Shown here: positions 1-38,974 of the stretch, in pieces
How the letters are laid out: each line of letters opens with the position of its first letter
How positions within the stretch are numbered: the first letter of the stretch is position 1
Source: Fidelibacterota bacterium
GTDB lineage: Bacteria; Fidelibacterota; Marinisomatia; SCGC-AAA003-L08; D37C17
Direction of reading: 5' to 3'
Assembly (NCBI GenBank): GCA_004124405.1
Contig: SCKP01000014.1
Location: 1 to 38,974, forward strand
Length of the DNA stretch: 38,974 nucleotides
The notes under the pieces: model-generated
Told to the model about the DNA's origin: nothing
Databases searched by the model: none
What the model saw: the letters and a program-made list of their open reading frames with translations, nothing else
Program-made: the position numbers and the translations under genes

Positions 1-37
1 CCCAAACAGCAGTAAACATATTATATTTTTGGATTCC

Positions 38-757
38 TTAATAAAAATGGTAATTCTTTATTACATTTATGGTATCGCCATTATTATCATATAAACTCAC
101 AACCTCATTAGAACAATCCCTATCGTAAAAATTTGTATTGCCACATAAATCTTGAAAAATGGGTTTAAAAACAAGCTCATCTGAACTTACTATATCCCCC
201 TCCCAAGTAAATTCAATACTTTGACTATGATCCCAAATATCAGTATAGCATTGACCCTCACTTGGATCTTGTGCACAGCCGGAAATGGAATCGCTATAAT
301 TTATAAAAACTTCCCGAATTTCATTCCAGTCATCATCACCTTCTTTATATTCATACCATTTGTAATAGTCATGTATCCATCTGCCAAAATCCCAGTGCTC
401 ATTGGCATAATAGGAATACTCTTTTTTCTTATCTTCTGCAAGATTGTTATTATAGTACCATGTGCCAATGGCAGCAGCATCAAGACCAACAAATAAAAGT
501 CCACGCAGCCAATTGCCCATATAGGCCTGCCCCATTCCCGGCACTACGCCTGAAAATAATAAGGCTTTTCCAGGGGATTTAAATGTTCCTTTATTTTGAG
601 ATCTTTCTAATTGAAATTCACTTTCATTTTCCGATGTAGTGTCTTGTAAAAACATCATTGATTTGAATTGATAACTGTTTTTCTGAAAAAAGGTATTGGC
701 AAATATCTGAGTATTACACACAAACCATACAATTAAACTTATATAAATATTTCTCAT
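38..757 (-). CDS. DUF5683-like secreted or membrane protein, probably cut short by an in-frame stop
   Basis: Encodes 239 residues beginning with a hydrophobic signal-like segment (residues 1-20). Residues 61-95 hold the conserved block 'GKALLFSGVVPGMGQAYMG' followed by a hydrophobic stretch, which resembles the DUF5683 family of small envelope proteins in the FCB group; their function is not known. The rest is acidic and aromatic. The ATG at 757 has a good ribosome site (AGGAG) and lies 9 nt beyond the stop of the metallopeptidase/barrel gene, so it is the last gene seen of that operon. After the TAA at 38-40 the same frame stays open to the window edge, reading GIQKYNMFTAVW. That looks like the conserved C-terminal continuation I recall for such proteins, so the stop may be a point mutation or a base error. 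Family call moderate, function unknown. Confidence 0.6.
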   Translation of the reverse strand: MRNIYISLIVWFVCNTQIFANTFFQKNSYQFKSMMFLQDTTSENESEFQLERSQNKGTFKSPGKALLFSGVVPGMGQAYMGNWLRGLLFVGLDAAAIGTWYYNNNLAEDKKKEYSYYANEHWDFGRWIHDYYKWYEYKEGDDDWNEIREVFINYSDSISGCAQDPSEGQCYTDIWDHSQSIEFTWEGDIVSSDELVFKPIFQDLCGNTNFYDRDCSNEVVSLYDNNGDTINVIKNYHFY

Positions 758-766
758 TTCCTGCTC

Positions 767-3754
767 CTAATAATCAAATAACAAGGTGAAATAATGTTTC
801 CCCTTCTCATCCAAATCTGAGAGGGGTTGGTGATACTCATAGGCAATTGCTGAAGGATATGAAAAAAAAGAAAAACCATGTAATCGACACTCTAAACCAG
901 CAGATAATTTATAATGATCATCTTCAATAATTTCGGTAAAACTATTCTGAATTGCACTGCCAAATTGAAAAATACCCCCAAGGGAGAGGTTCTGCATATT
1001 AAATTGTGCCCAGGTAAAATTCTTTTCTAGAAACAAGGGCAGGCGTAATGTAGCGGTACCTACAAAATAATGGGGACCCGTAAGCGATTCTTCATAGAAA
1101 GTATAGCCCTTTATCCCGGGCAATCCACCACCAAAAAAGTGGAAGAAATCATCTACTTCAGGGTTGGAAATTGTACCTCCAATTCCACTGATACTTGCCA
1201 CAATCTTTTTTTTCTTATTCAGGGTGAAATGTCTTTCAGCAGAGGCCGTAATTCTAGCCGTATTATGGGGTACAAAATTTGCACCAAAGGTGCTGTATTC
1301 TTCACTCACGGCAAATCCATCCATAAAATGGTTCCATTCGTAGCTTAATTTTCCATTTACGTGCCACCCATTTCCCGGTAGCATATTCATGGCAAAGCTG
1401 CGTTTCCGCTTATTTCTATCATATAAAATTGAAAGCGAGTGGCCTCTGAAATAATCAAATCCAATTTCACCATATTGCCAAATTGAACTATCAACCTCAT
1501 TATAGGTAAAATATTGATACACATTCTGTTTCACATTTTCCCGGTAATTACTGTAATTATATTGGAGGTTAATTTTATGCTCTCCTAATGCAAATCGGGT
1601 TCCAATATCACCAGAAAATAATGAGAATGCTAAATCATTATATATTTCGATATTATCTACATCGCTACCATTTAATCGGGGATAAAAAAATGGTTTATTT
1701 TTATCTGCATTTCTATGCCGGGATATCCAAAATAAGTTTGTATAAAATGTGGGGCGAAACTTTTTATACTCCAAGAGCAGAAAAATATCCATATCGGACA
1801 GTTTGTTTGTTGATGCACCACCAAAAATAGAAAAGCGATCTATAACCTCAGTACTAAAAAAATAAAATCCCGGCTTCACCGTTTTATAATCCACCATTAC
1901 CCTGGGCATTATTGCCATAGACAGCATTTTTTCCTGATAAGGATATGACTCCAAATGTTCACCTAAAATTAAATCAGAAAGTGGATAATCTGCAAAATAG
2001 TCTTCTTCATATCCAACTAAACCATTTTCAATAGGCTGAAAATTTTCAAGAATGGCAATATTATATCTACCATTTTCATAAAGACTATACAGAATTTTTC
2101 CATCACTGGATACCGAGGGCATAAAAGCGCCACCCATAACATTGGTGATATAATCCTGTATTCCATTTTTTTCAATAACAAGATTGTTAATGCCAGAATT
2201 ATCGGTGGTATAAATCAATCCATCGGAGGTAATAATTTGATCCCTGTTCTCCCAGCGGCCAGATGTGGTGGGATCTAATACTCCATTTTCTAAATCAACC
2301 CTATAAATCTGGCGACCTTGATGATAGACTCCATCAACCAATAATGTATTTTCGCTCCAAGCCAGGGAAAGCAATTGAAATCCGTTATCCAAATGAGTGA
2401 CAGCACTAAAGGTAAGTGTATCCTGCATTATATCAATATTACTTGAAATCATTATGTTTGAGGTTCCATCAAAACTTGTAATTGCTGCAATACTATTTTC
2501 TGCAATATTATACACAGGAGAAATCAATCGGCTACCGTGTGTTAATCGCTGTTCTTCTTCATCGGTGAAAGTGTAACGATAAAGATCAAAATATTTAGAC
2601 CCCCTCTTATCAGGTTTACTGCGTTTTGTATAAATGATAGTGGAATCGTTCACCCAGGTGGGAGCAGTTTTAACACCACCGGCAATTTTTTCAGAACTGG
2701 AATCTGAGAAATTGTAAATGAATAAATCCGTTTGACCAAAATAATCATTTTTCTGATTTGAAAGATAAGCAAACTTTTCCTCATTTGGCGACCAAACCGG
2801 GTGAATATTGGTGGTGCCATCTGAAAGCAATATTTCTCCCTTTTTCTCCGACCGATGAATGTCCTTTGTTTTAGTGGTGTAATCCAAAAACATTTCGTCT
2901 TTCCACTCTTGATATAATTCACTCCCCCATTTCCCCGTAGCATCTTGCATGGCGCGATCAATAGAATAGTTTGTGGGATTTGAAAGAGACAGGGTAATTT
3001 TTTTCAAAACGTCCATGCCATAATTTTCAGACAACCATTGTGAAAAAAGGAAACCCTGATTATAGGTAGACTCATTTCCAATTCCTCGTTTGCCAAAAGT
3101 ATTCATGGCATCAAAGGACAATAAATTATCGTTCATAACTCGATCCCGAACAATCATATCTCTGTGTGAATCCCAAAAATCAAAATCAGCATCTGGATAC
3201 ATAAACTGAGCCGACCCTTCAGCCAGCCAGGGCGGGACACTCACTCCAGGAAGTGGATAGCTCATAATGACATTGGGGTAGCCATATAAAACATCTTCCC
3301 GTTTTTCATCTTCATAGTTCATCAATTGAATAAAGGATGCCGGGAAATGCCGGGGATATTTCATTGCTGCGCCAATTTGAATGATATGCGTAAATTCATG
3401 GGTGATTACATTGTTCAACCAACGGTGTGAACCGCGAAGATCAAAATCCAGGGGGAGTGCCCAAATTATAATTTTGTTATCATAATAGTAGGCAGCACCA
3501 TTGGAGATATCATCTACGTCTTGAATAATAATATGTGTTTTTGAATCCGGTTCAAATTCATAAAATGAAGTTATGGGGTCATAAATTTTTTCTGCTACAG
3601 CGGCAGCCTCCTGACCGCTCCGTGTCGTTTCCTCATGGTAGTGAATCAGAAAATGATCTGTTTCTATGGTTTCCCACCTTAGCTCAGGGTGATTGTGCCA
3701 GCTTTGGGAAAATGCAAAATTCAGGATAAAAATTATTAAATAAAAATATTTCAT
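767..3754 (-). CDS. Fused gluzincin-type metallopeptidase / PD40 beta-propeller / outer-membrane beta-barrel protein
   Basis: A 995-residue protein with a signal peptide (residues 1-17, ending FSQ). An HExxH zinc motif, HEFTH, lies at residues 119-123, with the likely third ligand E179 in 'PPWLAEGSAQF'; this is the gluzincin arrangement of the peptidase MA-like group. Residues of roughly 310-600 carry TolB/PD40-type propeller blades (for example 'HPVWSPNEEKFAYLS'). The last 350 residues or so are rich in alternating beta strands and include 'GGGLPGIKGYTFYEE', as in BamA/Omp85-like barrels, and the chain ends in an aromatic residue (FDY). It is therefore probably an outer-membrane protein with a peptidase and propeller in the periplasm or on the surface. 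Its ATG overlaps the stop of the preceding M6-like gene by 4 nt (ATGA), implying translational coupling. The substrate is unknown. Confidence 0.8.
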   Translation of the reverse strand: MKYFYLIIFILNFAFSQSWHNHPELRWETIETDHFLIHYHEETTRSGQEAAAVAEKIYDPITSFYEFEPDSKTHIIIQDVDDISNGAAYYYDNKIIIWALPLDFDLRGSHRWLNNVITHEFTHIIQIGAAMKYPRHFPASFIQLMNYEDEKREDVLYGYPNVIMSYPLPGVSVPPWLAEGSAQFMYPDADFDFWDSHRDMIVRDRVMNDNLLSFDAMNTFGKRGIGNESTYNQGFLFSQWLSENYGMDVLKKITLSLSNPTNYSIDRAMQDATGKWGSELYQEWKDEMFLDYTTKTKDIHRSEKKGEILLSDGTTNIHPVWSPNEEKFAYLSNQKNDYFGQTDLFIYNFSDSSSEKIAGGVKTAPTWVNDSTIIYTKRSKPDKRGSKYFDLYRYTFTDEEEQRLTHGSRLISPVYNIAENSIAAITSFDGTSNIMISSNIDIMQDTLTFSAVTHLDNGFQLLSLAWSENTLLVDGVYHQGRQIYRVDLENGVLDPTTSGRWENRDQIITSDGLIYTTDNSGINNLVIEKNGIQDYITNVMGGAFMPSVSSDGKILYSLYENGRYNIAILENFQPIENGLVGYEEDYFADYPLSDLILGEHLESYPYQEKMLSMAIMPRVMVDYKTVKPGFYFFSTEVIDRFSIFGGASTNKLSDMDIFLLLEYKKFRPTFYTNLFWISRHRNADKNKPFFYPRLNGSDVDNIEIYNDLAFSLFSGDIGTRFALGEHKINLQYNYSNYRENVKQNVYQYFTYNEVDSSIWQYGEIGFDYFRGHSLSILYDRNKRKRSFAMNMLPGNGWHVNGKLSYEWNHFMDGFAVSEEYSTFGANFVPHNTARITASAERHFTLNKKKKIVASISGIGGTISNPEVDDFFHFFGGGLPGIKGYTFYEESLTGPHYFVGTATLRLPLFLEKNFTWAQFNMQNLSLGGIFQFGSAIQNSFTEIIEDDHYKLSAGLECRLHGFSFFSYPSAIAYEYHQPLSDLDEKGKHYFTLLFDY

Positions 3755-6423
3755 TTGATCACCACCAACCTGACAAGCTCAGATTGTCCACCATTTGGTT
3801 TTATTTCAGCTAGATATAGTCCCGCATCAAATTGAGAGGCATCCCATTTTATTTCGTTAAATTCATAATGGGTTATATCATTATTTATCAAATCATCTAC
3901 TACCAAATAACCGGCTGCATTATAAATTTTAACTCTGACTTCTGATGTTGTGGAATTACCTACATAAAACCTGAACGTTGTGGTTCCTTCAGTTATTGGA
4001 TTGGGATAATTATAGGATTTTCTCCTCATGTATCCTCTATCTTTAGGATCAAAATGTACCCCTGTTGATAAGGGGAAACCTGATGGTCTACTATTGGGAT
4101 TCAGCCAATAGCTATGATCCATATCCAAATCAAATAAAAATAATCGAGAGCCATCAATAAGCGCCATCTTTCCGTTCCAGAATGGGACCATTGCCAATGG
4201 CTGTACACTGTTAAAAGAGGATAATTGCCGTAACCGATCTCCTTTATTGGAAAGAATAGTAATATTCTCTCCCTCCCGACAAATAAGCTCCGGCTCATCT
4301 TCTTCAACATTGATAATATTTGCGATTAAGGGTATTCCTGAAAAGTCTCCCTTTATTGGGAATCCATCTACTAATGTACCATTCCCATTTCTAGCTACAA
4401 TATCACCATCTTCAATGGTAATGATTTCATCCAATCCGTCCTGGTCAATATCACCAAATGAAAGAGCCTCGGGAAATGTAGTGGAATCCATATTAGAATA
4501 AATAAATCCCAGCGGGAAAATATCACTCTCAAAATATTCACAAGTTGGGTGAATACAACTACCAGCATCCAGATATTCTAAAGTATATTGATAAGTATAA
4601 ATTAATTTTAATTCTCCTTCAATATAATCCAGAGTGTCAATCCAGGTTACGTTCGAAGCAGAAGTATGTGCATAAATTTGCCCATCTTTCTCATAATAAA
4701 CCACAGCGGTACTATCCTCTGCATTATAGCCATTCCCCAAATATTGAATATTTGTATCTGCTAAATTCACAATTTCAACGCCATTATTAAATGTAATTTG
4801 AATTTGCATTGCATCCGAAATTCCGCTGAGAATTTCAATGGATAGAAAAGAATCAGAGCCGTCAACCGTTCTGGAATTGGGGCTGGACCAATAATCAAAG
4901 ATAGTTTCATTCTCCAGGTCCGGATTGGCAAATTCATAACCTTCATTCCCATGATACCAAAAATCCCAGCGGGTTCCAGTTGTGGGACTATCGCTGGCAA
5001 AAAATGCATAACTTTTGGTGCCAATATCCTGGGAGCCATCTGCCTCTTCAATTTTTACATGGTGGTAAGAATCATCATTGATGACTTGATTCGGGGACAA
5101 ATCAAAGTGCGGATTTGTAATATGCCAAATCAGAATTCCCGAACCGGGCAAGCCGTAATCATAATGATCAAATCCCGTAATTACCTGAGTGGCATCATCT
5201 ATTTGTATTTGGCTTTCGGTAAACTCATCTGTCACTGTATCAAACCAATGCCCCACCCGGTACTCATCAATTTTATTTTTTCTTCGAAGAGAATCAATAT
5301 CTGTTTTATAGGTGACCCAATTATTTCGATTTTCTAATAAAAAATACTCATCATCACTTATGTCAATTCTCAATAAAGTGTTTAATGAGTCTAAGGCAAT
5401 TATAAAAAAAGTCGTATCGGTACTTTGAAAAGGGGAAATAGTTTCTATAGTTGACCATTCCTCTGCTGGCAGGCTTCGTGTCCATGGAGAAGGCGGTGCC
5501 GGGATAACTCCACGCCCATTATTTGATCCGTGATCCATGAGTCCGAAAAAACCAACTCCCGGATCACCTGTTTCAGGGTTAAATAGTGGTGGTAATCCAA
5601 GTTCGTATCCTAAAAGAAAGGCAAATATGCCGGTGAGCCCTAATTGGATACCGCAGAGATCCTCTGTCCCATAATTGGGATTACCAAAAATATCTTCTAC
5701 AATATCAAAGTAAATCATATTCTGGGTTTCAGGGAGTAAAATTCCAGTTTGTATGGATTCACCTAATATTTCAGTGGGCGTAACACCGATCATCATTTTT
5801 TCATCAATATAGGCTGATTTTAAATCATATATGGTTGGGTCGAGTCCGGGGAGGGAAATATCCTGTCCCAATCCTGCATGGAAAACAATAAATACCACCT
5901 CACTGGAAGCAACATTCTGATCCGTTAATAAAGTTTCAATATCAGATTTAGCTAAATCCAATACTTGGGAGAAATATTCGGCTAAAAGTTTATCGGATTT
6001 AGCATAGAATTCCATAGAATCTGATACGGTATAATAACCATCTTCGGGTGAATTTGAATTGGTGATGATGTTGGCTGTATAGGGGATATTTTCACCTGAA
6101 ATGTTGAAATAATAATTCCCCACAGCTTCTAATTGTTTTTGGAAATAAGCACTATTATGAGGCGGCCTGTCCACTATAAATCCATTACATCGGGGAGTAG
6201 TAGAATCGTAGAAGTGGTTATATTCCTCATGATTCAAATTTAGAAAATTGCCATTACCACTGGTTTTGGGGTTATCTGGGACTTCAAGTGGAAATTGTGC
6301 CATGATTCCCACAAGGCGCAGGGTATCTGGAATGTTTACCCCAGCATAACTTGACGGAGAATTTGACTGAAAATAATTAGCCCCGAAACCGAGGCTAATA
6401 AAAAGTAGAAATCTGAAAATCAA
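3751..6423 (-). CDS. M6-like secreted pseudo-metalloprotease with a T9SS C-terminal sorting domain
   Basis: An 890-residue secreted protein. The N-terminal half resembles the M6 (immune inhibitor A-like) domain: 'VVFIVFHAGLGQD' near 177-189, the 'GLPPLFNP' turn at 276-283 and 'FGLMDHGS' at 293-300. Where an active M6 enzyme has HExxH just before GLPDL, this protein reads FLLGY (269-273), so both zinc histidines and the catalytic Glu are missing. An FG-GAP-like stretch (DIDQDGLDEIITIEDG) lies around residues 650-670. The C-terminal 85 residues form a T9SS type A sorting domain (YNYPNPITEGTTTFRF to the end LVRLVVIK). The start is a TTG at 6423, because an in-frame TAA sits six codons upstream and no ATG gives a signal peptide; the N-terminus MIFRFLLFISLGFG is a plausible signal. 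It lies 32 nt from the PorV-like gene. Likely a surface binding or scaffold protein. Confidence 0.78.
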   Translation of the reverse strand: MIFRFLLFISLGFGANYFQSNSPSSYAGVNIPDTLRLVGIMAQFPLEVPDNPKTSGNGNFLNLNHEEYNHFYDSTTPRCNGFIVDRPPHNSAYFQKQLEAVGNYYFNISGENIPYTANIITNSNSPEDGYYTVSDSMEFYAKSDKLLAEYFSQVLDLAKSDIETLLTDQNVASSEVVFIVFHAGLGQDISLPGLDPTIYDLKSAYIDEKMMIGVTPTEILGESIQTGILLPETQNMIYFDIVEDIFGNPNYGTEDLCGIQLGLTGIFAFLLGYELGLPPLFNPETGDPGVGFFGLMDHGSNNGRGVIPAPPSPWTRSLPAEEWSTIETISPFQSTDTTFFIIALDSLNTLLRIDISDDEYFLLENRNNWVTYKTDIDSLRRKNKIDEYRVGHWFDTVTDEFTESQIQIDDATQVITGFDHYDYGLPGSGILIWHITNPHFDLSPNQVINDDSYHHVKIEEADGSQDIGTKSYAFFASDSPTTGTRWDFWYHGNEGYEFANPDLENETIFDYWSSPNSRTVDGSDSFLSIEILSGISDAMQIQITFNNGVEIVNLADTNIQYLGNGYNAEDSTAVVYYEKDGQIYAHTSASNVTWIDTLDYIEGELKLIYTYQYTLEYLDAGSCIHPTCEYFESDIFPLGFIYSNMDSTTFPEALSFGDIDQDGLDEIITIEDGDIVARNGNGTLVDGFPIKGDFSGIPLIANIINVEEDEPELICREGENITILSNKGDRLRQLSSFNSVQPLAMVPFWNGKMALIDGSRLFLFDLDMDHSYWLNPNSRPSGFPLSTGVHFDPKDRGYMRRKSYNYPNPITEGTTTFRFYVGNSTTSEVRVKIYNAAGYLVVDDLINNDITHYEFNEIKWDASQFDAGLYLAEIKPNGGQSELVRLVVIK

Positions 6424-6455
6424 TTGGGGAGGTACTTCTTAAATTGATAAAAATA

Positions 6456-8312
6456 TTAAAGTTTTATATTCACAGAAAAAAACATAGTATTCGCCCGGGG
6501 ATGGCCTTGTTCACCTGCGGTATAGCCAAAGTCAAAACCATATTGTAATAATCTAATACCAGCGCCAAAGGTTGGATTAAATATCTTCCCTTCAAAATCA
6601 TAAATGTAGCCGACTCGTAATGCAAAGGCATCTGTGTACCAATATTCCATTCCCACATTATAGACCATTTCTTCTAACTCTTTAGTAAATGATCTATTAT
6701 CACCACTTCCCTTTTCAATTTGAGCTTTGCCTCCTTCTATAGTTTTGGTTAATGTATCTAATTCCCCGCCACTTGGATAACCAAAAATTCCAAAATCAGA
6801 ATCTGAAAAAGCTAAGTCGTTGGTTGGGTTCCAAACACCATCTTCACATTCAAATTTACCAAGTGAAATATCCTTTAATTCACCTGTACAGTTGTAACCT
6901 CCAATTTTCTGGTCGCCTGAATGGTCAATATCACCACCTAACAGCCAATCATCCAACCAGGCAGTAGCAATTGATAAATACCAGGGATCATCAAAATATC
7001 CTAAGTCATCATATTCTTTTCTACCTTTGGAATTATAATCTCCAGATATAAATCCACTATTGCTCACTGCAAAACCTGATTCATCCCATCCACCCACAAT
7101 TCCATCGCCATCCCAATCCATCATTTGGTAACGGGTTACCAATAGTTTATTGGCATCAAACAAAAAATTAACTTTATTAAAGCCATCATTATACAATTGT
7201 GCAAAAATTCCCAAGCGCATATTTGTTGGAGATGGATCTGCCTGATCAACATCCACAAAGTCTATTTTGGGTCCAATATTTGAAATGGATAATCCAAAAT
7301 TAAATTTATCATCCAAATCCTGTATTTCCTCTGATTCTGTCTCAGTAATAAAATTCTCACGTATGGACTCAATCTCAAGCAGTTCAAAGAGCAGTTTATC
7401 TAAAATGACAATTGTGGAATCTTCAAAATTTTCTACGGTGGAAGGTATTATTTCTTCTACCTGGAGCTCATCAAAAGAATTAATTAATTGATCCATTCCC
7501 TCTACAATGGAAACTAACCGCTCATCAAGTTGAGAAAAGCTTTCCATAGAATCATATTTGAATAATTTTGATTTTAGACCTTCTAAATCCTCGCGTAAAT
7601 AGAGTTGCTCTTCCATTTCTTCATAGCCATTATCCTCGGTTTCAAAAATAGTTGAAATCTGGTCATTCAATTTATTTTGTCTTTCATATATGTCAGATAA
7701 TTGATCGAATAATCTATTGAGTTTCTTTTTTTTCTTTGATTTTAAGGCGGAATTACTCTGTTTAAATTTTTTCAGATAACCAATATCAAATCCAAAATCT
7801 GTGGAATACCCTTTTCCTTCTTCTCCCGCCACAACCTGATCTGAAAGTTTTTGATGAAATACTTTAAAATTAAAACCGATGGCAGATGTTTCAGAGAGCT
7901 GAGTACCAAAACTTCCAGCAATCGCACCCATGTAACTTTTCCAGTTATCGGTTGGATTGCCAAATTCGTCCATACCAATTTGTTCACCTAAGTTTAGATA
8001 AATTATATGTCCACCAAGAGTTCCCAACCCCTCAATATGGTGACGATAGGCAATAAATTCATAATATAAATCCGAGGCAAGATTGGGAAGCCAATTCACA
8101 TGCATCCCGGCGACTTCCGTACCTTTTAAGAACCCTAATCCTGCAGGATTATAGTAACTGGCATAAGCATCATCAGCTTTTGCAACTTGTGCTTCCCCTG
8201 TGCCAGCAGGTCCTGCACCTGGTGCAATAAGCAAGAAGATCGCACCTGCTTCACCCACTGCCCACAACTGTGCAACGGCACAGCACAATAATAATATATA
8301 TTTAAATTTCAT
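6456..8312 (-). CDS. PorV/PorQ-like outer-membrane beta-barrel protein with a coiled-coil insert
   Basis: About 618 residues. After a signal peptide (MKFKYILLLCCAVAQLWA) it has the PorV/PorQ N-terminal signature: 'APGAGPAGTGEAQVAKADDAYASYYNPAGLGFL'-type sequence around residues 30-62, then beta-rich segments to an end typical of outer-membrane barrels (FFSVNIKL). PorV shuttles T9SS cargo from the translocon to the attachment machinery; here that role is an inference from family and from the T9SS substrate gene next to it. Unusual features are a charged helical insert at about residues 185-335 with coiled-coil character, and two Asp-rich loops (DWDGDGIVGGWDE, GDIDHSGDQKIGG) that look like calcium-binding loops. 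I chose the ATG at 8312 because AAGGA lies 7 nt upstream; the ATG at 8318 is too close to it. Confidence 0.75.
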   Translation of the reverse strand: MKFKYILLLCCAVAQLWAVGEAGAIFLLIAPGAGPAGTGEAQVAKADDAYASYYNPAGLGFLKGTEVAGMHVNWLPNLASDLYYEFIAYRHHIEGLGTLGGHIIYLNLGEQIGMDEFGNPTDNWKSYMGAIAGSFGTQLSETSAIGFNFKVFHQKLSDQVVAGEEGKGYSTDFGFDIGYLKKFKQSNSALKSKKKKKLNRLFDQLSDIYERQNKLNDQISTIFETEDNGYEEMEEQLYLREDLEGLKSKLFKYDSMESFSQLDERLVSIVEGMDQLINSFDELQVEEIIPSTVENFEDSTIVILDKLLFELLEIESIRENFITETESEEIQDLDDKFNFGLSISNIGPKIDFVDVDQADPSPTNMRLGIFAQLYNDGFNKVNFLFDANKLLVTRYQMMDWDGDGIVGGWDESGFAVSNSGFISGDYNSKGRKEYDDLGYFDDPWYLSIATAWLDDWLLGGDIDHSGDQKIGGYNCTGELKDISLGKFECEDGVWNPTNDLAFSDSDFGIFGYPSGGELDTLTKTIEGGKAQIEKGSGDNRSFTKELEEMVYNVGMEYWYTDAFALRVGYIYDFEGKIFNPTFGAGIRLLQYGFDFGYTAGEQGHPRANTMFFSVNIKL

Positions 8313-8340
8313 AATCATTTCCTTAAATTATTCTCTAAAT

Positions 8341-8374
8341 AAAAAAACCGAGTAGCTATGAATATACCCGGTTT
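8341..8374 (-). terminator. Intrinsic terminator (or attenuator) upstream of the PorV-like gene
   Basis: On the minus strand, AAACCGGGTA and TACTCGGTTT form a 10-bp stem with one G-T pair around a 10-nt loop, followed directly by a run of seven T. This is a standard Rho-independent form. It would end transcripts of the mla operon, or act as an attenuator for the surface cassette that starts only about 30 nt downstream. Confidence 0.75.
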
Positions 8375-8504
8375 AGATTCCGACTTTTTCATAGAATTGC
8401 AAATCTGAAAAGGTGTTACCCCCTAATTCATTTCCTCAATGTCAGATCCATGCAGATCCTATTAACAAAAGTCTATATGTATTTTTCCTTTTAACTAAGC
8501 CTGT

Positions 8505-8592
8505 TAATTTACCAGTTTTCCACAATGGAAAACAATATTGACAATGTATAAAATGAGTGAAAATCAAAATTGTTCCGGTAAATTAGAAAACT
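8505..8592. repeat. Inverted-repeat cluster with pseudoknot-compatible order after mlaD
   Basis: On the plus strand TAATTTACC (8505-8513) is complementary to GGTAAATTA (8577-8585), and AGTTTTC (8514-8520) is complementary to GAAAACT (8586-8592), giving the order A-B-A'-B'. Block B also pairs locally: GTTTTCCA-CAA-TGGAAAAC (8515-8533) is a perfect 8-bp hairpin. All matches are exact. It sits 2 nt past the mlaD stop codon. No T-run follows, so it is not an ordinary intrinsic terminator. Confidence 0.6.
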
Positions 8593-8594
8593 AC

Positions 8595-9557
8595 CTATTT
8601 TTTACTCTGCCGCCATAACTTTAACCAATACAGTGGGCGATCCTTAATATCCTTCACAAATGCCCGTATTTCATTTACTAAATTATTCATGTTATCATAG
8701 AGGGTCGTATCGCTAATTAGCTTTCCCATTGTCCCTTCACCATTATCTATTTTTCCCAGAATATTATCCAATTTTTCCGTAGCTTTTGCAAAAGATTCAC
8801 TGCTCTTTTTCAGCTCTGTAATGGTAGTACTTAATTCATCAGATTTATCCGTTACTTTTTTTAATTCATCCAGCATTCCATCTATTTTGTTGATTTCTTT
8901 ATTCACACCATATTTTAAGTCTTTAACAGCTCCATTCAAATTTTTCATAAAATCATGGAAATTCTTTTTATCCTTATCAGACACAATATTTCGATAATTA
9001 TAAATGAATGTATCCAGCTCTGCAGTAAGGGATTCAATATTTCGAATGGTGAATCTGATTTTATCTTTTTCTTCTTCTCCCAGAGTAGCCTTTAAGTTCC
9101 GGGCAAAAGCAGAAAGATCTTGCGTTAAGGGGACAATCCCCGGGGTGATTTCTGAAAAATTAAATTCTTTGAGACCCGCAACCGTTGTCCCTGGAAGAAT
9201 ATACTCTTTTGTCTTAACACCTGGCGTAATCGAAATATATTTAGAGCCAATCAATCCTTCACTCTTAACCTCTATTTTTGAATCAATTGGGATACTAAAT
9301 GCAAAAGAATTATCAATGGATAATTCCACCGATATTTGATTCCCCATGATACGAGAATGAGATACTTTTCCAATTTTTTTACCCAACATATCTACCTCAT
9401 CCCCAACATTAAGCCCTTGAATATTTTCAAATAATACTGTAAAGGTATAATTAGATTTTTTAATAGAGATTTCCTGAAGATACATAAGCCCTAAAATAAA
9501 TACAACAATACTCGTGATAAAAATTAACCCTATCCAAAATAATCGTGAAACCTTCAT
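8595..9557 (-). CDS. mlaD: MlaD-family (MCE domain) substrate-binding protein of the Mla lipid transporter
   Basis: 320 residues: a single N-terminal membrane anchor (about 7-27), one MCE/MlaD domain (about 38-114, with 'ENIQGLNVGDEVDMLGKKIG' and 'LIGSKYISITPG'), then a long helical, partly coiled-coil tail to residue 320. In the Mla system MlaD forms a hexameric ring in the periplasm that hands phospholipids between membranes and the MlaFE ABC transporter. It follows mlaE and mlaF directly (14 nt after mlaF) and is the last gene before a terminator. The ATG at 9557 has AAGGA upstream. No mlaB (STAS protein) or mlaC (periplasmic carrier) is present in the operon, a reduced layout seen in other non-proteobacterial lineages. 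Confidence 0.92.
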   Translation of the reverse strand: MKVSRLFWIGLIFITSIVVFILGLMYLQEISIKKSNYTFTVLFENIQGLNVGDEVDMLGKKIGKVSHSRIMGNQISVELSIDNSFAFSIPIDSKIEVKSEGLIGSKYISITPGVKTKEYILPGTTVAGLKEFNFSEITPGIVPLTQDLSAFARNLKATLGEEEKDKIRFTIRNIESLTAELDTFIYNYRNIVSDKDKKNFHDFMKNLNGAVKDLKYGVNKEINKIDGMLDELKKVTDKSDELSTTITELKKSSESFAKATEKLDNILGKIDNGEGTMGKLISDTTLYDNMNNLVNEIRAFVKDIKDRPLYWLKLWRQSKK

Positions 9558-9571
9558 GTTTTATTTCCTTT

Positions 9572-10306
9572 TTAAACTAATGTACTGTTACCAGTAATAA
9601 ACTGTTGAATTACCAAATCATCTACATTTTTTATCTCTTCCGGGCTCCCGTCAAACCAAATTTTTCCATCATGCAAAAGAAGAACACGGTTTGCTACATC
9701 ATAAACTGTCCGCATTTCATGGGTAATAATTACGGATGTCACCTTGCCAGTACTCTGGAATTTAAGTATTAATCGGTTGATGCTATCGGTCATTACCGGA
9801 TCCAACCCCGTGGTTGGTTCATCGTAAAAAAGATATGTGGGCTTGGCGGCAATTGCACGAGCAATCCCAACCCTTTTTTTCATTCCGCCAGATAATTCTG
9901 AAGGCATTAAATCTTCTGTATCAGCCATATCGACATCTTTTAGAGAATTAAAAACCCGCTCCTTAATTTCATCATCAGAAAGTTTTGTAAGTTTGTGTAA
10001 TGCCAAACTAATATTTTCTCCCACAGTCATGGAATCAAACAACGCTCCAAATTGAAAAACCATGCCAATGTTAGAACGGATTTTCTGGAGTTGTCGAAAA
10101 CTCATGGTATTTATTAATTTATTATCAATATAAATTGTGCCTTCATCAGGTTTAACTAAACCAATGAGACATTTGAGTAAAACAGATTTTCCGGCACCAG
10201 ATTTACCTACAATTGCTACTGATTGACCTTGTACTACAGAGAAATTTATATCCGATAATACTCCTTTATCACCATAGGATTTAAATAAATTCTTTACTTC
10301 AATCAT
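9572..10306 (-). CDS. mlaF: MlaF-type ABC transporter ATP-binding protein
   Basis: 244 residues when started at the ATG at 10306, which overlaps the mlaE stop by 4 nt (ATGA); a longer start at 10354 would add an unsupported N-terminal stretch read from within mlaE. All ABC ATPase motifs are visible: Walker A GKSGAGKS (34-41), signature LSGGM (138-142), Walker B YLFYDEP (158-164) and switch His196 in 'IITHEM'. The 'GMVFQFGALFDSMTVGENI' Q-loop region and the C-terminal 'SPEEIKN' match the Mla/Ttg2 group rather than other importers. It powers lipid movement through the MlaE permease in the inner membrane. Confidence 0.93.
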   Translation of the reverse strand: MIEVKNLFKSYGDKGVLSDINFSVVQGQSVAIVGKSGAGKSVLLKCLIGLVKPDEGTIYIDNKLINTMSFRQLQKIRSNIGMVFQFGALFDSMTVGENISLALHKLTKLSDDEIKERVFNSLKDVDMADTEDLMPSELSGGMKKRVGIARAIAAKPTYLFYDEPTTGLDPVMTDSINRLILKFQSTGKVTSVIITHEMRTVYDVANRVLLLHDGKIWFDGSPEEIKNVDDLVIQQFITGNSTLV

Positions 10307-11076
10307 AATAAAATAGCTGCTAAAATATAATCCAAAAAGACAATAGCAACACAAGAAATAACAACGGTAGCTGTAGTGGCTCTACCCACACCGGTTGCTC
10401 CACCCGTAGTGTAATATCCTTGATAACAAGCTATAGAAGTTATGGCGATACCAAAAAATAAGCCTTTAATCAGTCCAAACCAAGCATCCCAGGGGCGAAA
10501 CCAATTTCGGAGGCCACGAATAAATTCTAAATGGCTTACATCCATTGCATTTACAGCAGCGAACAATCCACCAATAATACCAAAACAATCCGCAATTATA
10601 ATCAATATTGGAAACATTATTGCAGCAGCCAAAACCCGTGGTAGAATTAAAAATGAAACTGGGTCAAAAGACAGGGATTCCAGGGCATCAATCTGTTCCG
10701 AAACACGCATTGTACCAATTTCAGCTGCAATGGTAGCTCCAATTCTTCCTGTCATGACTAATCCAGTCATCATTGGTGCCAATTCCATTAATATGGATTC
10801 ACCCACTATACTACCTACAAACCAATTGGGGACAAAACCTGATTCAAATTGGTAAGCTGCCTGAACAGAGGTGACCATACCTGAAAATAAGCTGGTAAGA
10901 ATAACAATAGGAATTGAAAGTACCCCAATATGGAACATTTGATCTACAATAAGACTCAGGTTTTTATGCCAGGAAAACAGCGATCGGAACATACTTGCCA
11001 TTAATTCCACATAACGCCCAACACCTTCAAGGGAATCAATGAGTAAATTAAAAGGGTATAATAAAAATCGGAACAT
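10303..11076 (-). CDS. mlaE: MlaE-family ABC transporter permease
   Basis: About 257 residues with five or six hydrophobic segments and the MlaE landmarks 'ELAPMMTGLVMTGRIGATIAAEIG'-like loop, 'EQIDALE' and 'GATGVGRATT' near the C-terminus. It forms the membrane dimer of the phospholipid transporter with MlaF and MlaD, encoded just downstream. The start is uncertain: the frame is open to a TTG at 11097, but the ATG at 11076 gives the usual length, and neither has a strong ribosome site. A perfect 7-bp hairpin (AGTAGAA-TTAT-TTCTACT, 11077-11094) lies directly before this ATG. The gene is 41 nt downstream of the nrdR stop, probably in the same transcript. Confidence 0.92.
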   Translation of the reverse strand: MFRFLLYPFNLLIDSLEGVGRYVELMASMFRSLFSWHKNLSLIVDQMFHIGVLSIPIVILTSLFSGMVTSVQAAYQFESGFVPNWFVGSIVGESILMELAPMMTGLVMTGRIGATIAAEIGTMRVSEQIDALESLSFDPVSFLILPRVLAAAIMFPILIIIADCFGIIGGLFAAVNAMDVSHLEFIRGLRNWFRPWDAWFGLIKGLFFGIAITSIACYQGYYTTGGATGVGRATTATVVISCVAIVFLDYILAAILL

Positions 11077-11117
11077 AGTAGAATTATTTCTACTCAAATC
11101 GGATTAAAAAGAAATTG

Positions 11118-11567
11118 CTAATCTTTTAGATCTTCAATTTGAGCCTGAAATTCACCAATATCTTTGAATTCACGATAGACAGAAGCAAAGCGAATAAATG
11201 CAACTTTGTCAATTTCTTTTAATTCTTCCATGACTAGGCTGCCAATTTGAAATGCTTCAATTTCAATATTTGAAATATTACTAATTTTTTCTTCAATTCT
11301 ATTAATTGCCTGCTGGATTTTTTCTTCAGGTATAGGGCGTTTTTTGCAGGCGATACTGAAACTTTTTTCGAGTTTTCCCCGATCATATTCTTCACGCTCC
11401 CCAGATTTTTTAATAACTTTAACAGGGTTATCGAGGACATATTCATAAGTGGTGTACCGAAAATTACATGCATTACATTCCCGTCTCCGGCGAATGCTTT
11501 CTCCCCCCTTTATAGAACGGGAATCCACAACTTTTGAATCTTCTTTATGACAACTGGGGCATTTCAT
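11118..11567 (-). CDS. nrdR: Transcriptional repressor NrdR
   Basis: 149 residues, full family length. The N-terminal zinc ribbon has C3, C6, C31 and C34 around '[17 protein letters not shown]', which is the hallmark of NrdR. Residues from about 47 to 137 form the ATP-cone domain ('[20 protein letters not shown]'). NrdR senses dATP/ATP and represses ribonucleotide reductase genes by binding tandem NrdR boxes. Its start overlaps the end of glyA by 23 nt, which supports co-transcription with glyA. No ribonucleotide reductase gene is in the window, so its targets lie elsewhere. Confidence 0.97.
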
Positions 11568-12864
11568 CTATTGCAAAATCCTCGTAAATTGGAAATTGAG
11601 CGCATAATTCTGATACAGAGCTACGTGTATTTTTGATGATTGTTTCATCTTGAATATTTTGAATAACATTATCAATTAAATTGGCAACTTTTAGCATTTC
11701 ATTTTCTCGAAATCCCCGAGTGGTTAAAGCAGGAGTACCAATTCGAATACCACTTGTAACCATAGGAGATCTTTCATCAAATGGTACCATATTTTTATTG
11801 GTTGTAATTCCCGCTTCTTCCAAAGCGATTTCTGCTTTCTTTCCGGAAATTTCTTTTTGAGTCAGATCGATCAATACCAAATGTGTATCTGTACCACCTG
11901 AAACAATATCATAGCCTAAATTTAATAATGTTTCAGCTAAAATTTGTGCATTTTTTACTATCTGTTTACAATACTGAATATATGGAGTTTTTAAGGCTTC
12001 TCCAAAAGCAACTGCCTTCCCTGCAATTACATGCATCAGCGGACCTCCTTGGATTCCCGGCATAATAGCAGAATCAATGAGCTCTGAGACCATCTTTACC
12101 CGACCGGATTTAGGCGCAACCTCTCCCCATGTATTTTCAAAGTCTTTCCCCATAAGTATCAGTCCACCTCTAGGTCCACGAAGGGTTTTATGTGTTGTGG
12201 ATGTTACCACATGACAATGGGGCCAGGGTGAGGGATGAATTCCTGTTGCTACCAATCCAGATGGATGTGCAATATCTGCCATTAGAAGGGCGCCAATATC
12301 ATCTGCAATCTGGCGGAACATTTCAAATTCGATAAACCGTGGGTAGGCACTTCCTCCACAAACAATAAGTTTAGGCTTGTGTTTCTTCGCCAGCGCTGAA
12401 ACTTCATCAAAATTTACTCTTCCCGTATTTTTATCAACTCCATAGGAAATGAATTTATATAATTTACCTGAGAAATTGACAGGGCTTCCATGAGTTAAGT
12501 GTCCCCCATGAGATAGATTGAGTCCCATAACCGTATCGCCGGGCTGTAAAAGAGTTAGATATACGCCCATATTCGCTTGAGATCCGGAATGGGGTTGAAC
12601 ATTTGCATATTCAGCCTGAAATAATTCTTTGGCTCTGTCCCGTGCTAAATTTTCTGCTAAATCAACAGCATCACAACCACCATAATATCTTTTTCCCGGG
12701 TATCCTTCTGCATATTTATTGGTTAATACTGAGCCAACAGCTTCCATTACATTTGGACTCGTGAAATTTTCAGATGCAATCATTTCCAATGTGTTTTGCT
12801 GGCGGTGGAATTCTTGTTCGATACTGTTAAAAACTTCAGGGTCAGCTATATTTAATTTTTCCAT
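11545..12864 (-). CDS. glyA: Serine hydroxymethyltransferase
   Basis: 439 residues, slightly longer than the usual 415-420. This PLP enzyme converts serine and tetrahydrofolate to glycine and 5,10-methylene-THF in the cytosol, feeding purine and thymidylate synthesis. The N-terminus '[19 protein letters not shown]' is near-invariant in the family, and the PLP lysine is K226 in '[14 protein letters not shown]'. '[12 protein letters not shown]' (195-206) carries the PLP-contacting Asp and His. The ATG at 12864 follows the rpiB stop without any gap (TAA then ATG). The one-carbon product links it functionally with purN and purH upstream in the same long gene run. Confidence 0.98.
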
Positions 12865-13302
12865 TTAATTATCCAATTTTTCTATTCTTTGCTGGTGTCT
12901 TCCCCCTTCAAATGGTTCACTCAGCCACAAATCAACAGCTTCAGCTGCTTTCTCATGGGTTATAAAGCGTGAACCAAAAGAGAGAATATTTGCATTATTA
13001 TGCATGCGTGATAATTTTATAATTTCTATGGGGCCATCATAATAAACAATCGCTCTCGCACCCTTAATTCGATTTGCGGCTATGGCTTCTCCCTGCCCCG
13101 ATCCTCCCATGATAATTCCCTTTGAATTTGGGTCTGAGGCTACTTTTTGAGCTGCCGGGATAATAAAATCTGGGTAATCATCTAGTGGATCCATTTCTAA
13201 TGCTCCACAATCTTCAACTTCATAATTGAGTGAAATTAAATGGGTTTTAATAAACTCCTTAAGTTCAAACCCTGCATGATCAGTTGCGAGATATATTTTC
13301 AA
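12865..13302 (-). CDS. rpiB: Ribose-5-phosphate isomerase B
   Basis: 145 residues, normal for the RpiB/LacAB family. It interconverts ribose-5-phosphate and ribulose-5-phosphate in the non-oxidative pentose phosphate pathway. Visible motifs are 'ATDHAGFELKE' (6-16), 'GGSGQGEAIAANR' (66-78) and 'HNNANILSFGSR' (101-112). The active-site position that is Cys in the E. coli enzyme is replaced here by the GGSGxGE form, in which a Glu (E72) acts as the base, as in the Mycobacterium enzyme. The start is a TTG at 13302 that overlaps the upstream TPR lipoprotein stop (TTGA). It supplies ribose phosphate for the nucleotide genes in this cluster. Confidence 0.95.
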   Translation of the reverse strand: MKIYLATDHAGFELKEFIKTHLISLNYEVEDCGALEMDPLDDYPDFIIPAAQKVASDPNSKGIIMGGSGQGEAIAANRIKGARAIVYYDGPIEIIKLSRMHNNANILSFGSRFITHEKAAEAVDLWLSEPFEGGRHQQRIEKLDN

Positions 13303-14522
13303 TTTTTCCGTTTCACTGATTTATTAATCCAGGAATAACACTCTCCTATGGGGACAACCTCTTTTTCTCCATCGGGACGCATGAACCAATCTGCAGACGT
13401 TGTTATAAAATTATTACCCACAAAATCACGCCTTGATTTTGCCCGACTATACCCCTTATTCGATGCCGATTTGTAATCTTCCCAAGAAACTTCATAGACT
13501 ACTTTATCCCAAAATGTGAGGGGATTACCACTGCATGATTCTGCTACTGCAAAATATACTTCTGCCCGTTGATAAATTGATTTTCCGTTTTTGCCACTAA
13601 CGCTTACAGCTTTATCTGCCCAATCCAATGCTTCCGGGTATTTTTCTTTATTGATAAGGATTTTTGAAATATCAATGGCAACATCATAATTGGTGGGGTC
13701 AACTTGTGCCAAAGTATTATAAGTATCCAGGGCTTCATCTTCTTTATAAAGATTCAAATAAGAATCCCCTAAATTACGCAGGATTATTGTATTGTATTTT
13801 TCATAAACCAATAACTCCTTACAAACTTCAATAATCTTTTCAATATTGCCCGCATCTTGAAGAGATCGAATATAGTCTAATCCATACTGGATATTCGATG
13901 TTTCAGATTCCCAGCGTTCTCGGTCAACATCAGATTCATCCTTTCCTAATGCTGCAAAGGCTGCTTTTTTTTCTGCATTTGCATTTTTACTTGTGGGTTC
14001 ATATTTAAGCCAGAGGTTTAAGATATCCACCTGTTCTTCATACAATTCACGGTCCCGATAAACATTACTGAGCAGTTCCAATATTTCAAGATTATTTTCT
14101 TCAAAACTTAGAATCTTATCAAAGTAATAAATTTGATCATCATAATTATCCAAGCGGCCGGAATTTTCTCCTGCCATCTTTAATAGATCAATATCTTCCG
14201 GAGTATATTTCAATCCCTGTTTAAAAATATATGCCGCACTATCATATAAACCTAATTGTTGATATGAATAGGCCATATACTTAAAGGTATTTTCAGGATC
14301 AACTTTTCCACAATTGCATTTGAGTAATTGATCGTAATTATTAATTGCTCCCCGCCAATCCCGATTTTGATAATTGGATGAAGCGAAATTCAGCAATAGA
14401 GGACAGGGTACACAATCCTCCAAGGTGGCATAGACATCCGTGTCTGCAGATGGCGATTCTGTCGATGGTGGAACACAGCCAAATATCACAATAATACTCA
14501 TTATAATTAATTTAATTTTCAA
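13299..14522 (-). CDS. TPR-repeat lipoprotein
   Basis: 407 residues. The N-terminus is a lipoprotein signal with lipobox IFGC (Cys16). The rest is helical with repeated TPR-like units, for example 'FKYMAYSYQQLGLYDSAAYIFKQGLKY' and 'LRNLGDSYLNLYKEDEALDTYNTLAQVDPTNYDVA', spanning about residues 45-320. It probably sits on the periplasmic side of a membrane and mediates protein contacts; no catalytic motif is visible. The start is a TTG at 14522 with AAGGAG about 10 nt upstream; the next in-frame ATG would destroy the signal peptide. It follows the beta-barrel gene by 1 nt, so it belongs to the GT5-like / lipoprotein / barrel cassette. Confidence 0.75.
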   Translation of the reverse strand: MKIKLIIMSIIVIFGCVPPSTESPSADTDVYATLEDCVPCPLLLNFASSNYQNRDWRGAINNYDQLLKCNCGKVDPENTFKYMAYSYQQLGLYDSAAYIFKQGLKYTPEDIDLLKMAGENSGRLDNYDDQIYYFDKILSFEENNLEILELLSNVYRDRELYEEQVDILNLWLKYEPTSKNANAEKKAAFAALGKDESDVDRERWESETSNIQYGLDYIRSLQDAGNIEKIIEVCKELLVYEKYNTIILRNLGDSYLNLYKEDEALDTYNTLAQVDPTNYDVAIDISKILINKEKYPEALDWADKAVSVSGKNGKSIYQRAEVYFAVAESCSGNPLTFWDKVVYEVSWEDYKSASNKGYSRAKSRRDFVGNNFITTSADWFMRPDGEKEVVPIGECYSWINKSVKRKN

Positions 14523-14523
14523 T

Positions 14524-15816
14524 TTATTTTCTCCTTCTTCTCATAAACCATTTTTCTCCAGTTGTAATTCCAATATGAAAACTAATATACTCTTCATATT
14601 CTCCAATTAATAGCCTGCTCTCCTTTTTTCCAAGACGTAATGCAAGATCAACAGATTGGGTATTACTCAAATACTCAAATCCAATACCAAAAGTTGCACC
14701 AACATCTCTAAATATTCCATCAGTAAAATCTAAATTTTTCATATAAGCGCCGCCCCTGATATTCAGATTATTCCAATAACCAATCTTAGAATTTCTAATT
14801 TGATAATAGCTGCCAAAATGAATCGATTTCTCCCCTGGAGGCATAATATCAAAAATTGCTACATTTTCAGGAATATTAAAGGGAGATTTATTGTGTATTT
14901 CCACTGTAATTCCAGAATTATTCGAGATTTTATAGCGATATCCAAGACCAATATCAGATGATACATTAGTTGCAGAATTTTCAAATGTATTGGTTGAAGT
15001 TGAATTTCCTGCTATTATCTGATTAGTCGTTTCAACTTTTGTTTTGCCCTTAATCAATACATTTAAAACCAATTCATGTTTCTTACTTGAATATCTTCCT
15101 TCAGCAGAAATACTTGAGCCTGAAAAATTTCGATATTTGTTGACCTCAGTCATGACACCATTTACTGCTGTTGCATAAAGGGTATCTCCATTGTCTACAA
15201 AATCGTTAATAAGCAATCCAATTGAGGAGGATGTATCAATTACAACATCATACGTATAAAGTTCATCCTTTAGAATTTGATTTCCAAAAAGGAGAGAATA
15301 TTTAATCCCACCGGAAAAATGTGGAGTTAATTTTCGAGAGTACTCCAAAAACATTTCAGAAATTCCTCCATCAATTGTATACGAATTTTTGTACGCAATT
15401 GGGGCTCCTGTAATACTTTCATCTGCACCAATAAATTGAAAATCTTCATCTGTTACCGTTAATTTATTAGTTCGATAGGTTGGCTTTAACCCCAAGCCAA
15501 AAACTTTTTTATTACCCACCGGAAATAAGATAGAAAATGATGTTAAATTCTGCTGAAGTTGATCAGGAAATTGAGTGGTGCTTAAATAATTAAGGCCGGA
15601 ATGAATAGTAAATCGAGTAAGAGCTGACCTCCATAAAGAGGAGGGTGAACCATTTGAAATATGCTTTGAATTACCAGAGAAAAAACTACTATTTCCCATT
15701 GCCAATGATGCTGGGTCAGTATTGTCTATTTTCTCTCCAACTCCATAAATAGATAAACCAGTAGCCTGAGAGTAACCAATTCCTGTGATTAATATTAAGA
15801 AGAAATATATTTTCAT
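14524..15816 (-). CDS. Outer-membrane beta-barrel protein (PorV/FadL-like), function unknown
   Basis: 430 residues with a signal peptide (cleavage near GIGYSQA) and a mature start 'GLSIYGVGEKIDNTDPASLAMGNSSFF' that resembles the N-terminus of PorV/PorQ/FadL-like barrels. The remainder consists of alternating amphipathic strands with many Gly, Ser, Thr and aromatic residues ('GLGYRYKISNNSGITVEIHN', 'GGIKYSLLFG', 'ATFGIGFEYLSN'). It overlaps the upstream acidic-repeat lipoprotein by 4 nt (ATGA) and is followed by the TPR lipoprotein 1 nt later, which suggests these three act together at the outer membrane. I do not recognise a named family with confidence. Confidence 0.65.
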   Translation of the reverse strand: MKIYFFLILITGIGYSQATGLSIYGVGEKIDNTDPASLAMGNSSFFSGNSKHISNGSPSSLWRSALTRFTIHSGLNYLSTTQFPDQLQQNLTSFSILFPVGNKKVFGLGLKPTYRTNKLTVTDEDFQFIGADESITGAPIAYKNSYTIDGGISEMFLEYSRKLTPHFSGGIKYSLLFGNQILKDELYTYDVVIDTSSSIGLLINDFVDNGDTLYATAVNGVMTEVNKYRNFSGSSISAEGRYSSKKHELVLNVLIKGKTKVETTNQIIAGNSTSTNTFENSATNVSSDIGLGYRYKISNNSGITVEIHNKSPFNIPENVAIFDIMPPGEKSIHFGSYYQIRNSKIGYWNNLNIRGGAYMKNLDFTDGIFRDVGATFGIGFEYLSNTQSVDLALRLGKKESRLLIGEYEEYISFHIGITTGEKWFMRRRRK

Positions 15817-18452
15817 TGACTGTACATCACATCTATTCGAGGATTATTTTTAATTGATAATTTTGAATAATTATACAGGTTTCCATCTGTTTTTAATTTT
15901 AACCCGTTATATGAGGTAATGCTTCCACTTTGATACTCCCTCAAAATCTGCCCCATAGCAATTTCAACGGAATCTGATGATGAAGTCACTTTCTTAGAAA
16001 TTAATATTTTATCTTCACCTGAATCATCCTCATGAGTTACATATACCCACATACCATCTTCATGTATATCAGTAGTTGTAGTATCTATATAAAAAACTAA
16101 ATTTGAATATTGGTGGGAAAAAATATACTCTTCATTTGCAAGAAAAAGGTTCAGGCTGTCAAAATCAAGAAATGTAGAAAGATCATTAGAGTACTCAATA
16201 AGCAATTGTTCATTTAATTCTTCATCAGAGTAATTTCTCTTTGGCAGTAATGTAAAATCTTCGAAAAGTTTATTCTCTCCAAGCTGTGCAATGGAGGGCG
16301 TGTAGGTTTCCAGGGTTGTATCTACTTTGGTGAAAGGTATGTGAGATAATTGAAATCGAAGCCCTTTCAAGGCTTTATTTGATTGAACACTTACCTCAAT
16401 AATTAATTTTAATGAATTTTCATCATCTTTCCGTATTTCAGAAATCCACAGACTCACTGTATCCGTTTTTAAATCCGGAGTAAATTGTAAAAATTCATCA
16501 TCAAGGTTAAAAATATAACTATTATCATACCGTTCAATTGAAATAACAGATGATTCTGAAGCTTCCAGGGAATCTTGAATGCCATCTAAGCCCCAGTCAA
16601 ACCATTCCTCACCATCATCTAACAGATCATTCCCTTCTGTGCCAGTTGAGTCAATTGCACTCCAATTATCTGCATTTGGGTCTATATTATAATTGTCTGT
16701 ATCGTCATCTCCTTCTGTATCGTTGCAGATATTATCTTCACCGCAATCTGAGAACTCACCATCTCCGTCAAAGACATTATTTCCTTCAGTGCCATCAGCA
16801 TTATATCCAGATTCATTCTCGTTAAATAACCCATCACTACCCGTATCATCAAAGGGTTCTCCCAATTCATAGCTGCCATTTCCCTCAGTACCATTTTCAT
16901 CCAAATCACCAGTCAGTGAAAAAGGTAATCCGTCAGTACCCCAATCCTTAAATGGTTCACCACCATCATATTTACCATTATTTTCAGTACCATCAACATT
17001 GGTTTCTGATTTCCAATCATCCCCAACAGGGTCAATTATAAAATTGTCACCATTCGGATCTGATCCTGTGACCCATTCAGAATTTTCTATGATTGTACAG
17101 GAATCTCCACCAACTTCAAAAATATCACTGCACCCATCTGTGCCCCAATCAAACCACTCCTCACCTTCATCTACATCCCATACACCATTATCATTTTCAT
17201 CGGTCCAATCTAATTGGCCATTACCTTCTGTGCCGGCTGAACTGTAAATACTAAGGGTGGAATCGCAGGGATTATTTTCGTCTCCTGTTTCAAGTTCATC
17301 CGGACAATTATCAACTCCGTAATCATTAAATAATTCACCTACATTATAGGTACTATCACCCTCGGTACTGTCTGGATTTGTCTCCGCATTCCAATTATCA
17401 CCAGCGGGATCCAAATCACTTATAAATGCAAATGCGTTTAATATTGAAAAAGAAATGGAATCAATGTCATTTATGATTTCAGGATTCAGGTCCAATTCAA
17501 TCGTAAGCAGGGGTGCATTCTGCCCTGCAGAAATCATATCAGCTTGAATTACATTGGAGTTAAAATCTAATGGAGGGCTTTCTATAATCGGATTGTCTTC
17601 ATCCAAGCTCATTGCATAAATCGTTCCCCAATATGCAGAAAGGGAATCATCAACAAAATATGGTCCAGAATTCATAACTTCCATCTGCTCACCTGACCAG
17701 GATACATTATTAATTAAGTAACGGGTATGATTTTTGGACGTTTCTTCTTCAACTGTATATTCTAAAGACAGTCTTGGTCCTAATCCCACTTCAGAACCAT
17801 TAGAAGAATAGAATTCCAAATATGATGAATCAGTGGGAATATAGGAAATGATAATTCCTAAATTCTCTTTATCTTCACACCATTTTTTAATAATTGTACT
17901 ATCATATTCTAACAGATTTAGTTCAAGACTATTTGTATTAAGTTCTACATTTAGTGGCATAACATTAATTGTTGATCCTCTTATATTGTTTAGAATATCT
18001 TCAGAAATTACAACATCTTCTCCAAAATCATCAGATGATATTAAATATGTATTTAAAGTGTTAAATTGAAAAAGGGTATCCGTAATTATTGTATCTTCTT
18101 TCACTGCAATGGGAGTGATTGAGGTGAGTAAAATTTTAACATTAACGATATCTACAGAATCACAAACCCGATGAGATTCTAAAACCTCGGGGGATAAACG
18201 TATCAATGTTGATACTGTATCTCCATTTGATAAAATTCCAGAATATAATCTGGGGCTCGTACCCGTATGCATTTCACCCTGAATGGTTTCTGAAGTTTCG
18301 TTATTTAATGGAAAACTCTTAGTCTTGTATTCATAACCACCGGGGGGATTAAATACAATAGGATCAGACTGACAGCTTAAAAAGAGGACTAAACCTCCTA
18401 AAAGCAGAGAATGAAGCCTTCTGCCAATAAAAGGAGGGATTAAGAAATTCAT
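15813..18452 (-). CDS. Large lipoprotein with acidic, calcium-binding-like repeats (position suggests a DUF4270-like role)
   Basis: 879 residues with a lipoprotein signal (lipobox LFLSC, Cys27). Residues of about 60-235 look like a beta-sandwich of the DNRLRE type ('GDTVSTLIRLSPEVLES', then 'GPRLSLEYT'). Residues of about 347-632 are an acidic repeat array with at least six copies of TEGNxxxDxGExFxDxGxDG interspersed with three DPxGDNW units (348, 474, 591). These resemble calcium-binding loops seen in surface proteins of this lineage. A beta-rich tail follows. The start overlaps the GT5-like gene by 4 nt. In many Bacteroidetes a glycogen-synthase-like gene is followed by a DUF4270 lipoprotein, so this may be a diverged counterpart; that comparison is from memory and is not proven by sequence here. 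Confidence 0.68.
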   Translation of the reverse strand: MNFLIPPFIGRRLHSLLLGGLVLFLSCQSDPIVFNPPGGYEYKTKSFPLNNETSETIQGEMHTGTSPRLYSGILSNGDTVSTLIRLSPEVLESHRVCDSVDIVNVKILLTSITPIAVKEDTIITDTLFQFNTLNTYLISSDDFGEDVVISEDILNNIRGSTINVMPLNVELNTNSLELNLLEYDSTIIKKWCEDKENLGIIISYIPTDSSYLEFYSSNGSEVGLGPRLSLEYTVEEETSKNHTRYLINNVSWSGEQMEVMNSGPYFVDDSLSAYWGTIYAMSLDEDNPIIESPPLDFNSNVIQADMISAGQNAPLLTIELDLNPEIINDIDSISFSILNAFAFISDLDPAGDNWNAETNPDSTEGDSTYNVGELFNDYGVDNCPDELETGDENNPCDSTLSIYSSAGTEGNGQLDWTDENDNGVWDVDEGEEWFDWGTDGCSDIFEVGGDSCTIIENSEWVTGSDPNGDNFIIDPVGDDWKSETNVDGTENNGKYDGGEPFKDWGTDGLPFSLTGDLDENGTEGNGSYELGEPFDDTGSDGLFNENESGYNADGTEGNNVFDGDGEFSDCGEDNICNDTEGDDDTDNYNIDPNADNWSAIDSTGTEGNDLLDDGEEWFDWGLDGIQDSLEASESSVISIERYDNSYIFNLDDEFLQFTPDLKTDTVSLWISEIRKDDENSLKLIIEVSVQSNKALKGLRFQLSHIPFTKVDTTLETYTPSIAQLGENKLFEDFTLLPKRNYSDEELNEQLLIEYSNDLSTFLDFDSLNLFLANEEYIFSHQYSNLVFYIDTTTTDIHEDGMWVYVTHEDDSGEDKILISKKVTSSSDSVEIAMGQILREYQSGSITSYNGLKLKTDGNLYNYSKLSIKNNPRIDVMYSQ

Positions 18453-19282
18453 TTTAATTTCTTGCAGACTGATTCAATGGTGTTAGCAGTTTCTTTCCAG
18501 ACTTCACGGTTAGATTTTTTAGGGATATCTATGACCATAGAATTATGAGACTCAAATGTATCGAATAGCTTTTTTTGCTTCTTCATATTATCCATTAAAT
18601 TGGAGGATTCATAATTCATTGCAATAGTTAAATCCGCATTTTCAATGGCACAAATATGATTATCAACTAATTTCCCTGATTCACTCGGTGTTAGACCAAG
18701 CATGTCATAGGTTTTTTTTGAATATTTTCGGTAATCATTAACAGAATGAATAATATATAAAGATTTCATATTTGAATAAAATTCTTCCTGCTTGAATCGT
18801 TCTCGCAATAAAATTGGAACGAAGGAAGTTTGCCAATCATTGCAAATTAATACATCAGGTGTCCAAAATAATGAGGTTAATGTATCAATTGCGGATAAGG
18901 CAAAAAATGCAAATCTTTCGTCTATATCACTGAATATTCTACCATTTCTGGCTTTATAAATCAAATCGGGTAAAATCTTATATAATGGATTATTTTCCAT
19001 AAAATAAACTTGTACACGTGTTTCTGGAATAAAACAGGATTTCATATTTATAACATGCTTTTCCTCATTAAAAATAACCGGGATATCCTTGAGTCTGATT
19101 ACTTCTCTCAGTATATATTTCCGCTCGCTCACATACCCATATTTTGGTTGAGAAACACGAATATCTATATCATCTTTATCATGAAGTTTGCTTGTTATTT
19201 TTCTTGAGAAAGAGGCCAGTTCATAAGTTTCTGAAAATGGCGCAACTTCCGCTGATAAATAGTATAATTTAAGTGGGGGCAT
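18449..19282 (-). CDS. GT5 glycogen/starch synthase-like protein, N-terminal domain only
   Basis: 277 residues, about half the length of a full GlgA. It begins 'LKLYYLSAEVAPFSETYELAS', which is the N-terminal strand of GT5 glycogen synthases, and continues with recognisable GT5 features ('DERFAFFALSAIDTL', 'PDVLICNDWQTSFVPILLRE', 'SLYIIHSVND'). The ADP-glucose-binding K-x-G-G-L motif expected after APFS is replaced by ETYEL (18-22), and the C-terminal nucleotide-binding domain is absent. Synthase activity is therefore unlikely; a binding or regulatory role is an inference. Half-length GT5 proteins are known in Bacteroidetes. The ATG at 19282 has AAAGGA 6 nt upstream; the gene overlaps the next lipoprotein gene by 4 nt. 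Confidence 0.75.
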   Translation of the reverse strand: MPPLKLYYLSAEVAPFSETYELASFSRKITSKLHDKDDIDIRVSQPKYGYVSERKYILREVIRLKDIPVIFNEEKHVINMKSCFIPETRVQVYFMENNPLYKILPDLIYKARNGRIFSDIDERFAFFALSAIDTLTSLFWTPDVLICNDWQTSFVPILLRERFKQEEFYSNMKSLYIIHSVNDYRKYSKKTYDMLGLTPSESGKLVDNHICAIENADLTIAMNYESSNLMDNMKKQKKLFDTFESHNSMVIDIPKKSNREVWKETANTIESVCKKLK

Positions 19283-19306
19283 GTATTTCCTTTCTTACTT
19301 TTAAGA

Positions 19307-20218
19307 TTAATACTTCTTGATGTATTCTTGACTTCTTTTAAAATATTCACTATTGGGGTAAAACTCAAGTAGATTTTCAAATTCCTTTTTTGCATTTTCA
19401 ATCTGCCCAATATTTACATAGCATAATCCCAATTTAAATTGAGCATCATCTGCTTTATTTGTTCCGGGAAACGTGAAAACTTTTTCAAATTCTTTTATAC
19501 TGCGATTATATTCTTTTAGCGAATAATATACTTCGCCAATCCAATATTGACAATTATCAGCTAAATCATGATTGCTATCCGCCTGGATAAGAAATTTGAA
19601 GCCATCCAAACTGATATTCCATTCTCCATTTTGGTAATTTGAAAGTGATTCGATATACTTGGCTTGATATTCTTCATTTGTGAGCTTGGGAATAACTCTG
19701 GTTTTCTTCTTTCTGGAAATTTCACTCATCTCCTTAAAGCTGGCTATTAATGAGGAGATTTCATTTTCTATCATTACAATATCATTCACCAATTCAAAAT
19801 ACAGGCTGTCTGTATAAAAAGTCCGATCTTCCAAAATATGAATTTTATTTTGTATCTTAATCAGGGTATTAGTCATTTCCTTTTCAAATGATCCATCCTG
19901 AATTTGTTCTATAGCAGATTGAACTTCCCTTTCAAGATTACTCCTAAATTCTCGCACATTTTGATTATTATCATCATAAATATCCAGCACATTGGACTGA
20001 TCATTAATCATATCCTGATATTGTATTAAATCTTTTTCAATGGAAGCTATTTTTTTACCTTGTTCATATATTATTGACTTGAGGGTTTCAACATCATCAG
20101 AATTTCTACTGTAAGTTCTATCAACTGAATCGTTTGGGCGCGTACCTGAACAACCCGTTATAACGATAAGAATTAGGGTGCTTATAAAAGCCCATTTTTT
20201 ACCTGAAAAGGCGACCAT
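19307..20218 (-). CDS. CpoB/YbgF-like lipoprotein: coiled coil plus TPR domain
   Basis: 303 residues from the ATG at 20218, which has AAGGA 8 nt upstream and gives a lipoprotein signal with lipobox ITGC (Cys23); a start at 20278 would put 20 extra residues before the signal. Residues of about 40-165 are helical and coiled-coil-like. The C-terminal third holds TPR units: 'EYQAKYIESLSNYQNGEWNISLDGFKFLI', 'DNCQYWIGEVYYSLKEYNRSIKEFEKVF', 'DDAQFKLGLCYVNIGQIENAKKEFENLL'. This is the layout of CpoB/YbgF, which coordinates peptidoglycan synthesis with outer-membrane constriction next to Tol-Pal. It follows rodA by 94 nt. No tol or pal gene is in the window, so the role is inferred from architecture and from the cell-wall neighbours. 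Confidence 0.75.
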   Translation of the reverse strand: MVAFSGKKWAFISTLILIVITGCSGTRPNDSVDRTYSRNSDDVETLKSIIYEQGKKIASIEKDLIQYQDMINDQSNVLDIYDDNNQNVREFRSNLEREVQSAIEQIQDGSFEKEMTNTLIKIQNKIHILEDRTFYTDSLYFELVNDIVMIENEISSLIASFKEMSEISRKKKTRVIPKLTNEEYQAKYIESLSNYQNGEWNISLDGFKFLIQADSNHDLADNCQYWIGEVYYSLKEYNRSIKEFEKVFTFPGTNKADDAQFKLGLCYVNIGQIENAKKEFENLLEFYPNSEYFKRSQEYIKKY

Positions 20219-20312
20219 ATTTAGATTCCTTGATTTTCTATAAATTGTATTTAAATAAAAGGGGTTAAATTTACACAACTCAAAGTTATCATACCAATTT
20301 CTAATATGTTAT

Positions 20313-21569
20313 TTAGATATGATGATTGATAATATTTGTTGATAGTGCTAAGATTAACATGCAAGATAATAAAAATGACCCTCCGTAACTAAGAAATGGT
20401 GCCGGCAGGCCCGTAACCGGAAGCAGTCCTACAGTCATTCCCATATTAACAGCAAGATGAATAAAAAGTATACTGGCAAATCCGATCAGGGTCAAACTTG
20501 AAAACCTGTTTGAAATAATACCAGCGTACACAATTATCCAATAGAGCATGGTAAAAAAAACAACTAAAATCACCGTAATACCCAATAATCCCATTTCTTC
20601 GCCAATCACCGAAACAATAAAATCTGTGTCCCGGACTGGTAAATAGCGGAGCTGCGTTTGCGTGCCCTCACCAACCCCTTTACCCCAAATTCCCCCGGAA
20701 CCAATTGCAATTATTGATTGGATGACCTGATATCCTGTTCCATGAGGATCCCGAGTTGGGTTGAGCAAAGTTAATATCCGTTCCTTTTGATGCGCATATA
20801 ATATATTATTCCAGATGAAAGGAGACATTATTCCACAACCAATATTTGCCATAAACTGTGATACTCCAATTGTTATTTTAGGTTGATTGTAATAAATCAC
20901 CAAAACCAAAATACCTATCCAAAGTGAAAAAAAATAAATATTAAAAGCTGAAATGATACTTACAAAAGGTGCGATCACCGAAAAAAGGTAATATGATCTT
21001 ATACCGGACCAATATAACATGGGAATTGCAATAAAACCATATACAATCGCAGTACCAAAATCCGGCTGTTTAAAAACCATCAATGCAGGGATAATTGCCA
21101 TAATCAAGATAAATAATAATAATTTAATTTCATTCATATTCCCTTTTTGATCAGCAAGAACCCTGGCAATTACAAAAACCAATAATAGTTTTCCAATTTC
21201 GGAAGGCTGAAAAGAGACCGGTCCCAATATTATCCATCTTTGCGATCCCCCAATCACAGGCATGAAATAGGTGATCCCAATCAGAATAATTAAAAGACCA
21301 TAGAGGTGATAGGCATATTCCTGAAAATATTGGATTCGTATCCACTGCGCCAGAATAAAAACAACACTTCCCATTCCAAACCAGACAATCTGTTTTGTAA
21401 AGGTAGATGAGAAAAAAGATGAATTCACACTGGTATACTTCAGTGTAATAAAACTAATACATATAAGGACTATTACTGGAAATAACATACCCCAACGGAA
21501 AACTATTTTATCCGGAACCTGTATAATTTTATTCAGAAAATTATTATAGAGTAATATTTTTCTGAGCAT
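20313..21569 (-). CDS. rodA: Rod-shape SEDS peptidoglycan glycosyltransferase RodA
   Basis: 418 residues with about ten hydrophobic segments, a normal SEDS size. Conserved blocks include 'GGSQRWIILGPVSFQPSEIGKLLLV', 'FKQPDFGTAIVYG', 'GTGYQVIQSIIAIGSGGIWGKG' and the C-terminal 'GLLPVTGLPAPFLSYGGSFLL'. RodA polymerises lipid II into glycan strands in the elongasome with PBP2. Its start overlaps the end of mrdA by 26 nt, as expected for this conserved pair. The '...GEEMGLLG' motif supports the RodA/FtsW family; the neighbouring mre genes and PBP2 favour RodA over FtsW. Confidence 0.96.
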   Translation of the reverse strand: MLRKILLYNNFLNKIIQVPDKIVFRWGMLFPVIVLICISFITLKYTSVNSSFFSSTFTKQIVWFGMGSVVFILAQWIRIQYFQEYAYHLYGLLIILIGITYFMPVIGGSQRWIILGPVSFQPSEIGKLLLVFVIARVLADQKGNMNEIKLLLFILIMAIIPALMVFKQPDFGTAIVYGFIAIPMLYWSGIRSYYLFSVIAPFVSIISAFNIYFFSLWIGILVLVIYYNQPKITIGVSQFMANIGCGIMSPFIWNNILYAHQKERILTLLNPTRDPHGTGYQVIQSIIAIGSGGIWGKGVGEGTQTQLRYLPVRDTDFIVSVIGEEMGLLGITVILVVFFTMLYWIIVYAGIISNRFSSLTLIGFASILFIHLAVNMGMTVGLLPVTGLPAPFLSYGGSFLLSCMLILALSTNIINHHI

Positions 21570-23268
21570 ATTTGAAAATTTTATGAGAAATTAATGCTGC
21601 TTCTACAGATCCCTTACCACCATGTTCCACCAATATCGCTAAAGATAATATTGGAACACCATCCTTCACTAAATAGCCAGCAAACCATGAGTGATTCTCA
21701 CCATGTGGATTTTGTGCTGTCCCCGTTTTACCATGTACTTCACATCCATTTATCTTTGCAGCCTTACCGGTTCCATCTTCATGATTTACCACACTCCAAG
21801 TTGCTTGTTGTAAAAAGTCCCAGGTTGTAGATTTCAATGATAGGGTAATATTTTCCGATGGACTATCTAATAATAAATGAGGGGTTTTAGTGTTTCCCCT
21901 GGTGGCTATGATATTCATCATTTGAGCCACTTGAATGGGAGTAACCAGAATATCGCCCTGACCAATAATAAATGTGAGTAAATTTCCTGTTGCCCAACCG
22001 TATCTTCCATATTTATTATTCATATAAGTTTTCCCGGGAACGAGCCCTCCTTTTTCACCCAAAAGATCAATTCCTGTAGGAGCTCCAAACCCAAAATTCT
22101 CCGCCATTTTCTTCCAATTATTGAAAGATAGTTTTTGAATTAGATGATAAAAATAAATATTGCAGGATTGAAAGATAGCTTTATCCATATTTACGGTGCC
22201 ATGTCCGGCAGTATTCCAACAATGAAAATCTCTATCTCCCAGATGATACACTCCATTGCAGTTAACAGTCCAACTCTTGTCCACTTTTCCCCCTTCTTTT
22301 GCAAGTGCGGCTCCAATAAGTTTAAAGGTGCTTCCCGGGGGGTAAAGTCCTTGTATTCCTCGATTAATGAGAGGTCTCTCCAAATCTGAATTCCACCCTT
22401 CCCATAATTCGATGGGTACGGGGCCAGCAAAAGAGTTCAAATCATAATCCGGAGCTGATACAAAAGCCAGCACTTCTCCGGATTGCGGCATCATACAAAC
22501 CGCAGCACCTTTTTTACCTGTAAACAAATCCTCAATTAATTCCTGGAGCTTACTATCAATGGATAGATTTAATGATTTTCCCGGGGTTGGCTGCTGCCCT
22601 GGATTATCCTGATATACGCCATGATCAATTCCATAAATATCTACCAGGCGAAATTCTGTTCCATCTCTTCCACGGAGAATTGATTCATACATTCGCTCTA
22701 TCCCACTAAAACCAAATACATCTCCTAATTTATAATCCAATTCTTGATTGGGTATGGATACCGTTAAATCCGTAACAGCTCTTAAATATCCCAGGACATG
22801 AGTAAGCTTGGCTTTAACAGGATAGGTTCGTGCTGGGAATTCAGAAAATATAGTACCGGGCAGGGATAATTTGTTTTCTTCAAGATGGGAACGCGTTTCA
22901 AAGTCTATATGCCGTTTAATTGGAATTGGACGAAATCGATGAAATGATTTTTTACCTTTTGCGATTTTTTCCTTCAATTCATTTGATGATACTCCCGTTC
23001 TATTGGAGACCATTTGGTAATCAAATTGATTGGTAACATCAAAGGGTATTACGGATAAATCATATATTTGCCGGTTATCAACTATGGGAATGCCATTCCT
23101 GTCATAAATAATTCCCCGGGGGGCATGAAGTGAAATTTTTCGAACACTATTATTTCCCGCCTTCGCTTCATATTTTGAATGTTGATATATTTGAAGATGG
23201 TAAAACCTGAAAAACAAAATAGCAAAAATTCCTGCTAATACTAATTGAACCTTTTTAAATTTTGGCAT
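21544..23268 (-). CDS. mrdA: Penicillin-binding protein 2 (elongation-specific DD-transpeptidase)
   Basis: 574 residues: a single N-terminal membrane helix (about 8-22), a dimerisation/pedestal domain with 'APRGIIYDRNGIPIVDN' (49-65), and a transpeptidase domain. The catalytic motifs are S313-T-F-K316 in 'YPPGSTFKLIGA', S368-C-N370, and K514-T-G516 in 'HGKTGTAQNPHG'. PBP2 cross-links peptidoglycan during side-wall elongation and works with RodA, MreC and MreD, all of which are encoded alongside. It starts 12 nt after the mreD stop. Length and motif spacing are normal, with no sign of degeneration. Confidence 0.97.
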   Translation of the reverse strand: MPKFKKVQLVLAGIFAILFFRFYHLQIYQHSKYEAKAGNNSVRKISLHAPRGIIYDRNGIPIVDNRQIYDLSVIPFDVTNQFDYQMVSNRTGVSSNELKEKIAKGKKSFHRFRPIPIKRHIDFETRSHLEENKLSLPGTIFSEFPARTYPVKAKLTHVLGYLRAVTDLTVSIPNQELDYKLGDVFGFSGIERMYESILRGRDGTEFRLVDIYGIDHGVYQDNPGQQPTPGKSLNLSIDSKLQELIEDLFTGKKGAAVCMMPQSGEVLAFVSAPDYDLNSFAGPVPIELWEGWNSDLERPLINRGIQGLYPPGSTFKLIGAALAKEGGKVDKSWTVNCNGVYHLGDRDFHCWNTAGHGTVNMDKAIFQSCNIYFYHLIQKLSFNNWKKMAENFGFGAPTGIDLLGEKGGLVPGKTYMNNKYGRYGWATGNLLTFIIGQGDILVTPIQVAQMMNIIATRGNTKTPHLLLDSPSENITLSLKSTTWDFLQQATWSVVNHEDGTGKAAKINGCEVHGKTGTAQNPHGENHSWFAGYLVKDGVPILSLAILVEHGGKGSVEAALISHKIFKYAQKNITL

Positions 23269-23280
23269 GAAGACTATTTC

Positions 23281-23772
23281 TTATTTTAATGTAATTTTAT
23301 TATTAAAAATGGATTTGTCAATCACAAATAAAATTGCAAAACTCAATAGAGAGTGAATTAAAATAACCTGAATGTAAATAAGTGGAGAAATTGGGACTCC
23401 ACTAAATTTTATAAAATAATAAACAAGAAAATGAAGATTATACAATAGAAAAATAAACAACATCCTAATATTCCCAGACCAAATATTTCGGTATAGGGCT
23501 AATGTCCCTAATCCAAACCCAATTGCAGATTTTGTAAATGCCATCGCTCCCATCAATTCAACCTGAGTAATAAAATCTTGTGAAATGCCAATAATAAAAC
23601 CCAGGATAATAACATAGAATCTGCCATAATAAAATCCAATATAAGTAAGAAAAATAATGAGAATATCAGGAACAATTACCAGATTGTAAAAATTGAATGC
23701 AGGAATAAATATCTGAATACACATAACTACAATCGTCATTATTACAATTTTGAGGGCAACCTTATATTTCAT
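23281..23772 (-). CDS. mreD: Rod shape-determining protein MreD
   Basis: 163 residues, almost entirely hydrophobic, with five or six predicted membrane segments; this is typical for MreD, whose sequence is poorly conserved. 'IPAFNFYNLVIVPDILIIFLTYIGFYYG' followed by 'GFIIGISQDFITQVELMGAMAFTKSAIGFGLG' matches the family pattern (a Pro-Asp motif, then a Gly-rich loop with GxxxGxxxD). It is an inner-membrane part of the elongasome. The gene overlaps mreC by 4 nt and precedes mrdA by 12 nt, and this position gives most of the confidence. Confidence 0.9.
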   Translation of the reverse strand: MKYKVALKIVIMTIVVMCIQIFIPAFNFYNLVIVPDILIIFLTYIGFYYGRFYVIILGFIIGISQDFITQVELMGAMAFTKSAIGFGLGTLALYRNIWSGNIRMLFIFLLYNLHFLVYYFIKFSGVPISPLIYIQVILIHSLLSFAILFVIDKSIFNNKITLK

Positions 23773-24545
23773 AAAATTACAAAAACATAGTCTAAATTTT
23801 CAAGGGAACCAACCAGTTCAACAACAATATGCTGGAAGGGATTATTTTCATCCCTCTTAATTGAAACCACACGGGCAACCGGAATATTAGGGGGGTAAAT
23901 TTCTGAGATACCAGAGGTGTAAGCAATTTCACCTTCCGTTAAGGGCATGCTTTTCCGCACACCTTCTAATAATCCGTACTTGCCATGAGTGGGAATGAAA
24001 AGTCCAAGCGCACGGTCCTTACCAATTCGTACGGATACTCTGAAATTTTTGTCGGTAATGAGTTGAACCAAAGCAGCCTGATCTCCTACCTGAATAGTTT
24101 TCCCAAGCAACCCATTTTCATCCATAATCGTTAGATTTTCAACCACTCCATCTTTTTCACCAATATCAATGGTAATAGAATTTGTAGGAAGCCCAAAATT
24201 ATGATTAACTACATTTGCGGTTTTAAAATGCAGAGGTTGGCTTTTTATGAAATTCAACATCTCTTTTAAGCGAATATTTTCCTGAAGATAGCTTTCCAAC
24301 TCTGAATTCATGAGGGTAAATTGGATGAGTTGTTCTTTCAGCAGTTTATTTTTTTCCCGTATTATAAAAACTTGATTATACCAAGTAACCGGGTAGGCAA
24401 TAGTATTTGCCAACTGAGAAAGTTGAAGCTTTAACAGACGTATTTGAGGAGAGGTTCGGGTGAAAAGGAGTAAAACTGAAAGGAATAAGGTCAGTAAAAG
24501 AGCCAGAACATCTTTATTGATGAAGGGGACTCTGGTACGCGGCAT
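23769..24545 (-). CDS. mreC: Rod shape-determining protein MreC
   Basis: 258 residues: a membrane helix near 13-30, a coiled coil at about 60-95 ('REKNKLLKEQLIQFTLMNSELESYLQEN'), and the MreC periplasmic beta domain with 'GLPTNSITIDIGEKDGV', 'ENGLLGKTIQVG', 'GLLEG' and 'GEIAYTSGISEIYPPNIPVARV'. MreC links cytoplasmic MreB filaments to PBP2 and RodA. The ATG at 24545 overlaps the mreB stop by one base (TGATG), so translation is coupled. Length is at the short end of the normal range. Confidence 0.96.
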   Translation of the reverse strand: MPRTRVPFINKDVLALLLTLFLSVLLLFTRTSPQIRLLKLQLSQLANTIAYPVTWYNQVFIIREKNKLLKEQLIQFTLMNSELESYLQENIRLKEMLNFIKSQPLHFKTANVVNHNFGLPTNSITIDIGEKDGVVENLTIMDENGLLGKTIQVGDQAALVQLITDKNFRVSVRIGKDRALGLFIPTHGKYGLLEGVRKSMPLTEGEIAYTSGISEIYPPNIPVARVVSIKRDENNPFQHIVVELVGSLENLDYVFVIL

Positions 24546-25570
24546 CAGGGCTGGATGAGAACATCTCTATATTTTTTCAGATTTTCTAAAACAATTCCTG
24601 TTCCTTTTACTACGGATAAAAGAGGATCCTCAGATACATTCACCGGCAGGTTTGTTTTATTACGGATATGCAAATCTAAATCTTTTAACAGTGCACCTCC
24701 ACCAGTGAGAATAATTCCAAAATCGATTATATCTGAGGAATGCTCCGGAGGGGTTTTGTCCAGTGCATTTTTTATGGCAGAAGTAATTTGAAAAACTGTT
24801 TCTGCTAATGCCTGGCGAATCTCATCTGAAGACACTTCCATCGTTTTTGGAATTCCCGTTATCAAATCCTGGCCTTTCACTGCAATTAGGGCACCATTAC
24901 TTCGAACTGCAGAGCCAACCGTACACTTAATATTTTCAGCTGTACGTTCACCTATCCCTAATTTATGCTGTTCTTTAAACCAGTCAACGATTGCTTTGGT
25001 CTGTTCATCTCCGGCAATTCTGATGGTTTCAATGGTACCAATTCCATTTAAGGAAATCACTGCGATTTCTGTGGTGCCGCCTCCCACGTCCACAATCATA
25101 TTCCCAACAGGTTTACTCACATCAATTCCAATACCAATTGCCGCAGCCATGGGTTCTTCAATTAAATATACCTCGCTCGCATTTGCATGTTCTGCTGACT
25201 CTTTAACGGAACGTTGTTCCACATCTGTTACACCAGAAGGAATACAAATAACAATTCGTGGGCGAGCAATTCGACTGAGCTTTATTTTGCGGATGAAGCC
25301 AAGAATCATGGCATCCGTCATTTTGTAATCTGCAATCACCCCATCCTTCAGAGGTCGGAGAGTCTCAATTCCGCTATGGGTTCTCCCAACCATATCTCTT
25401 GCCTCATTCCCAACGGCAATTATCTCACCCGTCACAACATTACGGGCTATAATGGATGGTTCATTCATGATGATGCCCTGTCCTTTGATCCAAATGAGCG
25501 TATTGGCTGTACCCAAATCAATGGCGATGTCGCCCGTTACAATATTTTTAAAATTTGAAATGCCTAACAT
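24545..25570 (-). CDS. mreB: Actin-like cell-shape protein MreB
   Basis: 341 residues, normal length. The actin-fold ATP-binding motifs are clear: phosphate-1 'DIAIDLGTANTLIW' (14-27), phosphate-2 'MIVDVGGGTTEIAVISL' and the adenosine motif 'IILTGGGALLKDLD' near residue 290. MreB forms membrane-bound filaments that orient side-wall synthesis, so the organism is probably rod-shaped or curved. It begins an mreB-mreC-mreD-mrdA-rodA unit, but only 9 nt separate it from the purH stop, with its ribosome site (AGGAC) in that gap. It is therefore probably also transcribed from the upstream purine genes. Confidence 0.98.
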   Translation of the reverse strand: MLGISNFKNIVTGDIAIDLGTANTLIWIKGQGIIMNEPSIIARNVVTGEIIAVGNEARDMVGRTHSGIETLRPLKDGVIADYKMTDAMILGFIRKIKLSRIARPRIVICIPSGVTDVEQRSVKESAEHANASEVYLIEEPMAAAIGIGIDVSKPVGNMIVDVGGGTTEIAVISLNGIGTIETIRIAGDEQTKAIVDWFKEQHKLGIGERTAENIKCTVGSAVRSNGALIAVKGQDLITGIPKTMEVSSDEIRQALAETVFQITSAIKNALDKTPPEHSSDIIDFGIILTGGGALLKDLDLHIRNKTNLPVNVSEDPLLSVVKGTGIVLENLKKYRDVLIQP

Positions 25571-25579
25571 AAATTTGTC

Positions 25580-27112
25580 CTAATGAAGGAAATGCCTTAT
25601 TTTTGTGAATACCATTGCCACACCCAGCTCATTTGCCCTGTTTATTACATCCTTATCTTTGATGGAACCTCCCGGCTGAATTACAACAGCGATTCCAGCC
25701 TCTGCGGCTATTTCTATGCTATCCGAAAAAGGGAAAAAGGCATCTGATGCCATGGTGGCACCCTGTAAATTTAATCCAGCTTCAGCCACTTTTTGTACAG
25801 CAATTTTCACAGAATCAATTCTCGACATTTGTCCAGCACCAATCCCTAATAACTGCTTGCTATTTGCAAATACAATGGCATTGGATTTCACATTGCGGAC
25901 CAGTTTCCAACCCAATTGTATGGCTTTCATTTCTGATTCTTCCGGTTTTTTATTCGTCACAATTTCCAGGTTTTCAAGTTCACCCTGCTGAAAATCTTTC
26001 TGTTGATATAAATATCCACCGGCTACGGATTTTATAGAATATTTATCAGCTAATCCTTTTTCTCCTACACTGATCACCCGAAGATTCTTTTTCTTTTTCA
26101 GTACCTCCAAGGCTTCATCTGAAATGGATGGAGCAATAATACATTCCAAGAATGGTTGGACTAATTCTTCAGCAGTTTCCTTATCCACTTCGCAATTAAA
26201 ACCAACAATCCCGCCAAAGTAACTCACGGGGTCTGTTGTTACAGCTCGAAGATATGCCTCCTTGGGATTTTTTCCCAAGCCAAATCCACAGGGGTTGGCA
26301 TGCTTAATAATTGCACAGGCGGTATCTGAAAATTCCTGGGGAATGTTAAAAGCAGACTCCATATCGGCGTAATTATTATAGGATAAAGTTTTCCCTTGAT
26401 GCTGATGCCAATTTTCAGTTTGTCCTTCTGGAAGATAAAATGCAGCTTCCTGATGCGGGTTTTCACCATAACGGAGGATTGCCGATTTACTAAGATTCAA
26501 ATTGACAATTTCAGGTAGGCTGTCATCATCTTTAGTAAAGTAATTAGAGATGGCAGATTCATAGGAAGCCGTCATTGCAAAAACAGCAGATGCCGATTTC
26601 TTTCGAAATTCCAGGGATATATCGCCATCTGATTTTTCATACTCAGCTATAAACTCAGCATATTTTTCAGGGTTACATAAGGGGAGGACAGAATGAAAGT
26701 TTTTTGCTGCAGCTCGCACCATAGAAGGACCACCGATGTCTATATATTCAATGGCTTTGGAAAAGTCTAATTTTTTTTCCACCGCTTCCTGAACGAAAGG
26801 ATAAAAATTAACCACCACCAAGTCAATCTCCAACCCGCCTAAATCTGAAAGGTCTTTGAGGTGGCTGGTATTTCCCCTATCTGCGAGAATCCCGCCAAAT
26901 ATTTTTGGGTGCAGTGTTTTTACACGGCCGTCCATTACGGATCCGCCACCAGTTATATCCCCAATTCCAGTTACACCTATACCTGCATCTTCCAAGACTT
27001 TCCTGGTGCCCCCCGTAGAAACTAATTCAATGTTTTGTTCGGATAGAAACCTGCCTAAACCAACTATATTGGACTTATTCCAAACGCTTAAAAGCGCTCG
27101 TTTAATTTTCAT
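25580..27112 (-). CDS. purH: Bifunctional AICAR formyltransferase / IMP cyclohydrolase
   Basis: 510 residues, full length. It carries out the last two steps of IMP synthesis. The N-terminal MGS-like IMP cyclohydrolase domain (about 1-190) has 'ALLSVWNKSNIVGLGRFL', 'LVSTGGTRKVL' and 'MDGRVKTLHPKIFGG'. The AICAR formyltransferase domain (about 200-510) has 'LRYGENPHQEAAFY' and the catalytic K270-H271 motif in 'IIKHANPCGFGLG'. It overlaps purN by 11 nt. Both enzymes use 10-formyl-THF, which ties them to glyA further down the same gene run. Confidence 0.98.
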   Translation of the reverse strand: MKIKRALLSVWNKSNIVGLGRFLSEQNIELVSTGGTRKVLEDAGIGVTGIGDITGGGSVMDGRVKTLHPKIFGGILADRGNTSHLKDLSDLGGLEIDLVVVNFYPFVQEAVEKKLDFSKAIEYIDIGGPSMVRAAAKNFHSVLPLCNPEKYAEFIAEYEKSDGDISLEFRKKSASAVFAMTASYESAISNYFTKDDDSLPEIVNLNLSKSAILRYGENPHQEAAFYLPEGQTENWHQHQGKTLSYNNYADMESAFNIPQEFSDTACAIIKHANPCGFGLGKNPKEAYLRAVTTDPVSYFGGIVGFNCEVDKETAEELVQPFLECIIAPSISDEALEVLKKKKNLRVISVGEKGLADKYSIKSVAGGYLYQQKDFQQGELENLEIVTNKKPEESEMKAIQLGWKLVRNVKSNAIVFANSKQLLGIGAGQMSRIDSVKIAVQKVAEAGLNLQGATMASDAFFPFSDSIEIAAEAGIAVVIQPGGSIKDKDVINRANELGVAMVFTKIRHFLH

Positions 27113-27734
27113 TATACGCCAATATTTTGGGTGTATTGTTTTCCATTATAATTTTATTTTCGCAAAAAGCCTTCACCACTTCCGGGAATAATTCATGCTC
27201 TAACTTCAATATTCTTGCGGCAAGGGATTCTGCAGTATCGGTTTCAAGCACCTCAACTTTTTTCTGTAAAATTATGGGACCATGATCATAAATCTCATCC
27301 ACAAAATGGACCGTTGCCCCACTTTCCCTTTTGCCCGAATTTATAACAGCTTCATGCACCCGCATTCCAAAAAAGCCTTTCCCACCAAATTCCGGTAATA
27401 GCCCCGGATGAATATTTAATATTTTGTTTTCATATTGTTTAACAAATGCCGGGGGGAGCATTTTCATATACCCCGCCAGGCAGATTAAATTGATTTCAGC
27501 CTTTAAACAGGTATCTGTTAGTAATTCATTTAGGGTATGGGGGTTCGGGTATCGGGTTTCATTAATAATTAAAACCGGTATGGAATTTTCTTCTGCAAAT
27601 TGAATTGCGCCACAATTGGGATTATTGCTGATAACCAGTACAATTTCACCCGGAATTTTACCTTGTTTGATCTGATGATGGATGGCCATAAAATTTGATC
27701 CCCCACCTGAAACAAATACGGCAATTTTTTTCAT
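27102..27734 (-). CDS. purN: Phosphoribosylglycinamide formyltransferase
   Basis: 210 residues. It transfers a formyl group from 10-formyl-THF to GAR in purine synthesis. Visible signatures are 'VFVSGGGSNFMAI' (7-19), 'CLAGYMKMLPPAFV' (85-98), and the catalytic trio N107 and H109 in 'ILNIHPGLLP' with D150 in 'EIYDHGPII'. The gene overlaps the dNK stop by 4 nt at its start and purH by 11 nt at its end. Length and motifs are normal. Confidence 0.97.
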   Translation of the reverse strand: MKKIAVFVSGGGSNFMAIHHQIKQGKIPGEIVLVISNNPNCGAIQFAEENSIPVLIINETRYPNPHTLNELLTDTCLKAEINLICLAGYMKMLPPAFVKQYENKILNIHPGLLPEFGGKGFFGMRVHEAVINSGKRESGATVHFVDEIYDHGPIILQKKVEVLETDTAESLAARILKLEHELFPEVVKAFCENKIIMENNTPKILAYNEN

Positions 27735-28351
27735 GGAGTTAATTCGGCTTCGATCTGATTAAGGATAGTATCCAACTTTTCATTATCTTTAAAAATATTA
27801 AATCCATCTGATTCAATGGTTATCACTTTTTGATCTGTACAATTGTTAATCCATTTATTATAAGAGATATTAAGGCTGTACAGATATTCGGGCGAAATCT
27901 CTCGTTCAAAATCCCTGTCCCTATTATGTATTCGGGATAATAGGGTATCCGTAGAAGCCTTAAGATAAATTATCAAATCTGGTTTTTTCAGGAACTGAGT
28001 CATATTTTTAAATAAATTCTCGTATGTACTCCAATCCCTGTCCGTCATATAATTCATTTTATGCAGGTTTTTAGCAAAAATTTCTACATCTTCATAAATA
28101 GTACGATCCTGAATTACACCACCTGTAGAACTATTAATTTCAACCTGACCTGCAAATCGATGGTGCAAAAAGTAAATCTGGAGATTAAAACTCCAGCGGT
28201 GCATGTCTCTATAAAAATCATCCAGGTAGGGATTATCTGCAACGGACTCGTAGAATTCCTTCCAGCCAAAATGCTTCCCTACAATCTCAGTGAAAGTTGT
28301 TTTTCCAGCTCCAATATTTCCGGCAATGCCTACAAAGGGGTTTGCTATCAT
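27731..28351 (-). CDS. Deoxynucleoside kinase (dGK/dAK family)
   Basis: 206 residues. The P-loop is GNIGAGKTT (11-19), followed by 'EFYESVADNPYLDDFYRD' (32-49) and the DRT/ERS-type motif 'QDRTIYEDVEIFA' (81-93), with a lid-like Arg-rich segment 'RIHNRDRDFEREI'. This is the dNK family, which phosphorylates deoxyadenosine, deoxyguanosine or deoxycytidine for salvage into dNTPs; the exact substrate cannot be told by eye. It overlaps mtaB and purN by 4 nt each, and with nrdR in the same gene run suggests shared concern with dNTP supply. Confidence 0.93.
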   Translation of the reverse strand: MIANPFVGIAGNIGAGKTTFTEIVGKHFGWKEFYESVADNPYLDDFYRDMHRWSFNLQIYFLHHRFAGQVEINSSTGGVIQDRTIYEDVEIFAKNLHKMNYMTDRDWSTYENLFKNMTQFLKKPDLIIYLKASTDTLLSRIHNRDRDFEREISPEYLYSLNISYNKWINNCTDQKVITIESDGFNIFKDNEKLDTILNQIEAELTP

Positions 28352-29646
28352 TCCAGTCTTTTCCCTATCATTTCTCCATCTTCTAAACGGACTAATTTCA
28401 CTGGTATTATTTGATTGACTTTATCCTCATTCCCTTTTATGGAAACGGAAATATAATTTTCAGAATGTCCGGAAAGGATACCTTCTTCATAAGTTTCAAA
28501 AAGTACTTGCCTGATTTTACCAGTATTATTTTCATAAAACTGGCGTTTTTTCTTCATGGATAAACGGTGTAATATTTTACTTCTCTCTGCAATAGTCTGT
28601 TGAGAAACTTTGGGCTCAATTTTAACAGCATCTGTATTATCTCGTTGGGAATACGAAAATACATGCAGATAGGATACATCCAATTGTTTCAGTAATTCGT
28701 AAGTCTCCTGAAAATTTTCCTCACTTTCTCCAGGAAATCCCACAATTACATCCACCCCAATACAGGCATCCGGCATGATGGTTTTTATCTTGTTAATTCT
28801 TCGTACAAACAAGTCAGATTTATAACGTCGCCGCATGGCTTTTAATACTTGATCCGACCCCGATTGCAATGGAATATGGAAATGGGGTAAAAACTTTTCT
28901 GAATTTGCAGTAAAATTAATAATTTCATCTGTGAGAAGATTAGGCTCAATGGAAGAAATACGGTATCGTTCTATTCCTTCAACTTTATCTAATTCCTGAA
29001 TCAATTCAAAAAAACTTTCCCCGTGGCTTTTGCCAAAATCACCTACATTTACTCCCGTTAACACAATTTCCTTAATTCCAGTTTCAGCAATTTCCCTTGC
29101 TTGGAGCAGGGTATCAGCAATATCAGCGCTGCGGCTTTTACCGCGTGCTAAGGGAATGGTACAGAAACTGCAGGTATAATCACAGCCATCCTGCACTTTT
29201 AAAAATGACCGGGTGCGCTCTCCCATAGAATAGGAAGGATGAAAATGGGTTACGTAATCAATTTCAGAATTTAAAATGACAGGCTGCCCAATTAGTTCCT
29301 CAGACTCAATTTTTTCAATAAGGTTGAATTTATCTTCTGCCCCCGCAACTATACTCACTCCGGGAATATCCGCAATTTCTTGTGGATTTAGTTGTGCATA
29401 ACACCCAATAACAGCGACTTTTGCCTGGGGAGATTTTCGCAGAGCTCGGCGGACTGCTTTTCTGGCTTTTTTATTGGCATTTTCTGTAACGGAGCAGGTA
29501 TTAATTACATACAGGTCTGCAGGATGATCTATTCCCACTTGGGCATACCCGTGGGAGGAAAAGTCCCGGGCAAGGGTAGAGGTTTCTGCAAAATTAAGCT
29601 TACAGCCCAGGGTTTGAAAGGCTACAGTTTTATAGGGAGAACTCAT
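28348..29646 (-). CDS. mtaB: tRNA (t6A37) methylthiotransferase MtaB
   Basis: 432 residues. The UPF0004 domain carries three cluster-binding cysteines (C15 in 'QTLGCKLN', C51 in 'NTCSVTENA', C82 in 'IGCYAQLNP'), and the radical SAM domain has C155-x3-C159-x2-C162 in 'DGCDYTCSFCTIP'. A TRAM-type RNA-binding domain ends the protein. The 'QTLGCKLNFAET' start is typical of MtaB rather than MiaB or RimO. It adds a methylthio group to t6A at position 37 of ANN-decoding tRNAs. It is the first gene of the long minus-strand run, with an AT-rich likely promoter region upstream. Confidence 0.95.
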   Translation of the reverse strand: MSSPYKTVAFQTLGCKLNFAETSTLARDFSSHGYAQVGIDHPADLYVINTCSVTENANKKARKAVRRALRKSPQAKVAVIGCYAQLNPQEIADIPGVSIVAGAEDKFNLIEKIESEELIGQPVILNSEIDYVTHFHPSYSMGERTRSFLKVQDGCDYTCSFCTIPLARGKSRSADIADTLLQAREIAETGIKEIVLTGVNVGDFGKSHGESFFELIQELDKVEGIERYRISSIEPNLLTDEIINFTANSEKFLPHFHIPLQSGSDQVLKAMRRRYKSDLFVRRINKIKTIMPDACIGVDVIVGFPGESEENFQETYELLKQLDVSYLHVFSYSQRDNTDAVKIEPKVSQQTIAERSKILHRLSMKKKRQFYENNTGKIRQVLFETYEEGILSGHSENYISVSIKGNEDKVNQIIPVKLVRLEDGEMIGKRLE

Positions 29647-29762
29647 TTTAAATTCAAAAATTTAAATTATTCATTATAATTATGGTATAATCCGCATATT
29701 GGGGAAGTGGGAAAATTAGAGTGAATAACTTGTGATTTGAAATTAGAAAGTTGAAACTAAAA
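29647..29762. other. AT-rich non-coding stretch upstream of mtaB, probable promoter region
   Basis: No gene is visible. On the minus strand it contains GGATTATACCATAATTATAATG about 30 nt before the mtaB ATG, where TATAAT could serve as a -10 box, but no convincing -35 partner is at the right spacing. Together with the cyclase remnant at 29763-29912 and the short AT-rich junction to 29952, it makes up the 306-nt gap between mtaB and the PEP/pyruvate-binding gene. Confidence 0.4.
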
Positions 29763-29912
29763 CTAAAATGGGATACTGAACATCAAACTACAATTATTAA
29801 TAAATTTCATGTGTTCCTGCAGTAGACGGAAGGAAAGTTTTTCGTCCTTCTCAACCATTTTGCTGTAACCCACTATATCGGAAAAGAAGAAGGAAGTGTG
29901 GCTATTTGCCAT
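29763..29912 (-). pseudogene. Remnant of a class III adenylate/guanylate cyclase (first ~36 residues only)
   Basis: A 49-codon frame from ATG 29912 to TAG 29763. Its residues 8-36 read FFFSDIVGYSKMVEKDEK followed by LSFRLLQEHMK, which is the start of a class III nucleotidyl cyclase catalytic domain: the first metal-binding Asp in F-[ST]-D-I-V-G-[YF]-S and then the helix before the usual 'LLxEHNxIL'. Similarity ends at about residue 38, after which the frame runs into unrelated residues and a stop. No cyclase sequence continues in any neighbouring frame that I can see. It is therefore a decayed or deletion-truncated gene, or an improbably small protein. It lies 40 nt downstream of the PEP/pyruvate-binding gene, on the same strand. 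TTAACAATT direct repeats (29925-29933 and 29946-29954) sit at that junction. Confidence 0.72.
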
Positions 29913-29952
29913 GGATTGAAATAATTAACAATTTACAATTGACCCTTAACAA

Positions 29953-32943
29953 TTAAATTCCAGATGACTCTTCCTCATCCATAATTTCTTCAATTTTTGG
30001 TTGGGGTTTCAGGATAATACCTTCCCCAGTGCTGCCATCAATGCGAATGTGTAAGGGCTCTTCAAGTTGAATCCATCTAATAAACTTTGTTGCTTGTTTA
30101 ACGGGTTGGTCCTTCAGCCATTCCAGATCTATATCACCCCCCTTGTCCATATGCCGTAGGGTGAAATACCCAATTCTCAAACTGGTTACATTTTGAAAAA
30201 AGTGGCTGCCGAAGGAGGGTTCAGGATTGAGTTCCTCAATGCTCAACTCCACAATTACCCTGGCATGAGATATTTGTTTCCAATTTACGGGAATCCCTAA
30301 CCAGGGGTCTGCTGTCCCCCATCTTCCCGGACCAATGAGCAGATAGGGATTATCATTTCCCATTTGCCGATTTATTACACCAATTTCTTTAGCGATATTT
30401 CGGGTGAGTGAACGGTCAAATGTATCAAAATCGACGCAAATAATATTACGAATGGTGTCAATAACTCCATCTCCTAAAGCCATTTCACTACTACAGAGAA
30501 CATCCTTTTTTTCATTTAGCTGGAGATAGTCTGTTTTTTGCAATCCACCTACTACCATGGGTTTAATTTGAAGCAGGCAAAATTCATTTTGAATATCTGC
30601 TGCATTGTACATATTAACTGCGAACTCAATTTCAACGGGGCATCCCATTGCGGTTTGACATAATTCCAGAATATCCTGTAGAATTTCCGCTAAGGGAAAA
30701 GCCTGAAACTTCAAAATAGGAGAAAAAGTAATGACCCGCCTTCCTTTATTTTTCAATGAATCCCGGATAATACCATCTTCATCGCAAATCACACTGGCAG
30801 TATATTTTAGAACCCCATGCAGTTCCGCATCTTCCAGATGTAACTGCTCCAGATTATTCTGCTCTCCTTTACGAAGGGGGTTGTTTCCATTATTAAGATT
30901 CAATGCATAAAAGGTATTTTGTGAATTGGAAAGGGTGGCTTTAATAGAAAAAAACTGAGGCAGAATATTAGGATATTTAGGGGAAAACCTAAGAGCCTTA
31001 CCACCTTCAGCGATAGTTCTTCCCAATCCAATTGCAGTGAAAGCAATGCCCTCTTCCCGCTGCATATATGAAACCGGGTAATAGTTATAACTTTGGGCAA
31101 CACCACTGAATGTTGGATAAAAATATTCCCCATGCTTTTGCCCCACCATTTCCATAATAATGACTGCCATTTTTTCTTCTTCATGCCTATGAACAATGGT
31201 CTCCATCAAGATTTTAGGCTCTTGGAAAAAGGTGGATGCAAAAACCCGTTTCACTGCCTCACAAACCTGACTGAGCCGCTCTTTGTCACTTTCATGACAA
31301 TTAGGGAGCATATAGGTTGCATACATTCCTGCCAGGGGTTGATATTGAGAATCTTCCAGTAAACTTGAAGATCGTATTGCCAAAGGGAAATTTACTTCTT
31401 TTAATAATTCCTTCAAGGTTTGCACCAGTTTTCGGGATAACCGTCCTTTTAAAAAAACCTTCTCCAAATCCCTGTTATCATCTAAGGACAGGGCTGTTTC
31501 CCATAACTTATTTACATCCATAAACTGGTCAAATTCATCCGTACCTATTACTACTACCTTTGGCACCCTGAAGGTTATATCTTGATACTTTTCAGAAAGA
31601 TTGGCTTCTTTCCAGAAGAAGTTTGCAAATGCGAGTCCTCTTGCTTTTCCGCCTAAAGATCCTGACCGGATTCTTAGAAAATTTGCATGCAATGAACTTT
31701 TGGAATACTTGAATTCTGCTACTGAACCTAAGCCTCGAGTTTTTTGAGATTCTTGAATCAAATTTATAATATATTGGCGTCTTTTATCAATGGCTCTAAA
31801 TTCAGTGCCTTTGATTTTTCTAAATTGAGTTGCCAAATCAAATTCACCCCTTGCAGCCAACCAATTGGAAAAATGATTTCGACTGGCATGATAATCAAGA
31901 GATTCCTCAGGTATTGTTTCTAACATTTCAACCAACTCCTCTATATTTCCCGCTCGACTTATTTCCTCACCATTTTTAGTTTTAAAAACAAAATCTCCAA
32001 ACCCTAAATTATTAATTAAAAATTCTCTTAAATTAGAAAAGAGAGTGGAGGACTTTTTATTTAAAACAAATGGAGTAATTGTTTTTGCAAGTTCCAGCGC
32101 ATTTTTTTCATTAGATTGAAGCAGAACCGGCATTGTTTTTTCAACGGATTGGACATACTTTGCAAATAGTATGCCAGCGTTATCATGCAGCTTACCATCC
32201 TTTGGAAATCGAATATCAGAAATTATACCCAGTATATTATTTTTATACAGTTTGAAATATTTTTCTGCAGTTTCGTACGATTTAGCCAACAATATTTTAG
32301 GACGACCCCGCATGTGGAGCAGCCTCTGAGTATCATTTAAACTCTTATCCATCAATTGTTTGGTATGAAATAATGTCTCTTTATAAATAACCGGCAGAAT
32401 ACTGGAATAATACCAGGGGGTATCCTCAATAAACAATATAGCACGCACATTCCCTTTGCGCACATCCCGCTTGACATTTTTCATATCCTCAATACATTTT
32501 ATTATAGCAGGGAAAACACTGGAGTCACCCGTCCAGATAAATACATGATCTATTACATCATCTATATTGTCTGGAAGCTGTTTTATTTCGGACTCATCAA
32601 ACGCCAGCAAAATAATGGGTTTATTACTATAAAGTTCCTTTACCTTTGCCCCAAAAGTCAGGGGATCCATATCGGAAATCCGCAACATCACAATAATTAA
32701 ATCAATGGGGCGGCGGGAAAGTAAATCCATGGCGTAAGAAGCAGTATTAGCCTGCCATACCCTGGGCGCATAACTCAAGTTCATCCCCAAATATTCATGG
32801 AGAATTTGTTCCGTTAATTTTCCGTCTTCCTCAAGTGTGTAGGCATCATAGGGGCTTGCAACCAGCAAAATTTCATGAATCCTGTGCAACATGAGATCCT
32901 GAAAATGTCGATTTCTACCTACTTGATTTGTTGAAAATTTCAT
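29953..32943 (-). CDS. Receiver-like / PEP-pyruvate-binding (PPDK_N) domain protein, lacks the phospho-His domain
   Basis: 996 residues. Residues of about 23-120 and 167-300 resemble two response-regulator receiver folds: 'IHEILLVASPYDAYTLEED' with 'PIDLIIVMLRISDMD' (D81 at the acceptor position), then 'RAILFIEDTPWYYSSIL' with 'GIISDIRFPKDG'. From about 415 onward lies an ATP-grasp-type PPDK_N domain: 'GSLGGKARGLAFANFF' (428-443) and 'PLAIRSSSLLEDSQYQPLAGMYATY' (520-544), with 'LIGPGRWGTADPWLG' later. The swivelling PEP-utiliser domain with its TSHAAI-type catalytic His is not present, so it is not a complete PEP synthase or PPDK. Such proteins are annotated in Bacteroidetes as PEP synthase-like; the reaction is unknown. 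It is transcribed divergently from acs. Confidence 0.8.
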   Translation of the reverse strand: MKFSTNQVGRNRHFQDLMLHRIHEILLVASPYDAYTLEEDGKLTEQILHEYLGMNLSYAPRVWQANTASYAMDLLSRRPIDLIIVMLRISDMDPLTFGAKVKELYSNKPIILLAFDESEIKQLPDNIDDVIDHVFIWTGDSSVFPAIIKCIEDMKNVKRDVRKGNVRAILFIEDTPWYYSSILPVIYKETLFHTKQLMDKSLNDTQRLLHMRGRPKILLAKSYETAEKYFKLYKNNILGIISDIRFPKDGKLHDNAGILFAKYVQSVEKTMPVLLQSNEKNALELAKTITPFVLNKKSSTLFSNLREFLINNLGFGDFVFKTKNGEEISRAGNIEELVEMLETIPEESLDYHASRNHFSNWLAARGEFDLATQFRKIKGTEFRAIDKRRQYIINLIQESQKTRGLGSVAEFKYSKSSLHANFLRIRSGSLGGKARGLAFANFFWKEANLSEKYQDITFRVPKVVVIGTDEFDQFMDVNKLWETALSLDDNRDLEKVFLKGRLSRKLVQTLKELLKEVNFPLAIRSSSLLEDSQYQPLAGMYATYMLPNCHESDKERLSQVCEAVKRVFASTFFQEPKILMETIVHRHEEEKMAVIIMEMVGQKHGEYFYPTFSGVAQSYNYYPVSYMQREEGIAFTAIGLGRTIAEGGKALRFSPKYPNILPQFFSIKATLSNSQNTFYALNLNNGNNPLRKGEQNNLEQLHLEDAELHGVLKYTASVICDEDGIIRDSLKNKGRRVITFSPILKFQAFPLAEILQDILELCQTAMGCPVEIEFAVNMYNAADIQNEFCLLQIKPMVVGGLQKTDYLQLNEKKDVLCSSEMALGDGVIDTIRNIICVDFDTFDRSLTRNIAKEIGVINRQMGNDNPYLLIGPGRWGTADPWLGIPVNWKQISHARVIVELSIEELNPEPSFGSHFFQNVTSLRIGYFTLRHMDKGGDIDLEWLKDQPVKQATKFIRWIQLEEPLHIRIDGSTGEGIILKPQPKIEEIMDEEESSGI

Positions 32944-33119
32944 GAATCTAAATTACATTAAAATGGTGTATGTAATTTATGCATTATGGATTGATCCTTT
33001 ACCCAATAGGAATAATTTCTTTATTGACATCACCAATCAATTATATCGTAAATTAAAGCAGAAGAAAAATATATGATCATATATATTTTTGCACATAATA
33101 AATGAATGGTGGATTAAAA
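32944..33119. promoter_or_regulatory. Divergent promoter region between the PPDK_N-like gene and acs
   Basis: This AT-rich gap serves two outward-facing genes. For acs, TTGACA (33024-33029) is a good -35 candidate, with TAAATT (33049-33054) as a weak -10 at 19-nt spacing. A perfect 16-bp palindrome ATATATGATCATATAT (33069-33084) lies between that promoter and the start codon and could be an operator or an mRNA hairpin. No clear element is seen for the minus-strand gene. All promoter calls are by eye. Confidence 0.4.
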
Positions 33120-35072
33120 ATGACTCCAATACTAAATGACATCAAAATCTTTAAACCTAATTATAGAGATGCTGAAAAGGCTCACATCCCTAATATGAAT
33201 GTCTATCAGGAAATGTATGATAAATCTGTTAAAGACCCGGAAGGATTCTGGGCAAAACAAGCTGAACGATTAGATTGGATGAAAAAATGGGACACCGTTT
33301 CCAATAATGATTTTACAAAAGCCAAAATTAGCTGGTTTGAAGGGGGAAAGCTGAATGTATCCTATAACTGTTTAGACCGCCATATTAAAGCAGGGTTTGG
33401 TGATCAGACAGCACTGATTTGGGAAGGCAATGATCCCCTTACAGATAAGGCGATATCTTATTCAGAAATGCTTGCTGAAGTCTCAAAGTTTGCAAATGTT
33501 TTAAAATCAACGGGGGTTGAAAAGGGTGACCGTGTATGCATCTATATGCAGATGATTCCTGAATTGGCCATTGCCATGCTGGCCTGCACACGAATTGGCG
33601 CCGTTCATTCCATTGTGTTTGGGGCATTTTCTCCAGATGCTCTAAAGAATAGAATTAACGACTCATCCTGCAAGGTTCTCATCACTCAAGACACCGGTGT
33701 TCGAGGCACCAAACAAAATATCCCCATGAAATCTAATGCCGATAAAGCCCTCCAAGGTACACCCTCCATTGAAAAAGTATTTGTGGTGAAGAGAACTGGA
33801 GAAACAGTAACCATGCAGGAAAATAGAGATTTATGGTGGAATGACTGTATGGAATCGGCTAATGATGTTTGTCCGCCTGTGGAGATGGATGCAGAGGATC
33901 CCCTCTTTATCCTCTACACTTCCGGATCAACTGGGAAACCAAAAGGGGTTCTGCATACCACTGGCGGATATTTAGTGTATGCTTCTTACACCCATGAAAT
34001 GGTATTTGATTACCAGCCGGGAGATATATACTGGTGTACCGCAGATATTGGCTGGATAACCGGTCATTCTTATATTATTTACGGTCCTTTGGCAAATCGT
34101 GCCACAACACTTATGTTTGAAGGGGTTCCCAATTATCCCGATTTCGGGCGCTTTTGGAAAGTTGTAGAAAAACACCGGGTAAATATTTTCTACACGGCTC
34201 CAACTGCCTTACGGGCACTTATGAGAGAAGGGAATGATTATGTGGTAAAATATGACCGTTCTTCAATCAAGGTACTGGGGACTGTGGGCGAACCCATTAA
34301 AGAACCTGAGTGGATGTGGTATCATGATGTTGTGGGTGAAAGTCGCTGTCCTATTGTTGATACCTGGTGGCAGACTGAAACCGGCGGTATTCTCATCACA
34401 CCTTTTCCTGCCGCAACAAAAACGAAACCCGGATCAACTACCTTTCCATTTTTCGGAGTGACTCCTGTCATTCTTGACCCGGACGGCAATGAACTGCATG
34501 GGAATCCTTCCGAAGGTCTGCTGGCAATAAAAACATCCTGGCCCGGACAGATGCGTACAATCTATGGTGATCATGACCGCTTTTATGATACCTATTTCTC
34601 CATGTTTAAGGGCTATTATTTCACTGGCGATGGGGCACGACGGGACAAGGATGGCTATTACTGGATCACCGGGCGGGTGGATGATGTTTTAAATGTATCT
34701 GGACATAGATTGGGAACTGCTGAAATCGAAGGGGCTATTGGCGCTCATCCATCCGTTGCAGAAGCTGCTGTGGTGGGCTACCCTCATGATATTAAAGGAC
34801 AGGGTGTTTATGCCTTTGTGACTCTCATGGCAGGTATTGAAGCTGGTGAGAATACTTTAAATGAAATTAAATTAAAAGTGAGAGAGATAATCGGACCCCA
34901 TGCTTCCCCGGATAAAATTCAGTTTACGACCGCATTACCAAAAACCCGGTCAGGGAAAATTATGCGCCGTATTTTAAGAAAAATTGCAGAAGGTGATACA
35001 AAAAATATGGGAGATATTTCTACACTGGCAGATCCAAATGTGGTAGAAAATTTACTTGATGATAGAACATAA
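33120..35072 (+). CDS. acsA: Acetyl-CoA synthetase (AMP-forming)
   Basis: 650 residues from the ATG at 33120, which has GGTGGA 6 nt upstream; an in-frame ATG at 33102 would add six residues but has no ribosome site. It activates acetate to acetyl-CoA through acetyl-AMP. Landmarks are the AMP-binding P-loop '[19 protein letters not shown]', '[20 protein letters not shown]', '[10 protein letters not shown]', '[34 protein letters not shown]', and the conserved '[16 protein letters not shown]' whose lysine (37 residues from the C-terminus) is the one controlled by acetylation in other bacteria. Length is normal. It stands alone on the plus strand. Confidence 0.98.
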
Positions 35073-35114
35073 AGGCAGTGCCTTAATCAATTAGAAAGCA
35101 GGTCGTTCATTTTT

Positions 35115-35130
35115 TGTGATATTGGTCACA
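35115..35130. promoter_or_regulatory. CRP/FNR-family consensus site
   Basis: TGTGATATTGGTCACA fits TGTGA-N6-TCACA exactly in all ten specified positions. It lies 43 nt past the acs stop and 190 nt before the start of the lamin-tail surface gene, so it could act upstream of the latter. A CRP/FNR-family regulator in this organism is an assumption. The only cyclic-nucleotide clue nearby is the cyclase remnant at 29763-29912. Confidence 0.45.
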
Positions 35131-35190
35131 TAATTGATTCCTGAAATTTTCTGCTCTCGTTGATAAAATTCCCGCAACAGGGAAATTATT

Positions 35191-35208
35191 ACTAATTAGC
35201 TAATTAGT
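35191..35208. repeat. Perfect 18-bp palindrome
   Basis: ACTAATTAGCTAATTAGT is its own exact reverse complement and also contains a tandem CTAATTAG-like repeat. It lies in the upstream region of the lamin-tail surface gene, about 110 nt before its start. It may be a binding site for a dimeric regulator, or simply AT-rich chance. Confidence 0.5.
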
Positions 35209-35261
35209 TCTCCATTCATATATATTTCTGGTGGTAATTTAATCTAAATCTTTGTGAGGAG

Positions 35262-35281
35262 ATTCCCGCTATAGCGGGAAT
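35262..35281. promoter_or_regulatory. Perfect 20-bp palindrome overlapping a probable promoter
   Basis: ATTCCCGCTATAGCGGGAAT is an exact palindrome, GC-rich in an AT-rich setting. A related, weaker hairpin with TTCCC/GGGAA arms lies at about 35168-35185. A -10-like TACAAT (35293-35298) puts the palindrome over the -35 region, and a strong ribosome site (AAAGGAGG) precedes the start at 35321. It could be an operator or a member of a dispersed TTCCCGC repeat family. Confidence 0.5.
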
Positions 35282-35320
35282 ATAAATTAAAATACAATAG
35301 TAATTAAAGGAGGAGACACA

Positions 35321-37864
35321 ATGCTTTATACTATCCAGGCATTTATCATAACATTAACTTTTACAGCTTTTACATTCGCTGATGTATTTATGACGGAGCT
35401 GGCAGATCCGCAGAATTCAACTGATGCAGGTCGATATGTTGAGCTTTACAATAACGGCGACTCAGATGTGGATCTATCTACCGGTTGGAAAATTCAAAGA
35501 TGGACAAACGCCAATCCAGATCCAACCTCATCAAGTATAAAAGATTTAACAGGCACAATTTCTGCCGGAGGTTTTTACATCATTTGCAATGACGCTGGCA
35601 AATTCAATACAACCTATGGATTAACCTGTGACCAGGATATTGGAACTGGCGGTGCAGCTGATAGTAATGGTGATGATAATATGGCAATTCTTGATGCATC
35701 GGGCGTTATTGTTGATATGTTTGGTGTTGCTGGTGAAGATGGTACTGGAACCGGTCATGAGTTTGAAGATGGACGGGCTGAGAGAGCTGACGGAGTTTGC
35801 GGTGGAGCTGAAACTTGGGATGTAGCTGAGTGGAACATTGATAATGATTCGGGTGGCGGTGATGGGAATCAATACGCACCAGAGGGCTTTGATCCGGGTT
35901 CATGGACAGGATCTGGTTTTGATTGTGGTGGTGGCAGTACAACCTGTGATGATGAAGCTGCCTGTAATACGGGTGCTGATGGTGCCTGTGAATACCCTGA
36001 TACCGGTTATGACTGTGACGGCAACTGTGTAGGAGAGGTGGACTGCGCCGGTGTTTGTGGCGGTGGCTCTGTAGAAGATTGTGCTGGTGAATGCGGCGGT
36101 GGTGCTGCTGAAGATGCCTGCGGTCTATGTGGCGGTGATGGTTCGTCTTGCTCGGTAAGTGTAACATTTACTGTTGACATGAGTATTGAAGGTGTTACTG
36201 GAGATATCAAACTTCGCACCTCAACCATCAACGGTGAATATAACCCCAGTGACTGGTATATAATGACAGATGATGGGAATGGTACTTATTCTCACACAAT
36301 ATCACTTCTGACAGGTGTTGAATATGGATACAACTTTAATAACAGCGATGGATCCGGATACGAATCTGGTGATGGACTTGGAGATTGTGCTGGCGGTAAT
36401 TACGGTAACGACAGATTTGTAACTCCTGGGGATTCTGATATAACTCTGGATACAGTATGCTGGGAATCCTGTGAAGCCTGTCCTGAAGATATACTTGGAT
36501 GCACAGATGAAACTGCTCTCAACTATGATGCAAGTGCCACGTTGGATGATGGATCCTGTATTTATGACTGGCCCGAAGCAGCTAATCTCTTTTTCTCTGA
36601 ATATGCAGAGGGTTCCAGTTATAATAAATACCTGGAAATTTTCAACGGATCAGATGGCGAAGTAGATCTATCTGGCTATTCACTTTCCAGCTGTTCCAAC
36701 GGCTGTGATGATGGAGTAAACTGGGATTACCCCGACAATGTCACCTTTGAAGCTGGTACTACCGTGGCAGCTGGTGATGTATTCGTAGTTTGTCATGGTT
36801 CATCGGATGAATTCATTTTAGCAGAGTGTGACCAAACCTTTTCCTATCTGAGTAATGGGGATGATGTTTTTGCTCTCACTCAAATTGGCAGTGGAGTTAT
36901 TTTGGATATTATAGGGACAATTGGTGATGATCCTGGTTCTGGATGGGAAGTAGCCGGTGTCAGTGATGGAACAAAAGATCATACGTTGGTACGGAATGCC
37001 TCAGTTGATTCCGGTAATGGTGGCAATTGGGAAGAATCAGCAGGTGATGCTGATGGCTCAGAGTGGGAAGTGTATGACCAAAATACCTGGGATTTCCTAG
37101 GATTCCACAATATGGGTGGTGGTGAATGCTCTTTAGGAGATGTTAACAATGATGCTACTACAGATGTCTTAGATATCGTCAGTATTGTTGGATGTATTAT
37201 TGATCCTAATAATTGCCCGGAAGACATTGCTTGCGCCGATACTAACGGTGATGGTGCGGTGAATGTTTTGGATGTTGTTGCTATTGTGAACGTAATTCTA
37301 AACCCCAGGACTGATATTAATGATGCGACCTCTGCCCGATTAATCAAATCAGGAAACGCACTGAGTCTGTTAGCAGATGGATATGTGGGTGGTGTTCAAT
37401 TAACATTATCACATGGATTGGATTTTTCACTTCAAATGAATAAGAGTGCATGGATTGCCGAATATGCAACCCATGGAACTAAAACCAATGTAATAGTGAT
37501 TGATCCGGAATTAGGAGAATTATTCACAGCCACATCTGAATTTGAAATTACCGATATGATTGTGGCAAATTCCAAAGGTGCAATTAATTCAGTTGTAATC
37601 GGAGAATTCTCACTTTCAAATGCTTACCCCAATCCGTTTAATCCATCAACAACTGTTGAGTTAACGCTGCCGGAAGCGGGTCATGTATCTGTAATGGTGT
37701 ATAACATTACCGGCCAGTTGGTAGCTGAACTTGCTGATTCCTATATGGATGCAAACCAGTATCAATTTACCTGGCAGGGTGAGAATGTACCCAGTGGTAT
37801 GTACCTGCTTCGTGCAGAATATGCCGGACAGGTTTCCACACAAAAACTCATGCTATTAAAATAA
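35321..37864 (+). CDS. T9SS-secreted surface protein: two lamin-tail domains, Cys-rich repeats, dockerin, sorting domain
   Basis: 847 residues with a signal peptide (1-20). Domains in order: lamin-tail domain 1 (about 21-200, 'VFMTELADPQN...GRYVELYNNG'); Cys-rich DCxGxC/CGGG repeats (about 202-277); a beta domain resembling carbohydrate-binding modules (about 278-380, 'VTFTVDMSIEG'); a 'GCTDETALNYDASATLDDGSC' module (393-413); lamin-tail domain 2 (about 422-595); a dockerin-like pair (GDVNNDATTDVLDIVSIV at 606-623 and DTNGDGAVNVLDVVAIV at 640-656); a short beta module (about 672-758); and a T9SS sorting domain (YPNPFNPST at 769-777, to the end QKLMLLK). It is probably anchored at or released from the cell surface. 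The start has AAAGGAGG 7 nt upstream. Function is unknown; ligand or matrix binding is plausible. Confidence 0.85.
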   Translation: MLYTIQAFIITLTFTAFTFADVFMTELADPQNSTDAGRYVELYNNGDSDVDLSTGWKIQRWTNANPDPTSSSIKDLTGTISAGGFYIICNDAGKFNTTYGLTCDQDIGTGGAADSNGDDNMAILDASGVIVDMFGVAGEDGTGTGHEFEDGRAERADGVCGGAETWDVAEWNIDNDSGGGDGNQYAPEGFDPGSWTGSGFDCGGGSTTCDDEAACNTGADGACEYPDTGYDCDGNCVGEVDCAGVCGGGSVEDCAGECGGGAAEDACGLCGGDGSSCSVSVTFTVDMSIEGVTGDIKLRTSTINGEYNPSDWYIMTDDGNGTYSHTISLLTGVEYGYNFNNSDGSGYESGDGLGDCAGGNYGNDRFVTPGDSDITLDTVCWESCEACPEDILGCTDETALNYDASATLDDGSCIYDWPEAANLFFSEYAEGSSYNKYLEIFNGSDGEVDLSGYSLSSCSNGCDDGVNWDYPDNVTFEAGTTVAAGDVFVVCHGSSDEFILAECDQTFSYLSNGDDVFALTQIGSGVILDIIGTIGDDPGSGWEVAGVSDGTKDHTLVRNASVDSGNGGNWEESAGDADGSEWEVYDQNTWDFLGFHNMGGGECSLGDVNNDATTDVLDIVSIVGCIIDPNNCPEDIACADTNGDGAVNVLDVVAIVNVILNPRTDINDATSARLIKSGNALSLLADGYVGGVQLTLSHGLDFSLQMNKSAWIAEYATHGTKTNVIVIDPELGELFTATSEFEITDMIVANSKGAINSVVIGEFSLSNAYPNPFNPSTTVELTLPEAGHVSVMVYNITGQLVAELADSYMDANQYQFTWQGENVPSGMYLLRAEYAGQVSTQKLMLLK

Positions 37865-37882
37865 TAGTGTAAGGTTTGATTC

Positions 37883-37921
37883 AAAAAGCCCCCATACATA
37901 TTTTTTGTATGGGGGCTTTTT
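37883..37921 (+). terminator. Strong intrinsic terminator after the lamin-tail surface gene
   Basis: AAAAAGCCCCCATACA (37883-37898) and TGTATGGGGGCTTTTT (37906-37921) form a perfect 16-bp stem with a 7-nt loop. The stem ends in a T-run on both strands, so it can work in either direction. It starts 18 nt past the stop codon and separates the two surface genes into different transcripts. Confidence 0.95.
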
Positions 37922-38002
37922 ATTATAATAATTTCTATAAATCCTCCGTAATTTAATGGCTTAGGTGTTCCTTAATAAATAAGTCATTGGAGGTAGTCCC
38001 CC

Positions 38003-38974
38003 ATGAAAGTATATATGGTTTTATACCTGAATATAGGTATTATCATGTCCCAGAATCTGTTTTTTTCTGAATATGCAGAGGGAAGCAGTAATAATAAATA
38101 TCTTGAAATATACAACGGCGGTTCAGAAACTATTAATTTAAATATCTACCAATTAGTTAATTGCAGAAATGGTTGTGATTCCTGGGAACACTCCCATCTT
38201 TTTAATGAAGACACGGCTTTAAATGCAGCAGATGTATGGGTGTTTTGTGCCGTTGATGCAAATGACGTTATCAAAGCAGAATGCAACCAAACAATTGCTA
38301 ATAATTCAATTTTTAATGGTAATGATGTTTGGGCTATCCAAGAAATTAACACTAGTACAATTTTAGATATAATTGGAGAGATAGGCGATGATCCTGGTAC
38401 TGGATGGGATGTGGCGGGTGAATCTAATGCAACAAAAAACCATACCCTTGTGCGAAGTTCCAGTATTACCTCTGGGAATGGCGGCGATTGGACTTCTTCG
38501 GCTGGCACTGATTCTGATAACTCCGAATGGATAGTTTTAAGTGAAGATGATTTTACTAATTTAGGTTCACATACCTGCAGCGCTTGTGGCGAAAGCACAA
38601 TATGTAATGATAGCAGTGCCTGCAATTTTGGTAATGAAGGCGAATGTACCTACCCTGAAGAAAACTATGATTGTGATGGTGAATGTGGTGGCAGTGCCGA
38701 ACTAGATGATTGCGGCATCTGTGAAGGTGGAAATGCTGATGATCTAGGCTGTGGCTGTTTTGAACCGGGACCTTCAGGCTGTGATAATGAATGTGGATCA
38801 ACTCTAGAGAATGATGCCTGCGGTGTATGCGACGGAGATGGTTCAGATGATCTTGGCTGTGGTTGTTTTGAACCCGGACCATCTGGCTGTGATAATGCTT
38901 GTGATTCGACATTAGAAATAGATGGCTGTGGGGTTTGCAATGGACCTGGTGCTATTTATGAATGCGGCTGCGAA
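38003..38974 (+). CDS. Secreted lamin-tail-domain protein with Cys-rich repeats (partial, runs off window)
   Basis: Open for all 324 codons from ATG 38003 to the window end, so the 3' part is missing. GGAGGT lies 8 nt upstream of the start. A short signal peptide (MKVYMVLYLNIGIIMSQ) precedes 'NLFFSEYAEGSSNNKYLEIYNGG', a lamin-tail domain (about 18-190) clearly related to domain 2 of the preceding protein: both contain FFSEYAEGSS, GDDPGxGW and HTLVR. After residue 192 come Cys-rich modules ('CNDSSACNFGNEGECTYPEENYDCDGECGG') and two tandem 36-residue repeats. By analogy the missing end probably holds more repeats and a T9SS sorting domain; that is inference. Confidence 0.8.
   Translation, partial: MKVYMVLYLNIGIIMSQNLFFSEYAEGSSNNKYLEIYNGGSETINLNIYQLVNCRNGCDSWEHSHLFNEDTALNAADVWVFCAVDANDVIKAECNQTIANNSIFNGNDVWAIQEINTSTILDIIGEIGDDPGTGWDVAGESNATKNHTLVRSSSITSGNGGDWTSSAGTDSDNSEWIVLSEDDFTNLGSHTCSACGESTICNDSSACNFGNEGECTYPEENYDCDGECGGSAELDDCGICEGGNADDLGCGCFEPGPSGCDNECGSTLENDACGVCDGDGSDDLGCGCFEPGPSGCDNACDSTLEIDGCGVCNGPGAIYECGCE
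38738..38953 (+). repeat. Two tandem 108-bp coding repeats
   Basis: Units 38738-38845 and 38846-38953 each encode 36 residues beginning DDLGCGCFEPGPSGCDN and containing CGVCxGxG. Conservation is highest in the first 50 bases and the units differ mostly at third positions later on, so this is an older in-frame duplication under protein-level constraint. More copies may follow beyond the window. Confidence 0.85.

Follow-up and report, generated by a model that had tools for sequence, protein, structure and literature searches.

A four-gene locus of a Fidelibacterota bacterium as the probable Marinimicrobial form of an extended porUV operon of the type IX secretion system

We analysed a stretch of 38,974 nucleotides from a Fidelibacterota bacterium (contig SCKP01000014.1 of assembly GCA_004124405.1, positions 1 to 38,974; hereafter the window) and found near one of its ends four genes that are very likely members of a module of the type IX secretion system (T9SS). 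They probably represent the form that an ancestral, extended porUV operon of the T9SS takes in Marinimicrobia. Its order would be PorU - PorV - inactive M6 cargo - peptidase-propeller-Omp85 protein - DUF5683, with porU relocated elsewhere in Marinimicrobia. The products of the four genes would jointly serve the surface maturation of T9SS cargo at the outer membrane. This reading draws on the gene order and its phyletic spread, the families of the products, the dead or intact state of their active sites and the co-occurrence of the M6-like protein with the peptidase-barrel protein and with PorU, all of which can be read directly from the sequences.

An ORF check of the window placed the four genes on the minus strand, on which all features of the locus given below also lie, at 8318-6456, 6423-3751, 3754-767 and 757-38. 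They encode PorV (620 amino acids), the inactivated M6-like protein (890 amino acids, hereafter M6i), a protein composed of a peptidase, a propeller and a barrel (995 amino acids, the peptidase-barrel protein) and a DUF5683-like membrane protein (239 amino acids), and are separated by gaps of 32, -4 and 9 nt. This tight packing on one strand, including the spacing, is exactly as claimed in the initial annotation. The span of 767-8312 given there needs adjustment, as it leaves the fourth gene (38-757) outside and as porV may also start at 8318. Membership of the MlaE/F/D genes lying upstream (8595-11097) was also considered, but as just 3 of 40 Marinimicrobia loci have mlaD and mlaE nearby, these genes were excluded from the cassette.

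All four genes occur in this order at 107 of the 109 loci with enough flanking sequence (105 by automatic count, and two more in which overlap artefacts were resolved by inspection), in Marinimicrobia (Neomarinimicrobiota), KSB1, Calditrichota, Ignavibacteria and other Bacteroidota, which places the layout, as judged from these genomes, far beyond chance. Scattered and unlinked homologues, named in the initial annotation as the finding that would speak against a cassette, were looked for, and conservation of the order over several phyla was found instead. Within Marinimicrobia, the peptidase-barrel protein was detected in 107 and a match to the model NF052323 in 110 of 120 genomes, and all 40 regions inspected, from more than 20 families, have the genes in order, one of them ending at a contig edge before porV. 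Scanning the peptidase-barrel alignment against one genome per species yielded 80 loci from Neomarinimicrobiota, KSB1, Calditrichaeota, Ignavibacteria and 'Bacteroidetes' bins, with the order kept wherever the flank suffices. The full series PorU-PorV-M6i-peptidase-DUF5683 is present in order in 18 of 20 Bacteroidota regions. Median intergenic gaps across loci are 29, 0.5 and 0 nt, and at some loci insertions of several hundred nucleotides separate genes of the operon.

The product of the first gene (porV, 6456..8318) is a PorV-like outer-membrane barrel, as had been proposed, and scored 215 bits in the family scan with NF033709 (cut-off 90); its best equivalog is PorV itself (NF033710), at 158 bits for a cut-off of 250. 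It carries an extra stretch of about 140 residues (approximately residues 188-327, 7338..7757), at which the profile matches split (187/328). This insertion is common to the window and a genus-mate, and most orthologues (about 370-460 amino acids) are without it. Outside Marinimicrobia, PorU is often encoded immediately upstream of porV, with scores of 724 bits in a Calditrichota locus and 967 bits in an Ignavibacteria locus (cut-off 420), and neighbourhood reading placed it there in further non-Marinimicrobia loci too; in Marinimicrobia, porU is located away from the four-gene operon. Because porU often adjoins porV outside Marinimicrobia, the first barrel is to be regarded as the core T9SS shuttle and not as a private exporter. 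Genomes with this operon hold about 30-140 cargos with a T9SS C-terminal sorting domain (CTD), and 28 CTD matches were counted in the genome of the window. The locus had been interpreted as a device dedicated to the export or processing of the M6-like protein. A device that includes this protein is well supported by the conserved linkage and by a co-occurrence that persists even where the genes are unlinked (see below), but its dedication to exporting that single protein is not supported, since the shuttle is a core PorV beside PorU in genomes with so many cargos; the peptidase may nevertheless process the M6-like protein.

As to other T9SS parts of the host, which were sought by family search, SprA (Sov) was found above its cut-off in the window's genome, and the best PorU match there reached 1.1e-44, under the cut-off of NF033707. 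Most of the Marinimicrobia phylum has a clear PorU; in the relatives read from the window's order the protein is shortened to 845-855 amino acids, versus about 1300 (loci L283, L284 and L285 in genomes G079, G044 and G040). The GldM model TIGR03517 gave no match in any of 35 genomes and equally none in any control, so that its silence carries no information on the PorK/L/M/N motor and ring.

Several other genes of the window were recorded in passing. At 35321-37864 lies the gene of a type A cargo of the T9SS that is related to ExeM, an extracellular nuclease (98 bits for a cut-off of 1300). The gene at 14524-15816 codes for a protein resembling BamG (102.6 bits for a cut-off of 250) and overlaps by 4 nt the gene of an 879-amino acid protein (15813-18452) that has no match in Pfam or NCBIfam; BamG and BamH are core parts of BAM in Bacteroidota (PMC12611786). 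At 29953-32943, a gene adjoining acetate-CoA ligase on the opposite strand encodes a 996-amino acid protein whose N-terminus resembles a response regulator and which also contains a region similar to phosphoenolpyruvate synthase.

The second gene of the operon (3751..6423) encodes M6i, in which an M6-like domain is accompanied by a beta-propeller-like region and a CTD. M6i scored 293 bits with NF052323, under the curated cut-off of 600, and matched TIGR03296 at 1.5e-11; the NF052323 cut-off was reached in none of the 120 Marinimicrobia genomes, and an Ignavibacteria orthologue scored 862 bits. The position of the M6 HExxH motif is occupied by FLLGY (residues 269-273, 5605..5619), and none of the 125 aligned sequences retains the motif's first His or its Glu. 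The type A CTD (residues 806-888, 3760..4008) reached 28.6 bits with TIGR04183 (cut-off 23), was also matched by PF18962 and corresponded in a profile search to the C-terminus of PorU (6za2). The description of this product as a dead M6 protein and T9SS substrate is borne out by the lost motif and the sorting domain. The AF2 model of M6i had a mean pLDDT of 81 and was poorer than that of the peptidase-barrel protein. A single-sequence search of the PDB with M6i gave no match, and the fold search with its model returned only TM-scores of about 0.1, to multidomain beta proteins. This fold search gives no information on the family of M6i, and the assignment to M6 is based on sequence. M6i may itself be an ordinary T9SS cargo.

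The third gene (767..3754) encodes the peptidase-barrel protein, whose AF2 model (pLDDT 89.7, pTM 0.89) delimits a peptidase domain (approximately residues 19-300, 2855..3700), a beta-propeller (residues 303-600, 1955..2848) and a barrel of about 16 strands (residues 614-993, 776..1915). The protein contains HEFTH (residues 119-123, 3386..3400) and WLAEG with Glu179 (3218..3220), the presumed third zinc ligand; family scans detected PD40/TolB-like repeats, and orthologues matched Peptidase_MA_2. His119, Glu120, His123 and Glu179 are invariant among 66 aligned sequences, and W-x-A-E-G is kept in 139 of 139 full-length orthologues. The gluzincin signature (HExxH plus a downstream Glu) is therefore complete, and the zinc protease is apparently live, as far as the conservation of its site can tell. 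Together with the Omp85-like barrel of the model, these residues confirm the fusion of a barrel to an intact zinc peptidase that had been noticed at first.

The profile search with this protein matched TolB (9e-15), a related surface antigen (0.009) and, weakly, TamA (about 0.03), and the fold search returned TolB as well as BamA, TamA and the SAM complex of yeast. A long loop bearing GGGLPGIKGY (1103..1129), with Gly883 and Tyr884 invariant, connects strands 11 and 12 of the model, at the place of L6 in BamA. This L6-like motif is the counterpart of the VRGF/Y of BamA, and its GIKGY conforms to R/K-G-F/Y, the criterion for Omp85 proteins. POTRA domains, which are typical, though not universal, for Omp85 proteins, were not found in the peptidase-barrel protein, in which the peptidase and the propeller occupy the N-terminus. 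As a rule, the N-terminal domains of even-stranded barrels should lie on the periplasmic side. On the basis of this rule and of the Omp85 fold, we place the peptidase and the propeller in the periplasm, and the modelled protein is thus quite likely an Omp85 protein with a periplasmic peptidase.

In a tree of the peptidase-barrel proteins, the Marinimicrobia sequences are grouped (99), and those of Bacteroidota stand with those of Ignavibacteria (100). Since the tree follows the phyla, inheritance looks largely vertical. Paralogues (E about 1e-20 to 1e-39, about 950-1110 amino acids) were met as extra copies, also in genomes without M6i (holders include G305, G375, G199, G340 and G171), and as second copies in Marinimicrobia too; they represent a wider family, independent of this operon.

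The fourth gene (38..757) had been described as coding for a DUF5683-like small membrane protein. The gene is indeed present; its match to DUF5683 (PF18935), at 25.5 bits, remains under the cut-off of 26.7, and an in-frame TAA stop at 38-40 interrupts it. In the genus-mate, a Glu stands in place of this stop, and the 350-amino acid protein reads through for more than 100 further residues, to which the window sequence past the TAA is still homologous. The contig ends 37 nt beyond the stop, which may be an assembly error at the contig end or may be genuine. In most KSB1/Calditrichota loci, two DUF5683-like genes lie in tandem downstream of the peptidase-barrel gene (L153, L157, L162-L164, L172-L174, L183, L184, L187-L189, L196 and L197).

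We then compared the distribution of the proteins among 50 Bacteroidota genomes. All 23 of those with a true orthologue of the peptidase-barrel protein also have M6i (E up to 1e-40), which is missing from all 27 others, and PorU was found in 23/23 and 16/27, respectively. For the co-occurrence of M6i and the peptidase-barrel protein, Fisher tests gave 9e-15, and 3e-11 within the 39 genomes with PorU, values that are indications and not probabilities, the genomes being related, their kinship uncorrected and the positives chosen from matches. Because many of the PorU-bearing Bacteroidota (16 of 39) are without both proteins, these are not essential to the T9SS as such. The two proteins are kept even where the operon is broken: in the clade of G146 and G278, the peptidase-barrel gene was unlinked in both regions examined, porV and the M6i gene were adjacent in 5 of the 6 genomes whose M6i locus was examined, and both M6i and the peptidase-barrel protein are retained in 7 of 7 genomes.

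Both proteins are absent from all eight genomes of a reduced Marinimicrobia genus of 0.8-1.0 Mb (g8: G006, G028, G036, G064, G087, G099, G103 and G115). There, PorU is absent or found only at background level; what is retained is SprA, together with 1-2 proteins of the PorV family and 2-4 with a CTD. In the gene content of this genus the module tracks PorU, not Sov, and the genus possibly has a minimal, sortase-less T9SS. The initial annotation had suggested checking co-occurrence with porU and sov, among others; it held for porU in every Bacteroidota genome with the peptidase-barrel protein and failed for sov, so that a dependence of the module on Sov, which persists where the module is missing, was rejected. 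A separate case is G110, which bears the same genus label as G060 and is 96% complete. It has 70 CTD and 15 PorV-family matches, no M6i, a peptidase-barrel match at paralogue level only and a PorU match of 3e-12; the absence of M6i and the peptidase-barrel protein from it is either a real loss or a binning gap.

In the extended porUV operon that we propose, PorV would ferry proteins that bear a CTD onward from the Sov pore. After its own export by the T9SS, M6i would remain at the cell surface and act there, much like PorZ in Porphyromonas, as a docking subunit without catalytic activity, and the 995-amino acid protein would be anchored by its Omp85 barrel, with the propeller and the live zinc peptidase held in the periplasm. 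The peptidase would trim or clear cargo or assembly intermediates, with M6i as the first candidate, and the DUF5683 protein would act as an envelope partner. We advance this particular mechanism of an M6i scaffold and a peptidase only tentatively. Going further, the 995-amino acid protein might be the founding T9SS-dedicated Omp85 machine bearing a propeller and a protease, and might form with its pseudoprotease cargo an attachment or quality-control station that predated the Bacteroidia-type complex and was lost or replaced there, a conjecture that we hold to be rather speculative.

The 995-amino acid protein could alternatively be a quality-control insertase, made of a BamA-type barrel, a BamB/TolB-like propeller and a BepA-like zinc peptidase, which would insert or clear an outer-membrane part of the T9SS and not cargo. 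Such a role would agree with the matches of the barrel to BamA, TamA and SAM and of the propeller to TolB, with the intact peptidase site, with the degradation by the zinc protease BepA of outer-membrane proteins stalled on BAM (PMC13067283) and with the comparison of WD40-Omp85 proteins to a BamA-BamB fusion in the subfamily passages of PMC4104836. We nevertheless consider it somewhat improbable, since Sov and PorV-family proteins are present in genomes without the peptidase-barrel protein, which is thus not generally needed for their assembly, since its perfect partner, M6i, is a cargo rather than a barrel, and since it is devoid of a POTRA domain. In an earlier proposal, the M6-like protein is the specific target that the peptidase cleaves, and the operon serves that protein alone. 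The adjacent, overlapping genes and the perfect co-occurrence of the two proteins are in line with it; yet PorV is a core shuttle beside PorU for many cargos, and the peptidase is predicted to be periplasmic and mature M6i to be at the surface, which makes this specific maturation unlikely. That the genes are mere neighbours, kept together through expression with the T9SS and sharing no common process, would accommodate the large insertions at some loci, but it is very unlikely in view of an order fixed over several phyla and of the co-occurrence of M6i and the peptidase-barrel protein in the clade where they are unlinked.

Work on the T9SS has concentrated on Bacteroidia such as Porphyromonas and Flavobacterium. 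The dead protease, the peptidase-barrel protein and the small membrane protein are apparently missing from many well-studied relatives, and in several other phyla the extended porUV operon joins a pseudoprotease and an Omp85 barrel with a protease domain to the core sortase and shuttle. This suggests that components of the T9SS have been missed so far, the model organisms being without them, and it provides candidates for the surface maturation of T9SS cargo outside Bacteroidia and for a role of Omp85 proteins in the T9SS. The statement that no named system has this layout proved mostly right. In the searchable literature, in which subscription papers are thinly covered, we found no description of the operon or of a T9SS-linked peptidase-Omp85 protein, and a search for Marinimicrobia, Ignavibacteria and Calditrichaeota together with the T9SS gave no account of this operon. 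Some of the parts do bear names, the M6 family (NF052323 of NCBIfam) and WD40-Omp85 (PMC4104836) being already known.

M6i is homologous over its full length to the proteins of NF052323, named T9SS-dependent M6-like inactivated metalloprotease, and is encoded at the same position; the window protein scores below the cut-off, and the model name is silent on the operon and on the peptidase-barrel protein. The WD40-Omp85 subfamily, described in a 2014 survey of Omp85/TpsB proteins, shares with the 995-amino acid protein, as far as its subfamily passages go, the succession of a TolB-like propeller and an Omp85 barrel (PMC4104836). The protein studied here differs by an intact gluzincin domain before the propeller, and those passages mention neither such a domain nor the T9SS. 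An analogy may also be drawn with BepA and BamA, in which a zinc metallopeptidase acts on the periplasmic side of an Omp85 barrel, but these are separate proteins, the peptidase belongs to family M48, and there is no link to the T9SS. BamM of the Flavobacterium BAM complex was considered as a counterpart of the peptidase and discarded, as this lipoprotein binds calcium and has a PPI fold (PMC12611786). A further comparison is with Porphyromonas gingivalis, where PorU, PorV, PorQ and PorZ form an attachment complex and PorZ, made of two propellers and a CTD, brings A-LPS to PorU (PMC5562754, PMC8545088). Both sets of proteins comprise PorU, PorV and a second outer-membrane barrel, and M6i, as a putative surface-located, CTD-bearing beta-propeller partner, resembles PorZ and could by analogy take its role. 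M6i differs in having a dead M6 domain, the second barrel is the Omp85-zinc peptidase and not PorQ, and DUF5683 is added; the P. gingivalis assembly is known as a complex, whereas the operon described here is known from its genes.
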